Assembly: GCA_017510335.1 (NCBI GenBank) | Contig: JAFWNM010000028.1 | Coordinates: forward strand, 186,001-250,000 | DNA from: Paracoccaceae bacterium | Lineage (GTDB): Bacteria > Pseudomonadota > Alphaproteobacteria > Rhodobacterales > Rhodobacteraceae | DNA: 64,000 nt | Direction: 5' to 3' | Part shown: positions 1 to 64,000 of the stretch, one piece after another | Layout of the letters: every line of letters starts with the position of its first letter | How positions within the stretch are numbered: position 1 is the first letter of the stretch | Position numbers and translations under genes: made by a program | The notes under the pieces: generated by a model | Database searches by the model: none | Seen by the model: the letters and a program-made list of their open reading frames with translations, nothing else | Told to the model about the DNA's origin: nothing

Positions 1-348
1 GGCCGATGCGAGAAAGCCGTAAACACCCGCATAAAGTGTTTCGTCCCCGATCACGTTGGCCAACGTTGCGGCGGCGTCATTCCCTTGCTCGACGCGAACG
101 ACCACGATCTCGGCCACCCCTTGCGCATAGGCCGCCAGATAGGCGCTGCGCAATGTGCCTGTCGCCCCCAAGGCCCCGGCCATGCGCGGCCCGGTCACCA
201 GCACGGGCGCGTTCAGCGGAAATGTTGCGGCATCAGCATCGGGCGCAGTGCCCACAAAGCCGATGATGGATGATTTGACGGTCTGAATTGGGCGCAGGCC
301 ATCGTCGATCTGGACGACCTCCACCCCGTGCAGGAATTGATCAGGCAT
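1..348 (-). CDS. Contractile tail sheath protein (5' part; cut by window edge)
   Basis: The first 116 codons of a phage tail sheath (P2 FI / Mu L functional class) run off the window edge. The N-terminus has the family pattern of a short HGVEV segment, then QIDDGLRPIQTVKSSIIGFVG, the opening strand that subunits exchange in sheath assembly. The ATG at 346-348 has a GGAG ribosome site at 357-360. The gene follows the fibre gene after 13 bp, exactly where FI follows H-G in P2, although a fibre-assembly chaperone (G) is absent between them. The sheath contracts to drive the tail tube through the host envelope. I am sure of the family; length and integrity cannot be judged. Confidence 0.85.
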   Translation of the reverse strand, partial: MPDQFLHGVEVVQIDDGLRPIQTVKSSIIGFVGTAPDADAATFPLNAPVLVTGPRMAGALGATGTLRSAYLAAYAQGVAEIVVVRVEQGNDAAATLANVIGDETLYAGVYGFLASA

Positions 349-361
349 GGTGATTGCTCCT

Positions 362-1366
362 TCAGGTTTTGATGCAGGTCAGAACTGCGATGTTGCGCGG
401 GCGGGTAGTGCCAGATGCGTGGAGGTTATTGTTCGCGCCCGGAATAGGTTCATTGCCAGTTGGCATTGCGCCCATCGCGCGCGCGCCGGGGTAATCATTT
501 ATCGAATAGCTATCGACGCCCGCCGTAGTCTGCGATGCGGCCAAGGATGTGCCAGGAACACCAGTGACCCAGACGCCGTCGTTATTCTGATCGAAAACAA
601 AAAGGGTTCCTTTTTGTCTGCTCCCGAAAGCACGACCCGCATCGACCCCGCGCCCCGCGTCCCAGCCGCGCCGGAATTCGCCGCGCAGATCTGGTAGATT
701 AAATGTCGTGGAACCATCGCCAACGCCCCAGATCGTGCCGATAGCGGCAAAAAGCGCCGGATATTGCGCGCGCGGCACTTCGGCCCCGTTACAGATCAAC
801 CAGCCGTCTGGCGCAGTCTGGCGGGCGAAATCCATCAGCGCGCCCGCAGGGACCAAACCCAGGCCACCATCGTCGGACCCACCGACAAAGTCCTCGACGA
901 GGGCGCGGCCTGTCAGCGGGGTCAGCGCCACATCGTCGTCTATGCCTTGGATAGCTTGCTCGACAGTCGCTTTGGGGACCGTGATTGTCCGGTCGACCGA
1001 CAGCGCACCGCCGCCGACGGCCAGCCCCGCCGCGCCGATCTGGCGGGTGGCAGGCACACGCGATAACGCCTCGGCATTCGCGCGGCGCACAGCGTCGGCC
1101 GTTGCGGCCTGATCCGTCGCGGTCGAGGTCAGCGTGTTGTTCAGCCGCACGATGCCGGCCACGTTTGTCGTGGCGTTTACAACCAGCCCCAGCAACTGGT
1201 CGACACGGGTTTTCAGCCAGCGGGTGCGCCGGGCCAGCTGCAGGTGGGGAATGTTGTCGATGCCCGCGCCGGTTGCCTCGTTCGGTTCACCCGATAAAAC
1301 TGGATCGGTCTGTTCGAACTGCAAAATGTCAGGAAAGCTATCGCCGCTATCATTCAGCGTGCCCAT
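362..1366 (-). CDS. Tail fibre protein with C-terminal collar domain
   Basis: This 334-residue protein occupies the P2 H (tail fibre) position. Residues from about 170 carry a phage tail-collar domain (PAGALMDFARQTAPDGWLICNGA, then IGTIWGVGDGSTTFNLPDLRGEFRRGWD), and the end has the usual TRPRNIAVLTCIK strand. The N-terminal half has a short linker typical of baseplate attachment followed by low-complexity shaft. The ATG at 1366 is preferred over the GTG at 1369 because AGGAGG at 1373-1378 lies 6 bp before it; the ATG overlaps the stop of tail protein I. It should set receptor choice. It is short for a P2-type fibre, and no assembly chaperone gene follows it. Confidence 0.85.
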   Translation of the reverse strand: MGTLNDSGDSFPDILQFEQTDPVLSGEPNEATGAGIDNIPHLQLARRTRWLKTRVDQLLGLVVNATTNVAGIVRLNNTLTSTATDQAATADAVRRANAEALSRVPATRQIGAAGLAVGGGALSVDRTITVPKATVEQAIQGIDDDVALTPLTGRALVEDFVGGSDDGGLGLVPAGALMDFARQTAPDGWLICNGAEVPRAQYPALFAAIGTIWGVGDGSTTFNLPDLRGEFRRGWDAGRGVDAGRAFGSRQKGTLFVFDQNNDGVWVTGVPGTSLAASQTTAGVDSYSINDYPGARAMGAMPTGNEPIPGANNNLHASGTTRPRNIAVLTCIKT

Positions 1367-1926
1367 CACGCACCTCCTCTGGTGAATGCTCCATCGCGCT
1401 GGATTGTGCCGTCGCGCCGGATCGGTGTTTCGGTGAAGTCCAAGAGCTTCAGGTGGCAGCGCGCGGGTGCAGCCCGTTCAATCAGCCGGCGCACGAACAC
1501 GGCCTGTTCCGCTGTGATCGGCCGGTCTAGAATAACGCGGTATTCCGCCCAATGATCGGCGGCCATGCGTGTTTCGGACCCGTCACGGGTGATTGTCCCG
1601 TCACGCAATTTCTCGCCCCAGCGCTCGACAATGCGCGCCTCGCCAAAGCCTGCCAGCCGCAGAACACGGCGCACGGCCGCAACAGTGCCGCGCATCCGGT
1701 GGATGGCCACCGCTTCCGTGATGACCGCGCGCTTGCGCGCCTCGGACCATGCGGTGTCCCAATCCTCGACCCCCAAGGTCCATGCCAGCCACGGCAAAAG
1801 GTTGGAGGGGCAGCGCGCGGAGTCCCACAACGTGTCAATCGGGACGGGCAAGGCGCGCGCGGTTGCGGCATGGGTCAAGGCCATTTCGACTGCGCCACGG
1901 TGTGGAGGCAAGAGCGCCAACATCAT
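1366..1926 (-). CDS. Phage tail protein I (baseplate wedge)
   Basis: This 186-residue protein matches the P2 gpI family, a baseplate wedge component that links gpJ to the fibre. The N-terminal half contains the family's LPWLAWTLGVEDWDTAWSE segment and the following KRAVITEAVAIHRMRGTVAAVRR helix; the C-terminus has tandem IRRDGTIQRDG repeats. The ATG at 1926 overlaps the stop of the J gene by 4 bp, so the two are translationally coupled. Length is within the usual range. Confidence 0.88.
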   Translation of the reverse strand: MMLALLPPHRGAVEMALTHAATARALPVPIDTLWDSARCPSNLLPWLAWTLGVEDWDTAWSEARKRAVITEAVAIHRMRGTVAAVRRVLRLAGFGEARIVERWGEKLRDGTITRDGSETRMAADHWAEYRVILDRPITAEQAVFVRRLIERAAPARCHLKLLDFTETPIRRDGTIQRDGAFTRGGA

Positions 1927-2819
1927 GCGGCCTCCGCCACAGTGATGGCGGTGCAGACAGGCACTTGGTGCGCGGCCGCTTCGACATTTTCGACGGGCTG
2001 CGTCAGGACCACATCGCGGACGCCTGCGGAATAGAGCGCCGCGATCAGTCCAGCGCGGGTAACCGATGCCCCGATGCGAAAGCGGGCGGCGACGAAAGCG
2101 GCCACCGCGGCGCGCGCGGTGTCCAGGACAGCGCCTGCATCTGGTCCGTCCAACAGCTCCAGCGCGGCCACGACGGTGAAGGGAACGGGGCTGGCGGGTT
2201 GAACATAGACGTTGTCGCACAGCACCCGGATATCGTCGCGCGTGACCATGTCGCGCACGGCCGTGATCATTTCGTCTTCGGTCAGGCTGGATGCCGGGTC
2301 GCGCAGCACGACCACGCGCACATCGCCCGGCGCGGGGCTGTCGACCATCGCGTCCAGCACAGCCGGTGTCGCGGTCATCGCCCAGAACGCATACGCCCCC
2401 GCTGGACCGCCGCAGCTGAACGCCTGCAACGACAACTGTGCGCGCGCGCGCAACCGGGTGTCGCTTTCCAGAACAGCGGCGACCGGCGGCAATGCGCTGT
2501 CATCCGCAGGCGCGATCACAGCGCGCGCGACCCCAAACAGCGCGGCCAGATTGTCAAGGTCCGCGCCTGTGGCCTGTGCCAGCATCACCGCGCGGGCCGC
2601 ATCATTCACGCGGGCGCGGTCCAACAGGCGGACATAGGCCACGGCTTGCAGCACTTTGACCGCCGGTTCGCTTTCCAATGCTAAGACCGGCGCCAGGCTA
2701 GGGTCAGCGGCGGTCACTTGCGCGACCATCTCCGCCAGCAGCACCTCATAATCCAGCGGCTCAATTACATCGGGCGGGGGCAGTCGCGACAGGTCGATCT
2801 GGTCAAAACGCACGCTCAT
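1923..2819 (-). CDS. Baseplate assembly protein J
   Basis: This is a 298-residue member of the P2 gpJ / Mu gp47 baseplate wedge family. Early residues contain the family signature PPPDVIEPLDYEVLLAEM, followed by a long helical segment and the ATGADLDNLAALFGVAR motif, then the glycine-rich SCGGPAGAYAFWAM segment. It overlaps W (upstream) and I (downstream) by 4 bp each. It acts in the virion baseplate that surrounds the tail tip. Confidence 0.92.
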   Translation of the reverse strand: MSVRFDQIDLSRLPPPDVIEPLDYEVLLAEMVAQVTAADPSLAPVLALESEPAVKVLQAVAYVRLLDRARVNDAARAVMLAQATGADLDNLAALFGVARAVIAPADDSALPPVAAVLESDTRLRARAQLSLQAFSCGGPAGAYAFWAMTATPAVLDAMVDSPAPGDVRVVVLRDPASSLTEDEMITAVRDMVTRDDIRVLCDNVYVQPASPVPFTVVAALELLDGPDAGAVLDTARAAVAAFVAARFRIGASVTRAGLIAALYSAGVRDVVLTQPVENVEAAAHQVPVCTAITVAEAA

Positions 2820-3154
2820 GCTGCGAGCTCCAGTTCCAGCGCGACTGGCGCGGATCGCCCGATCACGGCACCTTCCAGTGTCAGCGTCAGACGACCGGGT
2901 GCGGCGGCCAGAACCTGCACCCGCGAGAGCGTGAAACGCGGCTCCCAGCGGTCCAATGCTTCGGCCACGCCCATGAACAGGTCGACCAGCGTTTCACCGT
3001 TCATCGGCGCATCGATCAGCGCGGGCAGGTCCGACCCATACGCGCGGCGCATGACGCGGGTGCCGCGTGGGGTCAGCAGGATATCCATGATCGACTGCGA
3101 CAGATGCGCATCGAACGCGATCCGGGTGCCTGTGTCACGGGACATACCGGTCAT
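2816..3154 (-). CDS. Baseplate protein W (GPW/gp25 family)
   Basis: This 112-residue protein belongs to the GPW/gp25 family of baseplate proteins, relatives of the T4 gp25 lysozyme-like wedge component that initiates sheath assembly. The signatures SIMDILLTPRGTRVMRRAYGSDLPALID and the later WEPRFTLSRVQV strand are typical. It overlaps its neighbours by 4 bp on both sides in the order V-orf65-W-J. Confidence 0.9.
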   Translation of the reverse strand: MTGMSRDTGTRIAFDAHLSQSIMDILLTPRGTRVMRRAYGSDLPALIDAPMNGETLVDLFMGVAEALDRWEPRFTLSRVQVLAAAPGRLTLTLEGAVIGRSAPVALELELAA

Positions 3155-3348
3155 TGCGCGCTCGCCGATTTGCGGACGCGCGACCTGGCACTTTTGATCG
3201 CTGGTTTTTCAGCGGGTTCAGGGGCGGGTGCGACGTTTTCAAACTGGGCCTGTGCCGGAGTGAGCTGCACAACGTCATCGCGGCGCAAGAAAACCCCGCC
3301 AACCCAACCATCAGCCAGCACAAGATAGGCGCTTGTTTTGATCGTCAT
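3151..3348 (-). CDS. Small phage protein of unknown function between V and W
   Basis: This 65-residue protein is not recognised by family. It starts with a hydrophobic beta-like segment (AYLVLADGWVGGVFL) followed by an Ala/Pro-rich linker and a basic tail rich in K, R and S. The 4-bp overlaps with both V and W make it a real gene of the baseplate operon; P2 itself has no gene here. A small baseplate or spike accessory is possible but inferred only from position. Confidence 0.7.
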   Translation of the reverse strand: MTIKTSAYLVLADGWVGGVFLRRDDVVQLTPAQAQFENVAPAPEPAEKPAIKSARSRVRKSASAQ

Positions 3349-3809
3349 TGTGGTGGCCCCGTCAAAATCCCGACGCTTTCGGGGTGAATGTGGTCAACCA
3401 AACTGATCCCTGTTGCTGTCACGTCCTCGGTTACATCAATCCGGCCGGTCACTGTGATGTTGCCAGTGATCGTGACGTCCCCTGTGATCACCAATGTGCC
3501 GCCGCCCAGATCAATCGTCGGGTGGCTGGCGTCCTGCGCGACCGCGCTTCCGTTTTGGGGCACCGAACCTTGGACAAAGGCCGCGCCGACCTCGCCCGAA
3601 GGGGCATAGACGACAACCTGTTCCCCTGCTGACGGCATCCAATGCAGCTTGATCTGGCCGGACGCCAGTTGTGCCACCGGTATCATCGGGGTCACCAGAT
3701 CGCCGATCTGGACCCGTGCGCGCATGGCGGCGCTGTCAATTTCAATCACGCGGCCCATTTGCACGATATTGGCCACGCGACGGTCCAACTCTGCCGTTTC
3801 AAAGCTCAT
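3345..3809 (-). CDS. Baseplate spike protein V
   Basis: This 154-residue protein resembles P2 gpV, the membrane-piercing central spike. An OB-fold-like N-terminal part (VIEIDSAAMRARVQIGDLVTPMIPVAQLASG) is followed by the conserved PSAGEQVVVYAPSGEVGAAFVQGSV region and a C-terminal run of short beta repeats of the TGDVTITGNITVTG type that forms the needle. The start at 3809 was chosen because it overlaps the stop of the upstream gene by 4 bp. P2 gpV is about 210 residues, so the needle is shorter here. Confidence 0.88.
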   Translation of the reverse strand: MSFETAELDRRVANIVQMGRVIEIDSAAMRARVQIGDLVTPMIPVAQLASGQIKLHWMPSAGEQVVVYAPSGEVGAAFVQGSVPQNGSAVAQDASHPTIDLGGGTLVITGDVTITGNITVTGRIDVTEDVTATGISLVDHIHPESVGILTGPPQ

Positions 3810-4333
3810 GACAGCACCTCGTCGCTGAAAATACCGCCCAGATACAAAGTGACGGGCACAGGGCCGGATGCGGGCAGTGCTGCCAGCGTGACGGGCTGGA
3901 CCCATGTCACAGCGGCCAGCGATAGCGCGACACCACGCGTTGCCCCGTTGACCAGAACGCGTTCTTCGACGCCCTCTGCTTCGCCCAAACCAGCGGTTGC
4001 CCACGAATTGTCGGGGATCAGCGCCAGCAGCGCGGCGGTCAGGTTCGACAAAGCGACATCGCGGGGCAGCCCCGCGCGGTCGCGGGTGATCACGAAGGCC
4101 GCCATCATCGCGTCAAAGCGGCGGTGCGGCCCTGCGCGGGTGTCGCGCGGGCGCAGGCCTAGCCGCGTCACACGGATCGCGGGGGCTTTGACCGATGTCC
4201 GCTTCAATTCCTCCAGATCGAACCCGCCCAGCATGGGCGTGCATTCGGCCAGATCGGGCAGCCGGTCATGGATGGCACTGGCGACAATGCCGGGCAGATT
4301 GGCCAGCAACGTGATCGGCAAGGACGCGCTCAT
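3806..4333 (-). CDS. Mu gp37-like protein (DUF1834-type), putative tail terminator
   Basis: This 175-residue protein sits between the gpG-type completion protein and V, where Mu-like phages carry a gp37-type protein thought to cap the tail. It contains IHDRLPDLAECTPMLGGFDLEELKRTSVKAPAIRVTRLG, a pattern I associate with this family, and a C-terminal half of alternating strands. The ATG at 4333 overlaps the preceding stop by 4 bp. The family call rests on position and general pattern and is less certain than for its neighbours. Confidence 0.6.
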   Translation of the reverse strand: MSASLPITLLANLPGIVASAIHDRLPDLAECTPMLGGFDLEELKRTSVKAPAIRVTRLGLRPRDTRAGPHRRFDAMMAAFVITRDRAGLPRDVALSNLTAALLALIPDNSWATAGLGEAEGVEERVLVNGATRGVALSLAAVTWVQPVTLAALPASGPVPVTLYLGGIFSDEVLS

Positions 4334-4797
4334 TGGAATGGCTCCTTCACAGTGTCGGTGATCAGATCGGTGATCGCGGTGACATCATGCGCCGACAGGC
4401 CCAGATAGGGTCGCGCGGGCATCGTGACCTTGATCCCGCGTCCCCATGCATTTTCGATCTCGCCGCCCAACTGGTGGATCGCGCCATAGACCAGATTGTT
4501 GCCCACGCGCACGGTCGTGCCGGTCGTGTAGTTCTGGGTGGCGGTCAACAGGCCGTTGCCGCTGACCAGCAGCGAATGCTGGCCCTTGCGCGTCTTGGCA
4601 TAGCGCGCCGACCACGGGTCCCACGGGGTGCCGTCGGGTGCGGCCTTGCCCGTGGCGATGCGCTCTTGCGTGCTGCTTTCCAGCAGCGCGCCGACATTGA
4701 ATGCCAGATCTTCCAGATCGGTCTCGGCCAGCGCACCAAGGGCACGCGCGGCCCCCTCTATGCCCTGCAATGTTAGTTCGACCTGAACGCCCGCCAT
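4330..4797 (-). CDS. Virion morphogenesis / tail completion protein (Mu gpG type)
   Basis: This 155-residue protein of the phage virion morphogenesis family (Mu gpG, P2 gpS) helps complete or stabilise tails. The segment LLESSTQERIATGKAAPDGTPW followed by HSLLVSGNGLLTATQNY and YGAIHQLGG is the family core, and MPARPYLGLS is the typical C-terminal motif. I took the ATG at 4797, which shares bases with the preceding stop, rather than the GTG one codon earlier. It directly follows the gp36-type gene. Confidence 0.88.
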   Translation of the reverse strand: MAGVQVELTLQGIEGAARALGALAETDLEDLAFNVGALLESSTQERIATGKAAPDGTPWDPWSARYAKTRKGQHSLLVSGNGLLTATQNYTTGTTVRVGNNLVYGAIHQLGGEIENAWGRGIKVTMPARPYLGLSAHDVTAITDLITDTVKEPFQ

Positions 4798-5231
4798 CAC
4801 AGCCCCCGCATTTTTTCGCGTGAGAAGATGCGATCCGGCCCGCCGGTCACGATGGGACGGGGGCTCGTGTCGGGGGTGGGTTCTGCCTGCGGCTCGGGCG
4901 GCAGGACCAAGGCGGCTTTGCCTTCGGCCAGTCGTTTCAGGGTTGCCCGCGCGTCCTCATAGCGGGTGCGGTGGATTTCGGATTGCACATCTGCGGTTGC
5001 GGCCAGCCGGTAAAGGGCGATGTCGACCGCCAACTGGCGCAACAGGCCGGGCACGGCGGGCAGAGGCAGGCGGTAGCGCACGCCGATATGGCTGTCGATT
5101 TCCTCGGATGCGGCGGTCAGCGCGCGGGCAACCGCTGCCGTTTCGGCCATGCCGTCACCGTCGCGGTCTGCCACCAGCAGCGCGTCGGGGCCGTAAATGT
5201 CGGCAATGTCAGCAGGCGTGGCATAGGCCAT
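4797..5231 (-). CDS. Mu gp36-like protein (DUF1320)
   Basis: This 144-residue protein of the DUF1320 family is, in Mu-like phages, a head-tail joining component downstream of the major capsid gene. Signatures are the N-terminal YATPADIADIYG, the heptad-like AAVARALTAASEEIDSHIGVRYRLPL helix and LLRQLAVDIALYRL. The C-terminal 35 residues are an extended Pro-rich tail. A 75-bp gap separates it from the gene upstream, with nothing convincing in it. Confidence 0.88.
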   Translation of the reverse strand: MAYATPADIADIYGPDALLVADRDGDGMAETAAVARALTAASEEIDSHIGVRYRLPLPAVPGLLRQLAVDIALYRLAATADVQSEIHRTRYEDARATLKRLAEGKAALVLPPEPQAEPTPDTSPRPIVTGGPDRIFSREKMRGL

Positions 5232-5306
5232 TGAAAGGTCCGTTCAATCGGGGGTTAACGGGTGTAGGATGCCACGTCGTGCGCGGCACCCTTTGGCGCG
5301 GGGGGG

Positions 5307-5687
5307 TTATTCCTTGGCGGGGGACAACTCGCGCCAGACCTCGTCGCGCAGGGTACCTGTGATCTGTGATGCGTCCGCAGGCAGCGCCTCTCGCAGCGGG
5401 GTCAGGTTAGGCGCGCCGGATGCACCGAAGGCGTCAGATGGAAGGCCTGCGATTGCCGCGCGCAGCCGCGCCTTCAGGTCATCCGTCGCCGCTGCGACCT
5501 CCACGACAGTCGCCCCCTCGGGTGCAGGCTCGATGCGTAGATTGCGGTCACCTGCAAGGCGTTTGAGTACAGCTTCGTCGAGTTCATCGGCGTCGACCAC
5601 GACACCCTCATGCGGCCAGAACTGCCCGGCCCGGAAAAACCCTGCCTGTGCCAGGGCCGCGATCTTGATCAGTTTCGACATTTTCAT
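5307..5687 (-). CDS. Phage protein of the Mu gp35/HI1506-related type
   Basis: This 126-residue protein lies directly behind the major capsid gene, the place of Mu gp35. The N-terminal AQAGFFRAGQFWPHEGVVV matches the short FRRAG-x-F/HP motif of the HI1506-related family, and the rest is acidic and helical (DELDEAVLKRLAGDRNL). It ends in LRDEVWRELSPAKE. A head decoration or completion role is plausible but inferred from location. RBS GGAGATG precedes the ATG at 5687. Confidence 0.65.
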   Translation of the reverse strand: MKMSKLIKIAALAQAGFFRAGQFWPHEGVVVDADELDEAVLKRLAGDRNLRIEPAPEGATVVEVAAATDDLKARLRAAIAGLPSDAFGASGAPNLTPLREALPADASQITGTLRDEVWRELSPAKE

Positions 5688-5749
5688 CTCCTGTCAGCTT
5701 GTCATGGGGGGCGGGCAAAACCGCCCCCGCAGAGAAACCGACGATCAGT

Positions 5750-6676
5750 TCAGGCGAGCCACGGCGTGACGCGCACTTCGACCGCCTCGTAGTTCGCGTT
5801 CGATGCCCCGCCTTCGCCGAACATGACCTTGACGGTCTTGTTGGCCGAAGCGCGCAATCTGGGCGGAACAATCAGGCGCGTCGGGGTAATGCCCAAGGGA
5901 CGCCCGCCATCACCCTTGAATTCCATCATCGTTGCGATGGCTTCGTCCAGGTTGTCGCCGGTCAGCGGCTTGTGGCTTTTATAGGCCTTCTGCCAGAAGC
6001 CATAGCCGCCATTGCAACGATAGCGGATGCCGTAGAGATACTGGTCCTTCAGGAACACCTCGTCTGAATTCGAGGAGCTTTCCTTGGTTTCCAGTTCCGG
6101 CTTGGTGCGCTCCTGGAAGATGAAAGGCAGCACTGCGTCGGACGCATCGATCAGATACCACGCCGGGGTTGCAGTGACCCCGCCATTATCATCATAGTTC
6201 GACACAGTGCTGGCAGCACCGGTGCCATCATGATTGGCATAAACCGGATGATCCGTGTCAAAGAAGTTCTGCCCGTCAAAGCACAGCGCCGCATGGCCAT
6301 TTTTCATCAGCTCGGCCGTGATTATGTCGGGATGGCGCGCGGCCGCCTGACCCATGCGGGTAAACCGCATGCCGTAAGTGCCCAGATTGTCATCCTCGAT
6401 ATGGGTACGCTTGATGCCCACTGTGCTTTCAAACGTCCGGTTGGTGATCTGGTAGGCGTTTTCCTTCATGTCCTTGATGACACGATCACCGATCCATTCG
6501 CGCAGCTCGGGGAAGTCGCCCAGCCAGTCATAGGTGTTAGATGCAGTGGTGGACGGGATGACCATCGCCGCATCGCGGTAGAAGGTCTGCGGCATCATGC
6601 CATCGAAACCTGTACGGAAGGCTGTGTGGACCATCGTGCGCAGGGCAGTGAGTGTTGCATTCGTGATCATCGGCAT
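5750..6676 (-). CDS. Major capsid protein (Mu gpT family)
   Basis: This 308-residue protein forms the icosahedral shell. It has the Mu-like gpT pattern: an N-terminal TALRTMVHTAFRTGFDG, the WLGDFPELREWIGDRVIKD block and VGIKRTHIEDDNLGTYG, then LCFDGQNFFDTDHPV in the middle and a C-terminal GITPTRLIVPPRLRASA segment. Length equals the Mu T family. It follows the protease/scaffold gene by 3 bp, with GGAGACC as ribosome site. Confidence 0.95.
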   Translation of the reverse strand: MPMITNATLTALRTMVHTAFRTGFDGMMPQTFYRDAAMVIPSTTASNTYDWLGDFPELREWIGDRVIKDMKENAYQITNRTFESTVGIKRTHIEDDNLGTYGMRFTRMGQAAARHPDIITAELMKNGHAALCFDGQNFFDTDHPVYANHDGTGAASTVSNYDDNGGVTATPAWYLIDASDAVLPFIFQERTKPELETKESSSNSDEVFLKDQYLYGIRYRCNGGYGFWQKAYKSHKPLTGDNLDEAIATMMEFKGDGGRPLGITPTRLIVPPRLRASANKTVKVMFGEGGASNANYEAVEVRVTPWLA

Positions 6677-6679
6677 GGA

Positions 6680-7174
6680 TCAGGTCTCCTGTGCCGCGCG
6701 TGCGGCTTTGAAATCATCGGGGGCCATTCCCCAGGCGCGGCACATCGCCAACTCTTCACTGCTGAGCTGGTCGGCCTGCACCTTGGGGTCGGTCGTTTTG
6801 GGCGCAGGCTTGTCCGAGACGATGACTGGCGCGGTCCCGATGAAGCTGCGGAACGTCTCCAGCCCGCCATCAGCCCGGCAGACGGCCAAGTGATACTCCC
6901 GACTGGCTGGCGCGACCTTGCCCGCTTCGATCGCGGCATCAACAGCCGCCTCGATCTCCGCCTCGCGGTGCGTTTTGACTTCGGTTTCCAGCTCGCTGAC
7001 GCGATTGGTGGCCAGTTCATAATCCGCGCGCGGCACGAACTGCGCGGGATCGGGGTTTGCAGCACGGTTCAGCGCAGTGTCTGCATCCGTGCGCAGCCTG
7101 GTGATCGCGACCACGGCATCTGCCGCGCTCGCATCTGGCTTGAGGCCAAGGGCCTGAAGGACGGCAGCGTCCAT
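6680..7174 (-). CDS. Internal in-frame start producing scaffold protein (Mu gpZ type)
   Basis: Within the protease gene, codon 169 is ATG (7172-7174) preceded by GAGGAG at 7181-7186 with a 6-bp spacer, a far better ribosome site than the one before the full-length start. The 164-residue product would contain only the coiled-coil scaffold half and end with the same C-terminus. In Mu, the scaffold Z is encoded as the 3' part of I, which is the family precedent. Seen: the SD and in-frame ATG. Inferred: that it is used. Confidence 0.7.
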   Translation of the reverse strand: MDAAVLQALGLKPDASAADAVVAITRLRTDADTALNRAANPDPAQFVPRADYELATNRVSELETEVKTHREAEIEAAVDAAIEAGKVAPASREYHLAVCRADGGLETFRSFIGTAPVIVSDKPAPKTTDPKVQADQLSSEELAMCRAWGMAPDDFKAARAAQET

Positions 7175-7678
7175 CTCTGTCTCCTCAAATTCGCCTTCGC
7201 GGTTCAGCGCAGGCATGGTGAAATTCGGCAGGTTCGTAAGACCCGCCGAAACGATCCGACGCACTGCGCCAGTCAGCTTGTGAAAATCGAAACCGGGGCT
7301 GATGAAGCGGTAGCCACGCGTGGCAATAGCCTCGCGCCCGCTGTCATTCCATTCGACGCGACCCCATATCGCGCCGTCGCGGGCTTCCATCTCACGGATC
7401 CAGCCAGCAGCATCGGCGCGCTCGCCGCGCGCGCCCTTCACATGGGTGGCGTGTTCGAAATCGACCGGGATAAGCCGCCCACCCGCCATATTCGCCCGAC
7501 AGGTTGCCACAACGGCTTCGGGGTCTGCCATTGTCCAGATGCGTCCATCCATTCCCTCAAGGCGCGGGGCCTTGGGGGTGATCTGGATCCATTCGGGCAC
7601 CTCGGTTGTGTCGTTTGGCGCGGCCAGTTCCGAGTTCAGCGCGATAGGCAATGGTGAGAGAAAAGCATGTGCGTTCAT
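6680..7678 (-). CDS. Head maturation protease fused to scaffold (Mu gpI family)
   Basis: This 332-residue protein corresponds to Mu gpI. The N-terminal half is the protease: IPVDFEHATH provides a candidate catalytic His near residue 77 and YRFISPGFDF a Ser near residue 124. The C-terminal half is a helical scaffold with a coiled coil around RADYELATNRVSELETEVKTHREAEIEAA. In Mu, the scaffold Z is made from an internal start within I, and the same appears true here (separate entry). The ATG at 7678 lies only 4 bp after a shared late-promoter element, so the mRNA leader may be extremely short. The capsid gene follows by 3 bp. Confidence 0.9.
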   Translation of the reverse strand: MNAHAFLSPLPIALNSELAAPNDTTEVPEWIQITPKAPRLEGMDGRIWTMADPEAVVATCRANMAGGRLIPVDFEHATHVKGARGERADAAGWIREMEARDGAIWGRVEWNDSGREAIATRGYRFISPGFDFHKLTGAVRRIVSAGLTNLPNFTMPALNREGEFEETEMDAAVLQALGLKPDASAADAVVAITRLRTDADTALNRAANPDPAQFVPRADYELATNRVSELETEVKTHREAEIEAAVDAAIEAGKVAPASREYHLAVCRADGGLETFRSFIGTAPVIVSDKPAPKTTDPKVQADQLSSEELAMCRAWGMAPDDFKAARAAQET

Positions 7679-7682
7679 GCCT

Positions 7683-7731
7683 GCACAATCGCAAGTCAGG
7701 CACAGGCAATCAGCCTCGACAGATGTCGAGG
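7683..7731 (-). promoter_or_regulatory. Predicted late promoter for head genes (dyad plus conserved element)
   Basis: On the minus strand an 18-bp perfect dyad CCTCGACA-TC-TGTCGAGG (7714-7731) is followed after 13 bp by CCTGACTTGCGATTGTGC (7683-7700). Both parts, and the 13-bp spacing, recur upstream of the lysozyme gene at 15152-15200. The dyad is the likely binding site of the Mor/C-type activator encoded at 15241-15627. If the dyad is centred near -42, as for Mu C, transcription would begin within a few bases of the protease ATG. Confidence 0.7.
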
Positions 7732-7739
7732 GCAGTCAT

Positions 7740-7888
7740 GATATTGCACGCTTTGGGAAAGATCGCGAGAGCGGCTCACACAGCCGCCTTGCTTTCGTCA
7801 CGGTATCAGCACGCCCGCGAACCCGTCCAGCCCCTTTAATGGGTATTTAACGGCGCGCTGTGGCCGCATTGCGCCCCGGTCCCCGGCT
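7740..7888. other. Non-coding gap between gp30-type gene and late promoter
   Basis: This stretch lies between the end of the head morphogenesis gene and the late promoter. I see no convincing ORF and no clear terminator. It contains AGCGGCTCACACAGCCGC, a short imperfect hairpin, and a run of mixed sequence without repeats. Confidence 0.4.
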
Positions 7889-8788
7889 TCATGCGCCAGC
7901 AGGTGCGAAAATCCGCCGCAACGCTTCAAGAAATGGCAGGTCTTCGCGCCAGTCCGGATGACGGCGCGCGCGTTCCGCCATCCAGCCATCTTCGAGGTCG
8001 CGCAGGGCCACGCGGGCAACCTCTGGCGGGACCGATACGGCCTTGCCCTGTAGCATGTCGATGCTCGCCTGCACACGCTGCGCGCCCGGATTGCGCTCCC
8101 ACCCCGGATCGATGCCCACAGGCACGCGGCGCACTTCGCCGGTGCGGGTGTTTGTCACATCATGCATTGGCACGTCTGGGCTGGTGCTGATCCCGCGCTC
8201 TTCAGCCTGCGTGCCCGTTAGCTGGCGCACCCAGCATTTGCAGCCCCAGCCATTAGGCGGATACCAGGAGGCCCAGAACGGATCATCGGCAGCAAGCACC
8301 ATCCCTTCCTTCGCCTGGTGATGGGGGCGGTGGCGCTCGGACGGGCCAAGGCGGTATTCCAGATAGGGCAGCGCACGCTTGCTGCGCTGGATGCGCTCCC
8401 ACTGGCCAGCAGCCCGGGCTGCGCGCAGGTTGGACTGGTAGATCACGCGCAATCGGCGGGGCGATCCAAGCTGGACCGCGCGCGCCTCTCCTGTGGCAGG
8501 ATCGACCATTATGGATTGTCCCCACCAGCCGCGTGCCTCCAGACGCGGGCGCAGGTTGCGCTGGAACTGCTCAAAAGGAATGCCCTCATCCAGCGCGCGC
8601 TGCAGCTCGTCGCGGATATCCTTCAGGACATCCATCTGCATGGCCTTGGCCACGGTGAAGGCCGTCGCGTGTTCTTCCGGTTCGACATCCTGCCAGCTGA
8701 AGGCAGGCAGCCAGTCCTTGTTTGCAAGAAAGCGCGAGGCTTCGGGCGGCGGGCCGGGGGTGAAGGAATACGCCGGGCGGTCAGCCAT
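7889..8788 (-). CDS. Head morphogenesis protein (Mu gp30/F, SPP1 gp7 family)
   Basis: This 299-residue minor head protein belongs to the Mu F-like / SPP1 gp7 family, associated with the portal and early capsid assembly. The central region has the family pattern LRVIYQSNLRAARAAGQWERIQRSKRALPYLEYRLGPSERHRPHH, and the Cys-containing FWASWYPPNGWGCKCWVRQLT segment is a hallmark. The start MADRPAYSF at 8788 overlaps the portal gene's end by 8 bp; an upstream in-frame start is ignored because it reads deep into the portal gene. Confidence 0.92.
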   Translation of the reverse strand: MADRPAYSFTPGPPPEASRFLANKDWLPAFSWQDVEPEEHATAFTVAKAMQMDVLKDIRDELQRALDEGIPFEQFQRNLRPRLEARGWWGQSIMVDPATGEARAVQLGSPRRLRVIYQSNLRAARAAGQWERIQRSKRALPYLEYRLGPSERHRPHHQAKEGMVLAADDPFWASWYPPNGWGCKCWVRQLTGTQAEERGISTSPDVPMHDVTNTRTGEVRRVPVGIDPGWERNPGAQRVQASIDMLQGKAVSVPPEVARVALRDLEDGWMAERARRHPDWREDLPFLEALRRIFAPAGA

Positions 8789-10301
8789 CCTGCACATCCC
8801 CTTGAGCACGTGCCAGGAACATGCCCTTGACCAGAACATCGATCACGCGTGCGCTGTCGATCGGGCCGAGCGCGTCCAGCCTCAATAGCGCGTCCTCATA
8901 GCTCGCCGCATTCCTGATCGCCTCCTCGACCGGGTCGAGCACCTCGCGCATGACGGGTTGCCAGTCTTCCAGCATCTCCGCCTCGATCTCGTCCAGCGCA
9001 TCCTCCGGGGCGTCACCCTTGCGGTTCAGCGCCAGCGCGGGCGGATCGGCGGGCGGGGGCGTACCGCCCACAACCTCCTCGCCATTCTGTGGCTCCGAGA
9101 ACTTGAGCGCCGTGCGCAGTTCGCGCGAAGGCACGCGCAACCCGCGCCCGATCAGACCCTCTGCAGCCTTCATCCGCTCGGTCGTATTGTCTGGCTCCGC
9201 AATCTCGATGAAGACTGTGGGGTAGCCTTCCTGCACCCCGTAATTCAGATCGACATAGGGTTTGACAATATCGCGCTGGATCGTGCCGGTTACCCCGCGA
9301 GCATCCGCCGCTGCAATGTCATGGCGCACCTCGTTATGGACCTGCGCCTGCGCCTGGCTGGATCCGTTATCGCTGGTCATTGTCTGGCCAAGCACTGCTT
9401 TTGACGTCTGCTCGTCCAGATAGCGCGCAAGGTTCTCAAACAGGTGCTCGCCACCCGCACCCCCCGCAACGGCCTCAAACTCGATGCGCATGCTCTCGGG
9501 TAGAACGGCGGCGGCATCAGTTCCGATATTGGCAACAGCTTGGAACAGCTTTTCGACATCCTCGCGCGTAGCGTCAGGGCCGTAGCGCCCCAGTCTCAGC
9601 GGCAGGCCATAAAGCTCGGCGAAGGCCACCCAATCCTTCAGCGCAAATGCCTTGCACATCCAAGTGAAAGCCGAAAGCCGCGCAAGTCCTCCGCGCAGGG
9701 GGATGCCTGATTTCAGGCGGGGTGTGTGATAGGCGAATTTGAAGGGTGCAAGCGGGATTCCGTCCACCGGGTCGGCCTCATCCAGCAGATGCGGCACACG
9801 CAAGGTGTCGCGGTCGAAACGGATGAAGCGCGGATCAACATGCTCGAAACGGTCGGGCCACCATTCGCGTTTGGACCGCGCCCAGTCGATTTCCACGACA
9901 GCAAAGCCCTTGCCCAAACCATCCAGCAGATCTTCAACCATATCGGCAAAGCCGGAATGCTCAGCGATCCGCGCGCGTACGGCCTCTGCGATTTCCTTGT
10001 CGCGGGCACTGTCGGACGCTGGCTTGACCTGCGCGCTCACGCCAGAGACTGCGCGCTTGCGTACACCAAGCACAGAGGCGTAATGCGGATCGCGCTCCTC
10101 CATTTCCTCGGCCAGCGTGACGTAGGGAACGTGATCCCCCTGATCACAGGCTGCCAGGATCGAGGCCAGCCGTTGCGGGGTCAGCCCCGATGCGGTGCTG
10201 CCGCCCCAGGCCTGCCGGATACCGGTAATGCCCGGGCGCGCCATGGTTTGCGTCAGGGTCTGCGTTTTGACCGGGCGACCGTATTGATCGAGCAACGCCA
10301 T
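8781..10301 (-). CDS. Portal protein (Mu gp29 family, DUF935)
   Basis: This 506-residue portal of the DUF935 family forms the dodecameric ring through which DNA is packaged. The N-terminus has YGRPVKTQTLTQTMARPGITGIRQAW; later ERDPHYASVLGVRKRAVSG and the KDWVAFAELYGLPLRLGRYG block are diagnostic. The C-terminal 80 residues (EMLEDWQPVMREVLDPVEEAI) form a helical crown. The ATG shares one base with the terminase stop (TGATG). Confidence 0.94.
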   Translation of the reverse strand: MALLDQYGRPVKTQTLTQTMARPGITGIRQAWGGSTASGLTPQRLASILAACDQGDHVPYVTLAEEMEERDPHYASVLGVRKRAVSGVSAQVKPASDSARDKEIAEAVRARIAEHSGFADMVEDLLDGLGKGFAVVEIDWARSKREWWPDRFEHVDPRFIRFDRDTLRVPHLLDEADPVDGIPLAPFKFAYHTPRLKSGIPLRGGLARLSAFTWMCKAFALKDWVAFAELYGLPLRLGRYGPDATREDVEKLFQAVANIGTDAAAVLPESMRIEFEAVAGGAGGEHLFENLARYLDEQTSKAVLGQTMTSDNGSSQAQAQVHNEVRHDIAAADARGVTGTIQRDIVKPYVDLNYGVQEGYPTVFIEIAEPDNTTERMKAAEGLIGRGLRVPSRELRTALKFSEPQNGEEVVGGTPPPADPPALALNRKGDAPEDALDEIEAEMLEDWQPVMREVLDPVEEAIRNAASYEDALLRLDALGPIDSARVIDVLVKGMFLARAQGDVQDG

Positions 10302-11710
10302 CAGATCACTCCTTTCATACCGCCAAGGCCCGAAGTCAGCCTGATGCGGCGCATGTCATCATCACCGCCACCACCACGCGGAACGGGGCGGTATTCATAG
10401 GGCTGGTAGGTCGAGCGTGCGGCGCCCACGGCCAGCGCACCGGCCCAGAACCGGTCCGCATGCCCGTCTGTATCGCCATCGGCCACCAAACGGCGCTGAC
10501 CCGTGATCCCCACCTGTGACTGGATGGCGTGCAGATCGGCGCGCAGGACCACATCACCAGCAGGTATGCGGGCGCGACGTTCTTCCATGGCTTCCTTAAG
10601 CGCTGTCGCAAGATCAAGCTTTGTAGCGGTCGAGAACAGCACGCCTTCGACGCGGCTTTCCCCATGTCGACGTTTGGCATCCTCGACAGGTTTTTCGCCC
10701 ATGCCGGTCTGGTCGATCGCGCAACGCACCACATGGTACCGGCGCATCACGTCGGCGAGCAACTGATCCTGTTCGGCAAACTTGATCCGGCGGCGTGCGA
10801 TGATCTCGCGCGTCCAGAGCACATCACCCACCTGCTCCAACACCCAGATGACGAACAGGTCATTGCGGGCTGCGATATCGACGCCCACGAAACACGGGCC
10901 ACCCTGATATAGCGCGGGCAGCCCGGCGGCGGGGTGCTCATTGGCAGAGATCAGATCATAGCTCAGCCATGCGGTGGCTTCGTCCAGCCACTTCAGCTCG
11001 TATTCCTGCGCCCAGGCATCCTCGTCGGCCATGCCACGGCGCAGCATGTCGATGTCGCGGTCCAGCCCTTGGCGCACGGCCTCGTAGATATCGACGATGT
11101 GGCGCGACCAGACGCTGTCCTCGGCAGTCATCAGCTCATAGAACTTGTTGCCCTTGCCATTGGGCGTGGAAATCACGCGCAGTTTCAGGCCAGATTTGGA
11201 TATCACCGGAAAAAGCGCCGCCCAGATTTCGCGCGACTTCGCATGGAAACCGAATTCGTCCAGGATCACATTGGCCGAAAACCCGCGCGCCGTGTCGGGG
11301 TTCGCAGGTAACGCCGTGATGCGCGAGCCATTGGGAAACTTCACTTCCAGCGACTTGTAGACCGCATCGGGGCCTTTCTCCTGGGGGGCACGGAACTCGC
11401 CCTCTTCAAAGCGCGGTTCGCCCCCTTTCAACAAGGTGTTGTAGACCTCGTAAAAGCCCTTGGTGAAAGGCTTGATCACCTCAGTCATCATCTCGGCTGC
11501 CTGACGCTCGCCGCGTGACAGGATCACCCAGCGCGCCCGCCGGTCCTCGATCCACGACTGGAAGCAATCGTCGGCGCATTCGCCGCCCGTCGAGAAGGTC
11601 TTTCCGGTCTGGCGTGAAAACATGCCGATCTTGAACCGGCTCTGATCGTTGATCCAGCGGTTCTGGTAGGGCAGGAAGTTGACGACGCGGGCGAGTGCGG
11701 TGTCAGCCAT
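10301..11710 (-). CDS. Terminase large subunit (Mu gp28 family)
   Basis: This 469-residue packaging motor has a Walker A-like FSRQTGKT at about residues 31-38, a Walker B VILDEFG at about 148-154, and a nuclease half with VGVDIAARNDLFVIWVLE (first acidic residue) and CAIDQTGMGEKPVEDAK (second). It cuts and pumps phage DNA by headful packaging in Mu-like phages. It lies immediately upstream of the portal gene. The promoterless 82-bp space to its right separates it from the divergent moron at 11793. Confidence 0.94.
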   Translation of the reverse strand: MADTALARVVNFLPYQNRWINDQSRFKIGMFSRQTGKTFSTGGECADDCFQSWIEDRRARWVILSRGERQAAEMMTEVIKPFTKGFYEVYNTLLKGGEPRFEEGEFRAPQEKGPDAVYKSLEVKFPNGSRITALPANPDTARGFSANVILDEFGFHAKSREIWAALFPVISKSGLKLRVISTPNGKGNKFYELMTAEDSVWSRHIVDIYEAVRQGLDRDIDMLRRGMADEDAWAQEYELKWLDEATAWLSYDLISANEHPAAGLPALYQGGPCFVGVDIAARNDLFVIWVLEQVGDVLWTREIIARRRIKFAEQDQLLADVMRRYHVVRCAIDQTGMGEKPVEDAKRRHGESRVEGVLFSTATKLDLATALKEAMEERRARIPAGDVVLRADLHAIQSQVGITGQRRLVADGDTDGHADRFWAGALAVGAARSTYQPYEYRPVPRGGGGDDDMRRIRLTSGLGGMKGVI

Positions 11711-11792
11711 GGCGGACCCCTGCAGTACTAGGCCAAGCTGACATGGCAGTATATGCTAAAATCCGAATCTCTTTACCAATTTGGAGCAAATC

Positions 11793-12266
11793 ATGGATTT
11801 CGATTTCGAGACGTTGAACAACGCGGTCGGTCTGGCCAGGGATGTCGGTACGGCCACTGGAAACATCGCCAGAGCCATTCAAACCGTGCAGGGTCTTTTC
11901 CAGAAATCGCCAGTTGGCACTGATGCCGATATCAAACTTGCGCTCAGCGATCTGACTTTGCAGGTAGCAAATGCGCAGATGGCAAATGCGCATCTGAAAG
12001 GTCAGCTCTTGGCGCTGCAACAAGAACTCGGGAAAGCGAAAGCGTTTAAGTCGGACCTTGAAAAATACGTTCGACAGGAAACTCAAGCTGGAAGCATCGT
12101 TTATGCCTTCAACGATATGGACGCAGTAATGAGAGGTGAGCCGCTTCATTACCTTTGCGCATCTTGCATTGAAGACGGCCACAAGTCGATCCTTCAGGGG
12201 GACAAGTACTTTCGAAAATGCCCCAAGTGCAAAACTGAGTTCGGCTTTGAACCTTGGGGGGGTTAG
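11793..12266 (+). CDS. Inserted opposite-strand gene (moron) with coiled coil and Zn-ribbon
   Basis: This 157-residue protein is not recognised. Residues about 1-40 are amphipathic, 45-95 form a predicted coiled coil (SDLTLQVANAQMANAHLKGQ, LLALQQELGKAKAFKSDLEK), and the C-terminus has a zinc-ribbon-like pair, CASC and CPKC, about 25 residues apart. The start at 11793 is set by GGAG at 11783. It is the only plus-strand gene within the late cluster, sits between terminase subunits, and its base composition is clearly more AT-rich than its neighbours. This is typical of a lysogeny-expressed moron gained separately. A function in host physiology or phage exclusion is possible; none can be assigned. 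Confidence 0.8.
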   Translation: MDFDFETLNNAVGLARDVGTATGNIARAIQTVQGLFQKSPVGTDADIKLALSDLTLQVANAQMANAHLKGQLLALQQELGKAKAFKSDLEKYVRQETQAGSIVYAFNDMDAVMRGEPLHYLCASCIEDGHKSILQGDKYFRKCPKCKTEFGFEPWGG

Positions 12267-12277
12267 TTTCCTTGCCC

Positions 12278-12478
12278 TCACGCAGACACCTCGCGGATCG
12301 ACCACAGATACGGAACCCCGCACCAGACAGCGATGCGATTACGACAACCCAGATGATCGACCAAGTGATGCTTGCCGCAAATCACCGCCGCGATGCGCAC
12401 CCACCAGCGCGCCGCACGCCAATGGGCATCGGTGACGAGAATGAGCATCGAGCGGTCAATTCTGGCATCGTCAATCAT
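12278..12478 (-). CDS. Small hypothetical phage protein
   Basis: This 66-residue ORF begins with an ATG at 12478 overlapping the end of the DUF3486 gene by 8 bp and stops 11 bp short of the convergent moron. It contains a hydrophobic stretch (WWVRIAAVICG) and several Cys and Trp residues. No family is recognised. The overlap and the lack of other function for this interval support it, but its ribosome site is weak, so it could be non-coding. Confidence 0.45.
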   Translation of the reverse strand: MIDDARIDRSMLILVTDAHWRAARWWVRIAAVICGKHHLVDHLGCRNRIAVWCGVPYLWSIREVSA

Positions 12479-13016
12479 CACCAAACCCCATTATGCGCCG
12501 CGCCTTGGCTGCGGCCTCTTTGTCGATGTCGCCTGCCTCGACTGCCTCATCCAGCTTTGCAGCCTGCGCCTTGCGTTCGGCCACGATCAGGCTTTCACGG
12601 ATACCCGAGGACGCCATAACGTCCTTCAGCATCCGACCCAGAAAATGCAGTTCTTTAGGATCAATCTCCCCGCCCTGCTTCAGCATCTGTGATTGCATGA
12701 CTTTGAAAGCGAGCGTGGTGATCATCTGGAACAGCACGTTGTGGCGCTTGGCTTCCTCGGCCAGACCTTGTTCCTGCATCCAATCCGTCGCCCATGCGCT
12801 GGCCTGCTCTTGGTATTTGACGAACTCCTCGTATTCCTGACCGAAGGCATGGAGTGCGGATTTGCGGATGCGCAGTTCCGAGCCTGCCTCTTCCAGGCGA
12901 AAGTTCAGCGCCTCTGCCAGATCTTCATAACCACCGAAGCCGCGCGCGCGCAGCTCTTCCTGTAGCCATCCCTTCAACTCGGCGGGCAGCAGATCGACCT
13001 TGCGCGGCGGGGGCAT
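12471..13016 (-). CDS. Mu gp27-like protein (DUF3486), putative terminase small subunit
   Basis: This 181-residue DUF3486 protein stands where Mu gp27 stands, just before the large terminase subunit in the transcript. The N-terminus PRKVDLLPAELKGWLQEELRARGFGGYEDLAEALN contains a helix-turn-helix suited to DNA recognition; the rest is helical (MQSQMLKQGGEIDPKELHFLGRMLKD). A small terminase role is the accepted view for the family. The divergent moron now separates it from its partner gene. Confidence 0.88.
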   Translation of the reverse strand: MPPPRKVDLLPAELKGWLQEELRARGFGGYEDLAEALNFRLEEAGSELRIRKSALHAFGQEYEEFVKYQEQASAWATDWMQEQGLAEEAKRHNVLFQMITTLAFKVMQSQMLKQGGEIDPKELHFLGRMLKDVMASSGIRESLIVAERKAQAAKLDEAVEAGDIDKEAAAKARRIMGFGDD

Positions 13017-13019
13017 GGA

Positions 13020-13328
13020 TCAGACCCCGCGATTGCGCGGATGCGGGCGCTGGATGTCGGGATGCGTGGTTGCGCCCTGCGCGATCTCGATCCCGCGCTC
13101 CGTCGCTGTGGCGATGACAAAATCGCCGCGATCGTCGTTTTCCGTGAAACCGTTTTCGGCCAGCCACGTAAGTTCCGTGATGACTTGAGAGCGTGTCGAT
13201 GTCACACCTACGCCGCGCAGCACATCCACGAGGATCGAGGCATTTGATGTGAATTCCGAGCAGCGCTCCAGATGGCGCAGGATGGCCAGTCGCCGGTGTT
13301 TGCGCAGGGTTGCCAGATAGTCGCTCAT
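13020..13328 (-). CDS. Phage protein of the VpaChn25_0724 type (winged-helix)
   Basis: This 102-residue protein starts with YLATLRKHRRLAILRHLERCSEFTSNASIL, followed by a second helix-turn-helix-like region STRSQVITELTWLAENGF and a short beta wing. I recognise the pattern as a common small protein next to gp27 in Mu-like phages. A DNA-binding role is likely from the fold; target unknown. It overlaps the DUF2730 gene by 4 bp. Confidence 0.75.
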   Translation of the reverse strand: MSDYLATLRKHRRLAILRHLERCSEFTSNASILVDVLRGVGVTSTRSQVITELTWLAENGFTENDDRGDFVIATATERGIEIAQGATTHPDIQRPHPRNRGV

Positions 13329-13708
13329 CGCTTGCCTCCATCGAGCAGGTGATCTTCGTGGCGCGTGACCACCAACTCCAGCCGCTGCATCACCTTTGCA
13401 TTGCCTTCCATCACGGCGCGCATTTCACGCAGGTCTCCCCCCATCGAGGCGAGTGTCAGTTCCAGCTGGTGCAAAGCTGCATGGCCGGGCATGCTACCAA
13501 CAGTCTGGTTCAGACCCGCAATCTGATTGGCATGGCGCTCTGCAAGGCGCTCGGTTTCCACGAGCCGTACCTCGGTCTTGGCAAGGCGCTCGGATAGCTT
13601 GCGCGTCGGCCCCGAAAAGATCGACCAGGCCATGTTGGCGAAATTCGCGAGCGTGGAGAGGCCAGCAATCCAATAGATCAGGGGCGCAATATCCATCACT
13701 TCACTCAC
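13325..13708 (-). CDS. DUF2730 phage membrane/coiled-coil protein (possible spanin-like lysis accessory)
   Basis: This 127-residue protein has one N-terminal membrane segment (IYWIAGLSTLANFANMAWSIF) and a long coiled coil (LSERLAKTEVRLVETERLAER and LRGDLREM-type heptads). This is the DUF2730 layout found between the holin and gp26-27 genes in Mu-like phages. It may act as an inner-membrane spanin component, but that is an inference from topology and place. GTG start at 13708 overlaps the holin stop. Confidence 0.75.
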   Translation of the reverse strand: MSEVMDIAPLIYWIAGLSTLANFANMAWSIFSGPTRKLSERLAKTEVRLVETERLAERHANQIAGLNQTVGSMPGHAALHQLELTLASMGGDLREMRAVMEGNAKVMQRLELVVTRHEDHLLDGGKR

Positions 13709-14217
13709 GCCCCACCTCGCGTGACCCGCACGAAGTCCTTCAGCGTATGTCCACCCATGTAAAGCGCCATATATACGCTGGTCAGGCCCAGAAGTGTGGC
13801 GCTGTCAGTGGGCGGCAGGGCAATCTTCCAGATGGCGTTGGCCAGATGCAGTACCACGATATTCCACAACCACAGGAAGGCCAGCAGCCACATCATGAAG
13901 GGTCGCCAGGCCCAGCCCAGCCAATGGCCTTTCTGCTCGGCCTGAAGCAGCGCGAACTGGCCTTCAAGCCCCTGCGCATACAGCGCAACCATTTCCGGCA
14001 TCATCGCCTCGGTCGCGCGCACGGCATCGACCATGCGGCTTGGATCGCTTTCGGCCAACTGGCCCAGATCAGACGTGCCCACACCCGCGCGTCGGGCGAC
14101 AGCTTCCACCACGCTGGTTACCAGCTCCGAATTCCGCGAACCGATACGGTTGGAAAGAACCTGCCGGATCAATGGGGCACCGATCTGGGTTGCGACAGAG
14201 AGAAGGGCTGCACTCAT
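13705..14217 (-). CDS. Holin (3-TM type)
   Basis: This 170-residue protein has a soluble N-terminal half (VVEAVARRAGVGTSDLGQLAES) and hydrophobic segments WRPFMMWLLAFLWLWNIVVLHLAN and LLGLTSVYMALYMGGHTL, as in the Holin_3TMs group. The start MSAALLSVATQ at 14217 shares one base with the lysozyme stop. It would release the endolysin at the end of infection. Position directly after the endolysin supports the call. Confidence 0.82.
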   Translation of the reverse strand: MSAALLSVATQIGAPLIRQVLSNRIGSRNSELVTSVVEAVARRAGVGTSDLGQLAESDPSRMVDAVRATEAMMPEMVALYAQGLEGQFALLQAEQKGHWLGWAWRPFMMWLLAFLWLWNIVVLHLANAIWKIALPPTDSATLLGLTSVYMALYMGGHTLKDFVRVTRGGA

Positions 14218-15122
14218 CAGATGCTCCAGAGTTTGTGGGCAAGTTTGGGGAAGCGGGGCGCGATGGCCGCTGCCAACGCGTCGCGATAGCGCCATGCCAG
14301 CCACAGGCCCCAAAGCAGACCAACGGCAAGCACGGCCGGACCGATCCAAGCAAGCGCAGGATCCAGTTCCGCACTTGCCTGAACCGTAGTATCCGCACCA
14401 CCAGCGGCAGTAACGGCGGCAGGCGTCGCTGCCTTGGTTCGGCTGTCGATCACACGCTGAAGGGCCGAGAGCGTTGCGCGTCCGACAATCCCATCAACGG
14501 TCAGATCATGATCTTTCTGAAAGGCACGGATGGCAAACAGCTCAAAGCCACGTATATCATCGCCGATCTGATACCCCAGCTTCAAAAAAGCAGCGCGTGC
14601 GGCAGCCATTTCTTCGCGCGACAAGTCAACGACAACACGCGCCAGACCATCGCGGCCACCCTGCGCGCGTACACCTTGGCCGTAGTCACGATATCGCAGC
14701 ATGCGATATTCCTCTTCGCGCCGCCGTGTCAGGCCAGGCAATACGCGCCCGCCGCCCTTGTTCCAGGCCAACAGCCCCGCGCGCGTGGCGTCCCAGTTTC
14801 GCTCAGCCCAGCGCTTCACCCAGGATGCCCGACCGATTGCGCCGGTATTGAAATGGAATGACACGCCCGCGTCGAATTCATGCTGTTTCGCACGTGGCAT
14901 TGCAGCTTTGACGGCAGGCTCATAGTTGTGCCGTAGCGCCAATTGCAAAAGGCGCGTGGACTCTGCCTCGCTGATTGTCATGCCCGCACGCGGTTTTACC
15001 ACGCCCGAAGCAGCTGTAAGACCAACGCCAATGGTCCAGACACCCGCCGGGCAGCGATACGCCTTGAGAACATCGCCCTCATGCCGTTTCTTGAAGGCAA
15101 TCCCTTGTGCGCTTGTTTGCAT
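14217..15122 (-). CDS. Endolysin: GH24 lysozyme + peptidoglycan-binding domain + C-terminal TM helix
   Basis: This 301-residue endolysin has three parts. Residues 1-150 are a T4/P21-type lysozyme with the catalytic spacing E15, C24, T30 in KKRHEG..RCPAGVWTIGVGLT. Residues about 165-230 are a PG_binding_1 domain ending in KDHDLTVDGIVGRATLSALQ. Residues about 255-290 hold one membrane helix (IGPAVLAVGLLWGLWLAW). The Cys in place of Asp is seen in other phage lysozymes. No N-terminal signal is present at the ATG chosen; a GTG 11 codons earlier would add a few hydrophobic residues. The C-terminal anchor suggests tethering to the inner membrane until holin action. Confidence 0.9.
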   Translation of the reverse strand: MQTSAQGIAFKKRHEGDVLKAYRCPAGVWTIGVGLTAASGVVKPRAGMTISEAESTRLLQLALRHNYEPAVKAAMPRAKQHEFDAGVSFHFNTGAIGRASWVKRWAERNWDATRAGLLAWNKGGGRVLPGLTRRREEEYRMLRYRDYGQGVRAQGGRDGLARVVVDLSREEMAAARAAFLKLGYQIGDDIRGFELFAIRAFQKDHDLTVDGIVGRATLSALQRVIDSRTKAATPAAVTAAGGADTTVQASAELDPALAWIGPAVLAVGLLWGLWLAWRYRDALAAAIAPRFPKLAHKLWSI

Positions 15123-15152
15123 GAAAAAAACCCCGATCCAAACCGATAGGGG
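15123..15152 (-). terminator. Hairpin plus T7 tract between mor and lysozyme
   Basis: On the minus strand CCCCTATC-GGTTTG-GATCGGGG (15131-15152) forms an 8-bp stem with one mismatch, followed directly by seven T residues (15124-15130) and then the lysozyme ATG. This is a rho-independent terminator layout that would stop early transcripts arriving from mor. The late promoter's start point would fall at the base of the hairpin, so late transcripts would carry it at the very 5' end, where it could also mask the GGGG ribosome site. Confidence 0.55.
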
Positions 15153-15200
15153 CACATTCGCAAATCAGGGGGGATGGATACGCCTCGACAGGTGTCTAGG
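15152..15200 (-). promoter_or_regulatory. Predicted late promoter for lysis/head operon
   Basis: On the minus strand the near-perfect dyad CCTAGACA-CC-TGTCGAGG (15183-15200) is followed after 13 bp by CCTGATTTGCGAATGTGC (15152-15169). The second element matches the one before the head protease gene at 16 of 18 positions, with identical spacing. It lies between the Mor-like activator gene and the first late gene, the same place as Mu's lys promoter. Confidence 0.7.
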
Positions 15201-15240
15201 TCAGGCTGCCAGACGCGCTTCGTCACTCTGGCAGATCAGC

Positions 15241-15627
15241 CTATGTCCTGTCAAATGGCAGTGTGGGCTGGCGCGCGCCACGTTCGGCTTCAAGCTCTGC
15301 ACGCAGTCGGGACACCGTGCGCGTGTGCATATCGCACTTCAGCGCCACCTGTTGCAGCGATGCGCCGTCGCGCAACATGCGCCGCGCATCTTCGCGCCGC
15401 GCGAATTGACCGCGAAGATGGCCGCAGGGCAACAGCACCTTGCCAGGCCCAAGTGCATCGACAACGCGCGCGGTCGCCTCCTCGCCAATGATCTCGGCCA
15501 GCATCGACCCGGCGACGCGGCGGGGAATATGGATCTCGCATCCACCGCGCCGCCTGAGCAAGCGCACGGCCAGATCAAGGCCAATGGCGTCTTCAATCTG
15601 ACCAGCTATGCCCGGCAGTTGCGTCAT
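15241..15627 (-). CDS. Mor/C-family middle-late transcription activator
   Basis: This 128-residue protein resembles Mu Mor and C. The N-terminal half is a dimerisation region (LPGIAGQIEDAIGLDLAVRLLRRRGG, then the beta-strand IHIPRR). The C-terminal helix-turn-helix is DGASLQQVALKCDMHTRTVSRLRAE. Proteins of this family bind dyads overlapping -35 and recruit RNA polymerase to phage middle and late promoters. It is the last early gene before the late region, and the two dyads at 7714 and 15183 are its likely targets. Confidence 0.88.
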   Translation of the reverse strand: MTQLPGIAGQIEDAIGLDLAVRLLRRRGGCEIHIPRRVAGSMLAEIIGEEATARVVDALGPGKVLLPCGHLRGQFARREDARRMLRDGASLQQVALKCDMHTRTVSRLRAELEAERGARQPTLPFDRT

Positions 15628-15878
15628 TCCAGTACGCGCCCCCGACGCTTGGGGCCGATCCGGTTGTCGCAGCGATGTGCGCGCAGGACTGTCGTGACGG
15701 TGTTGTTCTCTATTCGATAGCTGAACCCGCCGATAATGATCCCGCAGGCCCCCAGCGTCGCCGCATGATCGACGCGTGCCCCGATCTCGCGGCGCAGGCG
15801 CTCGATATCCATACCCTGTACCCGCTCAAGATAGCGCAGCACAGCATGGTCCGACACAGAGACGCGGGACTTTTTCAT
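15624..15878 (-). CDS. Small phage early protein
   Basis: This 84-residue protein begins MKKSRVSVSDHAVLRYLERVQG and has a basic C-terminus (HRCDNRIGPKRRGRVLE). The SDHAVLRYLER segment is seen in many alphaproteobacterial phage proteins of unknown role. The start at 15878 overlaps the GemA stop by 4 bp, and the end overlaps mor by 4 bp. No function is assigned. Confidence 0.75.
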   Translation of the reverse strand: MKKSRVSVSDHAVLRYLERVQGMDIERLRREIGARVDHAATLGACGIIIGGFSYRIENNTVTTVLRAHRCDNRIGPKRRGRVLE

Positions 15879-16312
15879 TTTGTTACCTTGAGGCCCGCGC
15901 GACGGCACATCGCTTTCAGCGCTTCCAGCACCGCTGCGATCTGATCCGCTTCGCGCATCGCATCGATATCGACAGGAACATGCCCCCAACTTGCACCGAA
16001 GCGCTTGCGGATGAAGGCATTGAGTGCGCGCCGCCCTGGTGTGACCTGACCGGCGCGCCCCAGCTTGCCCCAAAGCGCGTGGATGTAGCGCAGGTCAGGG
16101 CGCTCGGCAGTGGGCTTCCAGTTCGGGTTCGGCGCTGGCTTGAAGCCCCTGTTTTCCAGTACGTTCAACAGCGCCTTCAAATCAGCTTCGGACATCTCCC
16201 GCATGCTGGACTTGCCCGTGACCTGTTCCTGCAGATCACGGCGCATGTCGTCATCCAGCCCCAGCGCACGGCAGCCCATAAACACCTTGCGTTGCAATGA
16301 ACGGTCCGTCAT
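15875..16312 (-). CDS. gemA: GemA-like regulatory protein (Mu gp16, DUF1018)
   Basis: This 145-residue DUF1018 protein is the counterpart of Mu GemA, which alters host DNA topology and gene expression during the lytic cycle. The signatures are the N-terminal RKVFMGCRALGLDDDMRRDLQEQVTGKSSMREMSEADL and the WGKLGRAGQVTPGRRALNAFIRKRFG region. It lies shortly before mor, as in Mu. Confidence 0.88.
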   Translation of the reverse strand: MTDRSLQRKVFMGCRALGLDDDMRRDLQEQVTGKSSMREMSEADLKALLNVLENRGFKPAPNPNWKPTAERPDLRYIHALWGKLGRAGQVTPGRRALNAFIRKRFGASWGHVPVDIDAMREADQIAAVLEALKAMCRRAGLKVTK

Positions 16313-16710
16313 TCGTCACGCCCCATATCAATGCCGATGAAAACCGGGCGACTGGAGTCTGCCACTGGCCGATAAACAGGGACACCCTTGCCATCGATCC
16401 ATGCACGCGCAGCACGCTGCAACTCGGTCTCTGCCTGCGGGTCGCCATGTACCGCCAATGCCCGCGCCTGCAACTTGGCGCGCATCTCGTCTTCTATGGC
16501 TTTCTGCGCGCCCTCCAGCAGCTCGCGCAGGCTGATCGTGTACACGCGCTTGTCCACCCAGACCTCGATCCGCGAAAAATTGCAGGTCAGGCGAAACTTT
16601 GCCGGTCGACCCAGCACGGTGCCTTCGCCAATATCATGAACCATGGACATAGCTTTGCGGTCAGAGGCGTCGATGAGCGCGAGTTCAAGAAGTGCGATCT
16701 GTTCTGCCAT
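16309..16710 (-). CDS. Early phage protein of unknown function
   Basis: This 133-residue protein has an N-terminal helix (LLELALIDASDRKAM), a beta region (FRLTCNFSRIEVWVDKRVYTISLRELLEGAQ) and a helical tail ending IGIDMGRDE. No family is recognised. It follows DUF3164 by 5 bp and overlaps gemA by 4 bp, so it belongs to the early operon. The ATG at 16710 avoids overlap with the DUF3164 stop. Confidence 0.7.
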   Translation of the reverse strand: MAEQIALLELALIDASDRKAMSMVHDIGEGTVLGRPAKFRLTCNFSRIEVWVDKRVYTISLRELLEGAQKAIEDEMRAKLQARALAVHGDPQAETELQRAARAWIDGKGVPVYRPVADSSRPVFIGIDMGRDE

Positions 16711-16715
16711 CGCAC

Positions 16716-17366
16716 TCACGCCTTCGCCAGATCGATGGTGACAGCGCACCATACGCCATCATGGCTGTCGCGCTGGTAGCAGCGGATATAGGTCTTGCTG
16801 CCCACCACGCGCATCGCATCGCGGATCGCGCGCATGGCTTCCAGCCAGCGCTTGTCCTCAATCTCCAGCCGCAAGAGCATGAAAATCTCGCTCTTGTTGA
16901 TCTGGCCCGCCTTGTCGGTGTTGAAGGCGCGTGTGACGATGGCGCGGATTTCAGGACGGCTGTCAGCAGCCCATTCATTCAGGCATTCATCGATCAGCTC
17001 TTTCGCGATCTGAAGCTGTGGCCCGAAATCGATATGATCAGCGACCTGCACCTGTACCTTGAACAGGCCGTCATGGCTCATAAACGTCTTGTTGCCCTTC
17101 GCGCCACCCTTGGTAACACCATATTCCTGACCCAGAAGTGCTTCCAGTGCGCCGAGGTCTTCAAACGTGTGTCCCTTGAACCGGGCCACTTGTTCGGACA
17201 AGGCCATTGCATATCCGATTATCTTGCGAACGGTCTCGTCTTCCAGCTGGGTTGCGGGTGCCACCAGTTCGACGGGGACAAGATTGCCCTTCGCGTCGGG
17301 CATGTAAGTTTTCCCGGCCACTTCAACGCGGCCGTCGGGGATAGGGAGGGGCGTATACTCAGACAT
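16716..17366 (-). CDS. DUF3164 phage protein
   Basis: This 216-residue DUF3164 protein is found in the early region of many Mu-like phages. Typical segments are RVEVAGKTYMPDAKGNLVPVE, KIIGYAMALSEQVARFKGHTFEDLGALEALLGQEYG and a C-terminal VGSKTYIRCYQRDSHDGVWCAVTIDLA. Its biochemical role is unknown. The family is usually next to GemA, as here. Confidence 0.88.
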   Translation of the reverse strand: MSEYTPLPIPDGRVEVAGKTYMPDAKGNLVPVELVAPATQLEDETVRKIIGYAMALSEQVARFKGHTFEDLGALEALLGQEYGVTKGGAKGNKTFMSHDGLFKVQVQVADHIDFGPQLQIAKELIDECLNEWAADSRPEIRAIVTRAFNTDKAGQINKSEIFMLLRLEIEDKRWLEAMRAIRDAMRVVGSKTYIRCYQRDSHDGVWCAVTIDLAKA

Positions 17367-17568
17367 CAGAAGATCCTTTCTTCAGGGTTTTTGGGGTGAG
17401 AAGCTTTGGGGGCAATGCGCCCGACAGAGCGAGCACAGCCGCCATCGCGGCCAGTTCATCGCAGGTGACCAACGTGGTGCCGCGCATGCCCATAAGATCC
17501 ACCTTCAGGACACCGCGCGCAGCAAGGTGCAGCATTTCAGCCTCGGTCCAGCGCAGGGTGTCAGGCAT
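17359..17568 (-). CDS. Small early phage protein
   Basis: This 69-residue protein starts MPDTLRWTEAEMLHLAARGVLKVDLMG and ends in a basic KLLTPKTLKKG tail. The ATG at 17568 overlaps the upstream gene by 8 bp and the end overlaps DUF3164 by 8 bp. Longer in-frame starts read into the two preceding genes and are rejected. Function unknown. Confidence 0.65.
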   Translation of the reverse strand: MPDTLRWTEAEMLHLAARGVLKVDLMGMRGTTLVTCDELAAMAAVLALSGALPPKLLTPKTLKKGSSDV

Positions 17569-17830
17569 TGGGGTCACCTTCCGTGCAGCGGATTCTTGCG
17601 AGAAATGCATCGGCATCTGCGATGGCATCCGGCGTATCGCTTGCGGCAGTCCAGACCTCCTCCGAGAATAACCTGAGCGAACTGGCGATCTCTTTACGGT
17701 TTCCTGTTGCTGCCAGCATGCGCGCCGCCGCAAGAAAAACGGCCGCCGCAAAGTCGCTCGACGTGCGCGCCTTTTGAACAAGTGCTTGCGCATCGCGTTC
17801 AATGGCCATGTCATCAAATCCGTCACTCAT
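17561..17830 (-). CDS. Small early phage protein, helical
   Basis: This 89-residue, acidic, largely helical protein (ERDAQALVQKARTSSDFAAAVFLAAARMLAATGNRKE) starts at 17830 and overlaps both neighbours by 8 bp. No family recognised. The composition suggests a small soluble oligomer; nothing more can be said. Confidence 0.65.
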   Translation of the reverse strand: MSDGFDDMAIERDAQALVQKARTSSDFAAAVFLAAARMLAATGNRKEIASSLRLFSEEVWTAASDTPDAIADADAFLARIRCTEGDPNA

Positions 17831-18197
17831 CTGGCCCTCCTTTCCTGAACCTTGGACAGCGCTGACAGGCGCGATACATCCGAACGCGCAAGCTGTTGGA
17901 TGATTGGAATTGCCGCGCCTTGCCCATCCAGCCATGGCATTCATGCATGGGCAGTGTACCCAACTCTGGGCAGCGCACGGTTTCAGCCATGTAATGCCCG
18001 CGAAACAACTCTTCGATCCGGCCCAGATCGCCGGGATACTTGTTGCGCAGCACCTGGCTGATCAGCGCCGCAGACCGGCCCAACCGGGCAGCGACCTTGT
18101 TTTGGGAACTGGCGGTGCATTGCAGCGCCAATTGCTCGATCCATTCAGGTATCGCCTCGCCCCATGCCTCGCGGGCTACGTCCAGCGGACCACTCAT
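17823..18197 (-). CDS. Helix-turn-helix early regulator
   Basis: This 124-residue protein has a Cro/LacI-like recognition region, SSQNKVAARLGRSAALISQVLRNKYPGDL, in its first half, and a Cys-rich C-terminal part (CPELGTLPMHECHGWM and CQRCPRF) that may bind metal. It overlaps neighbouring genes by 4-8 bp. It may be a second early transcription regulator; target unknown. Confidence 0.75.
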   Translation of the reverse strand: MSGPLDVAREAWGEAIPEWIEQLALQCTASSQNKVAARLGRSAALISQVLRNKYPGDLGRIEELFRGHYMAETVRCPELGTLPMHECHGWMGKARQFQSSNSLRVRMYRACQRCPRFRKGGPDE

Positions 18198-18757
18198 ATG
18201 CCACCTGCCATATGCGTGAATTCGCAAAGATTCTCATCATAGACTGCGCGCACGCGGCGCTCGCGTGGTGGCAACGGTCCAGTGTTGCGAGTCAGCCGAT
18301 AGGCCGCTTCACGCCGCCCCGGGACGGCCTTGCGCTCAACCTTCAGATATCCGGCGCGCGCCAGCATCTGGCAGTATTCCTGCGCCGCTGCGAGCGTCAC
18401 ATGGCAGGTGGGCGTGTTAGAATGCGCTGCGATATCGGTGGGCGTGAACACGCGCAGCCCGCGCATACTCCGCCACATATTTCCCGCAACGCTCTCATGC
18501 CGAATTGCGGAGCCATCACGTCGCGCGGGAGCCGGGCGGTCATCCTGATTAACGCGAAACCCTTGGCGATTGCCGATTTTTCCGATGCGCGAAACCGCGT
18601 TGCGGGCTTCCCAGCTCCGTACCAGCGCGGTCGCACTTCTGATGCCGATGCCAGTTTCCGCTGAAATATCCTTATAGGTGAACTCTACTTTGCGCGTTGC
18701 GATATTCCACGCCAGAGCTGCGCGGGCCTCATTTCTTTGACTGACTTTGCCACTCAT
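18194..18757 (-). CDS. Winged-helix DNA-binding early protein
   Basis: This 187-residue protein carries two helix-turn-helix-like regions, FTYKDISAETGIGIRSATALVRSWEARNAVSRIG and VFTPTDIAAHSNTPTCHVTLAAAQEYCQMLARAGYL, with basic linkers. The ATG at 18757 overlaps the MuB-type gene by 4 bp. It may assist replication-transposition or regulation. I do not recognise a named family. Confidence 0.7.
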   Translation of the reverse strand: MSGKVSQRNEARAALAWNIATRKVEFTYKDISAETGIGIRSATALVRSWEARNAVSRIGKIGNRQGFRVNQDDRPAPARRDGSAIRHESVAGNMWRSMRGLRVFTPTDIAAHSNTPTCHVTLAAAQEYCQMLARAGYLKVERKAVPGRREAAYRLTRNTGPLPPRERRVRAVYDENLCEFTHMAGGI

Positions 18758-19497
18758 GCCACGTTCCTCCGGGGGGCAGGCGCATCCCCAGTGAAGAACA
18801 ACCGGACGTCCCAATCACCCACACCCATTTCATTGCGGCCCATCATTTTCGCGCGCTCGGACACCTTGGCGATATTGACGCTGATCCGGCGAATAGAATG
18901 GTGCGAATGTTTCAGGATCGCCTCGCAAAGGGGGCGGTCAAAATGAACCCCGGCTGCATAAATGGGTAACAGTTTTTCCACATCGTCTATCGTACCAGGT
19001 TCAGCCGCCACCCAATCGAGCATGCGGCCATGCACACGCTCCCATTCCTTCAGCTTTTGAGGCAGCAACTCTTCGCCAATCAGGATCACAGGCGATTGCG
19101 AGCCTTCGTAGATATCTCGCACGATCTCGATCATCTTGCGCGCAACCAGGTGATCGGCTTCATCAATCAACAGCGGCGCGCCAGTGACCGCCAGATGCTC
19201 GGATATCTGATCGACCATATCGCCGATGCTCCGCGCAGGACGTACTGCCATCTCCCCAAGCACCGCCTCGCAGAATTTCTTCTTTGACCATGCAGATTTG
19301 ACCTGAACCTGAAATGCCTGAAACCGGTTCTCCGCGTAAACTGCCGCCGTGCTCTTGCCGAAGCCTGAAGGCCCGTAGAAACACGCCATGCCGGGCAGAC
19401 CCAGCGCCCGGGTCGAAACGCGATCCACCAACGCCACCAGCGCCGCCACGTTGCGCAACGGTGCTACGCTATTGTAAAGCTGCCTCTCGTCTGTCAT
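18754..19497 (-). CDS. MuB-like transposition target-selection ATPase
   Basis: This 247-residue AAA+ ATPase equals the MuB role: it coats target DNA, delivers it to the transposase and gives target immunity. Walker A is FYGPSGFGKST, Walker B is PLLIDEADHL, and the later LLPIYAAGVHFD..ILKHSHHSIRRISVNI region is the sensor-2/C-terminal helix block. The ATG at 19497 is favoured because AAGGAG lies 6 bp before it. MuB itself is longer (312 residues) because it has an N-terminal DNA-binding extension that is reduced here. Confidence 0.9.
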   Translation of the reverse strand: MTDERQLYNSVAPLRNVAALVALVDRVSTRALGLPGMACFYGPSGFGKSTAAVYAENRFQAFQVQVKSAWSKKKFCEAVLGEMAVRPARSIGDMVDQISEHLAVTGAPLLIDEADHLVARKMIEIVRDIYEGSQSPVILIGEELLPQKLKEWERVHGRMLDWVAAEPGTIDDVEKLLPIYAAGVHFDRPLCEAILKHSHHSIRRISVNIAKVSERAKMMGRNEMGVGDWDVRLFFTGDAPAPRRNVA

Positions 19498-19556
19498 CTT
19501 CATCTCCTTGCTACCGCTCTGCCACCGGTGGGCGTTGCACCGCCCCCGGCGGTTCT

Positions 19557-21662
19557 TCATCCGAGATAGGACACCCCGAAATCTTCCATCATCTTCTTGT
19601 GCGCCCGATAATCGGACGTCTGGGAATACATGATCAGGAAACGCTCCTGCTCTGGCGCTAGCGCCTCACCAGCATCGCGCTTCGCCTCCAGCTCCAGCGC
19701 CCGCTTGAACCGCTCGATATCGCTTTCGCCCTGGTCATTGGGTTTCACACGCCGTGTCTGCAGATCCGCCACGACAGCGGCCTGCGCATCAGACAGGTCA
19801 GGACGCGGGGCTTCTGGCGCAGGGTCGCGCCGCTTCTCGAAGACTGGGCGAACCACCTTCGCTTCAACCGCTGGTGCGGGGTCCGGCATTGTCGCCGCAT
19901 CCAGATCGCGGCCCAGATCACGCGCCTGTAGCTTGCGATGCGCGGCCACCGCAGCACGCTCTGCTTTGAGGAACGCCGCGCGATCGCGCGCTGTCCGACG
20001 CGCATCATCAATCGACAGGAAGCCACCCTTTTCACGGGCAGGGGCATGGCCGAGATACTCGTTCTGCGCCGAGTAGACATGCAGGCCAGCCCACAGGTCG
20101 GCAGGATCGAACCTTGCGATCACGCGCGTGCCTGCGATCTCATGCATCCATGGGGCCCAGTACTGGTTGCCCTGGAACTTCAACTCACCTGTACTGGATT
20201 TGCCGCGCAGGCCTTCGGCTCCCATCAGCCACAACCGGCGCTGCGCCTCGGTCGCCTTGCGGATCGGCACACTGGCGTAGCTTTCGTCGAACACCTCTCT
20301 GAAGCTACGGCCCCATGCGACTTCCGAACGACGACCTTGCCGCAGATTGTGCTCTTGAATGCCCTCTTCAACGATGCGCAGGAACTCGTCGAGCGGCACC
20401 GCGCGATTGCCGTAATTTTCGGGCTTTGCGTCAATGGTATTGCCGGTCCACGCGCCCTCAAGACGCGGGTCGCGGCTGATCGCGTCACACATATCGCGGA
20501 ATGCGCGTTCGATGGGCTTGGACTGCCCGCTATAGGGCGTGGCCCAGTGCACATCGACCCCGAGAGCCACGAACAACCCCGGTATGTCATCCTCGCGCAC
20601 CTTGAAGCGGAACCGCGTGGCTGTGCCGCCTGTGACCAGTTTGGCGGCAAACTCGCGCCCGTTATCAAGGACCACATGGTCAGGAATACCCCAGTCCTCA
20701 ATCATGTCACCTGCGGCTAGCATGACACCATTGGAATTGGCCGTCAGATCCAGCCGCCACGACAGGATCAGGCCGGAATAGATATCCTGAAAGGCCACCA
20801 TCTGCGGGCGCACGGGCTGTGCTTCCCCCGGCCAACGCACGAACACATCGAACTTGTGGTAATCCGCATTGACGACTTCCATCGCCCGCAACGCTGATTT
20901 GTCTCGCACCTGCGGCGGGAACATCTGCTTCAGACGCTCAAGCCCGTAGCGTGCCAGTATTTCGGTCGGTCGTGATACCTGCTCCTTGTAGCGCCGCCGC
21001 ATAGTGTGCTCCGGGCAGATCGCCCAGCCCTTGGATTGCGCCACCCTCACGGCCCGACGATAGCAGGTCGAAAAGCTGGGCCGCGCCAGCCTCAGATAGT
21101 CGGATTTCAACCAATCCATAAAATCCGGATCAACCTCGTCACGCGTTTCCTTGCGCTTCGCGGCACGGTGGCGGGGTGCCAGATATGGCAGCCGGTCATC
21201 ACGGCGCACTCCTTCGATCATGCCCAACCAGTTCCAGATGCTACGGGCACTGGCCGATTCGATGCGCGCAACGCTCTCGACCGCCATATGCCGCCCCAGT
21301 TCCCCCTCAAGCGCTTCGACAGACTGAATGATCTTCAGCCGCACGCGCGCTTTATCTTGCGCTGTGTCTGGCAATCCCTCAAACCATGTCCATGCACCAT
21401 CCCGATCCGGGGCAGGCGTGACTTCCGGCGAAGTGGCCTCCGACAGCAGCTTGCGCTGTGCACGCATCGGCAGGGCCTTCCAGTGATATTCCCACCCGCC
21501 GCCACGCCCCTGGCGTTTGCGCGCAAAATCAGGGTGGCCGCGCAGATTGATGGACTTGATCCACTTCTCGACGCCTTGGCGCGTATCTGGCATGTCCGGC
21601 AATCCGGCCACGGCCAGTTCCGATGCTGTCCACCATTCCTTTGCAGGGGTAAGATTGCTCAT
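19557..21662 (-). CDS. MuA-like DDE transposase
   Basis: This 701-residue transposase drives integration and replicative transposition. Residues 10-75 are the Mu-type winged-helix DNA-binding domain (WWTASELAVAGLPDMPDTRQG). The catalytic triad is D267 (VNADYHKFD), D333 (VVLDNGREF) and E385 (SKPIERAFRD), almost the same numbering as MuA D269/D336/E392. The C-terminal 150 residues are helical and basic, for MuB contact and strand transfer. Full length suggests a functional enzyme. It precedes the MuB gene as in Mu. Confidence 0.96.
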   Translation of the reverse strand: MSNLTPAKEWWTASELAVAGLPDMPDTRQGVEKWIKSINLRGHPDFARKRQGRGGGWEYHWKALPMRAQRKLLSEATSPEVTPAPDRDGAWTWFEGLPDTAQDKARVRLKIIQSVEALEGELGRHMAVESVARIESASARSIWNWLGMIEGVRRDDRLPYLAPRHRAAKRKETRDEVDPDFMDWLKSDYLRLARPSFSTCYRRAVRVAQSKGWAICPEHTMRRRYKEQVSRPTEILARYGLERLKQMFPPQVRDKSALRAMEVVNADYHKFDVFVRWPGEAQPVRPQMVAFQDIYSGLILSWRLDLTANSNGVMLAAGDMIEDWGIPDHVVLDNGREFAAKLVTGGTATRFRFKVREDDIPGLFVALGVDVHWATPYSGQSKPIERAFRDMCDAISRDPRLEGAWTGNTIDAKPENYGNRAVPLDEFLRIVEEGIQEHNLRQGRRSEVAWGRSFREVFDESYASVPIRKATEAQRRLWLMGAEGLRGKSSTGELKFQGNQYWAPWMHEIAGTRVIARFDPADLWAGLHVYSAQNEYLGHAPAREKGGFLSIDDARRTARDRAAFLKAERAAVAAHRKLQARDLGRDLDAATMPDPAPAVEAKVVRPVFEKRRDPAPEAPRPDLSDAQAAVVADLQTRRVKPNDQGESDIERFKRALELEAKRDAGEALAPEQERFLIMYSQTSDYRAHKKMMEDFGVSYLG

Positions 21663-22549
21663 GCAGCCCCCCTGCGGCTTGTAAAGCTGGGGGTGTCAGG
21701 GGGCGGGCCTTCCTTGGCCTGCGCCTCGCTGACCCCCTGCGCATGCTCCAGCAGGAAGCGCTTCTTGGCTGCCATGGGCGCCCTCGACCATGCCTTGACC
21801 AACGCCTTGAAGGCAGCTTCAACCGTGTCTTCAACAGGGCTTTCACTGGTCAATGCAATCCGCTGCCGTCGCGCATCCGCCGCTGATTTGGCGCGCCCTT
21901 CAGCCAGTGCCTCGACCACATCATATCGCTCGATAGTTTCACCGATCTTTGCTATCTCGTTCAGGTCTTTCAGTGTTACAGGCTTGGGGGCCTTGCGCAG
22001 CAGTGCGACATCACGCGGATCAAGGCTACTGCCTGCAGCGATCAAGCGCCGCACATGGCGATCACTCATGCCGAATTTTTCTGCTGTAGCGGTGGCGAAT
22101 GCGGCGGACATCGTGTCCGTCGCATCCCATCTTTTTGCAGCCAACGCCGCCCCGGTCTTTGCAACGGTTTCGGGATGCAGTTTTTCATAGACCCGCTTGC
22201 GTGCTGCAAGAAACACCGCCGTATCAAGTGGGGACAATTCAGCCCCTGCGATATTGTCGTCGATCTCCAGCAGTTGCGCCCAGTCATCGGTCACATCCGC
22301 CCATACTTTGGCTTCAATCTCGGACCATCCCAGACGCTTGGCCGCTTCCAGACGGTGGCCACCGGCGATCAGGACAAGCTTTCCACCCTTTTTCTGGCGC
22401 AGATGGATCGCATCCTTCATGACACCTGTCTCGTTGATCGATGCGATGATGCTCTCAACCCCGGCCTCCGAGACGGGCCGCAGCCGATTGGAGACCTCAA
22501 TTTCAGCCACCAAAACACGGTCTATCTGCATCAGTCGGGGCTGTTTCAT
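21659..22549 (-). CDS. ParB-like N-terminal domain protein
   Basis: This 296-residue protein has a ParB/sulfiredoxin-type domain (IEVSNRLRPVSEAGVESIIASINETGVMKDAIHLR, then LVLIAGGHRLEAAKRLGW) with the GxHR box, and a central helix-turn-helix KFGMSDRHVRRLIAAG. The ATG at 22549 overlaps the upstream stop by 4 bp. ParB-like proteins in phages bind or nick DNA; here it sits between the Ner-position gene and the transposase, an addition not found in Mu itself. A role in regulation or end-synapsis is possible. Confidence 0.85.
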   Translation of the reverse strand: MKQPRLMQIDRVLVAEIEVSNRLRPVSEAGVESIIASINETGVMKDAIHLRQKKGGKLVLIAGGHRLEAAKRLGWSEIEAKVWADVTDDWAQLLEIDDNIAGAELSPLDTAVFLAARKRVYEKLHPETVAKTGAALAAKRWDATDTMSAAFATATAEKFGMSDRHVRRLIAAGSSLDPRDVALLRKAPKPVTLKDLNEIAKIGETIERYDVVEALAEGRAKSAADARRQRIALTSESPVEDTVEAAFKALVKAWSRAPMAAKKRFLLEHAQGVSEAQAKEGPPPDTPSFTSRRGAA

Positions 22550-22773
22550 GACTTGGGTTCCTTGATCATCGTGTAGTAGAATCGGCGCTTGCCATTCACG
22601 ATCTGGGCCGCGCAGTTGATCTCCGCGCCATGCTGGCGCAGCTCGGATATGCAGGCATTTACCGCCATAACCCGCGCGCGCCGCACAATGTCGCGCGTGG
22701 TGTGCGCGCGCCCGTCGCGCAACAGTGCCAGGACGCGCTGCAATCTGGAGGATGTCAGGGGGGCGGCATGCAT
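22546..22773 (-). CDS. Small winged-helix protein
   Basis: This 75-residue protein has the pattern SSRLQRVLALLRDGRAHTTRDIVRRARVMAVNACISELRQHGAEI followed by a beta hairpin NGKRRFYYTM, a typical winged-helix fold. It overlaps the ParB-like gene by 4 bp. A DNA-binding accessory of the early region; target unknown. Confidence 0.75.
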   Translation of the reverse strand: MHAAPLTSSRLQRVLALLRDGRAHTTRDIVRRARVMAVNACISELRQHGAEINCAAQIVNGKRRFYYTMIKEPKS

Positions 22774-22779
22774 GACGCC

Positions 22780-23046
22780 TTACCCCGCCATCTCGCGGCC
22801 AAGCGACGCGGCATGGTCCTTGCACGCATCGCATAGCCGGTTGTGGATACCCTGCGATTGAAACTCTGCATTGCAGGACAGACAAGGTCGCAGCCCGCGC
22901 TTCAGGCGCGTGTCAAAAGCCACTTGCATCCGCAACCGTTCACGCTCAGCCGCCAGTTCATTTGCCCAGAACGGGCCTACGCGTTCACCTTCGGCGTTCA
23001 GCACAAGAAAGGCATCGCGCACCTTCTGAACCCGATACTCAGCCAT
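22780..23046 (-). CDS. Small Zn-finger phage protein
   Basis: This 88-residue protein ends with a four-Cys finger, CLSCNAEFQSQGIHNRLCDAC, of the type found near phage and plasmid early genes. The first half is a beta-rich region with YRVQKVRDAFLVLNAEGERVGPFW. ATG at 23046 is taken; a GTG one codon earlier is possible, with GGAGGG upstream of both. Confidence 0.7.
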   Translation of the reverse strand: MAEYRVQKVRDAFLVLNAEGERVGPFWANELAAERERLRMQVAFDTRLKRGLRPCLSCNAEFQSQGIHNRLCDACKDHAASLGREMAG

Positions 23047-23255
23047 CACACCCGCCCTCCGAATGTAACACCAAGCACCTCGGCCACGCTCTCAAGCGCG
23101 CCGATCTCTTCCAGATATGCCAGATCGCTGATCAGAAGCTTGGTCAGATGCGCGCGGCCAAAGCCGGTGCAGCCCGGCTTACGCAATCGGGACAAGGTCT
23201 CACGCACCCGCGCGAAACGCTCCTCGGGGAAAAGCACGTCAACCACGCGGCTCAT
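23046..23255 (-). CDS. Small early phage protein
   Basis: This 69-residue, helical protein (RFARVRETLSRLRKPGCTGFGRAHLTKLLISDLAYLEEIG) starts at an ATG that shares bases with the end of the 40-residue membrane protein gene. No family is recognised. The close packing of overlaps supports it. Confidence 0.65.
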   Translation of the reverse strand: MSRVVDVLFPEERFARVRETLSRLRKPGCTGFGRAHLTKLLISDLAYLEEIGALESVAEVLGVTFGGRV

Positions 23256-23374
23256 TGCAGTACCCCCGCTGCAATCACCAGCAGGATGATTGAGCCAAAC
23301 AGGCACACCCCGCCGATCAGATCACCGATCCAGTGGTCATCCAGCTTGCGCAGTGAACGGATTATTGTTCGCAT
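23252..23374 (-). CDS. 40-residue single-span membrane protein
   Basis: This very short gene encodes 40 residues: MRTIIRSLRKLDDHWIGDL, then one hydrophobic helix of about 17 residues ending AAGVLQ. The ATG at 23374 has GGAGGG upstream with a 7-bp spacer and shares one base with the preceding stop (TGATG); its stop overlaps the next ATG by 4 bp. This linkage on both sides makes it convincing despite the size. A small inner-membrane effector expressed with the early genes is the natural reading. Confidence 0.75.
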   Translation of the reverse strand: MRTIIRSLRKLDDHWIGDLIGGVCLFGSIILLVIAAGVLQ

Positions 23375-23634
23375 CACGCAACCCTCCGCTTCTTCGTGAC
23401 TGGATCAGGGCGCGGCACGTCTGAAGGCCATGCCAGATCATCAGGCCAGTTTTCGTGAAACCAGTTCAGAACTCTGGTCGCTGTGGCCGTGCGGCAATCG
23501 CCCCCCGCCGCCAGCTTCTTGAAAAAATCGCCCTTCTTCAGGGCGCGCATGGAGATCGCGTAATGCGTCACGCCCTGATGGGCGGCGAGCATCTCTGCGA
23601 GTGTTATAAGGGCGCTGCTCTGTGTCATGCACAT
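23374..23634 (-). CDS. Ner/Cro-position early regulator
   Basis: This 86-residue protein is the first gene divergent from the repressor, the position of Mu ner. The ITLAEMLAAHQGVTHYAISMRAL region and the FFKKLAAGGDCRTATATRVLNWFHENWPDDLAWPSDVPRP tail resemble a family of small alphaproteobacterial HTH-type proteins. It likely turns down early and repressor transcription during lytic growth. The start (23634) lies 3 bp from the first operator site. Confidence 0.65.
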   Translation of the reverse strand: MCMTQSSALITLAEMLAAHQGVTHYAISMRALKKGDFFKKLAAGGDCRTATATRVLNWFHENWPDDLAWPSDVPRPDPVTKKRRVA

Positions 23635-23636
23635 AT

Positions 23637-23708
23637 GTTAGCCTGTAGTGGCCCCGTAGGTCAAGCCGCTACAAGCTAACTATTTACGAATTAGCCGCTA
23701 GTGGCTAA
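23637..23708. promoter_or_regulatory. Repressor operator array, three sites
   Basis: Between the divergent Ner-position gene and the repressor are three related sites: GTTAGCCTGTAGTGG (23637-23651), its inverted copy CCGCTACAAGCTAAC (23666-23680, 13 of 15 matching) and the near-palindrome TTAGCCGCTAGTGGCTAA (23691-23708). The shared half-site is TTAGC with a TAGTGG partner. The third site ends 3 bp before the repressor ATG, so repressor binding there would control its own gene. Confidence 0.8.
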
Positions 23709-23711
23709 AGT

Positions 23712-24383
23712 ATGCAGATGGACCCGATTCTTGAAACCATTGATGCGGCACTAAAGCGAAAAGGCCTGTCGGACGCGGCGGCCTCTAAACTTGCGGTTGG
23801 TCATCCATCGCTCATCAAGAACCTTCGCATGGAGCGAAAAGGCGAGAAGCGCTACAATCTTCCAGCGCTACAACGTCTATCCGAAGTCCTCGATCTTGAA
23901 TTCTATTTCGGACCGCCGCGAAGCGCAGGAATAGCGCCATCTACGACAGTAGCGGGCGAACAATTTGATACCGTCGCCCGATATGATGCAGCAGGCGCGG
24001 CAGGAAATGGGCGGATCAACCTCGACGGCCCACCTATTGATCATCTTGCGTTCTCGAAGCGCTGGCTGGCTCAGAACGGGATCAGTGCAGGTGACAGTGT
24101 TCTGATCAATGTCTCTGGCGACAGCATGGAACCTGCATTTTACGATGGCGACTTGGTCATGATTGACCGGCGCAAGAAAATCATCCGTTCAGGCCAGATT
24201 TACGCCTTCCATGACGGCGATGAACTGCGCATCAAGCGCATGGAAGTTATTCCAGACACAGCCATAATCTTGCGCAGTGATAATCCAAAACACTCGACTG
24301 AGCACCGCACAGGCAATGCAATGAACGACATTAGCCAGAACATCCTTGGCCAAGTCGTCTGGTCAGGGCATACTTGGATTTGA
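23712..24383 (+). CDS. S24/LexA-type phage repressor
   Basis: This 223-residue repressor has an N-terminal DNA-binding region (residues about 1-65) and a C-terminal S24 protease domain with catalytic Ser138 (NVSGDSMEP) and Lys175 (LRIKRM). The Ala-Gly pairs around residues 94-98 are a plausible self-cleavage site, so induction by RecA after DNA damage is expected. Mu's own repressor is not of this type. The gene is divergent from the early operon across the operator array. Confidence 0.9.
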   Translation: MQMDPILETIDAALKRKGLSDAAASKLAVGHPSLIKNLRMERKGEKRYNLPALQRLSEVLDLEFYFGPPRSAGIAPSTTVAGEQFDTVARYDAAGAAGNGRINLDGPPIDHLAFSKRWLAQNGISAGDSVLINVSGDSMEPAFYDGDLVMIDRRKKIIRSGQIYAFHDGDELRIKRMEVIPDTAIILRSDNPKHSTEHRTGNAMNDISQNILGQVVWSGHTWI

Positions 24384-24400
24384 TTTGTAAGGAGGCATAA

Positions 24401-25132
24401 ATGCATTGGTTGGCGTGGGGTACGGCAGCGCTATTTGCTTTTATTGGTGCATGGCTGGCTCTTTCCGGCGGTCTGAAGATAGTCCTCAAAAGAGACCCAG
24501 ACGGCAAAGGGCTCGAAGAGTTTAAGGGCGGTGTATTTGGTGCTCCGCTTCTCGCGATTCCACTTCTTGGGCTGGGCTTTTACCTTTCGCCCAGTAATGT
24601 CGCTGCTGACGACGTCACTCTTGAAGATTACAAGCGCATGGGTTCACAGGCTCGGGCCGATTTGCTTGCGCGGGCGTTGCCAGAGATAGCGCCCGAGGCG
24701 CTCGACCACCTCGACCAATATAGAAATTGCCTTGGCTATAATGCGCCTATTAAGCGAGGCGATTTAACAGTGATGACGGTTCTGGGTTGGTGTGATGCCG
24801 ATCGTGTCAACGCGCCCGAACGTTTCGCACAGCATTTCAATGACCTTGAGGCCGAGGATTATTCGGCAACGGTGCGCAGCCATTGCCGCGATCTCGTCAA
24901 ACATGAACTGGTTGATCCGGCGACCGCCAAATTCGCAATATTTGACAGGGGTGAGCGTCACCTGGGTTCATGGGAGTATTCCGCATGGGGGAAAGTGGAC
25001 AGTGATAATGTCTATGGCGTGACTTTCACCTTCCGCTTCTACTGCACCATGAAATACGATGGCGAGGGCGCCCCGGACGCTTTGACTAATTGGGCTGTGT
25101 CTGAGTTCACTATCGAACAATCGCGAAGCTGA
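24401..25132 (+). CDS. Prophage-end cargo gene: membrane-anchored protein of unknown function
   Basis: This 243-residue protein has two N-terminal membrane helices (ALFAFIGAWLALSGGLKIVL and GAPLLAIPLLGLGFYL) and a soluble C-terminal domain of about 170 residues. The later part, DLVKHELVDPATAKF, resembles a motif common in small secreted or membrane-bound bacterial proteins. A strong AAGGAGG site precedes the ATG, 17 bp after the repressor stop, so it should be made in the lysogen with the repressor. Its place between repressor and phage end and its low GC content mark it as cargo. Superinfection exclusion or another defence role is possible but unproven. Confidence 0.8.
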   Translation: MHWLAWGTAALFAFIGAWLALSGGLKIVLKRDPDGKGLEEFKGGVFGAPLLAIPLLGLGFYLSPSNVAADDVTLEDYKRMGSQARADLLARALPEIAPEALDHLDQYRNCLGYNAPIKRGDLTVMTVLGWCDADRVNAPERFAQHFNDLEAEDYSATVRSHCRDLVKHELVDPATAKFAIFDRGERHLGSWEYSAWGKVDSDNVYGVTFTFRFYCTMKYDGEGAPDALTNWAVSEFTIEQSRS

Positions 25133-25138
25133 AAAACG

Positions 25139-25254
25139 GTTGCATGTTCGGTGCTCTGGGCCCGCAGGTTTAGCTGATCGAATATTTAAATATTTCCACG
25201 ACTTACACCGAACATGCAACCACCACCGCAAACATGCAACTCGGGTTGCATGTT
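25139..25254. repeat. Four copies of GTTGCATGTT at the immunity end (putative transposase sites)
   Basis: The 10-bp core GTTGCATGTT occurs at 25139-25148 (+), 25211-25220 (-), 25231-25240 (-) and 25245-25254 (+). The first two extend to a perfect 15-bp inverted repeat, GTTGCATGTTCGGTG at 25139-25153 and its complement at 25206-25220. The cluster lies just outside the last prophage gene, where Mu carries transposase-binding sites. It is not the repressor operator, whose half-site (TTAGC) differs. Confidence 0.75.
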
Positions 25255-25841
25255 CCAATAGGTCCGCATCGTGTTCTATTTCCGCTGATTCCCCATGAAA
25301 CAAGGGTTTAAGAGGGTATTGAATGGCTGTTAAGAACTCGTGCCAGAATGAGCCAGGGGCCTGTTTTCTACATTTCCTGCAAACATTACGTACGACTATT
25401 ACACACGTCCAAAACGCCTTGTAAGCCGTTGTTTTAGCGTCTTCATCCGACGACTTCCGGCATCCCCCGTGTTCTTCCGGTTTCCTGCAGATATCTCTGT
25501 CAACGCACAGTTGTGACGTGACAGCAAATGTTGCAGGGTTTTACAGGGATATTTACAGCACGAATGCTTGGGAATGTCGCACATTTAGGATGGCACCGGC
25601 TGAAGTTCGCCCCAAGACGATCTGGTGTTTGCGGAATGCTGTGTATGCCGGGTTTTCCACAACAAGGGCCATGAACCAAGGGTTGAAACGGGTTCCATGC
25701 CGCGCGATTGCCCAAAATCGGGCAGTTGGGGTATTCTTTGGGAAGCTGGAACCGGTTTCCCGTGTTTAGAACAAGCAAAATCAAAGGGATACAGCGTGCC
25801 GCAAGCGCGGAAACCAACACGCCACGCCATAAATGCAAGTG
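25255..25841. other. Non-coding phage-host junction region; boundary not resolved
   Basis: About 590 bases without a credible gene. ORFs up to about 112 codons exist but lack ribosome sites and sensible composition. A short direct repeat of a TTRCAGGG-type unit (TTGCAGGGTT, TTACAGGGAT, ATTTACAGCA) lies at 25531-25560, and GCCCAAAATCGGGC near 25710 could form a small hairpin. The prophage end, probably 5'-TG..CA, and the flanking target duplication must lie here or just before, but nothing in the window allows the point to be fixed. Confidence 0.5.
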
Positions 25842-26342
25842 TCAGGTGCCGCGATAGGGTTCGACATATTGCAATGCCATATCCCACGGGAAAAAGATCC
25901 ATGTGTCCTGGCTGACTTCGGTGATGAAGGTGTCGACCATGTCGCGCCCTTGGGGTTTGGCATAGACAGTGGCAAAATGTGCCTTCGGGTATAGCTGGCG
26001 GACCAGTTCAAGGGTTTTGCCTGTATCAACCAGATCATCAATGATCAGAATACCTTCGCCGTCGCCCATCATTTCGGCTTGCGGTGATTTCAGCACTTTT
26101 GCGGCGTCGCGTGACTGATGGTCATAGGATTTGACGCTGATCGTATCAACCACGCGAATATCGAGTTCGCGCGAGATGATCATCGCTGGCGCAAGCCCCC
26201 CGCGGGTGATGGCCACAACTGCGCGCCATTGGCCGCCATCGGGGCCTTGCTTGTCCAGCCGCCAGGCCAGCGCGCGGCTGTCACGGTGAATCTGGTCCCA
26301 ACTGATATGAAACCCTTTTTCATGGGGCAGGCGGTCGGTCAT
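25842..26342 (-). CDS. gpt: Xanthine-guanine phosphoribosyltransferase
   Basis: This 166-residue enzyme converts xanthine and guanine with PRPP to nucleotides. The PRPP-binding loop is [13 protein letters not shown], and the early [19 protein letters not shown] segment is typical. A start 15 codons upstream would overlap fabI; the ATG at 26342 is chosen, one base after the fabI stop with AAGGA ahead, so gpt and fabI form one operon. It is the first host gene after the prophage. Confidence 0.93.
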
Positions 26343-26343
26343 G

Positions 26344-27165
26344 TCAGGCGTCCTTCTTGCCGGTAACCACGTCAATATCGGGGGCATCCACGGCTTTCAT
26401 GCCGACAACATGGTAACCTGCGTCGACATGCAAATTCTCGCCCGTGGTGCCAGACCCAAGGTCGGACAGCAGGTAAAGCGCGGCCTTGCCAACTTCTTCT
26501 TGCGTGACATTGCGGCGCAGGGGGGAATTCAGCTCGTTCCACTTCATGATATAGCGAAAGTCGCCGATGCCGCTTGCTGCCAGCGTCTTGATCGGTCCCG
26601 CGCTGATGGCGTTACAGCGGATGCCGTCCTTGCCCAGATCCTCGGCAATATACTTAACCGATGCTTCCAGCGCGGCCTTGGCCACACCCATGACGTTGTA
26701 ATGCGGCATGACCTGTTCGGCACCGTAATAGGTCATGGTCAGCAGGCTGCCCCCCTCAGGCATAAGCTTGGCCGCACGCTGGCACACGGCAGTGAAGGAA
26801 TAGACCGAGATATCCATCGTCATGTTGAAATTGGCGCGCGAGGTGTCGACATAGCGGCCGCGCAATTCGCTTTTGTCCGAGAAGCCGATGGCATGAACCA
26901 CGAAGTCAATCTTGCCCCACAGTTTTTCCAGCCCGTCGAACACCCCGTCCACCGACTCCATATCTGTGACGTCGCATTCAAACAGATGCGGGGTTCCCAG
27001 GCTTTCGGCCAGCGGCAGCACCCGCTTTTTAAGCGCTTCGCCCTGATAGGAGAACGCCAGTTCGGCACCGTGTTCGGCAAGCGCCCGGGCGATCCCCCAT
27101 GCGATGGACTTGTCATTCGCAAGCCCCATGATAAGGCCGCGTTTGCCGCTCATCAGTTGTGCCAT
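26344..27165 (-). CDS. fabI: Enoyl-ACP reductase (NADH)
   Basis: This 273-residue short-chain reductase performs the last step of fatty-acid elongation. It has the NAD-binding [16 protein letters not shown] motif near residues 14-29 and the catalytic Tyr-x6-Lys at YNVMGVAK with the upstream [12 protein letters not shown] tyrosines of the FabI group. Full length. It is co-directional with gpt. Confidence 0.95.
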
Positions 27166-27434
27166 TGTCCTGTCGCTCCTTGCTGGTAGGCTGTTGTTTC
27201 ATGCTTTAGGCCAAGCGCAAGGGCCGCGCAAGTCAGCCTGTGAAAGACGCACCAGCGGATTAATTTTTGCAGCTTGCGCAATTTGAAAGGGCTAATCCCG
27301 TCACGAGGGGTTGCGCTATTCGCCTGAGTCATTAATACCATAGTCGTATTTAGATTTGGTCATAATTCGGAGGGATGTCGAAGCGCCGCGACTGCTATGC
27401 GTTCATACCCTTTTGACTTGTGCACGGAGGGAAC

Positions 27435-28040
27435 GTGAGTACGCGTAGCGGAATTTTTGCAGGTGATGACCCCTTCGCCCTTGCGAGGACGTGGTTGGCC
27501 GAGGCGCAATCGGCAGAACCAAATGACCCCAACGCCATTGCATTGTCCACAGTGGATGCAGAGGGCTTGCCCAATGTCCGAATGGTCCTTTTGAAGGATA
27601 TACTGGACGACAGCTTCGTGTTTTACACGAATTACGGCAGCGTGAAGGCGCAGGAAATCGACCACACGGGCAAGGCCGCGTTCGTTTTGCATTGGAAATC
27701 CCTGCGCCGTCAGATCAGGGTTCGTGGTGTGACTGCCCGCGCAGAAGGTCCAGAGGCGGACGCCTATTTCGCGTCCCGGTCCTTGAAAAGCCGGCTTGGC
27801 GCATGGGCGTCGCGCCAGTCCCAACCTTTGGGCGCACGCACAGACCTTATGGCCGAAGTCGCGCGCCAGACATTGCGCCACGGAACCAACCCGCCGCGTC
27901 CCGCTTTCTGGGGGGGCTATCGCATCACACCCCTGGAGATCGAGTTCTGGGCGGATGGGGATTTTCGTTTGCACGACCGCTTTCGATGGAACAGAACCAC
28001 GACCAGCGATGCATGGACCGTAACACGACTATCGCCTTGA
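27435..28040 (+). CDS. pdxH: Pyridoxamine/pyridoxine 5'-phosphate oxidase
   Basis: This 201-residue FMN enzyme makes pyridoxal phosphate. Motifs include the early [45 protein letters not shown], and the C-terminal [14 protein letters not shown] and FRWNR. A GTG at 27435 with GGAGGG directly upstream is the likely start; an earlier GTG at 27420 adds five residues without a ribosome site. It stands alone between fabI (divergent) and the cold-shock gene. Confidence 0.94.
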
Positions 28041-28139
28041 TCGGTCTTTGCGTGACAGTATGATACCCCAGCAAGCTGGCGGAGCACCCGGTTGATAATG
28101 CTGTATTGGACGTAATACAAATGATGTGGAACAAGAAAC

Positions 28140-28697
28140 ATGACTTCGCCTGACGAAACGACAGAGAAATACGCCGGTGTCGTCAAATGGTTTGACCCCA
28201 GCAAAGGGTTCGGGTTTATCGTCGCCCAAGAGGCAGGGTCCGATATTTTGTTGCATGCCAATGCGTTACGCAACTTCGGTCTGAATTCTGTCTGCGATGG
28301 GGCGCGCATAACCATCTATGCACAAAAAACAACACGGGGCTTGCAAACCGTCGAGGTTCTTGAAGTGTTGCCCCCCGAAGGGGAAGACGCGACTGGCGCA
28401 ATGGGTGGTGATCTGGCCCCGGCGGTGGATATGTCCATTCCGTTGGAACCTGCGCGCGTGAAGTGGTTTGACAAGGTCAAGGGGTTCGGTTTTGCCAATA
28501 TCTTCGGGAAACCCGAAGATGTGTTTGTGCATATGGAAACCCTGCGCCGTGCAGGACTTGCCGAATTGCAACCGGGAGAGGCGTTGGCCATGCGTGTTGC
28601 AGACGGCGAACGTGGGCGGATGGCTGTGTCCATCGAACCATGGGAATCCGGCATGTCCCCACAGCAGCGCGGGACCACCGCCACAGGCAACAGCTGA
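28140..28697 (+). CDS. Protein with two cold-shock domains
   Basis: This 185-residue protein has two cold-shock domains. The first (residues about 12-75) carries [12 protein letters not shown] and DILLHANAL; the second (about 98-165) carries [14 protein letters not shown] and DVFVHMETL. Such tandem CSPs bind single-stranded nucleic acid and are common in alphaproteobacteria. The gene is translationally coupled to the DUF192 gene through TGATG. A GTATT-N6-AATAC palindrome (28103-28118) lies in its leader. Confidence 0.88.
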
Positions 28698-29179
28698 TGC
28701 TGCGCCGCGGCATGCTTCTTGGTGCGCTTTGGCTGGGCCTGACATTCCTTGGCAGCGCCGCCCAAGCGGCATGTTCGGACGCGCGCGTGGAATTGCGCGG
28801 TGAGTGGGGGCAGGCGCGCTTCAGCGTTGAGATTGCTGATACTGATGCCCTGCGCGCACAGGGGCTTATGAACCGCGAGACGCTGCCGCGATCTGCAGGA
28901 ATGCTGTTCATCTTTGAATCCCCTACCAGCCCGTCGTTTTGGATGCGCAACACCCTGATTCCGCTGGACATGATTTTTGTGGACCCGACAGGGACCGTGG
29001 CGCATGTCCATCACAATGCGATTCCACATGACACAACGCCGATTCCCGGTGGGGACAATATACTGATGGTGCTGGAAATTAATGGCGGTTTGTCGCAGGC
29101 GATGGGTATCGATGTGGGCAGCGAACTGCGCCATCCGCGCCTTGAGGCTGATATGGCCGTCTGGCCGTGCGATCCGTAA
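28697..29179 (+). CDS. DUF192 exported protein
   Basis: This 160-residue protein has a signal peptide (MLLGALWLGLTFLGSAAQA, then C) and a DUF192 domain with GLMNRETLPRSAGMLFIF and FWMRNTLIPLDMIFVD. The Cys after the signal could also be a lipidation site, but the preceding AQA suggests ordinary cleavage. Function of the family is unknown. It shares its ATG with the cold-shock stop codon. Confidence 0.88.
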   Translation: MLRRGMLLGALWLGLTFLGSAAQAACSDARVELRGEWGQARFSVEIADTDALRAQGLMNRETLPRSAGMLFIFESPTSPSFWMRNTLIPLDMIFVDPTGTVAHVHHNAIPHDTTPIPGGDNILMVLEINGGLSQAMGIDVGSELRHPRLEADMAVWPCDP

Positions 29180-29260
29180 GTCCATGGCGTGCGGTTTCTT
29201 GCGTCAAAGGCAAGATTGCCCCTTTTCTTGGGCGGTCAACCCCGTTACATAGCGCCTAGT

Positions 29261-29337
29261 CGGGGCGTGGCGCAGCTTGGTAGCGCGACGGTTTTGGGTA
29301 CCGTAGGTCGTAGGTTCGAATCCTATCGCCCCGACCA
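29261..29337 (+). tRNA. tRNA-Pro (TGG)
   Basis: A full cloverleaf with acceptor CGGGGCG/CGCCCCG, D arm GCGC-GCGC, anticodon stem ACGGT/ACCGT around loop TTTGGGT (anticodon TGG), T arm with TTCGAAT and encoded CCA. All stems pair, with one G-T in the T arm. The convergent pabC stop lies one base after it. Confidence 0.97.
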
Positions 29338-29338
29338 T

Positions 29339-29968
29339 TTATCCAGTTTTATGATGGTGAACAGGCACATAGGTTGCGGCAATCAGGCCGCGCAGTGCAT
29401 TGCCGACCCATAGACGCACCTTGGGCAGGTCTTCGGGATGCAAAACTTCTTCCGGGCAGTCCATCGCGCGGCGCAAGACACCCGGCAGCAGCCCCGAAGA
29501 CAATGGTGGTGTGCGCATGCCATCGCCCCTGTCAAAGAACACAGTGGTGATGGTTCCGTCGCAAACTTCGTTGCGTTCGTTCACAAAGATCAGTTCATCC
29601 AGCCCTGCGGGCAAAGCCGCGCGTGCGCTGTCATAAATGCCCCGGCGGCTGGATTTGATGCGCAACCACGGGTCTGAAGATGTCAGCCGTTCAGCTGCCA
29701 GCCCCACACGCCATTGTGTGGCAGCTTTTGGCAGTGGATGGGTTTCCAGTTCAAGCTTGCCCTGCGCATCCAGCGTCAGGCGCAGCCGTGCAGGGTGGTC
29801 GGGGCCGTGGATTACCGGGTCCGGGCACGGCCAGCCCAATGCGCGGGCACCCGCAGTCAGGCGCGCCAGATGAAGCGGCCAGTGTCTTATGCTATGGCCG
29901 TCCCAATACATGGTTTCAAACAGTTTCAGGCCGGGGTGATCAGCGCCTGCATATAGCGTGCTTTCCAC
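29339..29968 (-). CDS. pabC: Aminodeoxychorismate lyase (class IV aminotransferase)
   Basis: This 209-residue class IV PLP enzyme releases p-aminobenzoate from aminodeoxychorismate. The N-terminus LYAGADHPGLKLFETMYWDG, the candidate PLP lysine region WLRIKSSRR and the VNERNEVCDGTITTVFFD segment fit. The GTG at 29968 with GGAGGA and a 6-bp spacer is preferred; upstream in-frame starts lack a ribosome site. It overlaps pabB by 43 bp and would be translated together with it. The annotation as lyase rather than a general aminotransferase rests on this pairing. Confidence 0.85.
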   Translation of the reverse strand: MESTLYAGADHPGLKLFETMYWDGHSIRHWPLHLARLTAGARALGWPCPDPVIHGPDHPARLRLTLDAQGKLELETHPLPKAATQWRVGLAAERLTSSDPWLRIKSSRRGIYDSARAALPAGLDELIFVNERNEVCDGTITTVFFDRGDGMRTPPLSSGLLPGVLRRAMDCPEEVLHPEDLPKVRLWVGNALRGLIAATYVPVHHHKTG

Positions 29969-31065
29969 AATGCTTCCTCCCATTCGCCTGCGGCGGTGCT
30001 GTCGCGCACAACGCCGCCGCCCACATTCGCCAGTATTTGTCCATCGTCCGACAGGCGCAAGGTCCGGATCCCCACAGACCAGCACTGATCGCCTGATGGT
30101 GCGGCCCAGCCAATTGCCCCGCAATATACCCCGCGCGGATGGGGTTCGAGTTCGGCAATAATTTGCATCGCGCGAATCTTGGGTGCGCCCGTGATGGACC
30201 CGCAGGGAAACAATGCCGCCATCAGGTCGGGCAGGGTGGCCCCGTTTTGCAAACGGCCCTGAATGCGGCTGCTCATCTGGTGGACGGTCGCAAAACTGTC
30301 GATTGCAAACAGTTCGGGCACCTTGACGCTGCCCACGCGCGATATGCGCGCAATGTCGTTGCGCAGCAGGTCAACGATCATCAGGTTTTCGGCCTGCGAT
30401 TTTTCGCTGTCCAGCAGCTCTTGCAGCAGTTCCGCATCGCGCACAGGGTCGGGGCTGCGCGGCGCGGTGCCTTTCATGGGGCGACTTTCGATCATTCCGT
30501 CTGTCACGCTGAAAAACAGTTCCGGGCTGCGTGATATGATGACCGGGCCGACCCCTGCATCAATGAATGCGCCGAACCCGACAGACTGCTGCGCCCGCAA
30601 CGCCCCATATAGACCCAGCCCCGTCCCTGAATGCAATGTCGTGGCAAGCGGGAAGGTCAGATTGATCTGATAACAATCGCCCGCTTCGATATAGTCCTGT
30701 AGCCGTGCAAAGGCCGCGTCATAACAGGCGCGTTCGACAAGCGGCTGCAACGGGGCCAGCCGCGCATCGGCGGCGGTATCGGCTGCGTGGCGCAAAACCG
30801 CATCGGGTGCCAGTGGCGCCTCATATACCCCAAGCACGACAAGCGGGGCGCCCTGATCGGGCTTGAGTGAGGCATGCAGGCGCGGCTCGAAGACATGGCC
30901 TGCCTCATAGCTCAGGTATCCGGCAACCCATGCGCCCGCGCGGCGTGCCTGTTCGGCATGTTCCAGAACGGGCAGCACATCTTGCGGCGTCCACGCGACC
31001 AGCAGGCGGGTTGGCGTATCGAAAAGCACGGGTTTGCCCTTGGGGCCATGTTCAATGAGGATCAC
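29926..31065 (-). CDS. pabB: Aminodeoxychorismate synthase component I
   Basis: This 379-residue enzyme of the chorismate-binding family makes aminodeoxychorismate for folate. It carries CYQINLTFPL, ISRSPELFF, RPMKGTAPR (Lys198) and the GSITGAPKIRAM motif, ending with VGGGVVRDSTAAGEWEE. It is shorter than the E. coli form because the N-terminal region is compact. pabC follows as an overlap. Confidence 0.93.
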   Translation of the reverse strand: MILIEHGPKGKPVLFDTPTRLLVAWTPQDVLPVLEHAEQARRAGAWVAGYLSYEAGHVFEPRLHASLKPDQGAPLVVLGVYEAPLAPDAVLRHAADTAADARLAPLQPLVERACYDAAFARLQDYIEAGDCYQINLTFPLATTLHSGTGLGLYGALRAQQSVGFGAFIDAGVGPVIISRSPELFFSVTDGMIESRPMKGTAPRSPDPVRDAELLQELLDSEKSQAENLMIVDLLRNDIARISRVGSVKVPELFAIDSFATVHQMSSRIQGRLQNGATLPDLMAALFPCGSITGAPKIRAMQIIAELEPHPRGVYCGAIGWAAPSGDQCWSVGIRTLRLSDDGQILANVGGGVVRDSTAAGEWEEALWKARYMQALITPA

Positions 31066-31107
31066 GGGCAGGTTGCCTTGTCTTGCGGTTATTGCGGTGG
31101 TCGCATT

Positions 31108-31455
31108 TTACATCTGCGCCATATAATGCCGCACAGCCGTTTGCACATGCCGAAAACGGTCCCCGCCAAGGTGTTTTCCGCCATACCAGCGTGTGACAAC
31201 AATAATGTGGTCGCGCAGTCCTTCACGTTCCAGCATGCGCAGGATGGTCAGCCCCGCCCCCGCTTCGCCATCATCGCTTTTCAGGGGGCCATCGGCGCAG
31301 ATCAAGGCCCAGCTGTGATGGGTGGCCTTGGCGAATTTGCGATCCTGTTTCAGCAGCGCCACAAAATTGCGCGCGTCGTCATTGTCGCGGCAGGGACCAC
31401 CGGACACCGCATATCTGGACCCGCGATCCGTGACAATGTTGTTCAGAATGCGCAT
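31108..31455 (-). CDS. IMPACT (YigZ/UPF0029) family protein, N-terminal domain only
   Basis: This 115-residue protein shows the IMPACT core: SRYAVSGGPCRDNDDARNFVALL, CADGPLKSDDGEAGAG and VVTRWYGGKHLGGDRFRHVQTAV. E. coli YigZ has a second domain, which is absent; the one-domain form is common in this family. A start at 31455 gives the usual N-terminus, but the ribosome site is weak, so a longer form cannot be excluded. Role in translation control has been proposed for the eukaryotic relatives. Confidence 0.8.
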   Translation of the reverse strand: MRILNNIVTDRGSRYAVSGGPCRDNDDARNFVALLKQDRKFAKATHHSWALICADGPLKSDDGEAGAGLTILRMLEREGLRDHIIVVTRWYGGKHLGGDRFRHVQTAVRHYMAQM

Positions 31456-31608
31456 CAGCGCTGGATAGGGGCTATCAGCCGAAGGGGCAAGCGCTATGGC
31501 GCGCGCTGATGGGCACCTATCCGCGACAATTGGTCTGGCATGGAACATGTCCCTTGTTTTTGCGTATTGCATGCCTATCATTGAATATAATCAAGTCAGG
31601 AACATGTC

Positions 31609-31911
31609 ATGCACAAGCTTATCAAGGTCTATATCCAGCAAGTTGCAATAGGGTTTGGCCTGTCGGCGGTGTTCACGGCGATCCTGATCTATTTCAATAT
31701 CGGCAACCTGCAACGTCTGGTCTTTGGGTCCAGTGACGGGCTGTTGGGGTTGTTTCTGATCTTCTTTTTCAACGGACTGGTATTTGCAGGGGTGCAATTT
31801 GCCATTCGCATCATGCGGATGGGATTTGAAGATGACGACGATGACGATGATCATGGTGGCGATGGCGTGCGCCATACTGACCCAGTGCCCATTCGCATCT
31901 CGGTCAAATAA
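31609..31911 (+). CDS. Two-helix membrane protein with acidic tail
   Basis: This 100-residue protein has two membrane helices (QVAIGFGLSAVFTAILIYF and LLGLFLIFFFNGLVFAGVQF) and a C-terminal tail with seven consecutive Asp, probably cytoplasmic. No named family is recognised. It stands alone with a GGAAC-like ribosome site. Confidence 0.75.
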   Translation: MHKLIKVYIQQVAIGFGLSAVFTAILIYFNIGNLQRLVFGSSDGLLGLFLIFFFNGLVFAGVQFAIRIMRMGFEDDDDDDDHGGDGVRHTDPVPIRISVK

Positions 31912-32000
31912 CGCATCCGGCACAAAAATGGGCACCTGTTTTCTGCGTCTTAACGCGCGCTACCGCTGTGCAGTGCGCTGTGTGTTGTCATGCATGCAGT

Positions 32001-32169
32001 AGGTGGCAGGCCCGCAGCGACCGTGGTGGCGTGAATTTCCCGAGAGCCTGAGTGTTCAGGTGGGCGCCAGATAACAAGGCCAGGACCATGTCAGAGCCAG
32101 CTCCCTCGGAGTTGCTTATGGGCCACTGGAAAAGGGCTACGCACGAGAAGAGCAGCACCTGCCACTTTT
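32001..32169 (-). ncRNA. ssrS: Probable 6S RNA (ssrS)
   Basis: The minus strand from about 32169 to 32001 begins and ends with a closing stem: AAGTGGCAGG (32158-32167) pairs with CCTGCCACCT (32001-32010) over 10 bp including one G-U. Between are an upper arm with CTCCGAGG.. against CTCTCGGGA, an inner hairpin CCTGA-ACAC-TCAGG (32047-32060) and a region rich in GGCCTTGTTATCTGGCGCC, a segment I associate with alphaproteobacterial 6S RNAs. Length (about 165-170 nt) and single-helix architecture with a central loop fit 6S RNA, which binds and inhibits the housekeeping RNA polymerase. A sigma70-like promoter lies at the right distance. The class is likely but not proved by eye. Confidence 0.6.
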
Positions 32170-32171
32170 GA

Positions 32172-32199
32172 AGATAAGCAGCACATGGCAGCAGTTCAA
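32172..32199 (-). promoter_or_regulatory. Sigma70-like promoter of the 6S RNA candidate
   Basis: On the minus strand TTGAAC (32194-32199) and TTATCT (32172-32177) are separated by 16 bp. Transcription would begin about 5-7 bases further, at the first bases of the closing stem of the RNA. No equally good promoter is seen for the plus strand, which decides the orientation. Confidence 0.55.
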
Positions 32200-32305
32200 G
32201 GCATAGTTTGCCAGATTCATGCGTGCCCGACACAGCGCCTGAAACGGGTTGCTTGCAGTGCCGGTTCCGCGCGGCATTCCGCCTTCACATAGGGGCGGTG
32301 TATCA

Positions 32306-33496
32306 TTACCTGACGCCGATTCCCATTTTCATAAGCGCATGCCGGACGGGCGATGTTGAATACATCGCATCCAGCATTTTGGCCCGCATGTCGCGCAAGG
32401 GCTGGGCGTCAATCATGGATGCACGGTTGAGCATACCCACACCCGCGACACGCAAGGCGACATCAGGGTAGCGCCGGTTGTGATAGGCGCGCAGCATCTG
32501 TGGCGCGCCCAACGTTTCCGGCGTGGCAATGTCCACCAATGCGGTCAGGTCGGCCAACGACATGTTCAACCCTTGCGCGCCAATCGGGGGCACAACATGG
32601 GCGGCTTCTGCCATCAGGGCAGTGCGTTCCCCATAGAATCGTTCGGCAATCTGGCTGATGATCGGCCATACGGTCCGGCGGGTCACCAGATGCAAGTGCC
32701 CGAACAGACCACAGGACCGCAGGTTCATCTCTGCCTCGAAAGCGTCTTTTGGCAGGGCGGCCAGACGGGCCACTTCTGGTCCGGTTTCCATCCAGACGAC
32801 GGCCGAACAGGGCGTGCCATCACGATCCGGCAGCGGCACCAGCGTAAACGGCCCGCCAGAACGGTGAACTTCGGTCGATACATTGTCATGCGGGACAGGA
32901 TGCGTCACGGCAAAGGCCAGCGCTTTTTGCCCGAACCGGGTTGTTCGCACCCCGATATCCAATGCCGCGCGCATGGGCGAATTGCGCCCGTCCGCGGCGA
33001 TCAGCAGTTTTGCTGCAACCATGGTGCCATCTGTCAGGCCAATCAAGGCGGCTGTTTCGCGTGTGGTCAGTGTTTTGGTCCCAATGCCAGCGCGAAAGGT
33101 GACATTGGGCAAATCTTGCAATCTGGCCACGCATTCACGCCGCAAAAGCCAGTTGGGCAGGTTCCAGCCAAAGGGTTGGTCTGAAATGTCGGCTGCGTTG
33201 AAATCATGGCTGACGCGGGGTTCATGGGTTTCGCCGCCCGCGTCAACAATACGCATCACCTGCAGCGGGGTCGCGTGCGCGGCAAAGCGCGGCCAAAGCC
33301 CCGCCAGTTCCAGCACCCTGACAGAGGGTTGCAAAAACGCCGTTGTGCGCAGGTCGGACCCGGGGTCGGCCTCGGCCATGATCGGGGGCGTGGGGTCCAC
33401 GCATAACACGCTGTAGCCTTGCGCCCCGAAAGCGGCGGCCGCCGTCAGTCCGGCAATCCCGCCGCCAGAAACCACTATGTCGAATGTTTCGCGCAT
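32306..33496 (-). CDS. ubiH: UbiH/VisC-family FAD-dependent hydroxylase
   Basis: This 396-residue flavoprotein monooxygenase has the N-terminal dinucleotide fold VSGGGIAGLTAAAAFGAQGY, the middle AADGRNSPMR motif and the C-terminal ALMAEAAHVVPPIGAQGLNMS motif in place of the more usual GDAAH-x-P form, a variant I know from this bacterial group. It hydroxylates the ubiquinone ring. Which carbon it modifies cannot be told from sequence. It is monocistronic. Confidence 0.85.
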   Translation of the reverse strand: MRETFDIVVSGGGIAGLTAAAAFGAQGYSVLCVDPTPPIMAEADPGSDLRTTAFLQPSVRVLELAGLWPRFAAHATPLQVMRIVDAGGETHEPRVSHDFNAADISDQPFGWNLPNWLLRRECVARLQDLPNVTFRAGIGTKTLTTRETAALIGLTDGTMVAAKLLIAADGRNSPMRAALDIGVRTTRFGQKALAFAVTHPVPHDNVSTEVHRSGGPFTLVPLPDRDGTPCSAVVWMETGPEVARLAALPKDAFEAEMNLRSCGLFGHLHLVTRRTVWPIISQIAERFYGERTALMAEAAHVVPPIGAQGLNMSLADLTALVDIATPETLGAPQMLRAYHNRRYPDVALRVAGVGMLNRASMIDAQPLRDMRAKMLDAMYSTSPVRHALMKMGIGVR

Positions 33497-33598
33497 GCCA
33501 TGTCCCCAAACCTAAATCAGGGTCAGACATTAGCGTTGTGACGCGCAAGTGCAATGCGGCCAAAGGATGCAGCCGAAAATTGTGTCGCGCAGCGCCTG

Positions 33599-33799
33599 TC
33601 AGCCAAAGACGATGAAGCACAACAAGACCAACATCCCCAACGCGGCCGGCACCATGACCAGCACCAGACCGGGCAGACCCATCGTCACTGTCGCGGTCAC
33701 CAATGTGGCAATCACAAACAGCACGCCCGCCCAGATACCCCAGGGTTCGTTTTTCAGGAATGTCGTGGTTTGGGCGGGTTGTGTGGCCGTCATTGTCAT
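33599..33799 (-). CDS. Small two-helix membrane protein
   Basis: This 66-residue protein has two hydrophobic helices (GIWAGVLFVIATLVTATVTMG and LVLVMVPAALGMLVLLCFIVF). The ATG at 33799 is supported by GGAG nine bases upstream. Not recognised; no clear operon partner. Confidence 0.65.
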   Translation of the reverse strand: MTMTATQPAQTTTFLKNEPWGIWAGVLFVIATLVTATVTMGLPGLVLVMVPAALGMLVLLCFIVFG

Positions 33800-33893
33800 T
33801 TTCACTATCTCCGGTATTGGTTTAACCGCGACATAGTTTTTATTGCGCTGCAATGCAGCGTGGCATGATGCCGCGCCGGTCCTGCCGTGTGCG

Positions 33894-34538
33894 TCACGAC
33901 AACTGCGCCAGAAAGCCCGTCAGGTTGTCAGTATGGTGGTCAATGAATGGCGCGTCATGGGGGGCAGGGGCGACATGCACCGTGCGCATTCCCATGTCAT
34001 AGGGCGCAGCAAGGTTGCGGGGGTCATCCTCGAACATGGCTGCGGCGCTGATGTCCAGCCCATCAAGGCCGAACACATGTTCAAAGGCCGCGCGTTCGGG
34101 TTTGGGCTGGTAATTTGCATTCTCGACCCCGTAGACCGCATCAAAGATGCCCGACAGCCCGCGCGCTTCCAGAACCTTATGCGCATAGGTGCGTGATCCG
34201 TTGGTATAGACGATTTTCCGGCCCGGCAGTTCGGATATGCGGTTGCGCAGGTCAGGGTCAGGCGCGATCACGGAAAAATCAATGTCATGCACATCATGCA
34301 GGTAGCGCACAGGGTCCATGTCATGACGGCGCATCAACCCGGCCAAGGTGGTTCCATAAGTGGCCCAGTAGTCGCGCCGCAACTGGTTGGCAACGGCCTG
34401 ATCGACCTTCAGTTCCTGCATGACGAAGGCAACCATGCGCTGTTCGATCTGGTCGAATAAACGGATTTCGGGGGGATAGAGGGTGTTATCAAGGTCAAAA
34501 ACCCAGCCACGCACCCCACAGAAGGAAGAAGACACCAT
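33894..34538 (-). CDS. HAD-family pyrimidine 5'-nucleotidase
   Basis: This 214-residue HAD hydrolase has motif I FDLDNTLYPPE, motif II YTNGS, motif III lysine in YQPKPERAAF and motif IV FEDDPRNL. The sequence resembles SDT1-type pyrimidine nucleotidases that dephosphorylate UMP/CMP and damaged analogues. The substrate is inferred from the subfamily. Confidence 0.85.
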   Translation of the reverse strand: MVSSSFCGVRGWVFDLDNTLYPPEIRLFDQIEQRMVAFVMQELKVDQAVANQLRRDYWATYGTTLAGLMRRHDMDPVRYLHDVHDIDFSVIAPDPDLRNRISELPGRKIVYTNGSRTYAHKVLEARGLSGIFDAVYGVENANYQPKPERAAFEHVFGLDGLDISAAAMFEDDPRNLAAPYDMGMRTVHVAPAPHDAPFIDHHTDNLTGFLAQLS

Positions 34539-34597
34539 AACCGCCCCTTCGTCTGGCCAGTCCGGCCCTGACCCAGTCCGACCCTGACAATGTGGTA

Positions 34598-34671
34598 TGG
34601 AGAGGGTGAAGGGAATCGAAACCTCGTCTGGAGCTTGGGAAGCTCTCGCTCTACCATTGAGCTACACCCGC
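34598..34671 (-). tRNA. tRNA-Gly (CCC), with three defective pairs
   Basis: A 74-nt tRNA with GCTC-GAGC D arm, anticodon loop TTCCCAA (CCC), T loop TTCGATT and CCA end is clearly glycine type. Three pairs are broken: C2-T71 in the acceptor, A27-C43 in the anticodon stem and T53-C61 in the T stem, the last normally an invariant G-C. GGG can be read by tRNA-Gly(TCC), so decay of this isoacceptor may be tolerated. It may be a pseudogene or a still functional but unusual tRNA. Confidence 0.85.
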
Positions 34672-34716
34672 AATGGCGACTCATTACCGCGAGACGCCGG
34701 ACCCGTCAAGCGCCGC

Positions 34717-35220
34717 TTAGAACGGAATTTCATCATCCATGTCGGACGGGCCGGAAGGCGCGGAACTGCCCGAACCGCCATAGCTGGCGCCATAGCCCTG
34801 ATCGCGGTCATAGCCACCGCCACTGCCACCACCTGCAGCGCCCCCGCCAGACCCGCCGCCACCTTCGCCGCGCCCGTCCAGCATGGTCAATGTGCCGCCT
34901 ATACCCGCGACCACCACATCGGTGGAATAGCGGTCCTGGCCGCTTTGGTCCTGCCATTTGCGGGTTTGCAGCGTGCCTTCCACATAAATTTTCGACCCTT
35001 TGCGCAAATACTGCTCGGCCACGCGCACCAACCCCTCGCCGCGCAGCACGACATTATGCCATTCTGTGCGTTCGCGCTGTTCGCCCGACGCACGGTCGCG
35101 CCAGCGTTCGGACGTGGCAATGCGCAGGTTGCAGATCTTGCCGCCATCGGGGAATGTGCGCACTTCCGGATCGCGCCCCAGATTGCCAATCAGTATTACC
35201 TTGTTCACCGATCCAGCCAT
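34717..35220 (-). CDS. ssb: Single-stranded DNA-binding protein
   Basis: This 167-residue SSB has the OB-fold ([19 protein letters not shown], then [29 protein letters not shown]), a Gly-rich linker with repeats of GGGSGGG and the invariant acidic tip DMDDEIPF that recruits repair and replication proteins. Standard length for alphaproteobacteria. Confidence 0.97.
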
Positions 35221-35404
35221 ATTTGCCCCCTGCGTGTCCTAGAATCTGCGTTTCGTTTCAACCGCTGTTTTCCATCATTGGCCGCGCGGGGTAAAGCAGG
35301 GAATGCGGTTCTTTGACTGACCGGCAGGAAAAAGCCGCATTCAGGCAGGGGCAGGGCGGCATATTTGGGATAGTGCTGTCGCGGGTTTTGCAGTATCAGA
35401 ATCG

Positions 35405-36022
35405 ATGATGCGTGCATTATTGTTTACATCCGGCCTTGCTGCCCTTGTTGCGTTTGCCCCGTCCATCGGGTTCGGGCAGGGTCTTAGCCTGTCGCGGGGC
35501 AATGACAGCGCGGGGCGTTCGGATGTAGTGTCGCGCGCAGCGCGCGTGATTGACGGGCGCTTGTCGCAGCAATATTCGGCATCGGTGCGGTTATTGCCCA
35601 ACGCCAGCGACCAGTCCCGCGAGGAGCCGGCCATTCCGCGCTATTCCGGGCCGGACTCAGGTGCGTTTGCCGAAATTGCCCGCACTGCTGCGCGCCGGCA
35701 CAACATTCCAGAAGATCTGTTCCTGCGCCTTGTGCATCAGGAAAGCCGCTGGAACGCGGCTGCTGTGTCGCATAAAGGGGCCATCGGGCTTGCGCAGCTT
35801 ATGCCTGCAACCGCGCAGATGCTGCGTGTGGACCCCCACGACCCGCAACAGAACCTGGATGGTGGCGCGCGGTATCTGCGCATGATGTATGACAAGTTCG
35901 GGGATTGGCGGCTGGCACTTGCGGCCTATAATGCTGGTCCCGGCGCAGTTGAAGCGCATGGCGGTATTCCCCCCTTCGCGGAAACGCAGCAATATGTCCG
36001 GGTGATTCTGGGCGCGGGCTAG
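35405..36022 (+). CDS. Lytic transglycosylase (SLT family)
   Basis: This 205-residue exported enzyme has a signal peptide (MMRALLFTSGLAALVAFAPSIGFG) and an SLT domain from residue about 95: catalytic Glu in RLVHQESRWN, GAIGLAQLMPATAQ and LAAYNAGPGAVE. It cleaves peptidoglycan to anhydro-muropeptides. A single-domain type, common near ssb in Rhodobacteraceae. Confidence 0.9.
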   Translation: MMRALLFTSGLAALVAFAPSIGFGQGLSLSRGNDSAGRSDVVSRAARVIDGRLSQQYSASVRLLPNASDQSREEPAIPRYSGPDSGAFAEIARTAARRHNIPEDLFLRLVHQESRWNAAAVSHKGAIGLAQLMPATAQMLRVDPHDPQQNLDGGARYLRMMYDKFGDWRLALAAYNAGPGAVEAHGGIPPFAETQQYVRVILGAG

Positions 36023-36220
36023 GGTGGGGGGCTGTTGGCGCCCCTGCGTGATCCCGATACGCGTTTTGCCATCTGTATTCTGCCCTGCCGAAGCTGCCGG
36101 TTCCGGTCCAGCTGTTGGCGGGGTGGCGTTTTGTCATAACGCTGTCCATTCAACGGGTTGTGTCGCGCCACTTGTCAGCGCAGACTGACACCAACAGCTG
36201 GAAGAAAAGAAAGCCCCGTC

Positions 36221-37459
36221 ATGACCTTGCCTGCTTTGGACCTGAACTTTGTGCATGCCATGTTCCCTGCCTTTGACCAGCCTGCGCTGGCCGGGCAACG
36301 GTTTTTCGAAAATGCGGGCGGGTCATATACCTGCAAGCCCGTGATTGACCGGCTGTTTCGCTACTATACTGAACGCAAGGTCCAGCCCTATGGCGCCTAC
36401 GCGGCGTCACGCCTTGCGGGCGCAGAGATGGACGAGGCCCGCAGCCGTCTGGCCGCAATGATGGGTGTTGAAACGGATGAGCTGAGTTTCGGACCGTCAA
36501 GCACGGCAAACACCTATGTTCTGGCGCAGGCATTTGGCGAAATGCTGTCGCCGGGGGATGCGGTCATTGTAACCGATCAGGACCACGAGGCCAATTCAGG
36601 CCCATGGCGGCGTCTGGCCGCGCGCGGAATCGACGTGCGCGAATGGCAGATCGATCCGGCCAGTGGCCATCTGGACCCAGACGCGCTGTGGCGTCTGATT
36701 GATGACAAGGTGCGGCTGGTGTGTTTTCCCCATTGTTCGAATATTGTGGGTGAAATCAATCCTGTCGCGCAGCTATGCGCCGCGCTCAGGCAGCAGGGGA
36801 TCTGGTCATGCGTCGACGGGGTGTCCTATGCCCCGCATGGATTGCCTGATGTGGGCGCGCTGGGGGCCGATATATACTTGTTTTCCGCCTACAAGACATA
36901 TGGGCCACATCAGGGCCTTATGGTGATCCGGCGTGAGCTGGGCATGCAATTGCCCAATCAGGCGCATTATTTCAACGCCGACACGCTTTACAAGCGGCTT
37001 ACCCCCGCAGGGCCGGACCATGCCCAGATTGCCGCCTGCGCCGGGATGGCGGATTATTTCGATGCGCTGCATGCCCATCATTTCGGCACGGGTCCACAGC
37101 CGGATGCCGCCACGCGAATGGGGCAGGTGCATGACATGATGCGCGCGCATGAAACGGCGCTTCTGCGTCCTTTGCTGGACTATGTGAGTGGCCGCAATGA
37201 CCTGCGCCTGATCGGCCCACAGGCGGCGGATGCGCGCGCGCCGACTGTGGCGTTGGAACATGCGCGGGCGGGGGCCGATCTGGCGCAGGCGCTTGGCGGG
37301 CATGGTATCATGGCAGGGGGCGGCAGCTTCTATGCCAACCGTGCGTTGCACGCCCTTCAGATTGATCCCGCAAGGGGCGTGCTGCGGCTGTCATTTGTTC
37401 ATTATACCACACCGGATGATCTTGACGCATTGATTTCGGCGCTAGATCAGGTGCTGTGA
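36221..37459 (+). CDS. Class V aminotransferase-fold PLP enzyme (cysteine desulfurase-like, no Cys loop)
   Basis: This 412-residue PLP protein has the class V pattern with the Schiff-base lysine in YLFSAYKTYGPHQG, the SSTANTYVLAQAF binding region and VTDQDHEANSGPW. The loop that in cysteine desulfurases carries the catalytic Cys (near the C-terminus) instead reads MAGGGSFYANRAL, with no Cys. It is therefore probably not a desulfurase but an isopenicillin-N-epimerase-like or other class V enzyme. It may be co-expressed with the photolyase gene 70 bp downstream. Substrate unknown. Confidence 0.75.
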   Translation: MTLPALDLNFVHAMFPAFDQPALAGQRFFENAGGSYTCKPVIDRLFRYYTERKVQPYGAYAASRLAGAEMDEARSRLAAMMGVETDELSFGPSSTANTYVLAQAFGEMLSPGDAVIVTDQDHEANSGPWRRLAARGIDVREWQIDPASGHLDPDALWRLIDDKVRLVCFPHCSNIVGEINPVAQLCAALRQQGIWSCVDGVSYAPHGLPDVGALGADIYLFSAYKTYGPHQGLMVIRRELGMQLPNQAHYFNADTLYKRLTPAGPDHAQIAACAGMADYFDALHAHHFGTGPQPDAATRMGQVHDMMRAHETALLRPLLDYVSGRNDLRLIGPQAADARAPTVALEHARAGADLAQALGGHGIMAGGGSFYANRALHALQIDPARGVLRLSFVHYTTPDDLDALISALDQVL

Positions 37460-37532
37460 CACCCCGCCGCGGCATGATGATTTCCAAAGGGGGCAAGAAT
37501 AAGTGTTTTCGCAAACTGAACCCCGAGGAAAC

Positions 37533-38954
37533 GTGACACAAAATTCCCCTGTTATCTGGTGGGTCCGGCGCGATCTGCGTCTGGCGGACAATCCGGTGCT
37601 GACTGCGGCTGTGGCGTCGGGGCGGCCGGTGATTGCCGTGTTCATTTGCGATGATGTTGTCGACGCACTCGGGGCTGCGCCGAAATGGCGTCTGGGGCTG
37701 GGGCTGGACGCGTTTGCCCGTGCACTCGATGGGCTTGGCGCACGGCTGATCTTGCGCAAGGGGGACGCGTTGCGCGTGTTGCGTGATCTTGTCGCCAGCA
37801 CTGGTGCAACAGCGGTCTGGTGGGGCCGCCAATACGACCCCGCGCAGGTTGGCCGCGACAAGATAGTGAAACAGGCACTGCGCGACGATGGAACCCAAGC
37901 CCGAAGTTTTCCCGGACATCTGTTGTTTGAACCATGGCAGGTGCAGACGGGGCAGGGCAAGTTTTATCAGGTGTATTCCCCCTTCTGGCGAGCTGTAAAA
38001 GACCTGGATGTTGCGCCGCATCTGGCCGCGCCCGAACAATTACGCCCCCCCGAAACCTGGCCTGCCAGCGACGCGCTGGCAGATTGGGGGCTGGCGCGCG
38101 CCATGAACCGTGGCGCGGCTGTGGTGCTGCCACATCTGCATATCGGCGAAGATGCGGCCAAGGCGCGGCTTGACAGGTTCATCAAGAACAGCATTGCGCA
38201 GTACAAGGACAAGCGGGATTTCCTGGATCAGGATGCCTGTTCGGGCCTGTCGGAAAACCTGACATATGGTGAAATAAGCCCGGTCGCCCTGTGGCACGCC
38301 GGACGGCATGCGCTGGACGCTGGAAACCCCGGCGCCGAGCATTTCCTGAAAGAACTTGTCTGGCGCGAATTCGCCTATCACCTTGTCTTCCATACACCAC
38401 ACATAACCCATAGCAACTGGCGCGACGGGTGGGACAGGTTCCCGTGGCGGGATGGCGATGGCCCAGATGTGTTGCGATGGAAGCAGGGGCGCACAGGCAT
38501 TGACGTGGTCGATGCAGCGATGCGCGAAATGTATGTGACAGGGCGCATGCATAACCGCGCGCGCATGCTGGTCGCATCTTATCTGACAAAACACATGCTG
38601 GTGCATTGGCGCGTCGGGCTGGACTGGTTTGCGCAATGCCTTGTGGACTGGGACCCGGCGGCCAATACAATGGGGTGGCAATGGGTGGCAGGGTCCGGCC
38701 CGGATGCGGCACCCTATTTCCGTATTTTCAACCCTGATACGCAGGCGCAGAAGTTTGATTCGCAACAACGCTACCGCAAGGCATGGATTGCCGAACTAAG
38801 CCGCACCCCCCCGCCCACGGCCACATCGTTTTTTCAGGCCTGCCCGCGCGCATGGGACCTGAACCCCAATGACGCGCGCCCCGACCCGCTGGTTGATCTG
38901 GCAACCGGCCGCACCCGGGCGCTGGACGCCTATCAGCACAACAAACACTCTTGA
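37533..38954 (+). CDS. phrB: Deoxyribodipyrimidine photolyase (class I)
   Basis: This 473-residue light-driven repair enzyme for pyrimidine dimers begins PVIWWVRRDLRLADNP. The C-terminal FAD-binding half has WREFAYHL, GRMHNRARMLVASYLTKHML and WDPAANTMGWQWVAGSG, all typical. The GTG at 37533 has GAGGAA near; a GTG at 37503 would add 10 residues. It overlaps nothing but is followed closely by cfaA. In Rhodobacter sphaeroides the corresponding gene belongs to the singlet-oxygen (RpoE-ChrR) regulon. Confidence 0.94.
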   Translation: MTQNSPVIWWVRRDLRLADNPVLTAAVASGRPVIAVFICDDVVDALGAAPKWRLGLGLDAFARALDGLGARLILRKGDALRVLRDLVASTGATAVWWGRQYDPAQVGRDKIVKQALRDDGTQARSFPGHLLFEPWQVQTGQGKFYQVYSPFWRAVKDLDVAPHLAAPEQLRPPETWPASDALADWGLARAMNRGAAVVLPHLHIGEDAAKARLDRFIKNSIAQYKDKRDFLDQDACSGLSENLTYGEISPVALWHAGRHALDAGNPGAEHFLKELVWREFAYHLVFHTPHITHSNWRDGWDRFPWRDGDGPDVLRWKQGRTGIDVVDAAMREMYVTGRMHNRARMLVASYLTKHMLVHWRVGLDWFAQCLVDWDPAANTMGWQWVAGSGPDAAPYFRIFNPDTQAQKFDSQQRYRKAWIAELSRTPPPTATSFFQACPRAWDLNPNDARPDPLVDLATGRTRALDAYQHNKHS

Positions 38955-38985
38955 AAATACCACAGGGACAAGGATCGTATTGCCA

Positions 38986-40239
38986 ATGCGCGATGATACA
39001 ATATCATGCGACACCATGATGCCACAGGTTTTGACAACACTTGATAATCAGGAAAACCTGCCGCGCTTCTTTGGTGCTGCCCATGCGATGGCCGCGCGTT
39101 TGAACAAGGGCCGGTTGGATGTCACCTTGCCAGATGGCCGGATTTTCCGTTTTCAGGGCAAGATGCCGGGCTTTCATGCCGCGATATCCGTGCATGACCC
39201 GGACCTGTTCGCGCGCCTTGTGCGCGAAGGGGATATCGGGTTTTCCGAAAGCTATATGGAAGGCGGCTGGAGCACACCTGACCTGCAGGCCTTCATGGAC
39301 CTGATCAATGATGACAACCCGTCGCTGTATGACGAAGTGCTGCCCATGAAACTGGTGCGCGCAATTGAACGGGTGCGCCATTGGCTGCGCAGCAATTCCA
39401 AGACACAGGCGCGCAAGAACATCGCCTATCACTATGATCTTGGTAATGATTTCTACAAGCTGTGGCTTGATGACAGCATGACCTATTCCTCGGCCATATT
39501 CCAGACAGGGCAGGAAAGTCTGGAAGCGGCGCAAGAAGCGAAATATGCCGCCATGGTGGACAGAATGGGCGTAAAGCCCGGTGACAGCGTGCTGGAAATT
39601 GGCTGCGGCTGGGGCGGATTTGCGGAATATGCGGCTGTCAAACGCGGGCTAAATGTCACGGGCCTGACCATTTCCCAGGCCCAGCACGATTACGCAGTGG
39701 CGCGTATGCAGGCCGCAGGTGTGCAGGACCGCGTGGATATCCGCCTGCAGGATTACCGCGACACGCGCGGGCAGTATGACGCAATCGCCTCGATCGAGAT
39801 GTTCGAAGCTGTGGGCGAGGCGTATTGGCCCGCCTATTTCAAATCCGTCCACGACCTTCTGCAGCCGGGCGCAAATGCGGTTATCCAGATCATCATGGTG
39901 CCTGATGAAAGGTTTAAGTTTTATCGAAAACACGTTGATTTTATTCAGAAGTATATATTTCCAGGTGGTATGCTGGGGGCGCCCGGACCCGTTCGCAACG
40001 TGGCCGAAACCAGTGGACTGTCCTATATCGACACGCATGATTTCGGGGCCAGCTATTCCGAAACCCTGCGCCGGTGGCACCAAAGCTTCACCGAAAAATG
40101 GCCCGAGATTTCAACCCTTGGTTATGACGCCCGTTTTCGCCGGATGTGGGAATTCTATCTGACATCCTGTGCGGGGGCGTTCCGGTCTGGCAGTTGCGAT
40201 GTCACGCAGCTGGTCTTGCAACGCCCGGTCAAAAGCTGA
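38986..40239 (+). CDS. cfaA: Cyclopropane-fatty-acyl-phospholipid synthase-family methyltransferase
   Basis: This 417-residue SAM methyltransferase of the CFA group has an N-terminal lipid-binding domain (RLNKGRLDVTLPDGRIFRFQG), the IAYHYDLGNDFYKLWLDDSMTYSSA segment, SAM-binding VLEIGCGWGGFAEYAA and SIEMFEAVGEAYWPAYF. It would modify membrane fatty acids. The start is uncertain: ATG at 38986 or TTG at 38980 with AAGGA five bases ahead. With phrB it matches the Rhodobacter phrA-cfaA pair. Confidence 0.88.
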   Translation: MRDDTISCDTMMPQVLTTLDNQENLPRFFGAAHAMAARLNKGRLDVTLPDGRIFRFQGKMPGFHAAISVHDPDLFARLVREGDIGFSESYMEGGWSTPDLQAFMDLINDDNPSLYDEVLPMKLVRAIERVRHWLRSNSKTQARKNIAYHYDLGNDFYKLWLDDSMTYSSAIFQTGQESLEAAQEAKYAAMVDRMGVKPGDSVLEIGCGWGGFAEYAAVKRGLNVTGLTISQAQHDYAVARMQAAGVQDRVDIRLQDYRDTRGQYDAIASIEMFEAVGEAYWPAYFKSVHDLLQPGANAVIQIIMVPDERFKFYRKHVDFIQKYIFPGGMLGAPGPVRNVAETSGLSYIDTHDFGASYSETLRRWHQSFTEKWPEISTLGYDARFRRMWEFYLTSCAGAFRSGSCDVTQLVLQRPVKS

Positions 40240-40317
40240 TCGGTCGGGCCAGTCCTGTGGTTGTTAAGCGCATGAACACCCCGTAGGAAGGTCTGGTATG
40301 ACACCGGATGAGGCGAC

Positions 40318-40776
40318 ATGCCGACACTGACCAGACTTGCCGCAGCTATCCTTTTTGCTGCCCTCGCGTTTTATGCAGGCGAGAGGTATCTGTTGTTGTA
40401 TGACTACCCCCCCCGCCGCACCGGTGGCAGCCTGTATCTGGCTGCCATTGCAGCGCTTGTCGGGTGGCGGTATGTGGGCAAGCATGTTTCCAGAAATTTT
40501 TTGCAGTCGATATTCCAGACATTACAAGGTGTTATCGTGACACTTTTCTTGGCGTTAACGCTGTTTGGCAGCTACCATGTGTTCTGGCAGGGGTATCGGA
40601 TGCGCTATTCAGGTCTGGAAGATGCATTCCTTGGATTTGTAGGGTCATGTCTGGATCATTTGCGCCGGATGTCAGACACAGATTTCCTGCTGCTGCTGGG
40701 CGGAATGACGGTTATATGCGGAATTGTCCTGACGATTGTGTTTCGTTGGGCAGAAGCACGGCGGTTTGATCGATGA
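40318..40776 (+). CDS. trgA: TrgA-like membrane protein (tellurite resistance)
   Basis: This 152-residue protein has four membrane helices (LAAAILFAALAFYAGERY, LYLAAIAALVGWRYVG, VIVTLFLALTLFGSYHVFW and LLLLGGMTVICGIVLTIVFRW). It is followed by a NUDIX protein with 4-bp overlap; the pair corresponds to trgAB, a tellurite-resistance locus in Rhodobacter sphaeroides. Family call rests mainly on topology and partner. Confidence 0.75.
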   Translation: MPTLTRLAAAILFAALAFYAGERYLLLYDYPPRRTGGSLYLAAIAALVGWRYVGKHVSRNFLQSIFQTLQGVIVTLFLALTLFGSYHVFWQGYRMRYSGLEDAFLGFVGSCLDHLRRMSDTDFLLLLGGMTVICGIVLTIVFRWAEARRFDR

Positions 40777-41891
40777 CAACGCAAATATTCCTGTTTGGCA
40801 CATTGCGTCATGATGGCTTGCGGGCTGTTGTGCTGGGCGCGGAACATGTGGCCTGTGGGGCCGTCCTGCCGGGGTCAGCGCTGATTGATCGCGCGGGATA
40901 TCCAGCCCTTGTCAATAACCCCGATGCACAAGCTGACGGTGTTCTGGTGGTCCTTGATGATGCCACGCGCGCCAGACTGGATTTTTATGAAGGGCTTTTT
41001 GACTATTCCCGCCACATAGTGACAGTGCTGCGCGATGGCACAGCGGTTCAGGCTCAGATATATCTCCCTGCCCATTCGCCACAGGATATATGCGCGCCTT
41101 GGTCGTTTTCGCGCTGGTGCGCGCGTCATGCTGATGCTGCAGTTATGGCCGCGCACGAAGTGTTCGCTTTGCGGGCTGTTTATGACCCCGAGGCGCTGAA
41201 GGTGCGCTATCCTATGCTGCTTGCGCATGCGGCGTCACACTTGCGCGCGGCGCGCGGGGCGCAACCGGCAACGCTGCGCGGAAACTGGACCCGCGATGAT
41301 GTGGTGTCCCAACAGCGCATGCAGCCCTATGCCTATTTCTTTGGCGTGCAGGTCGATGATCTGACGTTCCAGCGCTTTGATGGCTGCGCAAGCGCACTGA
41401 TCCGGCGTGCGGGTTTTGTCATGAGCGATGCCGTGACGCTACTGCCCTATGACCCTGTGCTGGATCTGGTGCTGATTATAGAACAGTTCCGATATGGCCC
41501 GTATATCCGGGGCGATGTGAATTGCTGGTCGCTGGAACCTATTGCCGGGCGTATTGATCCGGGTGAAACGCCCGAAGAAGCGGCATTGCGCGAAACACAG
41601 GAAGAAGCGCGCCTTGTCGTGCGCGACGATGCGCTTATAGCGGTGGGGGCGTTTTACCCTTCACCCGGCGCGATTTCCGAATATCTGTATTCCTATGTCG
41701 CGCTGTGCGACCTGTCGCGCGAGAATGAAGGCGTGTCAGGACTGGCCGCCGAGGCTGAGGATATCCGCAGCCATGTCATTCCTTTTGCGCAGTTGATGAC
41801 GTTGATTGACAGTGGCGAGGTGCGCAACGGGCCGCTGATCCAGTCCGCCTATTGGCTGGCGCTGAACAAGGCGCGCTTGGGGACGGGCTGA
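40773..41891 (+). CDS. trgB: TrgB-like protein: GGCT-like domain fused to NUDIX hydrolase
   Basis: This 372-residue fusion has an N-terminal gamma-glutamylcyclotransferase-like fold (IFLFGTLRHDGLRAVVLG, then FYEGLFDYSR) and a C-terminal NUDIX domain with the full box GRIDPGETPEEAALRETQEEARL (GX5EX7REX2EE). It probably hydrolyses a nucleoside diphosphate-linked compound such as ADP-ribose. The ATG overlaps the trgA stop (ATGA). Tellurite resistance is the known phenotype of the pair; the chemistry is not settled. Confidence 0.85.
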   Translation: MTTQIFLFGTLRHDGLRAVVLGAEHVACGAVLPGSALIDRAGYPALVNNPDAQADGVLVVLDDATRARLDFYEGLFDYSRHIVTVLRDGTAVQAQIYLPAHSPQDICAPWSFSRWCARHADAAVMAAHEVFALRAVYDPEALKVRYPMLLAHAASHLRAARGAQPATLRGNWTRDDVVSQQRMQPYAYFFGVQVDDLTFQRFDGCASALIRRAGFVMSDAVTLLPYDPVLDLVLIIEQFRYGPYIRGDVNCWSLEPIAGRIDPGETPEEAALRETQEEARLVVRDDALIAVGAFYPSPGAISEYLYSYVALCDLSRENEGVSGLAAEAEDIRSHVIPFAQLMTLIDSGEVRNGPLIQSAYWLALNKARLGTG

Positions 41892-41896
41892 GTATT

Positions 41897-42493
41897 TCAG
41901 GACTGTGCCTTGCGCCATGCCTGCCAGTCTTCTGGGGTGTCCAGATCGGTCAGCGCACGCATACCTCTTAATGGATGCAGATGCGGGGGATAGGCGCGTA
42001 AAATCGCACGCGCGCCTTGATCGCCCGAAAGGGCCAGCATTTCGGGGAAAAGCGCCCTTGGCAAAATCACCGGATGACCGGGGCGGTTGTCGGATGTGGC
42101 GGCGCGCAGGCAGGTATCCGGCTGGTCCCGCTGCGCCGCGATCAGGGCGCGAAAATCATCAGATGTGATGTCGGGCATATCGGGCAGGGCAATCATCAAG
42201 GCGTCTACCGGCACAGCCAGCGCCCAGTTTGCAGCCACCCGCAGGCTGGCCGCCATACCTTCGTCTGCGTCAGGAACGCGCAGCACTTCTATGGGCAAAT
42301 CCCCCAGCACAGACGCCCGTTGCACCGCCCCGGGCCGCAAGGTCACCGCCACATGCGCGCTGGCCTGCAAGGCCCGCTGCGCGACACGGCGCAACAGCGC
42401 AGTGCCTTCCACCTGCTCCAGCAGCTTGTCCCCGCCACGCATGCGCCGCGCCAGTCCGGCGGCAGGCAGCACTATGGCGCAAGGCACACGCAT
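41897..42493 (-). CDS. MocA/MobA-like nucleotidyltransferase
   Basis: This 198-residue protein has the NTP-transferase start CAIVLPAAGLARRMRGGDKLL and the later MIALPDMPDITSDDF and NRPGHPVILPRALFP. These match MocA (molybdopterin cytidylyltransferase) and relatives. The ATG overlaps the livM stop by one base (TGATG), so it is expressed with the amino-acid transporter. No molybdoenzyme gene is near, so the substrate is open. Confidence 0.8.
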   Translation of the reverse strand: MRVPCAIVLPAAGLARRMRGGDKLLEQVEGTALLRRVAQRALQASAHVAVTLRPGAVQRASVLGDLPIEVLRVPDADEGMAASLRVAANWALAVPVDALMIALPDMPDITSDDFRALIAAQRDQPDTCLRAATSDNRPGHPVILPRALFPEMLALSGDQGARAILRAYPPHLHPLRGMRALTDLDTPEDWQAWRKAQS

Positions 42494-43797
42494 CAGCGTT
42501 CGGGTATCAGACCACGCGGCGCGAAGCGCAACATCAGCAGCAGCGCCACCCCCATGGTCAAAAGCCGCATATAGGCCGCAGATCCCAGCAAATGCTGTTT
42601 CAGTTCTGACCCGTCCGCCATGCCCGATGTCACCACTTCCATGAACCACCGTCCCGCCGGTTCCACCTGAACCCACAGGAACCATATGACGAACGCGCCC
42701 AGCACAGCCCCCCAGTTATTGCCTGACCCGCCGACAATGACCATCACCCATATCAGGAAGGTAAAGCGCAGCGGTTCATAGCTGCCGGGCGTAAGCTGCC
42801 CGTCCATGGACACCATCATTGCCCCGGCCAACCCGCAGACCGCCGACCCAAGCACAAAGATATTCAGGTGGCGTTTTGTCACGTTCTTGCCCATGGCACG
42901 CGCCGACACTTCATTGTCGCGGATGGCGCGCATCATACGGCCCCAGGGCGAATTCAGCGCCCGTTCCGCAAGCCATATCAGCAGTGCCAGCACAATCACA
43001 AACAAGCCCGCATATCCCAACCCCGAAAGAACAGAGGCTGTTTGCGACACATTCCAGCCCAGTGTTTCGGCCAGCGATTGCACCCAAGGTTGCGGTTGCA
43101 AGTCTACCGGGCGGGGCACGGGGCGGTCAATCCCCGTCACATTATTGACCCCGCGCGCCAGCCAGCGTTCATGTTTCATAACGGCAATGACAATTTCCGA
43201 TATGCCCAATGTGGCAATGGCCAGATAATCCGACCGCAAGCCCAGACTGACCTTGCCCACCAGCCACGCGACCCCCGCAGCAAAGACCGCGCCAACGGGC
43301 CATGCCAGAATAACAGGCATGTTCAACCCGCCCAGATACCCCTCGGATGCGGGATTGACCGCCTGCACTGCGCTTTTGGCAGGGCCAAACACATAGCTTG
43401 TCAGCAAATACCCAACTGCCAGAACGCCGAATATGGCCGCGCCGCGCAACTTGCCGGGCGACAAGTGTTTGTATACGGCAATCGCGGCCAGAATGGTTGC
43501 CACCCCCAGCATCAGTCCCAGCAAAATGCCAAGCCCGCCTGCGGCCCAGGCTTCCGGCACCGGCGGCTGCGCCACAAGAACCACTGCCAGACCGCCCACA
43601 GCCGTAAAGCCCATAACCCCCACATTGAACAGGCCCGCATAGCCCCATTGCATGTTCACGCCCAAGGCCATGATGGCGGAAATCAGGCTCATGTTCAGGA
43701 TGGTGATGGCCAGTTGCCAGCTTTGGAACATGCCGACCATTGCCAGAACGGCCCCCATCAGCGCAAACAGACCCAGATCGCGCGCAGTCAGGTTCAT
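42493..43797 (-). CDS. livM: Branched-chain amino acid ABC transporter permease LivM
   Basis: This 434-residue inner-membrane permease has about ten membrane helices, the QWGYAGLFNVGVMGFTAVGG segment and the cytoplasmic coupling motif SPWGRMMRAIRDNEVSARAMGKNV. It overlaps livH by 4 bp and the MocA-like gene by one base. Confidence 0.94.
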   Translation of the reverse strand: MNLTARDLGLFALMGAVLAMVGMFQSWQLAITILNMSLISAIMALGVNMQWGYAGLFNVGVMGFTAVGGLAVVLVAQPPVPEAWAAGGLGILLGLMLGVATILAAIAVYKHLSPGKLRGAAIFGVLAVGYLLTSYVFGPAKSAVQAVNPASEGYLGGLNMPVILAWPVGAVFAAGVAWLVGKVSLGLRSDYLAIATLGISEIVIAVMKHERWLARGVNNVTGIDRPVPRPVDLQPQPWVQSLAETLGWNVSQTASVLSGLGYAGLFVIVLALLIWLAERALNSPWGRMMRAIRDNEVSARAMGKNVTKRHLNIFVLGSAVCGLAGAMMVSMDGQLTPGSYEPLRFTFLIWVMVIVGGSGNNWGAVLGAFVIWFLWVQVEPAGRWFMEVVTSGMADGSELKQHLLGSAAYMRLLTMGVALLLMLRFAPRGLIPER

Positions 43798-44804
43798 AGC
43801 ACTTTCCCCTTGAAAATACCTGTTGGCCGGAACAACAGCACAATCACCAGAATTGCGAACGTGACCGCAAATTTATAATCCACCGGCAAAAGCTGCATCA
43901 TTGATGTCGGTTCCAGCCCTTCGGGCATCAGATAGCTGAAGACCCGTCGCCATGCATAAGTGATGCCCATTTCCGCGAATGCGACGATATAGGCCCCCAC
44001 AATGGCCCCCACGGGCGACCCAAGCCCCCCCAGAATGGCCGCGGCGAACATGGGCAGCAGCAGCTGGAAATAGTTGAATGGGCGAAACCCCTTGTCCAAC
44101 CCGTAAAGCGTGCCTGCGGTCACCAACAGCATGCCGGTAATCACCCATGTGATGATGACCACACGTTCCGGGTTGATCCCCGACAGCAGCGCCAGATCCT
44201 CGTTGTCGGAATAGGCGCGCATGGATTTTCCCGCCCGCGTGCGGTTCAGGAACCAAAACAACACCACCATCCCGATCAGCGCTGTAACAATGGTCAGTGC
44301 CTGCGCATTGCGCAGCGCCATCCCTTCGGCCAGCCCGGTAAAATCCCGGAAATCCCGGACCGAGAAGATGAAGCGCTCGCCGTCTTCAAAACGGGTTTCA
44401 CCGACCCCCATGAACAGGCGCGTAATACCGTTTGTCACAAACATGACCCCAAGCGAAGCCATGACGAAGATCATGGGCTTGGCTTTCACCTTGCGATAAT
44501 ACCGATACACCAGACGGTCCGCGATCAGCAGATAGCCAATCAGCACCACCATCCCGAACGGGATGGCCAGCACCGCTGTGGGCAGGGGGGAAATGCTGAT
44601 TCCCCGTGCCTGCAAAAAGAACGTCCCCCCGATAACAGCCGCAGTTCCCAACGCCATGGTGTCGCCATGGGCGAAATGCGCAAAGCGCAGGATTGAATAG
44701 ATCAGCGTGATCCCCAGCGCCCCAAGTGCCAGCTGGCTGCCATAGGCAAGGGCCGGGATCAGCATGAAGTTTGTCACGCTGACTAGCGCGTTTAGCGGTT
44801 CCAT
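43794..44804 (-). CDS. livH: Branched-chain amino acid ABC transporter permease LivH
   Basis: This 336-residue permease has about eight helices, the early LGALGITLIYSILRFAHFAHGDTMALG segment and TRAGKSMRAYSDNEDLALLSGINPERV, which contacts the ATPases. It partners LivM in the membrane. Confidence 0.94.
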   Translation of the reverse strand: MEPLNALVSVTNFMLIPALAYGSQLALGALGITLIYSILRFAHFAHGDTMALGTAAVIGGTFFLQARGISISPLPTAVLAIPFGMVVLIGYLLIADRLVYRYYRKVKAKPMIFVMASLGVMFVTNGITRLFMGVGETRFEDGERFIFSVRDFRDFTGLAEGMALRNAQALTIVTALIGMVVLFWFLNRTRAGKSMRAYSDNEDLALLSGINPERVVIITWVITGMLLVTAGTLYGLDKGFRPFNYFQLLLPMFAAAILGGLGSPVGAIVGAYIVAFAEMGITYAWRRVFSYLMPEGLEPTSMMQLLPVDYKFAVTFAILVIVLLFRPTGIFKGKVL

Positions 44805-44809
44805 CCTGA

Positions 44810-45520
44810 TCAGCCCCCCAAAAAGCTTTTGCGCACATCCGGGTCTGCCAGAAGCGCGCGCCCAGTGTCGGTATAGCGGTTGGCGCCCTGCACCAGAACA
44901 TAACCTTTATCAGCTATTTCAAGGGCTTGTCGTGCGTTTTGTTCCACCATCAGAATGGAAATACCGCTGCGTGCAATCTCGATGATGCGGTCGAACAATT
45001 CATCCATAACAATGGGGCTGACGCCTGCGGTGGGTTCATCCAGCATCAGGACACTGGGTTTGGTCATCAGCGCGCGCCCGACTGCCACTTGTTGGCGCTG
45101 GCCGCCCGACAATTCGCCTGCGGCCTGTCGGCGCTTGTCGCGCAGGATGGGAAACAGATCATACACCTGTTCAATTGTTTCTTGGAAATCGTCCCGGCGG
45201 ATGAAGGCCCCCATTTCCAGATTTTCTTCAACGCTCATTGATGGAAAGATATTGCTGGTCTGCGGCACAAACCCCATGCCTTTGGCAACACGGGCCTGCG
45301 GGGTCAGGGTGGTGATATCCTCGCCATTCAGGCGCACCGCCCCTTTGCGCAATTTCAACATGCCGAATACGGCCTTCATGGCAGTCGATTTCCCCGCGCC
45401 GTTTGGGCCAACGATCACTGCAATCTGGCCCTTGTCCACCGCGATGGTGCAGTCATGCAAAATATCCGCCCCGCCATAGCCGCCGGTCATGGCGTCGCCT
45501 ATCAGAACCGGCTTATCCAT
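44810..45520 (-). CDS. livF: Branched-chain amino acid ABC transporter ATPase LivF
   Basis: This 236-residue ATPase has Walker A IVGPNGAGKSTAMK, signature LSGGQRQQVAVGRALM and Walker B VLMLDEPTAGVSP, with the short C-terminus of LivF proteins. It directly precedes livH in the transcript. Confidence 0.95.
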   Translation of the reverse strand: MDKPVLIGDAMTGGYGGADILHDCTIAVDKGQIAVIVGPNGAGKSTAMKAVFGMLKLRKGAVRLNGEDITTLTPQARVAKGMGFVPQTSNIFPSMSVEENLEMGAFIRRDDFQETIEQVYDLFPILRDKRRQAAGELSGGQRQQVAVGRALMTKPSVLMLDEPTAGVSPIVMDELFDRIIEIARSGISILMVEQNARQALEIADKGYVLVQGANRYTDTGRALLADPDVRKSFLGG

Positions 45521-45583
45521 GGGCAGAACCCTTTATGTGTTTCATCTTGCCCCAAATACTCATGCCAGTGACGCAGCCCGCCA

Positions 45584-46381
45584 TCATAGCGCGCCCTCCT
45601 TGGCTTTGACCTTGTTTTTCAAGCCTGTTCCCAGATAGGCCTCGATCACCTGCTCATTTGCCTTGATCTCGTCCAGCGTGCCTTGCGCCAGAACCTTGCC
45701 TTCGGCCATGCAAATAACCGGGTCGCAAATGCGGCCGATAAAATCCATGTCATGTTCGATGACAACGAAGGTATAGCCCTGTTCCTTGTTCAGTCGCACA
45801 ATCGCATCAGCAATCGTGTTCAGAAGTGTGCGGTTCACGCCCGCGCCGACTTCGTCCAGAAAGACGATGCGCGCGTCGGTCATCATGGTGCGGCCAAGTT
45901 CCAGCAGCTTTTTCTGGCCACCGGAAATCTGCCCGGCCTTTTCATCGGCAATATGGTCAATCGTCAGGAATTCCAGGACTTCATCGGCGCGCGCGCGAAT
46001 GCGGCGTTCTTCTTCGCGGACGCGGGCGTTGTGAAACCAGACCGACCACAGGTTTTCACCTGCCTGACCGGGGGGCACCATCATCAGGTTCTCGCGCACA
46101 GTCATGGAATGGAATTCATGCGCAATCTGAAACGTGCGCAACAATCCTTTGGCAAACAAGTCATGCGGGGGCAGGCCGGTAATGTCATCACCTTCCATCA
46201 GCACGCGCCCCGATGTGGGCGCCAGAACACCGGCAATGACATTGAACAGCGTGGTTTTTCCCGCGCCATTCGGGCCTATCAATCCGGTGATGGACCCTTT
46301 CTGAATTTCCAGTGACGCCCCGTCGACGGCATGAAACCCGCCAAAATGCTTGTGCAGGTTTTCGACCCGGATCATGGCCAT
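45584..46381 (-). CDS. livG: Branched-chain amino acid ABC transporter ATPase LivG
   Basis: This 265-residue ATPase has Walker A IGPNGAGKTTLFN, signature ISGGQKKLLELGRTMM, Walker B IVFLDEVGAGVN and the C-terminal IEAYLGTG extension typical of LivG. In Walker B the usual Pro after the Glu is Val. First gene after the intercistronic hairpin downstream of livJ. Confidence 0.95.
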   Translation of the reverse strand: MAMIRVENLHKHFGGFHAVDGASLEIQKGSITGLIGPNGAGKTTLFNVIAGVLAPTSGRVLMEGDDITGLPPHDLFAKGLLRTFQIAHEFHSMTVRENLMMVPPGQAGENLWSVWFHNARVREEERRIRARADEVLEFLTIDHIADEKAGQISGGQKKLLELGRTMMTDARIVFLDEVGAGVNRTLLNTIADAIVRLNKEQGYTFVVIEHDMDFIGRICDPVICMAEGKVLAQGTLDEIKANEQVIEAYLGTGLKNKVKAKEGAL

Positions 46382-46426
46382 ATGTGTTTCTCCCTGTCCG
46401 CCACACCTGTTTTCCGGTGGTATCGG

Positions 46427-46458
46427 AAAAACGGCCCGAGGGGTCGCCTCGGGCCGTT
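46427..46458 (-). terminator. Intercistronic terminator after livJ
   Basis: A perfect 12-bp stem (AACGGCCCGAGG against CCTCGGGCCGTT) with a 5-base loop lies between the livJ stop and livG; on the minus strand it is followed by a run of five T. Such partial terminators let the binding protein be made in excess over the membrane parts. Confidence 0.85.
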
Positions 46459-46483
46459 GGATCCTTCCGGACCCGTTTCGTGC

Positions 46484-47665
46484 TTAGTGGAACGTAACTG
46501 TTACATACTCGCCGCCTTCGACGATGTATTCACGGTAGCTGCCTGCAGCTTCGCCCGGGCCAACCAGTTCGACATTCGTGGCACCGACATAGTTGATCTC
46601 GCCGCCCTCGGCCAGAATTTGCAGCCCCTTGGCCAGTTCGCCCGGCAAGATCAGCTCGCCCGGTTCATTGGCGACATTCAGAATATTTGCTGCGATGCCT
46701 TCGGGGGTTGCTTCGCCTGCAGCCTGTGCCGCCAGTGCCAGCAGGGCCGCCGCGTCATAGCTTTCGCGGGTGTAGCTGGAGGATGCATTCACGCCAGCCG
46801 CTTCTGCGATTTGCTGGAAGATATCCGCGCCTTCGCCCGATGCCCAGGGAATGGTCCCGATGGTGCCTTCCAGCGCTTCGCCAACAGCCGAAATCAGTTC
46901 ATCGCCATACATGCCATCGCCCATGAAGAAGCTCTCGAACGCGCCCAGTTCATAGGCCGTGCGCAGCATGGACCCGCCGCCGTCAACATACCCCAGAACG
47001 ACCAGCGCATCGCCACCGGCAGCCGCAAGCTGGCCGACCTCTGCGGAATAATCGCCCTTGGCTTCTTCGTGCGCCACTTTCGACGTGATGGTGCCGCCAG
47101 CCGCAAGGAAGGATTCCTCGAAGGCGTTGGCAAAGCCCGAACCGTAATCGTTGTTGGTATAGGTCAGCGCGACTTGATCGAAGCCGCGTTCAATCACGAT
47201 ACCTGCCAGAATCTCGCCCTGACGCGCATCAGACGGGGATGTGCGGTAGAACAGGCCGTTTGATTCGGTTGTTGTGAAGGCTGGCGATGTTGCCGAAGGT
47301 GAAATCATCGGAACGCCCGCAGACATTGCGACGTTTTGCAAAATCGCCATCGTCACGCCAGAACAATCCGCGCCCATTATCGCCACGACCCCGTCAGAGG
47401 AGATCATGCGTTCTGCCGCAGCCTGCGCAGCAGAGGAATCAACGCAGGTGGAATCCGCGCGCACTGCTGAAATGGTCTGACCGCCCAGAAACAGGCCGCT
47501 TTCATTGATTTCGGCAAAAGCCAGTTCGGCACTGTCGGCCATATGCGGCGCGATGGATTCCAGCGGCCCGGTGAAGCCGACCAGCACGCCCATTTTCACA
47601 TCATCGGCGAACGCAGCGCCTGCCGAGAAGGCCAGCGCGGTGCTTGCAAGAAGCAGCTTTTTCAT
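46484..47665 (-). CDS. livJ: Branched-chain amino acid ABC transporter substrate-binding protein
   Basis: This 393-residue periplasmic protein has a signal peptide (KKLLLASTALAFSAGAAFA) and a receptor-type fold with VLVGFTGPLESIAPHMADSAELA and VAIMGADCSGVTMAILQNVA. The ATG at 47665 is set by GGGAG 9 bases upstream. It is the first gene of the liv transcript. Ligand (Leu/Ile/Val or a related amide) is inferred from the operon. Confidence 0.92.
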   Translation of the reverse strand: MKKLLLASTALAFSAGAAFADDVKMGVLVGFTGPLESIAPHMADSAELAFAEINESGLFLGGQTISAVRADSTCVDSSAAQAAAERMISSDGVVAIMGADCSGVTMAILQNVAMSAGVPMISPSATSPAFTTTESNGLFYRTSPSDARQGEILAGIVIERGFDQVALTYTNNDYGSGFANAFEESFLAAGGTITSKVAHEEAKGDYSAEVGQLAAAGGDALVVLGYVDGGGSMLRTAYELGAFESFFMGDGMYGDELISAVGEALEGTIGTIPWASGEGADIFQQIAEAAGVNASSSYTRESYDAAALLALAAQAAGEATPEGIAANILNVANEPGELILPGELAKGLQILAEGGEINYVGATNVELVGPGEAAGSYREYIVEGGEYVTVTFH

Positions 47666-47812
47666 AAGGTATCTCCCATAGGGTTTTGTTCTCGTTTTTG
47701 TTCTGTGCCAGTCTGGCATGGAACCGGCGGCTTGTTCCGCCCTGTATTATGCCTAGCATGGCGGTTTGGTCTAGAAAAGACGTTTTGAAATCCAGCACGC
47801 AGCGTTGCGTTT

Positions 47813-48088
47813 TCAGGTTTCGGTCAGGGTGTAGCTGCGCGGTATGCCTGCAGTTGCCTGTCCCCATGCGCTGGCTTTGGCGCGGGTCTGGTGGGCGTCA
47901 AACGCTGCGCGCGTGGCAAAGCGTTCCGACACATCCCAGACAAGCGGATCATCCGTGGGTGTGACGTCAAACTGCAAACAGCCCGCTTCAGCCCGTGTCA
48001 GGCGCGTATGTTCGGGCAGGTGGCGCCGCACAATACCGGCTTGCGCATCATCCACACATCGCAACGTGCCGATCAGGGTAACAGGCAT
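47813..48088 (-). CDS. ABM-domain (antibiotic biosynthesis monooxygenase-like) protein
   Basis: This 91-residue ferredoxin-like fold protein has VTLIGTLRCVDDAQAGIV, the HTRLTRAEAGCLQFDVTP core and WDVSERFATRAAFDAHQ. Such YgiN-like proteins act as small heme- or quinol-related oxygenases or detoxification factors. It shares one base with the guaA stop, so it is cotranslated. Confidence 0.85.
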   Translation of the reverse strand: MPVTLIGTLRCVDDAQAGIVRRHLPEHTRLTRAEAGCLQFDVTPTDDPLVWDVSERFATRAAFDAHQTRAKASAWGQATAGIPRSYTLTET

Positions 48089-49650
48089 TATTCCAGTTCG
48101 ATCGTGCCGGGGGGTTTTGACGTGCAGTCATAGAAGACACGGTTTATCCCGCGCACTTCATTGATGATCCGGGTGGACGTTTCGCCCAGAAATTCATGCG
48201 TGAACGGGTAATAATCGGCTGTCATTCCGTCAACAGACGTGACCGCACGAAGCCCCAGCGCGAAATCATAGGTGCGACCGTCGCCCATGACGCCCACTGT
48301 GCGCATGGGCAAAATGGCGGCAAAAGCCTGCCAGATTTCATCATACAGGCCATGACGGCGGATCTGGTCAATATAGACCGCATCGGCGCGGCGCAGAATT
48401 TCCAGCTTTTCGCGGGTAATCTCACCGGGGCAGCGGATGGCAAGGCCCGGACCGGGGAAGGGGTGGCGGCCAATGAACTTGTCGGGCAGGCCCAGTTCAC
48501 GCCCCAGCGCGCGCACTTCGTCCTTGAACAACTCGCGCAGCTGTTCCACCAGTTTCAGGCCCATCTTTTCAGGCAGGCCGCCGACATTGTGGTGGCTCTT
48601 GATGGTTACGGACGGCCCGCCGGAGAAGCTGACCGATTCGATGACATCAGGATACAGCGTGCCCTGGGCCAGAAATTCAGCGCCATCAATCTGGCTGGCG
48701 TATTTCTGGAACACATCAATGAACAATCGCCCGATGATCTTGCGCTTTGTTTCTGGATCGGAAACGCCGTCCAACTCGCCAAGGAACAAATCGGCTTCAT
48801 CTGCGTGAATTAGCGGAATGTTGTAGTTGTCGCGGAACATGGTGACGACTTCTTCGGCCTCGTTCAGGCGCAAAAGGCCGTGATCGACGAACACGCAAGT
48901 AAGCTGGTCACCGATGGCTTCATGTATCAACACCGCGGCAACGGAACTGTCAACGCCGCCGGACAGGCCGCAAATTACTTGTTTGTCGCCCACCTGTTCG
49001 CGGATGCGCGCAATCGCTTCATCCTTGTAGGAAGCCATGGTCCAGTCGCCGGTGAACCCTGCCAGCTTCACAAAATTCTCGTATAGCTTGGCGCCGTTCG
49101 GGGTGTGGTGCACTTCGGGGTGGAACTGCACCGCGAAGAAATTGCGCGACGGGTCGGCAGTAATCGCAAACGGTGCGCCGGGCGATGTGCCGAAAACCGC
49201 AAACCCCGGGGCAAGGCGGCTGACATGGTCACCATGGCTCATCCAGACCTGTTCGCGGCCATCCACGCCACCAAACCAGCCGTCCAGCAGCGGCAGGCGT
49301 TCGGCAGTGGGGGTCACATAGGCGCGCCCGAATTCGGCCGTGCCGTGCCCGGTTTCCACCAGCCCGCCAAGTTCCTGCATCATCACTTGTTGGCCATAGC
49401 AGATGCCAAGGATGGGCACCCCCAGCGCGAATACGGATTCCGGCGGGCGGGGTGATCCGTCGCGCGTCACCGAATCAGGGCCGCCCGACAGGATGATGGC
49501 CTTGGGCGCAAATTCGGCCAGAAACGCGTCATCCACCTTCTGATAAGGGTGGATTTCGCAATACACACTCAGTTCCCGAAGCCTGCGCGCGATAAGCTGC
49601 GTGACCTGAGAACCGAAATCGATGATCAGAAGGCGTTGATGCTGGGTCAT
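48088..49650 (-). CDS. guaA: GMP synthase (glutamine-hydrolysing)
   Basis: This 520-residue enzyme makes GMP from XMP. The N-terminal class I amidotransferase has the catalytic Cys in [15 protein letters not shown] and His/Glu in FHPEVHHTP; the synthetase half has the PP-loop [14 protein letters not shown] and ends in KPPGTIELE. Length is standard. Confidence 0.97.
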
Positions 49651-49690
49651 GGCGCCCCGATTAAGTCAAGCCTGCGCGCCCTGCAAGGGC

Positions 49691-50929
49691 CTAAAGGGGC
49701 TGCGCGCCGTCAATGCACAGGATTTGCAGATCGGCCACATTCGTGCCGGTGGCCCCTGTCACCAGCAGATCATCAGCCAATTCCAGTGCATGATAGCTGT
49801 CGTTATTGGCCAGCAATGTGGCCGGGTCGCCCCCGGACGCACGAATACGCGCCAGCGTGTTGCCATCCACCACCGCGCCCGCCGCATCTGTGGGGCCATC
49901 GCGCCCGTCGGTGCCCCCTGACAGAAAGCGCCAGCCTGCAATGCCGTCCAGCGCCGTGGCAACGCGCAGCGCCAGTTCCTGATTGCGCCCCCCGCGCCCT
50001 GTGCCCTGCAACCTGACGGTTGTTTCCCCGCCAAACAGCGCGACACGCGGCCCGCCGTCGCGTACGGTCTGCACAATGCGCGTTGCCGCGCAGCCCACAT
50101 CCCCGATCAGCGCGTCCGACTGGATCGAGGCCCCGTCACAGGCGCGCGCCATCGCATCCAGCGACATACGATTCGACCCGATCAGGCGGTTTTCGGCATG
50201 GGGCAGGGGGGGCGTGTCCGGCGTGCGCCCCAGCGCCTCTCGCGCAGCCAGTGGCAGGCGGTCCCATAACCCGGATGTGGCCAGAAGGGCGCGCACCTCG
50301 TCGCGCGTGGCAATCGGCGCGACTGTGGGACCGGACGCGATGGCGCGCAGGTCATCGCCAATCACATCCGACAGGATCAGCGCATGCACCTGGGCGGGCG
50401 CGGCCATGTGCAGCAACCCGCCCCCCTTCATCCGCGACAAGTGCTGGCGGACGGCGTTCATTGCGACAATATCCAGCCCCGCGCCCAGCAACAGATCATT
50501 GACCTGCGCCTTGTCGGCCAGCGACAGGCCCGAAACCGGCGCAGGCATCAGCGCCGACCCCCCGCCCGATACCAGCACAAGCACGCGATCAGCCGCACGG
50601 GTGCGCGCCAGCATCTTTTGCACGGCCAACCCCGCCTGAAGCCCGTTTTCATCGGGCACCGGGTGCCCTGCCGCCATGACACGCGCCCCCTCCAGCGGTG
50701 TGGCATTTTCGTAATTGGTGATCACCAGGGCCGCGTGTGGGACAGGCAGCACCGACAAGGCGGCCTGCATCATGGTGCGCGCGGCCTTGCCCACCGCCAG
50801 CACATACAGCCGCCCCCCTTCGGGCAGGTGCAAGGGCGCATCGCATAGGGCATCATGCACCGCCGCATGCGGGTTTGCCGCAGCAACGCCTGTGGTGAAC
50901 AAGTCGGTCATCTGCGCACGGTTCAGCAT
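49691..50929 (-). CDS. Glycerate 2-kinase (DUF4147/MOFRL family)
   Basis: This 412-residue enzyme of the MOFRL family phosphorylates glycerate in serine/glyoxylate metabolism. The N-terminal DUF4147 domain has YVLAVGKAARTMMQAAL and VLVLVSGGGSALM; the C-terminal MOFRL domain has RGGRNQELALRVATAL and SGGTDGRDGPTDAAGAVVD. The ATG at 50929 follows AAGGAG. It lies 40 bp upstream of guaA in the same direction. Confidence 0.9.
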   Translation of the reverse strand: MLNRAQMTDLFTTGVAAANPHAAVHDALCDAPLHLPEGGRLYVLAVGKAARTMMQAALSVLPVPHAALVITNYENATPLEGARVMAAGHPVPDENGLQAGLAVQKMLARTRAADRVLVLVSGGGSALMPAPVSGLSLADKAQVNDLLLGAGLDIVAMNAVRQHLSRMKGGGLLHMAAPAQVHALILSDVIGDDLRAIASGPTVAPIATRDEVRALLATSGLWDRLPLAAREALGRTPDTPPLPHAENRLIGSNRMSLDAMARACDGASIQSDALIGDVGCAATRIVQTVRDGGPRVALFGGETTVRLQGTGRGGRNQELALRVATALDGIAGWRFLSGGTDGRDGPTDAAGAVVDGNTLARIRASGGDPATLLANNDSYHALELADDLLVTGATGTNVADLQILCIDGAQPL

Positions 50930-51017
50930 AGTGCCCCACTCCTTTTTGGTTGATAGCGCTATCTGCTTTCCTGGCTTTTGTGCCATTGCAAAGGTAAATT
51001 GCACAACCCGCTTTCGG

Positions 51018-51047
51018 TTGGCACAGCGCCCCAAGGCTTGCTATAGG
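51018..51047 (+). promoter_or_regulatory. Sigma70-like promoter of fabG
   Basis: TTGGCA (51018-51023) and TATAGG (51042-51047) are separated by 18 bp and lie about 45 bases before the fabG ATG. The space between divergent fabG and the glycerate kinase is short, so this is the only good candidate on this strand. Confidence 0.45.
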
Positions 51048-51090
51048 GGCAGGAGACAACGCATATACGGGCAGTTTTGGGGAAATATTC

Positions 51091-51828
51091 ATGTTTGATC
51101 TGACTGGAAAATCCGCGCTGATCACGGGAGCATCAGGGGGAATCGGTGCCGATATCGCGCGCGCGCTGCACAGCGCCGGTGCGACAGTGGCCCTTTCGGG
51201 CACGCGAGAGGCACCCTTGGAGGAGCTGGCAGCGGCCCTGGGCACGCGCGCGCATGTGCTGCCGTGCAACCTGTCAGACCCCGAGGCCGTGGAAGCCTTG
51301 CCCAAACGCGCGATCGAAGCGATGGGCGCGCTGGATATTCTGGTCAATAATGCGGGCATCACCCAGGACAACCTGCTGATGCGCATGAGCGATGCACAGT
51401 GGCAACAGGTGCTGGACGTGAACCTGACCGCCGCCATGCGCCTGATGCGTGGCTGCCTGCGCGGCATGATGAAAGCGCGCTGGGGGCGGATTGTGAACAT
51501 CAGTTCGGTGGTGGGTGCCACAGGCAACCCCGGCCAGACAAATTACGTTGCCGCCAAGGCAGGGCTGGTGGGTATGTCCAAGGCGTTGGCACAAGAAGTC
51601 GCGTCGCGCGGGATCACGGTGAATTGTGTGGCGCCAGGGTTTATTGCCACCCCCATGACGGAAGCACTGACCGATGACCAGAAGGCGGTGATCAATGCGC
51701 GCATCCCCGCAGGCCGCATGGGCACCCCTGCCGATATTGCCGCGGCTGTGATGTATCTGGCCAGCCAGGAAGCCGGGTATGTGACGGGCGCGGTTCTTCA
51801 CGTCAATGGCGGCATGGCGATGATCTGA
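51091..51828 (+). CDS. fabG: 3-oxoacyl-ACP reductase
   Basis: This 245-residue short-chain dehydrogenase has the NADP-binding ITGASGGIGADIARAL, NNAG, catalytic Ser in NISSVVGATG and YVAAKAG (Tyr-x3-Lys). It reduces 3-oxoacyl-ACP during fatty-acid synthesis and stands before acpP and fabF. Confidence 0.95.
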   Translation: MFDLTGKSALITGASGGIGADIARALHSAGATVALSGTREAPLEELAAALGTRAHVLPCNLSDPEAVEALPKRAIEAMGALDILVNNAGITQDNLLMRMSDAQWQQVLDVNLTAAMRLMRGCLRGMMKARWGRIVNISSVVGATGNPGQTNYVAAKAGLVGMSKALAQEVASRGITVNCVAPGFIATPMTEALTDDQKAVINARIPAGRMGTPADIAAAVMYLASQEAGYVTGAVLHVNGGMAMI

Positions 51829-51923
51829 CGCGCGAACACGCGCTGCATGCCGCGCAGCACGCTTGCGGTGGCGCGGCGCTGTGATATGAAAGTGAGACTA
51901 CAGTTTCAAAAGCCGCAATACTC

Positions 51924-51952
51924 TTGACCTGCGGACATGAAGGCCCTATTGG
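51924..51952 (+). promoter_or_regulatory. Sigma70-like promoter of acpP
   Basis: TTGACC (51924-51929) and TATTGG (51947-51952) at a 17-bp spacing lie about 75 bases before the acpP ATG, giving acpP its own promoter in addition to readthrough from fabG. Confidence 0.5.
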
Positions 51953-52030
51953 GCGCGCAATACGCCGCCGAACACTGGCGGACGAGGGATATTACAGGCC
52001 GGCTACCGGCAAAAAACCGAGAGGAAGAAC

Positions 52031-52264
52031 ATGAGCGATATCGCGGATCGTGTGAAGAAAATCGTTGTCGAGCATCTTGGCGTCGAGGAAGGCAAGATCA
52101 CCGAAGGCGCGTCCTTCATCGACGATCTGGGCGCAGACAGCCTTGACACTGTGGAATTGGTAATGGCGTTCGAAGAAGAGTTCGGCATTGAAATTCCCGA
52201 TGACGCTGCCGAGAATATCCAGACCTTTGGTGATGCAGTGAAATTCATCTCGGAAGCTGCCTGA
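52031..52264 (+). CDS. acpP: Acyl carrier protein
   Basis: This 77-residue acidic helical protein has the phosphopantetheine attachment site [12 protein letters not shown] (Ser about 37) and standard length. It carries acyl chains between the fab enzymes. A terminator follows its stop. Confidence 0.97.
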
Positions 52265-52289
52265 TATTCGGATTGCTTTCGGAAGTTGA

Positions 52290-52315
52290 AACGCCACCTT
52301 GCGGGGTGGCGTTTT
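52290..52315 (+). terminator. Terminator after acpP
   Basis: A 9-bp perfect stem AACGCCACC / GGTGGCGTT with a 6-base loop followed by TTTT. It separates the abundant acpP message from fabF. Confidence 0.85.
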
Positions 52316-52458
52316 GCATTTTGGCGGGCCGCCCCGTCGGCAGGTTCCCGCAGCTTGCCGCTTTGTGAGCACCCGCGCCATGCTCAACCCTTTCCCTGCG
52401 GCCCAAATCCCGCTATCAGAACGATAATATCTTCAGACGGACAGGAGAGAGAGGGCAC

Positions 52459-53721
52459 ATGCGCAGGGTTGTCGTCACAGGGCTGGGAATGGTCACACCG
52501 CTGGCTTGCGGTGTTGAGGAAACATGGGCACGCCTGCTGGACAGTCAATCGGGTGCAGGACCGATCACGCGTTTTGACGCCAGCCGTCTTGCCACCACCT
52601 ATGCGTGTGAAGTGCCGCGTGGGGACGGTTCGGGGGGCACGTTCAACCCCGATGACTGGATGGAGCCGAAAGAAGCCCGGAAAGTTGATGAATTCATCCT
52701 GTATGGCGTGGCCGCCGCCGTGCAAGCGGTGCAGGATTCAGGGTGGATGCCCGAAGACGAGGACAGCCGCTGCCGCACGGGGGTGATGATCGGATCGGGC
52801 ATAGGGGGCTTGTCCAGCATTGCAGAAACAGCCGTTCTGATCAAGGAACGTGGCCCGCGCAGGGTTTCGCCGTTTTTCATTCCGGGCGCACTGATCAATC
52901 TGGTGTCCGGGCATGTCAGCATTCGGTATGGGTTCAAGGGGCCGAATCACGCAGTGGTGACAGCCTGTTCAACGGGCGCGCATGCCATTGGCGACGCAGC
53001 CCGGCTGATTGCGTTTGGCGATGCTGATGTCATGGTCGCGGGCGGGGCAGAAAGCCCGATTTCCGAAATCGGCATTGCGGGGTTCAATGCCTGCAAGGCG
53101 TTGTCAACCAAGCGCCCTGATGACCCGGCGGCGGCCAGCCGCCCCTATGACGCGGACCGCGACGGATTCGTGATGGGTGAAGGCGCGGGTGTTGTGGTGC
53201 TGGAAGAATATGAACACGCCAAAGCACGCGGCGCGAAAATCTATGCCGAGGTGCTGGGCTATGGCATGTCGGGCGATGCTTTCCATATCACCGCCCCGTC
53301 CGAAAATGGCGATGGCGCGTTGCGGTCCATGAAAGCGGCTGTGGCGCGCGCGGGAATTCACCCGTCAGAACTGGATTACATCAATGCCCATGGCACATCC
53401 ACGATGGCTGATGTCATTGAACTGGCAGCAGTGGAACGGTTGCTGGGGGATGATGCGGCCAAGGCCACGATGTCATCGACAAAATCAGCGATCGGGCATT
53501 TGCTGGGGGCTGCCGGCGCAGTAGAAGCGATTTTCTGCATTCTGGCCATCCGCGACCAGATTGCGCCGCCCACGCTGAACCTTGATACGCCAGCCGTTGA
53601 AACCCCGATTGACCTGGCCCCCAAACTGGCCCGCAAACGCAACATCCGGCTGGCGCTGTCCAACAGCTTCGGGTTTGGCGGCACCAATGCCAGCTTGATT
53701 CTGGGAAAGATTGACAGCTGA
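52459..53721 (+). CDS. fabF: 3-oxoacyl-ACP synthase II
   Basis: This 420-residue condensing enzyme has catalytic Cys in VTACSTGAHAIGDA, His in NAHGTSTMADVIEL and Lys/His in TKSAIGHLLGAAGAVEA, and ends with the FGFGGTNASLIL motif. GGAGAGAGAGG precedes the ATG. It is cotranslated with mltG through TGATG. Confidence 0.96.
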   Translation: MRRVVVTGLGMVTPLACGVEETWARLLDSQSGAGPITRFDASRLATTYACEVPRGDGSGGTFNPDDWMEPKEARKVDEFILYGVAAAVQAVQDSGWMPEDEDSRCRTGVMIGSGIGGLSSIAETAVLIKERGPRRVSPFFIPGALINLVSGHVSIRYGFKGPNHAVVTACSTGAHAIGDAARLIAFGDADVMVAGGAESPISEIGIAGFNACKALSTKRPDDPAAASRPYDADRDGFVMGEGAGVVVLEEYEHAKARGAKIYAEVLGYGMSGDAFHITAPSENGDGALRSMKAAVARAGIHPSELDYINAHGTSTMADVIELAAVERLLGDDAAKATMSSTKSAIGHLLGAAGAVEAIFCILAIRDQIAPPTLNLDTPAVETPIDLAPKLARKRNIRLALSNSFGFGGTNASLILGKIDS

Positions 53722-54884
53722 TGGTGCGCCATGTTGTAGCCAATGCGCTGACGCTGATGATTGTTGGCCTTATTGGCCTGGCAATCATCATTTCTGCCGG
53801 AAAACGCCAGTTTGAAGGCCCCGGACCGCTAACCCAGCCTGTGTGCTTTCGCGTCGAACCCGGCGCAAGCCTGCGGGTGGTATCGCGCGGGCTTGCCGAA
53901 CAATCTGCCATCAAATCCGAACAGGTGTTTCGTGTCGGCGCACAATATAGCGCGCGCGCGGATCGCTTGCGCTTCGGATCGTATCTGATTCCCGAAGCGG
54001 CCTCGATGGATGAAATACTTGATATTCTGACGCGTGGCGGGGCGTCGACCTGTGGCAGCGAAATCCAGTATCGGATCGGGGTTACCCGCATTGATACGCT
54101 GGTGCGCGAACTGGACCCTGCAACGCAGCGGTTTGCAACTGTGGTGCAGTTCGATGCCGGGCAAGAACCGCCCGAAGACTACGCGCGATTTACCGCGCAA
54201 TCGGATATGCAATACCGTGTGACAGTCGCTGAAGGGGCCACAAGCTGGCAAATTTGGGAAGGGCTCCGGCTGGCGGAATTCCTGGAGGGCGAGGCGGGTG
54301 AAGTGCCCCCCGAAGGCATGCTGGCGCCTGACAGCTATTCGGTGACGCGCGGAGCAAGCCGCGAAACGCTGCTGGCGGATATGCAAAGCCGACAGGAAGC
54401 GATTCTTACGCAGCTATGGGAAACCCGCGCCGATGGTTTGCCCTATCAGACCCCACAAGACGCGCTGATCATGGCGTCCATTGTGGAAAAGGAAACCGGC
54501 GTTGCAGATGAACGCCGTCAGGTCGCCAGCGTGTTTGTAAACCGTCTGGCCGTGCCCATGCGGTTGCAGACGGACCCGACGGTTATTTATGGTATAACAC
54601 AAGGGCGCGGCACGTTGGGGCGCGGGTTGCGGCGGTCTGAACTGGACGCAGTAACCCCTTATAATACCTACCGGATTGACGGTTTGCCGCCCACGCCCAT
54701 CGCAAACCCCGGGCGCGCCGCCATTGCCGCCGCGCTGGACCCTGATGATACGCCTTATCTGTATTTCGTTGCGGATGGCACGGGCGGGCATACGTTCAGC
54801 ACCAATCTGGCCGACCATAACCGCGCAGTTGCCCGCTGGCGCGAGATTGAGGCAGAGATGCGCCAGCAACAGCAAACGGATTGA
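53721..54884 (+). CDS. mltG: Endolytic transglycosylase MltG
   Basis: This 387-residue inner-membrane enzyme that ends glycan strands has an N-terminal membrane helix (ALTLMIVGLIGLAIIISAG) and a YceG domain with the catalytic Glu in IMASIVEKETGVADERRQVASVFVNRL and MRLQTDPTVIYG. fabF-mltG is the usual order in many proteobacteria. The terminator downstream is shared with pdhC. Confidence 0.94.
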   Translation: MVRHVVANALTLMIVGLIGLAIIISAGKRQFEGPGPLTQPVCFRVEPGASLRVVSRGLAEQSAIKSEQVFRVGAQYSARADRLRFGSYLIPEAASMDEILDILTRGGASTCGSEIQYRIGVTRIDTLVRELDPATQRFATVVQFDAGQEPPEDYARFTAQSDMQYRVTVAEGATSWQIWEGLRLAEFLEGEAGEVPPEGMLAPDSYSVTRGASRETLLADMQSRQEAILTQLWETRADGLPYQTPQDALIMASIVEKETGVADERRQVASVFVNRLAVPMRLQTDPTVIYGITQGRGTLGRGLRRSELDAVTPYNTYRIDGLPPTPIANPGRAAIAAALDPDDTPYLYFVADGTGGHTFSTNLADHNRAVARWREIEAEMRQQQQTD

Positions 54885-54931
54885 CGTGTTTCAGCGCCGG
54901 AGGTCATAAGTCCATCTGCCGAAATTGTACA

Positions 54932-54957
54932 AAAAGGGGCGCTTTTGCGCCCCTTTT
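54932..54957. terminator. Bidirectional terminator between mltG and pdhC
   Basis: An 11-bp stem AAAAGGGGCGC / GCGCCCCTTTT with a TTTT loop lies between two convergent genes, with T-runs on both strands. Confidence 0.85.
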
Positions 54958-54986
54958 CAATGCTTTGCAGGTGTTTGTTAAAGCTG

Positions 54987-56291
54987 TTACGCCAGCATGG
55001 TGACAGGGTTTTCCAGATAGGTGACAACCTCTTTCAGGAATTCCGCCCCCAAGGCGCCGTCAATCACACGGTGATCGACCGACAGCGTCATTGACATGAC
55101 CGTGGCCACTTTCAATTCACCATCCGCGCCCACCACCGGCTTTTTCAGGCCCGCGCCCACAGCCAGAATTGACCCATGTGGCGGGTTGATGACCGCATCG
55201 AAATTTTCGATCCCGAACATGCCGAGGTTGGAAATCGCCATCGCGCCACCGACATATTCATGCGGCGCCAGCTTCTTGGTGCGCGCGCGTCCTGCAAGGT
55301 CTTTCATCTCGGCCGACAGGGCGGAGAGGGATTTTAGATGCGCGTCCTTCAGAACCGGCGTGAACAGCCCGCCTTCGATTGCGACAGCCACGGCCACATC
55401 GGACGGTTTCAGGCGCAAAATGCGGTCACTGGCCCAGACGGCATTGCAATCAGGCACTGCTTGCAGGGCCATGGCGCAGGCCTTGATGATGAAGTCATTG
55501 ACCGACAATTTGACGCCGCGCGTTTCAAGCTGTTTGTTCAGATCGGCGCGGAAGGACATCAGCGCATCAAGCTGCACATCGCGGCGCAGATAGAAATGCG
55601 GAATGGTCTGCTTGGCTTCGGTCAGGCGGCTGGCAACTGTTCTGCGCATGCCGTCAAGTTTGACTTCTTCAAAATCGCGCCCTTCATACATGCGCGCGAC
55701 CTGATCGGCACTTGGGCCAGTCGCAGGGGCAGGCGCTTTTGCTGTCGCAGCGCTTGTGCTGTCTGCTGGGGCCGCAGTTTTGGGGCCACTGGCCGGTTTC
55801 GCGCTGTCGAGATCAGCCTTGACGATGCGTCCATGCGGGCCGGAGCCGGTGATTTGCGTCAGATCAATGCCCTTGTCGGCGGCCATGCGCCGCGCCAGCG
55901 GCGAGGCAAAGATGCGTTGGCCGTCCCGTTGCGGGGAAGGGGGGGCGGCTGCGGCGGAGCCCCCTTCGGGGGCCGCCTTCGCAGCCGCGTCAGCCGCCGG
56001 GGCGGCTTCCGGCGCGCCCGCGCTGGCGGTGATGTCATCGGCGCTTTCGCCATCTTCGAGCAGCACTGCGATGGGCGTGTTGACCTTGACCCCTTCCGAA
56101 CCGGCGGCGACAAGGATTTTGCCGATTATACCTTCGTCCACGGCCTCGAATTCCATCGTGGCCTTGTCGGTTTCAATTTCGGCCAGAATGTCGCCAGAGG
56201 ACACGCTGTCGCCTTCCTTGACCAACCATTTGGCAAGCGTGCCTTCTTCCATGGTGGGCGAGAGGGCGGGCATCAGGATTTCTGTAGGCAT
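54987..56291 (-). CDS. pdhC: Pyruvate dehydrogenase E2 (dihydrolipoamide acetyltransferase)
   Basis: This 434-residue core enzyme has an N-terminal lipoyl domain with the lipoylated Lys in [12 protein letters not shown], an Ala/Pro linker, a peripheral subunit-binding domain ([33 protein letters not shown]) and the catalytic domain with [15 protein letters not shown]. It follows pdhB by 14 bp. Its lipoyl domain is nearly identical to that of pdhB. Confidence 0.96.
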
Positions 56292-56305
56292 TCTTCCCTC
56301 CCTTT

Positions 56306-57694
56306 TCAGCGATAGGTGACTTTGCGCACGGCCTCGACGACGTCATCGGTGGTGACCAGCGCTAGTTTTTCAAGATTGGCGGCATAGGGCATGGGCACAT
56401 CCTTGCCGGTCAGGTTGATGACCGGCGCATCCAGATAATCAAACGCCTGCTGCATCACCACAGAAGTGATGTAATTGCCCACTGAACTTTGCGGGAAGCC
56501 TTCTTCCACTGTCACCAGCCGGTTGGTTTTGCGCACCGAGGCCAGTATCGCATCGGTATCCATGGGACGGATGGTGCGCAGGTCGATGACTTCGGCGCTG
56601 ATCCCGTCTTCGGCCAGCCTCTCGGCCGCTTCCAGGGCGTAGGTCATGCCAATGCCGAAGCTGACAATGGTGACATCCGTTCCTTCGCGCCAGATTTTGG
56701 CCTTGCCGAAGGGCACGGTAAAATCATCCAGCACAGGCACATCAAAACTGCGCCCATACAGGATCTCATTTTCCAGGAAGATGACCGGGTTCGGGTCGCG
56801 GATGGCTTGCTTCAGCAGACCTTTTGCATCGGCGGCGGAATAGGGCATCACGACCTTCAGGCCGGGAATATGGCTATACCAGGCGGCATAACACTGGCTG
56901 TGTTGCGCGCCCACACGCGCCGCGGCGCCGTTGGGGCCACGGAACACAATGGGACACCCCATCTGGCCACCCGACATATACAATGTCTTCGCAGCCGAGT
57001 TCAGGATCTGGTCAATGGCCTGCATGGCGAAGTTGAACGTCATGAATTCGACAACCGGACGCAAGCCCCCAAAGGCCGCACCCACGCCAATGCCGGCAAA
57101 CCCGTGTTCGGTGATGGGCGTGTCGATCACACGGCGCGCGCCGAATTCTGCGAGCAACCCTTGGGTGATCTTGTAGGCACCCTGATATTCGGCCACTTCT
57201 TCGCCCATGACAAACACTTCGTCATGGGCACGCATTTCTTCGGCCATGGCGTCGCGCAGCGCTTCGCGGACTGTCTGGGTTTTCATTTCGGTGCCATCGG
57301 GCCAGTCGGGGCTGGTGTCGGGCATGGGCGCAGCGGGGGGCGCGGCCTTCGCGGAGCCCCCGTTGGGGGCCGCCTTGTCGGCCGCCTCGGCCTGCGCAGG
57401 CGCGGCCTCGGGGGACGACGACGCTGAGGTTTGGATATTCTCGGCGCTTTCGCCTTCTTCCACCAGAACGGCAATCGCGGTGTTCACCTTGACGCCTTCG
57501 GTGCCTGCGGCGATCAGGATTTTGCCGATCACCCCTTCGTCCACCGCTTCGAATTCCATGGTGGCCTTGTCAGTCTCGATCTCGGCCAGAATGTCGCCGG
57601 CGCTTACGGTATCGCCTTCTTTCACCAGCCATTTGGCCAATGTGCCTTCCTCCATCGTGGGAGAGAGCGCGGGCATCAGTATTTCGGTTGCCAT
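56306..57694 (-). CDS. pdhB: Pyruvate dehydrogenase E1 beta with N-terminal lipoyl domain
   Basis: This 462-residue beta subunit carries an extra N-terminal lipoyl domain ([12 protein letters not shown]), a feature of alphaproteobacterial enzymes, then an Ala/Pro-rich linker and the transketolase core ([56 protein letters not shown]). The start MATEIL at 57694 is chosen; a longer form only adds seven residues without a ribosome site. Confidence 0.96.
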
Positions 57695-57711
57695 GTTTCC
57701 TGTCCCCCCTG

Positions 57712-58722
57712 TCAAGCGTTCTGCGGCACGTCAGATGCGTAAATGTCAGTCCAAAGTTCGTCCAGTGCGGGTTCCGGGCTTTCCTTGGAGAATTCGGCCG
57801 CGTCATTCACGACTGCCTTGATGTCCTTGTCGATGGCCTTCAGGTCATCTTCGGTGGCATGTTTGCCCTGCAACAGCAATTCGCGCACATGTTCGATCGC
57901 GTCGCGTTCCTCGCGGATTTTCTGGACTTCGTCACGGGTGCGATATTTCGCAGGGTCGGACATGGAATGCCCGCGGTAGCGATAGGTCATGACTTCAAGG
58001 ATATACGGCCCCTTGCCTGCACGGCAATGCGCGACAGCCTTTTCACCGGCGGCCTTGACGGCCAGAACATCCATTCCGTCGACTTCTTCGCCCTTGATGC
58101 CGTAAGCGGCGCCGCGTTCCCACAGGCTGGGCGATTTTGTGGCGCGCTGCACCGATGTGCCCATGGCGTATTTGTTGTTTTCAATAACAAAAATGACCGG
58201 CAAATCCCACAACATCGCCATGTTATAGGTTTCATACACCTGGCCCTGATTGGCCGCCCCATCCCCGAAATAGGTGAAGGTGACGTTGTCATTGCCCTTG
58301 TATTTGTCCGAAAACGCCAGCCCAGCACCCAGCGGCACTTGCGCGCCGACAATGCCATGCCCGCCATAGAAATGCTTTTCCTTGGAGAACATGTGCATCG
58401 AGCCGCCCTTGCCCTTGGAATAGCCCCCTTCGCGCCCGGTCAGTTCGGCCATGACGCCTTTTGGGTCCATCCCACAGGCCAGCATATGGCCATGGTCGCG
58501 GTAGGACGTGATGCGCTTGTCGCCTTCCTTGGCGGCGGCTTCAAGCCCGACAACGACCGCTTCCTGCCCGATATAGAGATGGCAGAACCCACCGATCAGG
58601 CCCATTCCGTAAAGCTGGCCTGCTTTTTCCTCGAATCGTCGTATCAGCAACATGTCGCGGTAATATCCCAGCAACTCTTCAGCCGAAACGTTTGGTTTCG
58701 CGGCAGTTTTTCGTGTGGCCAT
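57712..58722 (-). CDS. pdhA: Pyruvate dehydrogenase E1 alpha
   Basis: This 336-residue thiamine-diphosphate enzyme has [30 protein letters not shown] and the TPP motif [19 protein letters not shown]. The phosphorylation-loop-like [11 protein letters not shown] is conserved. ATG at 58722 with GGGAGGG ahead; longer reading frames run into non-coding DNA. First gene of pdhABC. Confidence 0.96.
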
Positions 58723-58874
58723 ACCTGGCAGCCCTCCCGACAAAAGTGATAGTTCAACGTTAAACAATTGAATAGCGCATATTTTTGCGGGTTGCGAGTG
58801 TTTTTCGACATCCTTGCCCGCCACGCTGCGCGCGGGCGCGCAGCATGCCCGTTTGGCGCTGCAATATGCGGGGT

Positions 58875-59714
58875 TCAGCAGGGTTTTGCGATCAGAAGAT
58901 CGGTGGGTGGCGCGCGCATAAGGTCACGCGCGTAATTGCCAAGGCTGGCGGCATTGCGGCCCGAGGCGCTGCCGATCACGATAAGATCGGGGTTGAGTTC
59001 ATTGATGCGGAACTGCAGAACTTCGTGAACGCCGCCCGCAATTATTTCGGGCACGTTCATCTGCGGGGGCAACCCGTCAAGCCGCATGAAAGCGTCGCGC
59101 AGCAACATGGCTGTGGTCATGGTGGTGCCGTTTTCCACTTCGGATGTGGGAAGCTTGTCTTTCAACGGCAGTTGCAGCGCGTGGATGGCGTTGAATTCGG
59201 CATCTGGCGCAAGAATACCGGCAGTTGCCATGGCCTGCGCGCTTGCAGGTGCAAAGGTGATTGCCCCCAGAACACGACGATAAGGCATGACCGCGGCAGT
59301 ATGTGCCACCAGAACAGGGCATGACACCGCAAGCGCAATGCGTTCCATGGTGGTCAGTCGCAGGGTATCCAGCACCTTGCGGACCTTGTGTAGCCCCAGA
59401 ACCACCAGATCAGCCGAAACATCCAGGGCTGTTTGGGAAACGACGTCTTCTACTGCGCCCGACGCAATGACATGTTCCATACGAACATCGCGGTACTGGT
59501 CCGCTATGCGCGCAAGGGCGGTTTCACTTTCGTCCTGGCTGGCCGGTTTTTTGCGCAGGGCGAAACGTGCAACAGGGCCGATTCGCCCGGGCGTCGCATG
59601 AACCAGCACAACGCGCGCGCCCAGTTGCCGCGCAAGCGCCGCAGCACGTTCGGGTGCTGCCTCTGATCGTTGCTGAAGATCCGTCGCAACAAGAATTGTT
59701 TTAATAGCAGGCAA
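58875..59714 (-). CDS. Tandem universal stress protein
   Basis: This 279-residue protein has two Usp domains. The first starts IKTILVATDLQQRSEAAPERAAALARQLGARVVLVHA; the second ends LIVIGSASGRNAASLGNYARDLMRAPPTDLLIAKP with the G-x2-G-x9-G-like ATP loop. It is expected to respond to stress or starvation. Neighbours are unrelated. Confidence 0.88.
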   Translation of the reverse strand: MPAIKTILVATDLQQRSEAAPERAAALARQLGARVVLVHATPGRIGPVARFALRKKPASQDESETALARIADQYRDVRMEHVIASGAVEDVVSQTALDVSADLVVLGLHKVRKVLDTLRLTTMERIALAVSCPVLVAHTAAVMPYRRVLGAITFAPASAQAMATAGILAPDAEFNAIHALQLPLKDKLPTSEVENGTTMTTAMLLRDAFMRLDGLPPQMNVPEIIAGGVHEVLQFRINELNPDLIVIGSASGRNAASLGNYARDLMRAPPTDLLIAKPC

Positions 59715-59803
59715 CGCCGCACCCTGTCATGATACGAAAATATGGCACCATGTCTTAGCAGATCGGAATTGTGCCGTCACTTTGCTTTCGAAGATGCGCA
59801 GAC

Positions 59804-60781
59804 CTATGCGCGCGGACTTGCGCCATGCGGCGCGTTTATTGGCTGGTCTGACGCCACGTCCTGCGCAAAATGTGGCTTGTGCTGCAAATTGGGGTAACGG
59901 GCCTGCAAATCTGTCCGCAGCGCGGGGGGCAGGCGTGTCATGGTCGCGCGCGACACAAGCAAACTTTCCATGGGAACGCCTTCTGCATAGATGATCTGGT
60001 GTTCATCAAATGCCAGACTGAAATAATCCACAAACCCGCCTTCGTGTTGGGTTATGCCCGCAGAGCCGACAAGGTGCAGCGCCTGCACCAGCACTTCGGC
60101 GCGCCCCCCCAGCCGTTTATCCCCCCGTTGGTACAGAAAGATGCGCTGGCGCGGGGCAAGTTTCAGACTGCGCAGATTGCCAAGGCCCCCTTCGGGAATG
60201 ACAACGGGCGCATAGGCCCCATACCCGCGCAAGGTTACCTTGCCCAGCCACCGCACAGGTTGCGCGCCCTGATCACGCGTCAGGACCATGTCCCCGCTTT
60301 GCAGCTGTTCGATGGGGGTCAGGCTTCCATCTGCCATGGTAACCCGCGTGCCCGCACCAAAACACCCGCGCACAATTTCGGACAGGCGCAGCGCTGTGTC
60401 TGTTGTGTTGATGTCGATCAGCGCATAGCCGGTTGCCGCGCGCATGGGACCAAGGGGCAGGCCAAAGAACTGCCCTTCGACTTCCAACAAGATGATCTCC
60501 AGCACATCCCCGTCATGCGCCATTAACCGAAGCTGGCCCAACAGCCGGACCTTCGCGCCCGCTGGCAGGGCAGGACGGGTGCCGCCATGGTGGTGCACCA
60601 CTGTGATGGGGCTGCCAAGTTGTAAGGTCAGTCTGGAAAAAACATCTGCGGATTTCAGGCTGTAAATATCGCCCAGCACAGTTTCCTTGGGTGGCCCAAG
60701 CGCGTCGCCTTCATTTATGCCCCAAGTCACCGCAAAATCATGGGCGCAAAAGACCTCGCATTCGTATCTGGTTCCCGACAT
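59804..60781 (-). CDS. Hint (hedgehog/intein) domain protein
   Basis: This 325-residue protein has a Hint domain from residue about 140: GCFGAGTRVTMADGSLTPIEQLQSGDMVLTRDQG and RQRIFLYQRG. The N-terminal 135 residues form a beta-rich region with SADVFSRLTLQLG. Similar Hint proteins are common in Rhodobacteraceae, often as secreted or surface proteins. The ATG at 60781 is chosen over one six codons earlier. Autocatalytic splicing is not evident because a C-terminal extein is missing. Confidence 0.85.
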   Translation of the reverse strand: MSGTRYECEVFCAHDFAVTWGINEGDALGPPKETVLGDIYSLKSADVFSRLTLQLGSPITVVHHHGGTRPALPAGAKVRLLGQLRLMAHDGDVLEIILLEVEGQFFGLPLGPMRAATGYALIDINTTDTALRLSEIVRGCFGAGTRVTMADGSLTPIEQLQSGDMVLTRDQGAQPVRWLGKVTLRGYGAYAPVVIPEGGLGNLRSLKLAPRQRIFLYQRGDKRLGGRAEVLVQALHLVGSAGITQHEGGFVDYFSLAFDEHQIIYAEGVPMESLLVSRATMTRLPPALRTDLQARYPNLQHKPHFAQDVASDQPINAPHGASPRA

Positions 60782-60836
60782 GTAGCCCTTTCGCCCCAAA
60801 TCTACCTTTCATCTGTGGGTGAACGCAGCAACTGCC

Positions 60837-60947
60837 AAAAAGTTTCGGCCATGGGCCGAATTCAGGCAAGGGCATCACCACTTCAGGATGGTCGCGCAAC
60901 CCGGGATGCGGTGTTGCGCGCGACGGAAGACATTCTTCTGATTTGCA
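60837..60947 (-). ncRNA. Candidate small RNA with three hairpins and terminator
   Basis: On the minus strand a sigma70-like promoter TTGCTA (60976-60981), 16 bp, TATGGT (60954-60959) is followed by three stem-loops: GAAGA-TCTTC (60926-60938), CGCGCAAC-GTTGCGCG (60893-60920) and TTCGGCC-GGCCGAA (60844-60860). The last is followed by five T (60837-60841), a typical rho-independent terminator. No gene ends here, so the terminator must serve a transcript of about 110 nt that begins between it and the DUF2147 terminator. No known RNA class is recognised. Confidence 0.55.
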
Positions 60948-61043
60948 CCATTTACCATAAGCAAGCCCTGCACAATAGCAAGCCTGCAGGGATGCGCGCA
61001 CATTGTCGCGGGCCATCATACTGGCGCAAGGGCACGAAAGACT

Positions 61044-61071
61044 ACCGCGCGGCGGGGCATTGCCGCGCGGT
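61044..61071 (-). terminator. Hairpin after the DUF2147 gene
   Basis: A perfect 10-bp stem ACCGCGCGGC / GCCGCGCGGT with an 8-base loop lies just past the stop at 61080. The T-rich tail on the minus strand is weak, but the position fits a terminator. Confidence 0.6.
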
Positions 61072-61079
61072 GCGTCAGG

Positions 61080-61472
61080 TCAGTTTACACGCGTCCAAGC
61101 TGACTCTCGGCACAGTCCCATGACACAGCCCGAAACGCCAAGCTCGCGCCCGCGCAATTCCATGCGCGACGTATAGGTGCGGTCGCGGTCCGGGGCATAG
61201 ACGCGACCGTTCCGATATTGCCCGTCCCCTTGCGGTTCCATGTCCCAGACAATGGCACGCCCGATATTGTCCGACGCGATCTGTTGTGAACTGCCGTCAA
61301 ACGCCGCGACCAGCCCGCCACATATTTTACCGTTGGAACAGGTCTGTATCTGGACATGACCGAAATTGCCGTTGTCATCAGGGGCGGTTTTCCAAAGCCC
61401 GTGCGCAGGGTCGGCCAGTGCAGGGACTGCAAACAGGGCCAGAAGGCCCGCCATCAGGATCGAATTTTTCAT
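61080..61472 (-). CDS. DUF2147 exported protein
   Basis: This 130-residue protein has a signal peptide (KNSILMAGLLALFAVPALA) and a DUF2147 domain with HGLWKTAPDDNGNFGHVQI and IGRAIVWDMEPQGDGQYRNGRVYAPDRDRTYTSRMEL, and two Cys near its end (SGCVMGLCRES). The ATG at 61472 has AGGAGG. Family function unknown. Confidence 0.88.
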   Translation of the reverse strand: MKNSILMAGLLALFAVPALADPAHGLWKTAPDDNGNFGHVQIQTCSNGKICGGLVAAFDGSSQQIASDNIGRAIVWDMEPQGDGQYRNGRVYAPDRDRTYTSRMELRGRELGVSGCVMGLCRESAWTRVN

Positions 61473-61579
61473 GCTCACTCCTCCTAAGCAGGAAGAGGTG
61501 TTGTGCCAAAGCAGGCATATGGCAAGCACGACCTCGCGTCAGGCACGATCGTAGGACAGGCACGGGGGCGCGCGCAGCA

Positions 61580-61605
61580 AAAAGGCGCCCGCGAAGGCGC
61601 CTTTT
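61580..61605 (-). terminator. Terminator of the BCCT transporter gene
   Basis: A 10-bp stem AAAAGGCGCC / GGCGCCTTTT with a 6-base loop lies between the BCCT stop and the DUF2147 gene, with five T on the minus strand. Confidence 0.85.
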
Positions 61606-61625
61606 GGTTTTGTGCATGTGCGGCG

Positions 61626-63308
61626 CTATCCGCGCGGTTCGCTAAGCAACCCCTTGATCAGTGCGTAGCAGGCCAGCACCAGAACTATGGCGAATGGCAG
61701 CCCTGTCGACACAGACGCAGCCTGCAAGGCGGCCAGCCCGCCCCCGATCAGCAGGGCCGCGGCCACCAGCCCTTCGAAAATGACCCAGAAAATCCGCTGG
61801 CTGACAGGGGCATTGATCTTGCCACCCGCTGTTATCGTATCAATGACCAACGACCCTGAATCTGACGATGTGACAAAGAAGACAATCACCAGAATGATTG
61901 CAATCGTCGATGTGATGGCCGCCAGTGGCAGTTCCGACAGCATGCCAAACAACGACAATTCAGGCACATACGCCGCGATGACATAGCCATAAACCGAACT
62001 TTCGGTGACTGTGTTGATCAGTTGGTCAATGGCCGTGCCGCCGAAAACGGTCATCCAGATTGCGGATACAAGGGTGGGAATCAGCAGCACACAGGTCAGG
62101 AATTCGCGCACAGTGCGGCCCCGGCTGACGCGTGCAATGAACATGCCCACAAATGGCGACCAGCTGATCCACCACGCCCAGTAGAATGCAGTCCACCCCT
62201 GCCGGTAGCCGTCATCCTCGCGCCCGATCGGGTTGGACAAATTGATGATTTCACCGAAATACGCCCCCAGATTGCCCAGAAACTGCGTCACCAATGTCAG
62301 TGTCGGCCCTACCAGAAGCACGAAGCCCAACAGCAGCAGCGCAAGCCCCATGTTGATTTCCGACAGCAGTTTCACACCGCCATCAAGCCCGCGCAGCACC
62401 GATATCAGCGCCATGCCCGTAATGATGAAAATAAGGATGACAGAGGCCGTGACCGTGTCGTTGATGCCGTCAATCCCGAAGACAAACCCAATGCCCGCCG
62501 TGGCCTGCTGTGCCCCAAGGCCCAGCGATGTGGCCAGCCCGAACAACGTGGCAAACACTGCCAGAATATCAATGACATGGCCCGGCCAGCCCCAGATGCG
62601 TTCCCCGAAAATCGGGTAGAAGATGGAACGCACTGTCAACGGCAGCCCCTTGTTATAGGCAAATAACGCCAGCGACAGCGCGACGACCGCATATATTGCC
62701 CAAGGGTGCAAGCCCCAGTGATAGATGGTTGCGGCCATGGCTGTCAGTCGCGCGGCTTCTACTGCGGCGGGGTCAACAAGAACGCCGTCAACAATGCCGA
62801 TATCGCGCATCAGCGGCTGATCGCCCCATGGCGTGCCGAAGTAATACACAGGTTCGAGCACCCCAAAGAACATCAGGCCAATGCCCATGCCTGCGGCGAA
62901 CAGCATCGCAAACCAGCCTGCATAACTGTAATCCGGCGTTGCATCCACACCGCCAATGCGCACCCGGCCCAGTGGCGACACCAGAATACCCAGACAGACC
63001 AGCACAAACAGATTGCCCGCCATCAGGAAGAACCAGTCGAAGCTGGATGTCAGAAATCCGCGCAGGTCCGTAAGTATTGGCCCAACCTGGTTCTGGAAGG
63101 CCAGTGTGATGATGACAAACGCAACGACCACCAACCCCGAAATCGCAAAGACAGGGTTATGTATGTCCAGCCCGAACGGGCCGATTTGCGGGGTTATGTT
63201 ATCCTGTCCGACCTCGTAATCAGTTTCAATGATTTCGGACGCTCCTTCGGGTTCGGGCAGGGCTTCTGCCTCGTCGGTATGTGTGTCGTCATCGTCATGG
63301 TTCGACAT
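61626..63308 (-). CDS. BCCT-family betaine/choline/carnitine transporter
   Basis: This 560-residue transporter has 12 predicted helices, the GMGIGLMFFGVLEP motif (equivalent to the Gly-rich stretch in BetP) and WWISWSPFVGMFIARVSRGRTVREF with the conserved Trp residues of the substrate site. The N-terminal 40 residues are very acidic (DDDDTHTDEAEAL). It imports a compatible solute with Na+ or H+ under osmotic stress. Which solute is not determined. Confidence 0.92.
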   Translation of the reverse strand: MSNHDDDDTHTDEAEALPEPEGASEIIETDYEVGQDNITPQIGPFGLDIHNPVFAISGLVVVAFVIITLAFQNQVGPILTDLRGFLTSSFDWFFLMAGNLFVLVCLGILVSPLGRVRIGGVDATPDYSYAGWFAMLFAAGMGIGLMFFGVLEPVYYFGTPWGDQPLMRDIGIVDGVLVDPAAVEAARLTAMAATIYHWGLHPWAIYAVVALSLALFAYNKGLPLTVRSIFYPIFGERIWGWPGHVIDILAVFATLFGLATSLGLGAQQATAGIGFVFGIDGINDTVTASVILIFIITGMALISVLRGLDGGVKLLSEINMGLALLLLGFVLLVGPTLTLVTQFLGNLGAYFGEIINLSNPIGREDDGYRQGWTAFYWAWWISWSPFVGMFIARVSRGRTVREFLTCVLLIPTLVSAIWMTVFGGTAIDQLINTVTESSVYGYVIAAYVPELSLFGMLSELPLAAITSTIAIILVIVFFVTSSDSGSLVIDTITAGGKINAPVSQRIFWVIFEGLVAAALLIGGGLAALQAASVSTGLPFAIVLVLACYALIKGLLSEPRG

Positions 63309-63386
63309 GTTCTTCTCCAGTTTTCGTGACGGATGGGGTGGCCCTGACCCGGCACCAGTCAGGGCGCAAATTCATTGTTCCCGGTG

Positions 63387-63809
63387 TCAGCTGTGCGCAC
63401 GCACCAGAAACACCGACGCCTTGGACCGCGCGGCAATGGTGTCGCCATGCCCTGCCCAGATATAGTCCAGCGCTTTGGGGGCATGGGTCTGCATAACAAC
63501 CAGATCCCCGCCCAGATCCTCGATCGCGCCAAGCAGGGTCTTGTCTGTATCTATTGTGGGGTCGGGGCTGATGCAGGCGGTGGCGCTGCTTTTCAGCCCA
63601 TGCGCAGCGCCTTGTTCCTGCGCGAAGGCCTGCAGCTTGCGTTCATATTCCTGCGGGGTGTGTGCAACGGGACTGGGCGCAGTGCCGGTCACCCCCACAA
63701 AGCAGATTTCCGCCTTGTAATGGATTGCCAGATCAAGCGCTGTTTGCAGTGCCTTGGTCAGATGGTCGACATGTGTCAGGTCGACCGGAAATATCACTTT
63801 CCGATACAT
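63387..63809 (-). CDS. Universal stress protein
   Basis: This 140-residue single Usp-domain protein (MYRKVIFPVDLTHVDHLTKALQ.. IHYKAEICFVGVTG) lacks the canonical G-x2-G-x9-G[S/T] loop, reading WAGHGDTIAARSKASVFLV, so it may not bind ATP. The ATG at 63809 with GGAGGG is chosen. It lies 78 bp upstream of the BCCT gene in the same direction and is probably cotranscribed with it. Confidence 0.85.
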   Translation of the reverse strand: MYRKVIFPVDLTHVDHLTKALQTALDLAIHYKAEICFVGVTGTAPSPVAHTPQEYERKLQAFAQEQGAAHGLKSSATACISPDPTIDTDKTLLGAIEDLGGDLVVMQTHAPKALDYIWAGHGDTIAARSKASVFLVRAHS

Positions 63810-64000
63810 GGTCCCTCCTGTTGTCATTTGGGGACAGATTTATGATGATTGAATGCTTAATGGTAACACAGGCGTGAAGGGGGATTGCAACCCCTGCGGC
63901 GAAATAATGTGCAAATTCGACATATCTTGGCCAGCAAGGGCGGCTTTTACATTCGCGGGCGCAATGCTAGGTCTGACACAGACCATAATGGAGGCATAGG
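63810..64000. other. Upstream region of the usp-BCCT unit
   Basis: No gene is seen. The minus strand shows TTGCAA (about 63887) and a T/A-rich region near 63860 that could form a promoter for usp, but the match is weak. Confidence 0.4.

Follow-up and report, generated by a model that had tools for sequence, protein, structure and literature searches.

In phage Mu, the activator Mor acts at the promoter Pm through a dyad centred at -43.5, with the -35 element absent, and four late promoters have related dyads to which the activator C binds (PMC4287176). Solved structures exist for both proteins, Mor in 1rr7 and 9l0y and C in 9vw8, and include an initiation complex with Mu C (9l0x). Two similar 49-bp stretches in a Mu-like prophage of a Paracoccaceae bacterium are compared here with these and other systems; they are very probably late promoters under a Mor/C-type activator, working in the manner of Mu C and Mor. 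In each of these composites, an 18-bp dyad is best read as the operator of the activator, with a predicted centre near -44.5, and a second block downstream of the dyad as the -10 region of the promoter.

The window analysed is a stretch of 64,000 nucleotides, corresponding to C22:186001-250000 of a 3.6-Mb draft genome. On its minus strand lie the transposition genes A and B, gemA and a Mor/C-type gene, together with the genes for lysozyme, terminase, portal and F and those for protease I and capsid T (Table 1), while the right arm, with tape measure, tail sheath and DNA methyltransferase genes, lies mostly outside the window. The head protease begins at ATG 7678. The lysozyme gene most likely starts at ATG 15122, which is preferred because the GTG at 15155 given in the list of open reading frames falls within the motif. 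The late block is interrupted by a gene of opposite orientation, 11793-12266 (+), which matches phrog_1244, of unknown function, has no Pfam match and looks like a moron.

The product of the gene at 15241-15627, which lies after gemA and before the lysis gene as expected of the Mor/C family, matches phrog_836, late transcriptional activator (PHROG, 1.3e-19). Against the Pfam Mor profile PF08765 it scores 22.6 bits (1.1e-4), which does not reach the curated cut-off of 24.9, and a search of its own genome with this profile at E 0.001 gave no match. Fold comparison with solved Mor (1rr7) and C (9l0x) did not single out Mor. By these profile matches, membership of the Mor/C family appears supported in PHROG and marginal in Pfam.

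Table 1. Candidate late promoters and their gene setting in the window
Feature	Position	Strand	Basis or remark
Transposition genes A (DDE_2) and B (AAA), presumed early block	18754-21662	-	Pfam
gemA, upstream of the activator as in Mu	15875-16312	-	GemA 4.7e-23; Mu order
Mor/C-type late activator gene P0001, 128 aa, presumed end of early block	15241-15627	-	phrog_836
Candidate operator dyad, lysozyme promoter	15183-15200	-	CCTAGACA-CC-TGTCGAGG, one stem mismatch; predicted centre -44.5
Putative -10 element GAATGT, lysozyme promoter; TTTGC before it, TGn as in an extended -10	15154-15159	-	Dyad-centred alignment
Predicted transcription start, late block 1	15147	-	Inferred, 7 nt past last -10 base
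Terminator-like hairpin with T7 tail, between lysozyme promoter and ATG	15124-15153	-	Fold, scan
Lysozyme/endolysin gene P0003, first in late block 1	14217-15122	-	Phage_lysozyme 4.1e-28
Late block 1 head genes: terminase large subunit, portal, protein F	7889-11710	-	Pfam
Candidate operator dyad, protease promoter	7714-7731	-	CCTCGACA-TC-TGTCGAGG, perfect; predicted centre -44.5
Putative -10 element GATTGT, protease promoter; CTTGC before it	7685-7690	-	Dyad-centred alignment, automated test
Predicted transcription start, late block 2, at A of protease ATG (predicted leaderless)	7678	-	Inferred
Head maturation protease gene, Mu I-like, P0002, first in late block 2	6680-7678	-	Mu-like_Pro 1.1e-49
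Major head protein gpT gene, next in late block 2	5750-6676	-	Mu-like_gpT 1.5e-109

The first-pass annotation of this DNA had described a duplicated 18-bp dyad, with one mismatch in the second copy, followed at the same 13-bp distance by a second block and located upstream of the first gene of each late block, i.e., lysozyme and head protease. All of these elements were found again at those places, and all of them are oriented along the minus strand, as the late genes are, the strand having been left unstated. At up to three mismatches the window has no dyads beyond these two, where 0.26 would be expected, and two matches were reached in 2 of 100 shuffles. The second block, CCTGAYTTGCGAWTGTGC, occurs at 7683-7700 and 15152-15169 and, at the same tolerance, nowhere else in the window (0.45 expected; two matches in 7 of 100 shuffles). 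Taken alone, the dyad and the CCTGAYTTGCGAWTGTGC block are each moderately unusual and not far beyond chance, while their joint arrangement is: with equal strand and spacing, the composites share 35 of 49 positions, and the runner-up stretch in the window 28. Two such similar stretches in one prophage could have arisen through recent duplication of a single intergenic stretch, without regulatory meaning. Their identity is, however, nearly confined to the dyad, the second block and a few adjacent bases, the flanks and what remains of the 13-bp spacer being different, and other prophages carry lineage-specific dyads paired at both places, which contradicts a duplication and leaves it a negligible probability.

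From related prophages, 36 sites, hand-picked by their dyads or shared motifs, were aligned on the dyad centre alone, with +1 defined as the 45th base from that centre. In a -10 element, A(-11) and T(-7) are the bases that matter most. At these predicted positions, A was present in 33 and T in 34 of the 36 sites, the runners-up outside the dyad being G at -8 (25/36) and G at -14 (24/36). A and T were also enriched at -32/-31 (22 and 23 of 36), just past the dyad, as in CTGAT or GCGAT. The 36 leave out eight sites of L056, L057, L059 and L161, with another dyad or odd length, only three of which have both bases at the same offset; L002, there identical to L003, and L044, identical to L009; and a group whose motif was less clear, found later or unrecognised, including L045, L055, L061, L134, L138, L145, L155, L157, L158, L163, L164, L166 and L168. 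The second block is accordingly read as a -10 region and not as a second binding site.

Because the 36 sites were hand-picked, an automated test was added, in which every exact GACANNTGTC was collected from 64 loci (1.15 Mb), without the duplicates L015, L019 and L044 and without loci whose stretch has no Mor gene, and with L143 and L144, which are copies from a single genome. The 44 dyads obtained comprise 15 after Mor, 11 before the protease, 7 before Mor and 11 elsewhere. A(-11) and T(-7) occur together in 12 of the 15 after Mor (L010, L055 and L138 fail) and in all 11 before the protease, jointly 23/26, as against 2/15 and 0/11, jointly 2/26, when the same dyads are read in reverse; the relatedness of the phages means that such site counts overstate independence. 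None of the seven dyads before Mor, which belong to a second prophage type and are tandem or single, follows the rule, and in L060 and L148 the spacing is one base shorter. Among the 11 dyads elsewhere, both bases occur in two in the forward reading (L054, L155) and in none in reverse, and these two resemble the dyad of the same phage before the protease or after Mor. Late-promoter-like sites, each with A(-11) and T(-7), are found outside the two expected places at L054:5119 and L155:10006.

A promoter scan of the minus strand at both window sites gave no -35/-10 pair, and a promoter-like pair that overlaps the protease dyad on the plus strand is at chance level (2 in the stretch vs 2.2 expected). 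A -35 match being absent at the sites, an activator would be expected, and a dyad centre -44.5 from the predicted +1 equals the geometry of Mu Mor (-43.5) within one base. That the layout would be what a Mor/C-type activator needs had been proposed earlier, and this idea gains support from the phrog_836 match and from the -10 bases at a Mor-type distance. The dyads would suit repressors too, and a possible repressor, an S24-peptidase-type gene, lies at 23712-24383, so the sites might be operators at which the prophage repressor or another DNA-binding protein silences the late genes. It is highly improbable that they are, given the lack of a -35 match, the spacing within one base of Mu Mor, operator letters that vary with a Mor-type helix, and the presence near the S24 gene of only a weak match, at 22417 (up to two substitutions).

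On the protease side, the predicted +1 falls on the first base, A, of the gene's ATG, and the protease transcript should therefore be leaderless. The same coincidence, with ATG at bases 44 to 46 past the dyad centre, is seen at 16 of 22 protease sites, the exceptions being L151, L152, L153, L154, L161 and L172. Each of these 16 ATGs was judged by eye to lie in the protease reading frame, and none has any of four Shine-Dalgarno strings within the 24 nt before it. ATG likewise falls on the predicted +1, again with no such string before it, at both second-type sites (2/2). In the alphaproteobacterium Methylorubrum extorquens, whose transcription starts have been mapped, leaderless mRNAs, with a 5'UTR of 0-9 nt, make up 7% (PMC9320726). 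For an essential head gene, the geometry predicts that a leaderless mRNA is conserved.

Relatives were drawn from genomes of the same genus, family, order and class that have Mor-like genes, and the stretches around these genes were compared. The first-pass annotation had suggested looking for the motif before the same genes in related prophages, and it is present there in L002-L006: both composites occur in L003, whose activator is 91% identical, and the protease of L002, L004, L005 and L006 is preceded by the dyad in the same position. In a same-genus genome, L131, the dyad precedes lysozyme. Among 28 phages in which the activator precedes the protease by more than 5 kb, one dyad was recognised by eye at both places in 16 (L003, L047, L049, L056, L057, L059, L133, L135, L136, L145, L151, L152, L153, L154, L159 and L161). 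The paired dyads often have letters of the phage's own, as in GGTAGC..GCTACC (L056, L057, L059), CCCTGACAATTGTCAGGG (L151) and TGGTGACAGGTGTCACCA (L159). A second dyad site lies farther away in L054, and L048 and L050 have the protease copy only, in the stretches compared and at up to three substitutions. By an ungapped measure, which did not recover Mu's own mapped promoter pair, a clear shared stretch is absent in 10 of the 28 phages. For late promoters of the tail or mom type, no dyad within two substitutions of CCNNGACANNTGTCNNGG was found in the 20-kb right-arm stretch L046, which holds tail sheath, tape measure and DNA methyltransferase genes.

In 21 phages with activators less than 85% identical, operator distance correlated with recognition-helix distance (Mantel r 0.46, p 1e-4) and also with distance in the rest of the activator (r 0.37, p 0.003). 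R-T-V helices accompany at least one GAC or GAA half-site, and the T-T-V helices of L056, L057 and L059 accompany GGTAGC. Judged from these sequences, operator letters vary with the recognition helix, part of the correlation being shared descent; the letters are lineage-specific and the layout is more widespread.

Dyads at operon ends can be viewed in another way, as intrinsic terminators or RNA hairpins that close the early and first late operons and resemble each other through that function. The window dyads do sit at Mu-type operon ends, the protease-side 49-nt composite folds at -17.4 kcal/mol (z -3.06), and, in a terminator scan of 44 sites, a T-rich tail follows the dyad in 5 (L133 P, L151 M, L172 M, L056 P, L161 M). 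None of these five is in the window, however, where no T-run directly follows either dyad and the lysozyme-side stem has a mismatch; moreover, the two copies of a phage share letters beyond what pairing requires, and termination leaves the fixed-distance -10 unexplained. Termination as the basis of the likeness is very unlikely on this evidence, and the promoter reading is preferred.

A terminator-like hairpin of a different kind overlaps the lysozyme promoter. Its left arm spans -6 to +3, mostly upstream of the predicted +1, and the fold amounts to -12.4 kcal/mol with the left arm vs -1.5 from +1, so a transcript arriving from upstream would have both arms and one begun at +1 would not. The hairpin should stop read-through from the Mor transcript and spare a transcript begun at 15147, and it would hold lysis off during activator synthesis. 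L131 has a stem with other letters at the same position (-18 vs -1.2). Among 20 sites after Mor that were scanned, a hairpin was flagged only in the window prophage and L131; a possible third, with a longer loop, was seen by eye in L059, and the nearest relative, L003, has none.

The draft genome contains three dyads of the pattern CCTNGACANNTGTCNAGG, two in the window prophage and one, at C33:69291-69308, in another Mu-like prophage, where it precedes a second Mor-like gene that is followed by capsid T and protease genes. Its centre lies 43.5 nt before the ATG, with TAAGGT at -12 to -7 from the ATG; a same-genus genome, G1028 (L148), has TATGGT at the matching place. In prophages of this second type, the Mor-like gene is preceded by GACA-N2-TGTC dyads that stand singly or in tandem, 16-17 bp apart, at L060:1862-1914 (C33:69291-69343), L148:1384-1418 and, in L143 and L144, ~1354-1399. 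Since the late operators of both prophages are of the same class (CCTNGACANNTGTCNAGG), the activator of one co-resident transposable prophage might conceivably fire the late genes of its neighbour. This reading of cross-talk, which is put forward tentatively, includes a family in which helix and operator change together and the -44.5/-10/start-codon geometry is nearly fixed.

Under the preferred reading of the composites as Mor/C-dependent late promoters, the end of the early operon would yield the Mor/C-type protein, a dimer of which would bind the GACA-N2-TGTC dyad at about -44.5 in place of a -35 element and enable the host's RNA polymerase to open a promoter with a -10 element (GAWTGT) alone. 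The lysozyme-side promoter would start the lysis and packaging block, and the protease-side promoter the protease, capsid and tail block (predicted +1 positions in Table 1), while the terminator at the former would separate the activator transcript from the lysis gene. These comparisons suggest a testable rule for late promoters in transposable phages, namely a shared dyad after the activator and before the protease, followed at fixed distance by a -10 element and +1. Late promoters are unannotated in the phage records examined, and the prophages compared offer a natural set of activator-operator pairs for learning how Mor/C proteins read DNA. A detailed check of the promoter model is possible because the Mu C initiation complex has been solved.

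The open-licence literature covered, in the portions available, included PMC9936078, PMC4378225, PMC5488378, PMC9239132, PMC4287176, PMC9320726 and PMC4461284. Among the matches listed, such operators were not described in work on Mor, late promoters and Mu-like phages or in work on RcapMu, and the core motif had no match, which is consistent, for that literature, with the first-pass remark that no motif of such sequence had been described. The mechanism is known from Mu Mor and C; the operator, the fusion of promoter and start codon, and the terminator overlap look new.

Among the systems compared, the Rhodobacter phage RcapMu (NC_016165, L172) has the same order of activator, endolysin and protease and one dyad at both late blocks, CCCCCGGACCTGTGTCCGGGGGTTTTGC, whose copies are 36/40 identical. 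It differs in the dyad itself, CCCGGAC-N4-GTCCGGG, in an activator only 29% identical over 111 residues and in the absence of an ATG at the predicted +1 of the protease site. TTTTGC follows the paired dyad at L172:4949 and L172:13370, of which the terminator scan flagged the first only, and this dyad may be operator and terminator both. The Pseudomonas phage B3 (NC_006548, L173) likewise repeats one dyad before its lysis genes and protease and also before the tape measure gene: three perfect TTTTCG-N6-CGAAAA copies lie at L173:11566, 19835 and 26818, before holin, protease and tape measure, with no further dyad at up to two substitutions in 38,000 bases. B3 is unlike the window prophage in dyad letters, in having its activator at the other genome end, in the number of sites and in the lack of A(-11)/T(-7) at this offset. 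The B3 protease may begin later than its annotated start at 19857, given an in-frame ATG at base 44 past the dyad centre.

Mu itself differs from the window prophage in its operator letters, in its two-step cascade of Mor and then C with four late promoters, where a single Mor/C-type gene and two sites were found here, and in the hairpin after C, which lies wholly before Plys, whereas the hairpin here overlaps the predicted +1. The likenesses are a dyad at the activated promoters (Plys, PI, PP and Pmom by C, Pm by Mor), bound by a dimer in Mu and, as predicted, here, the lack of a usable -35, as in Pm, the placing of late promoters ahead of lys and I, and activator genes between gemA and lys.
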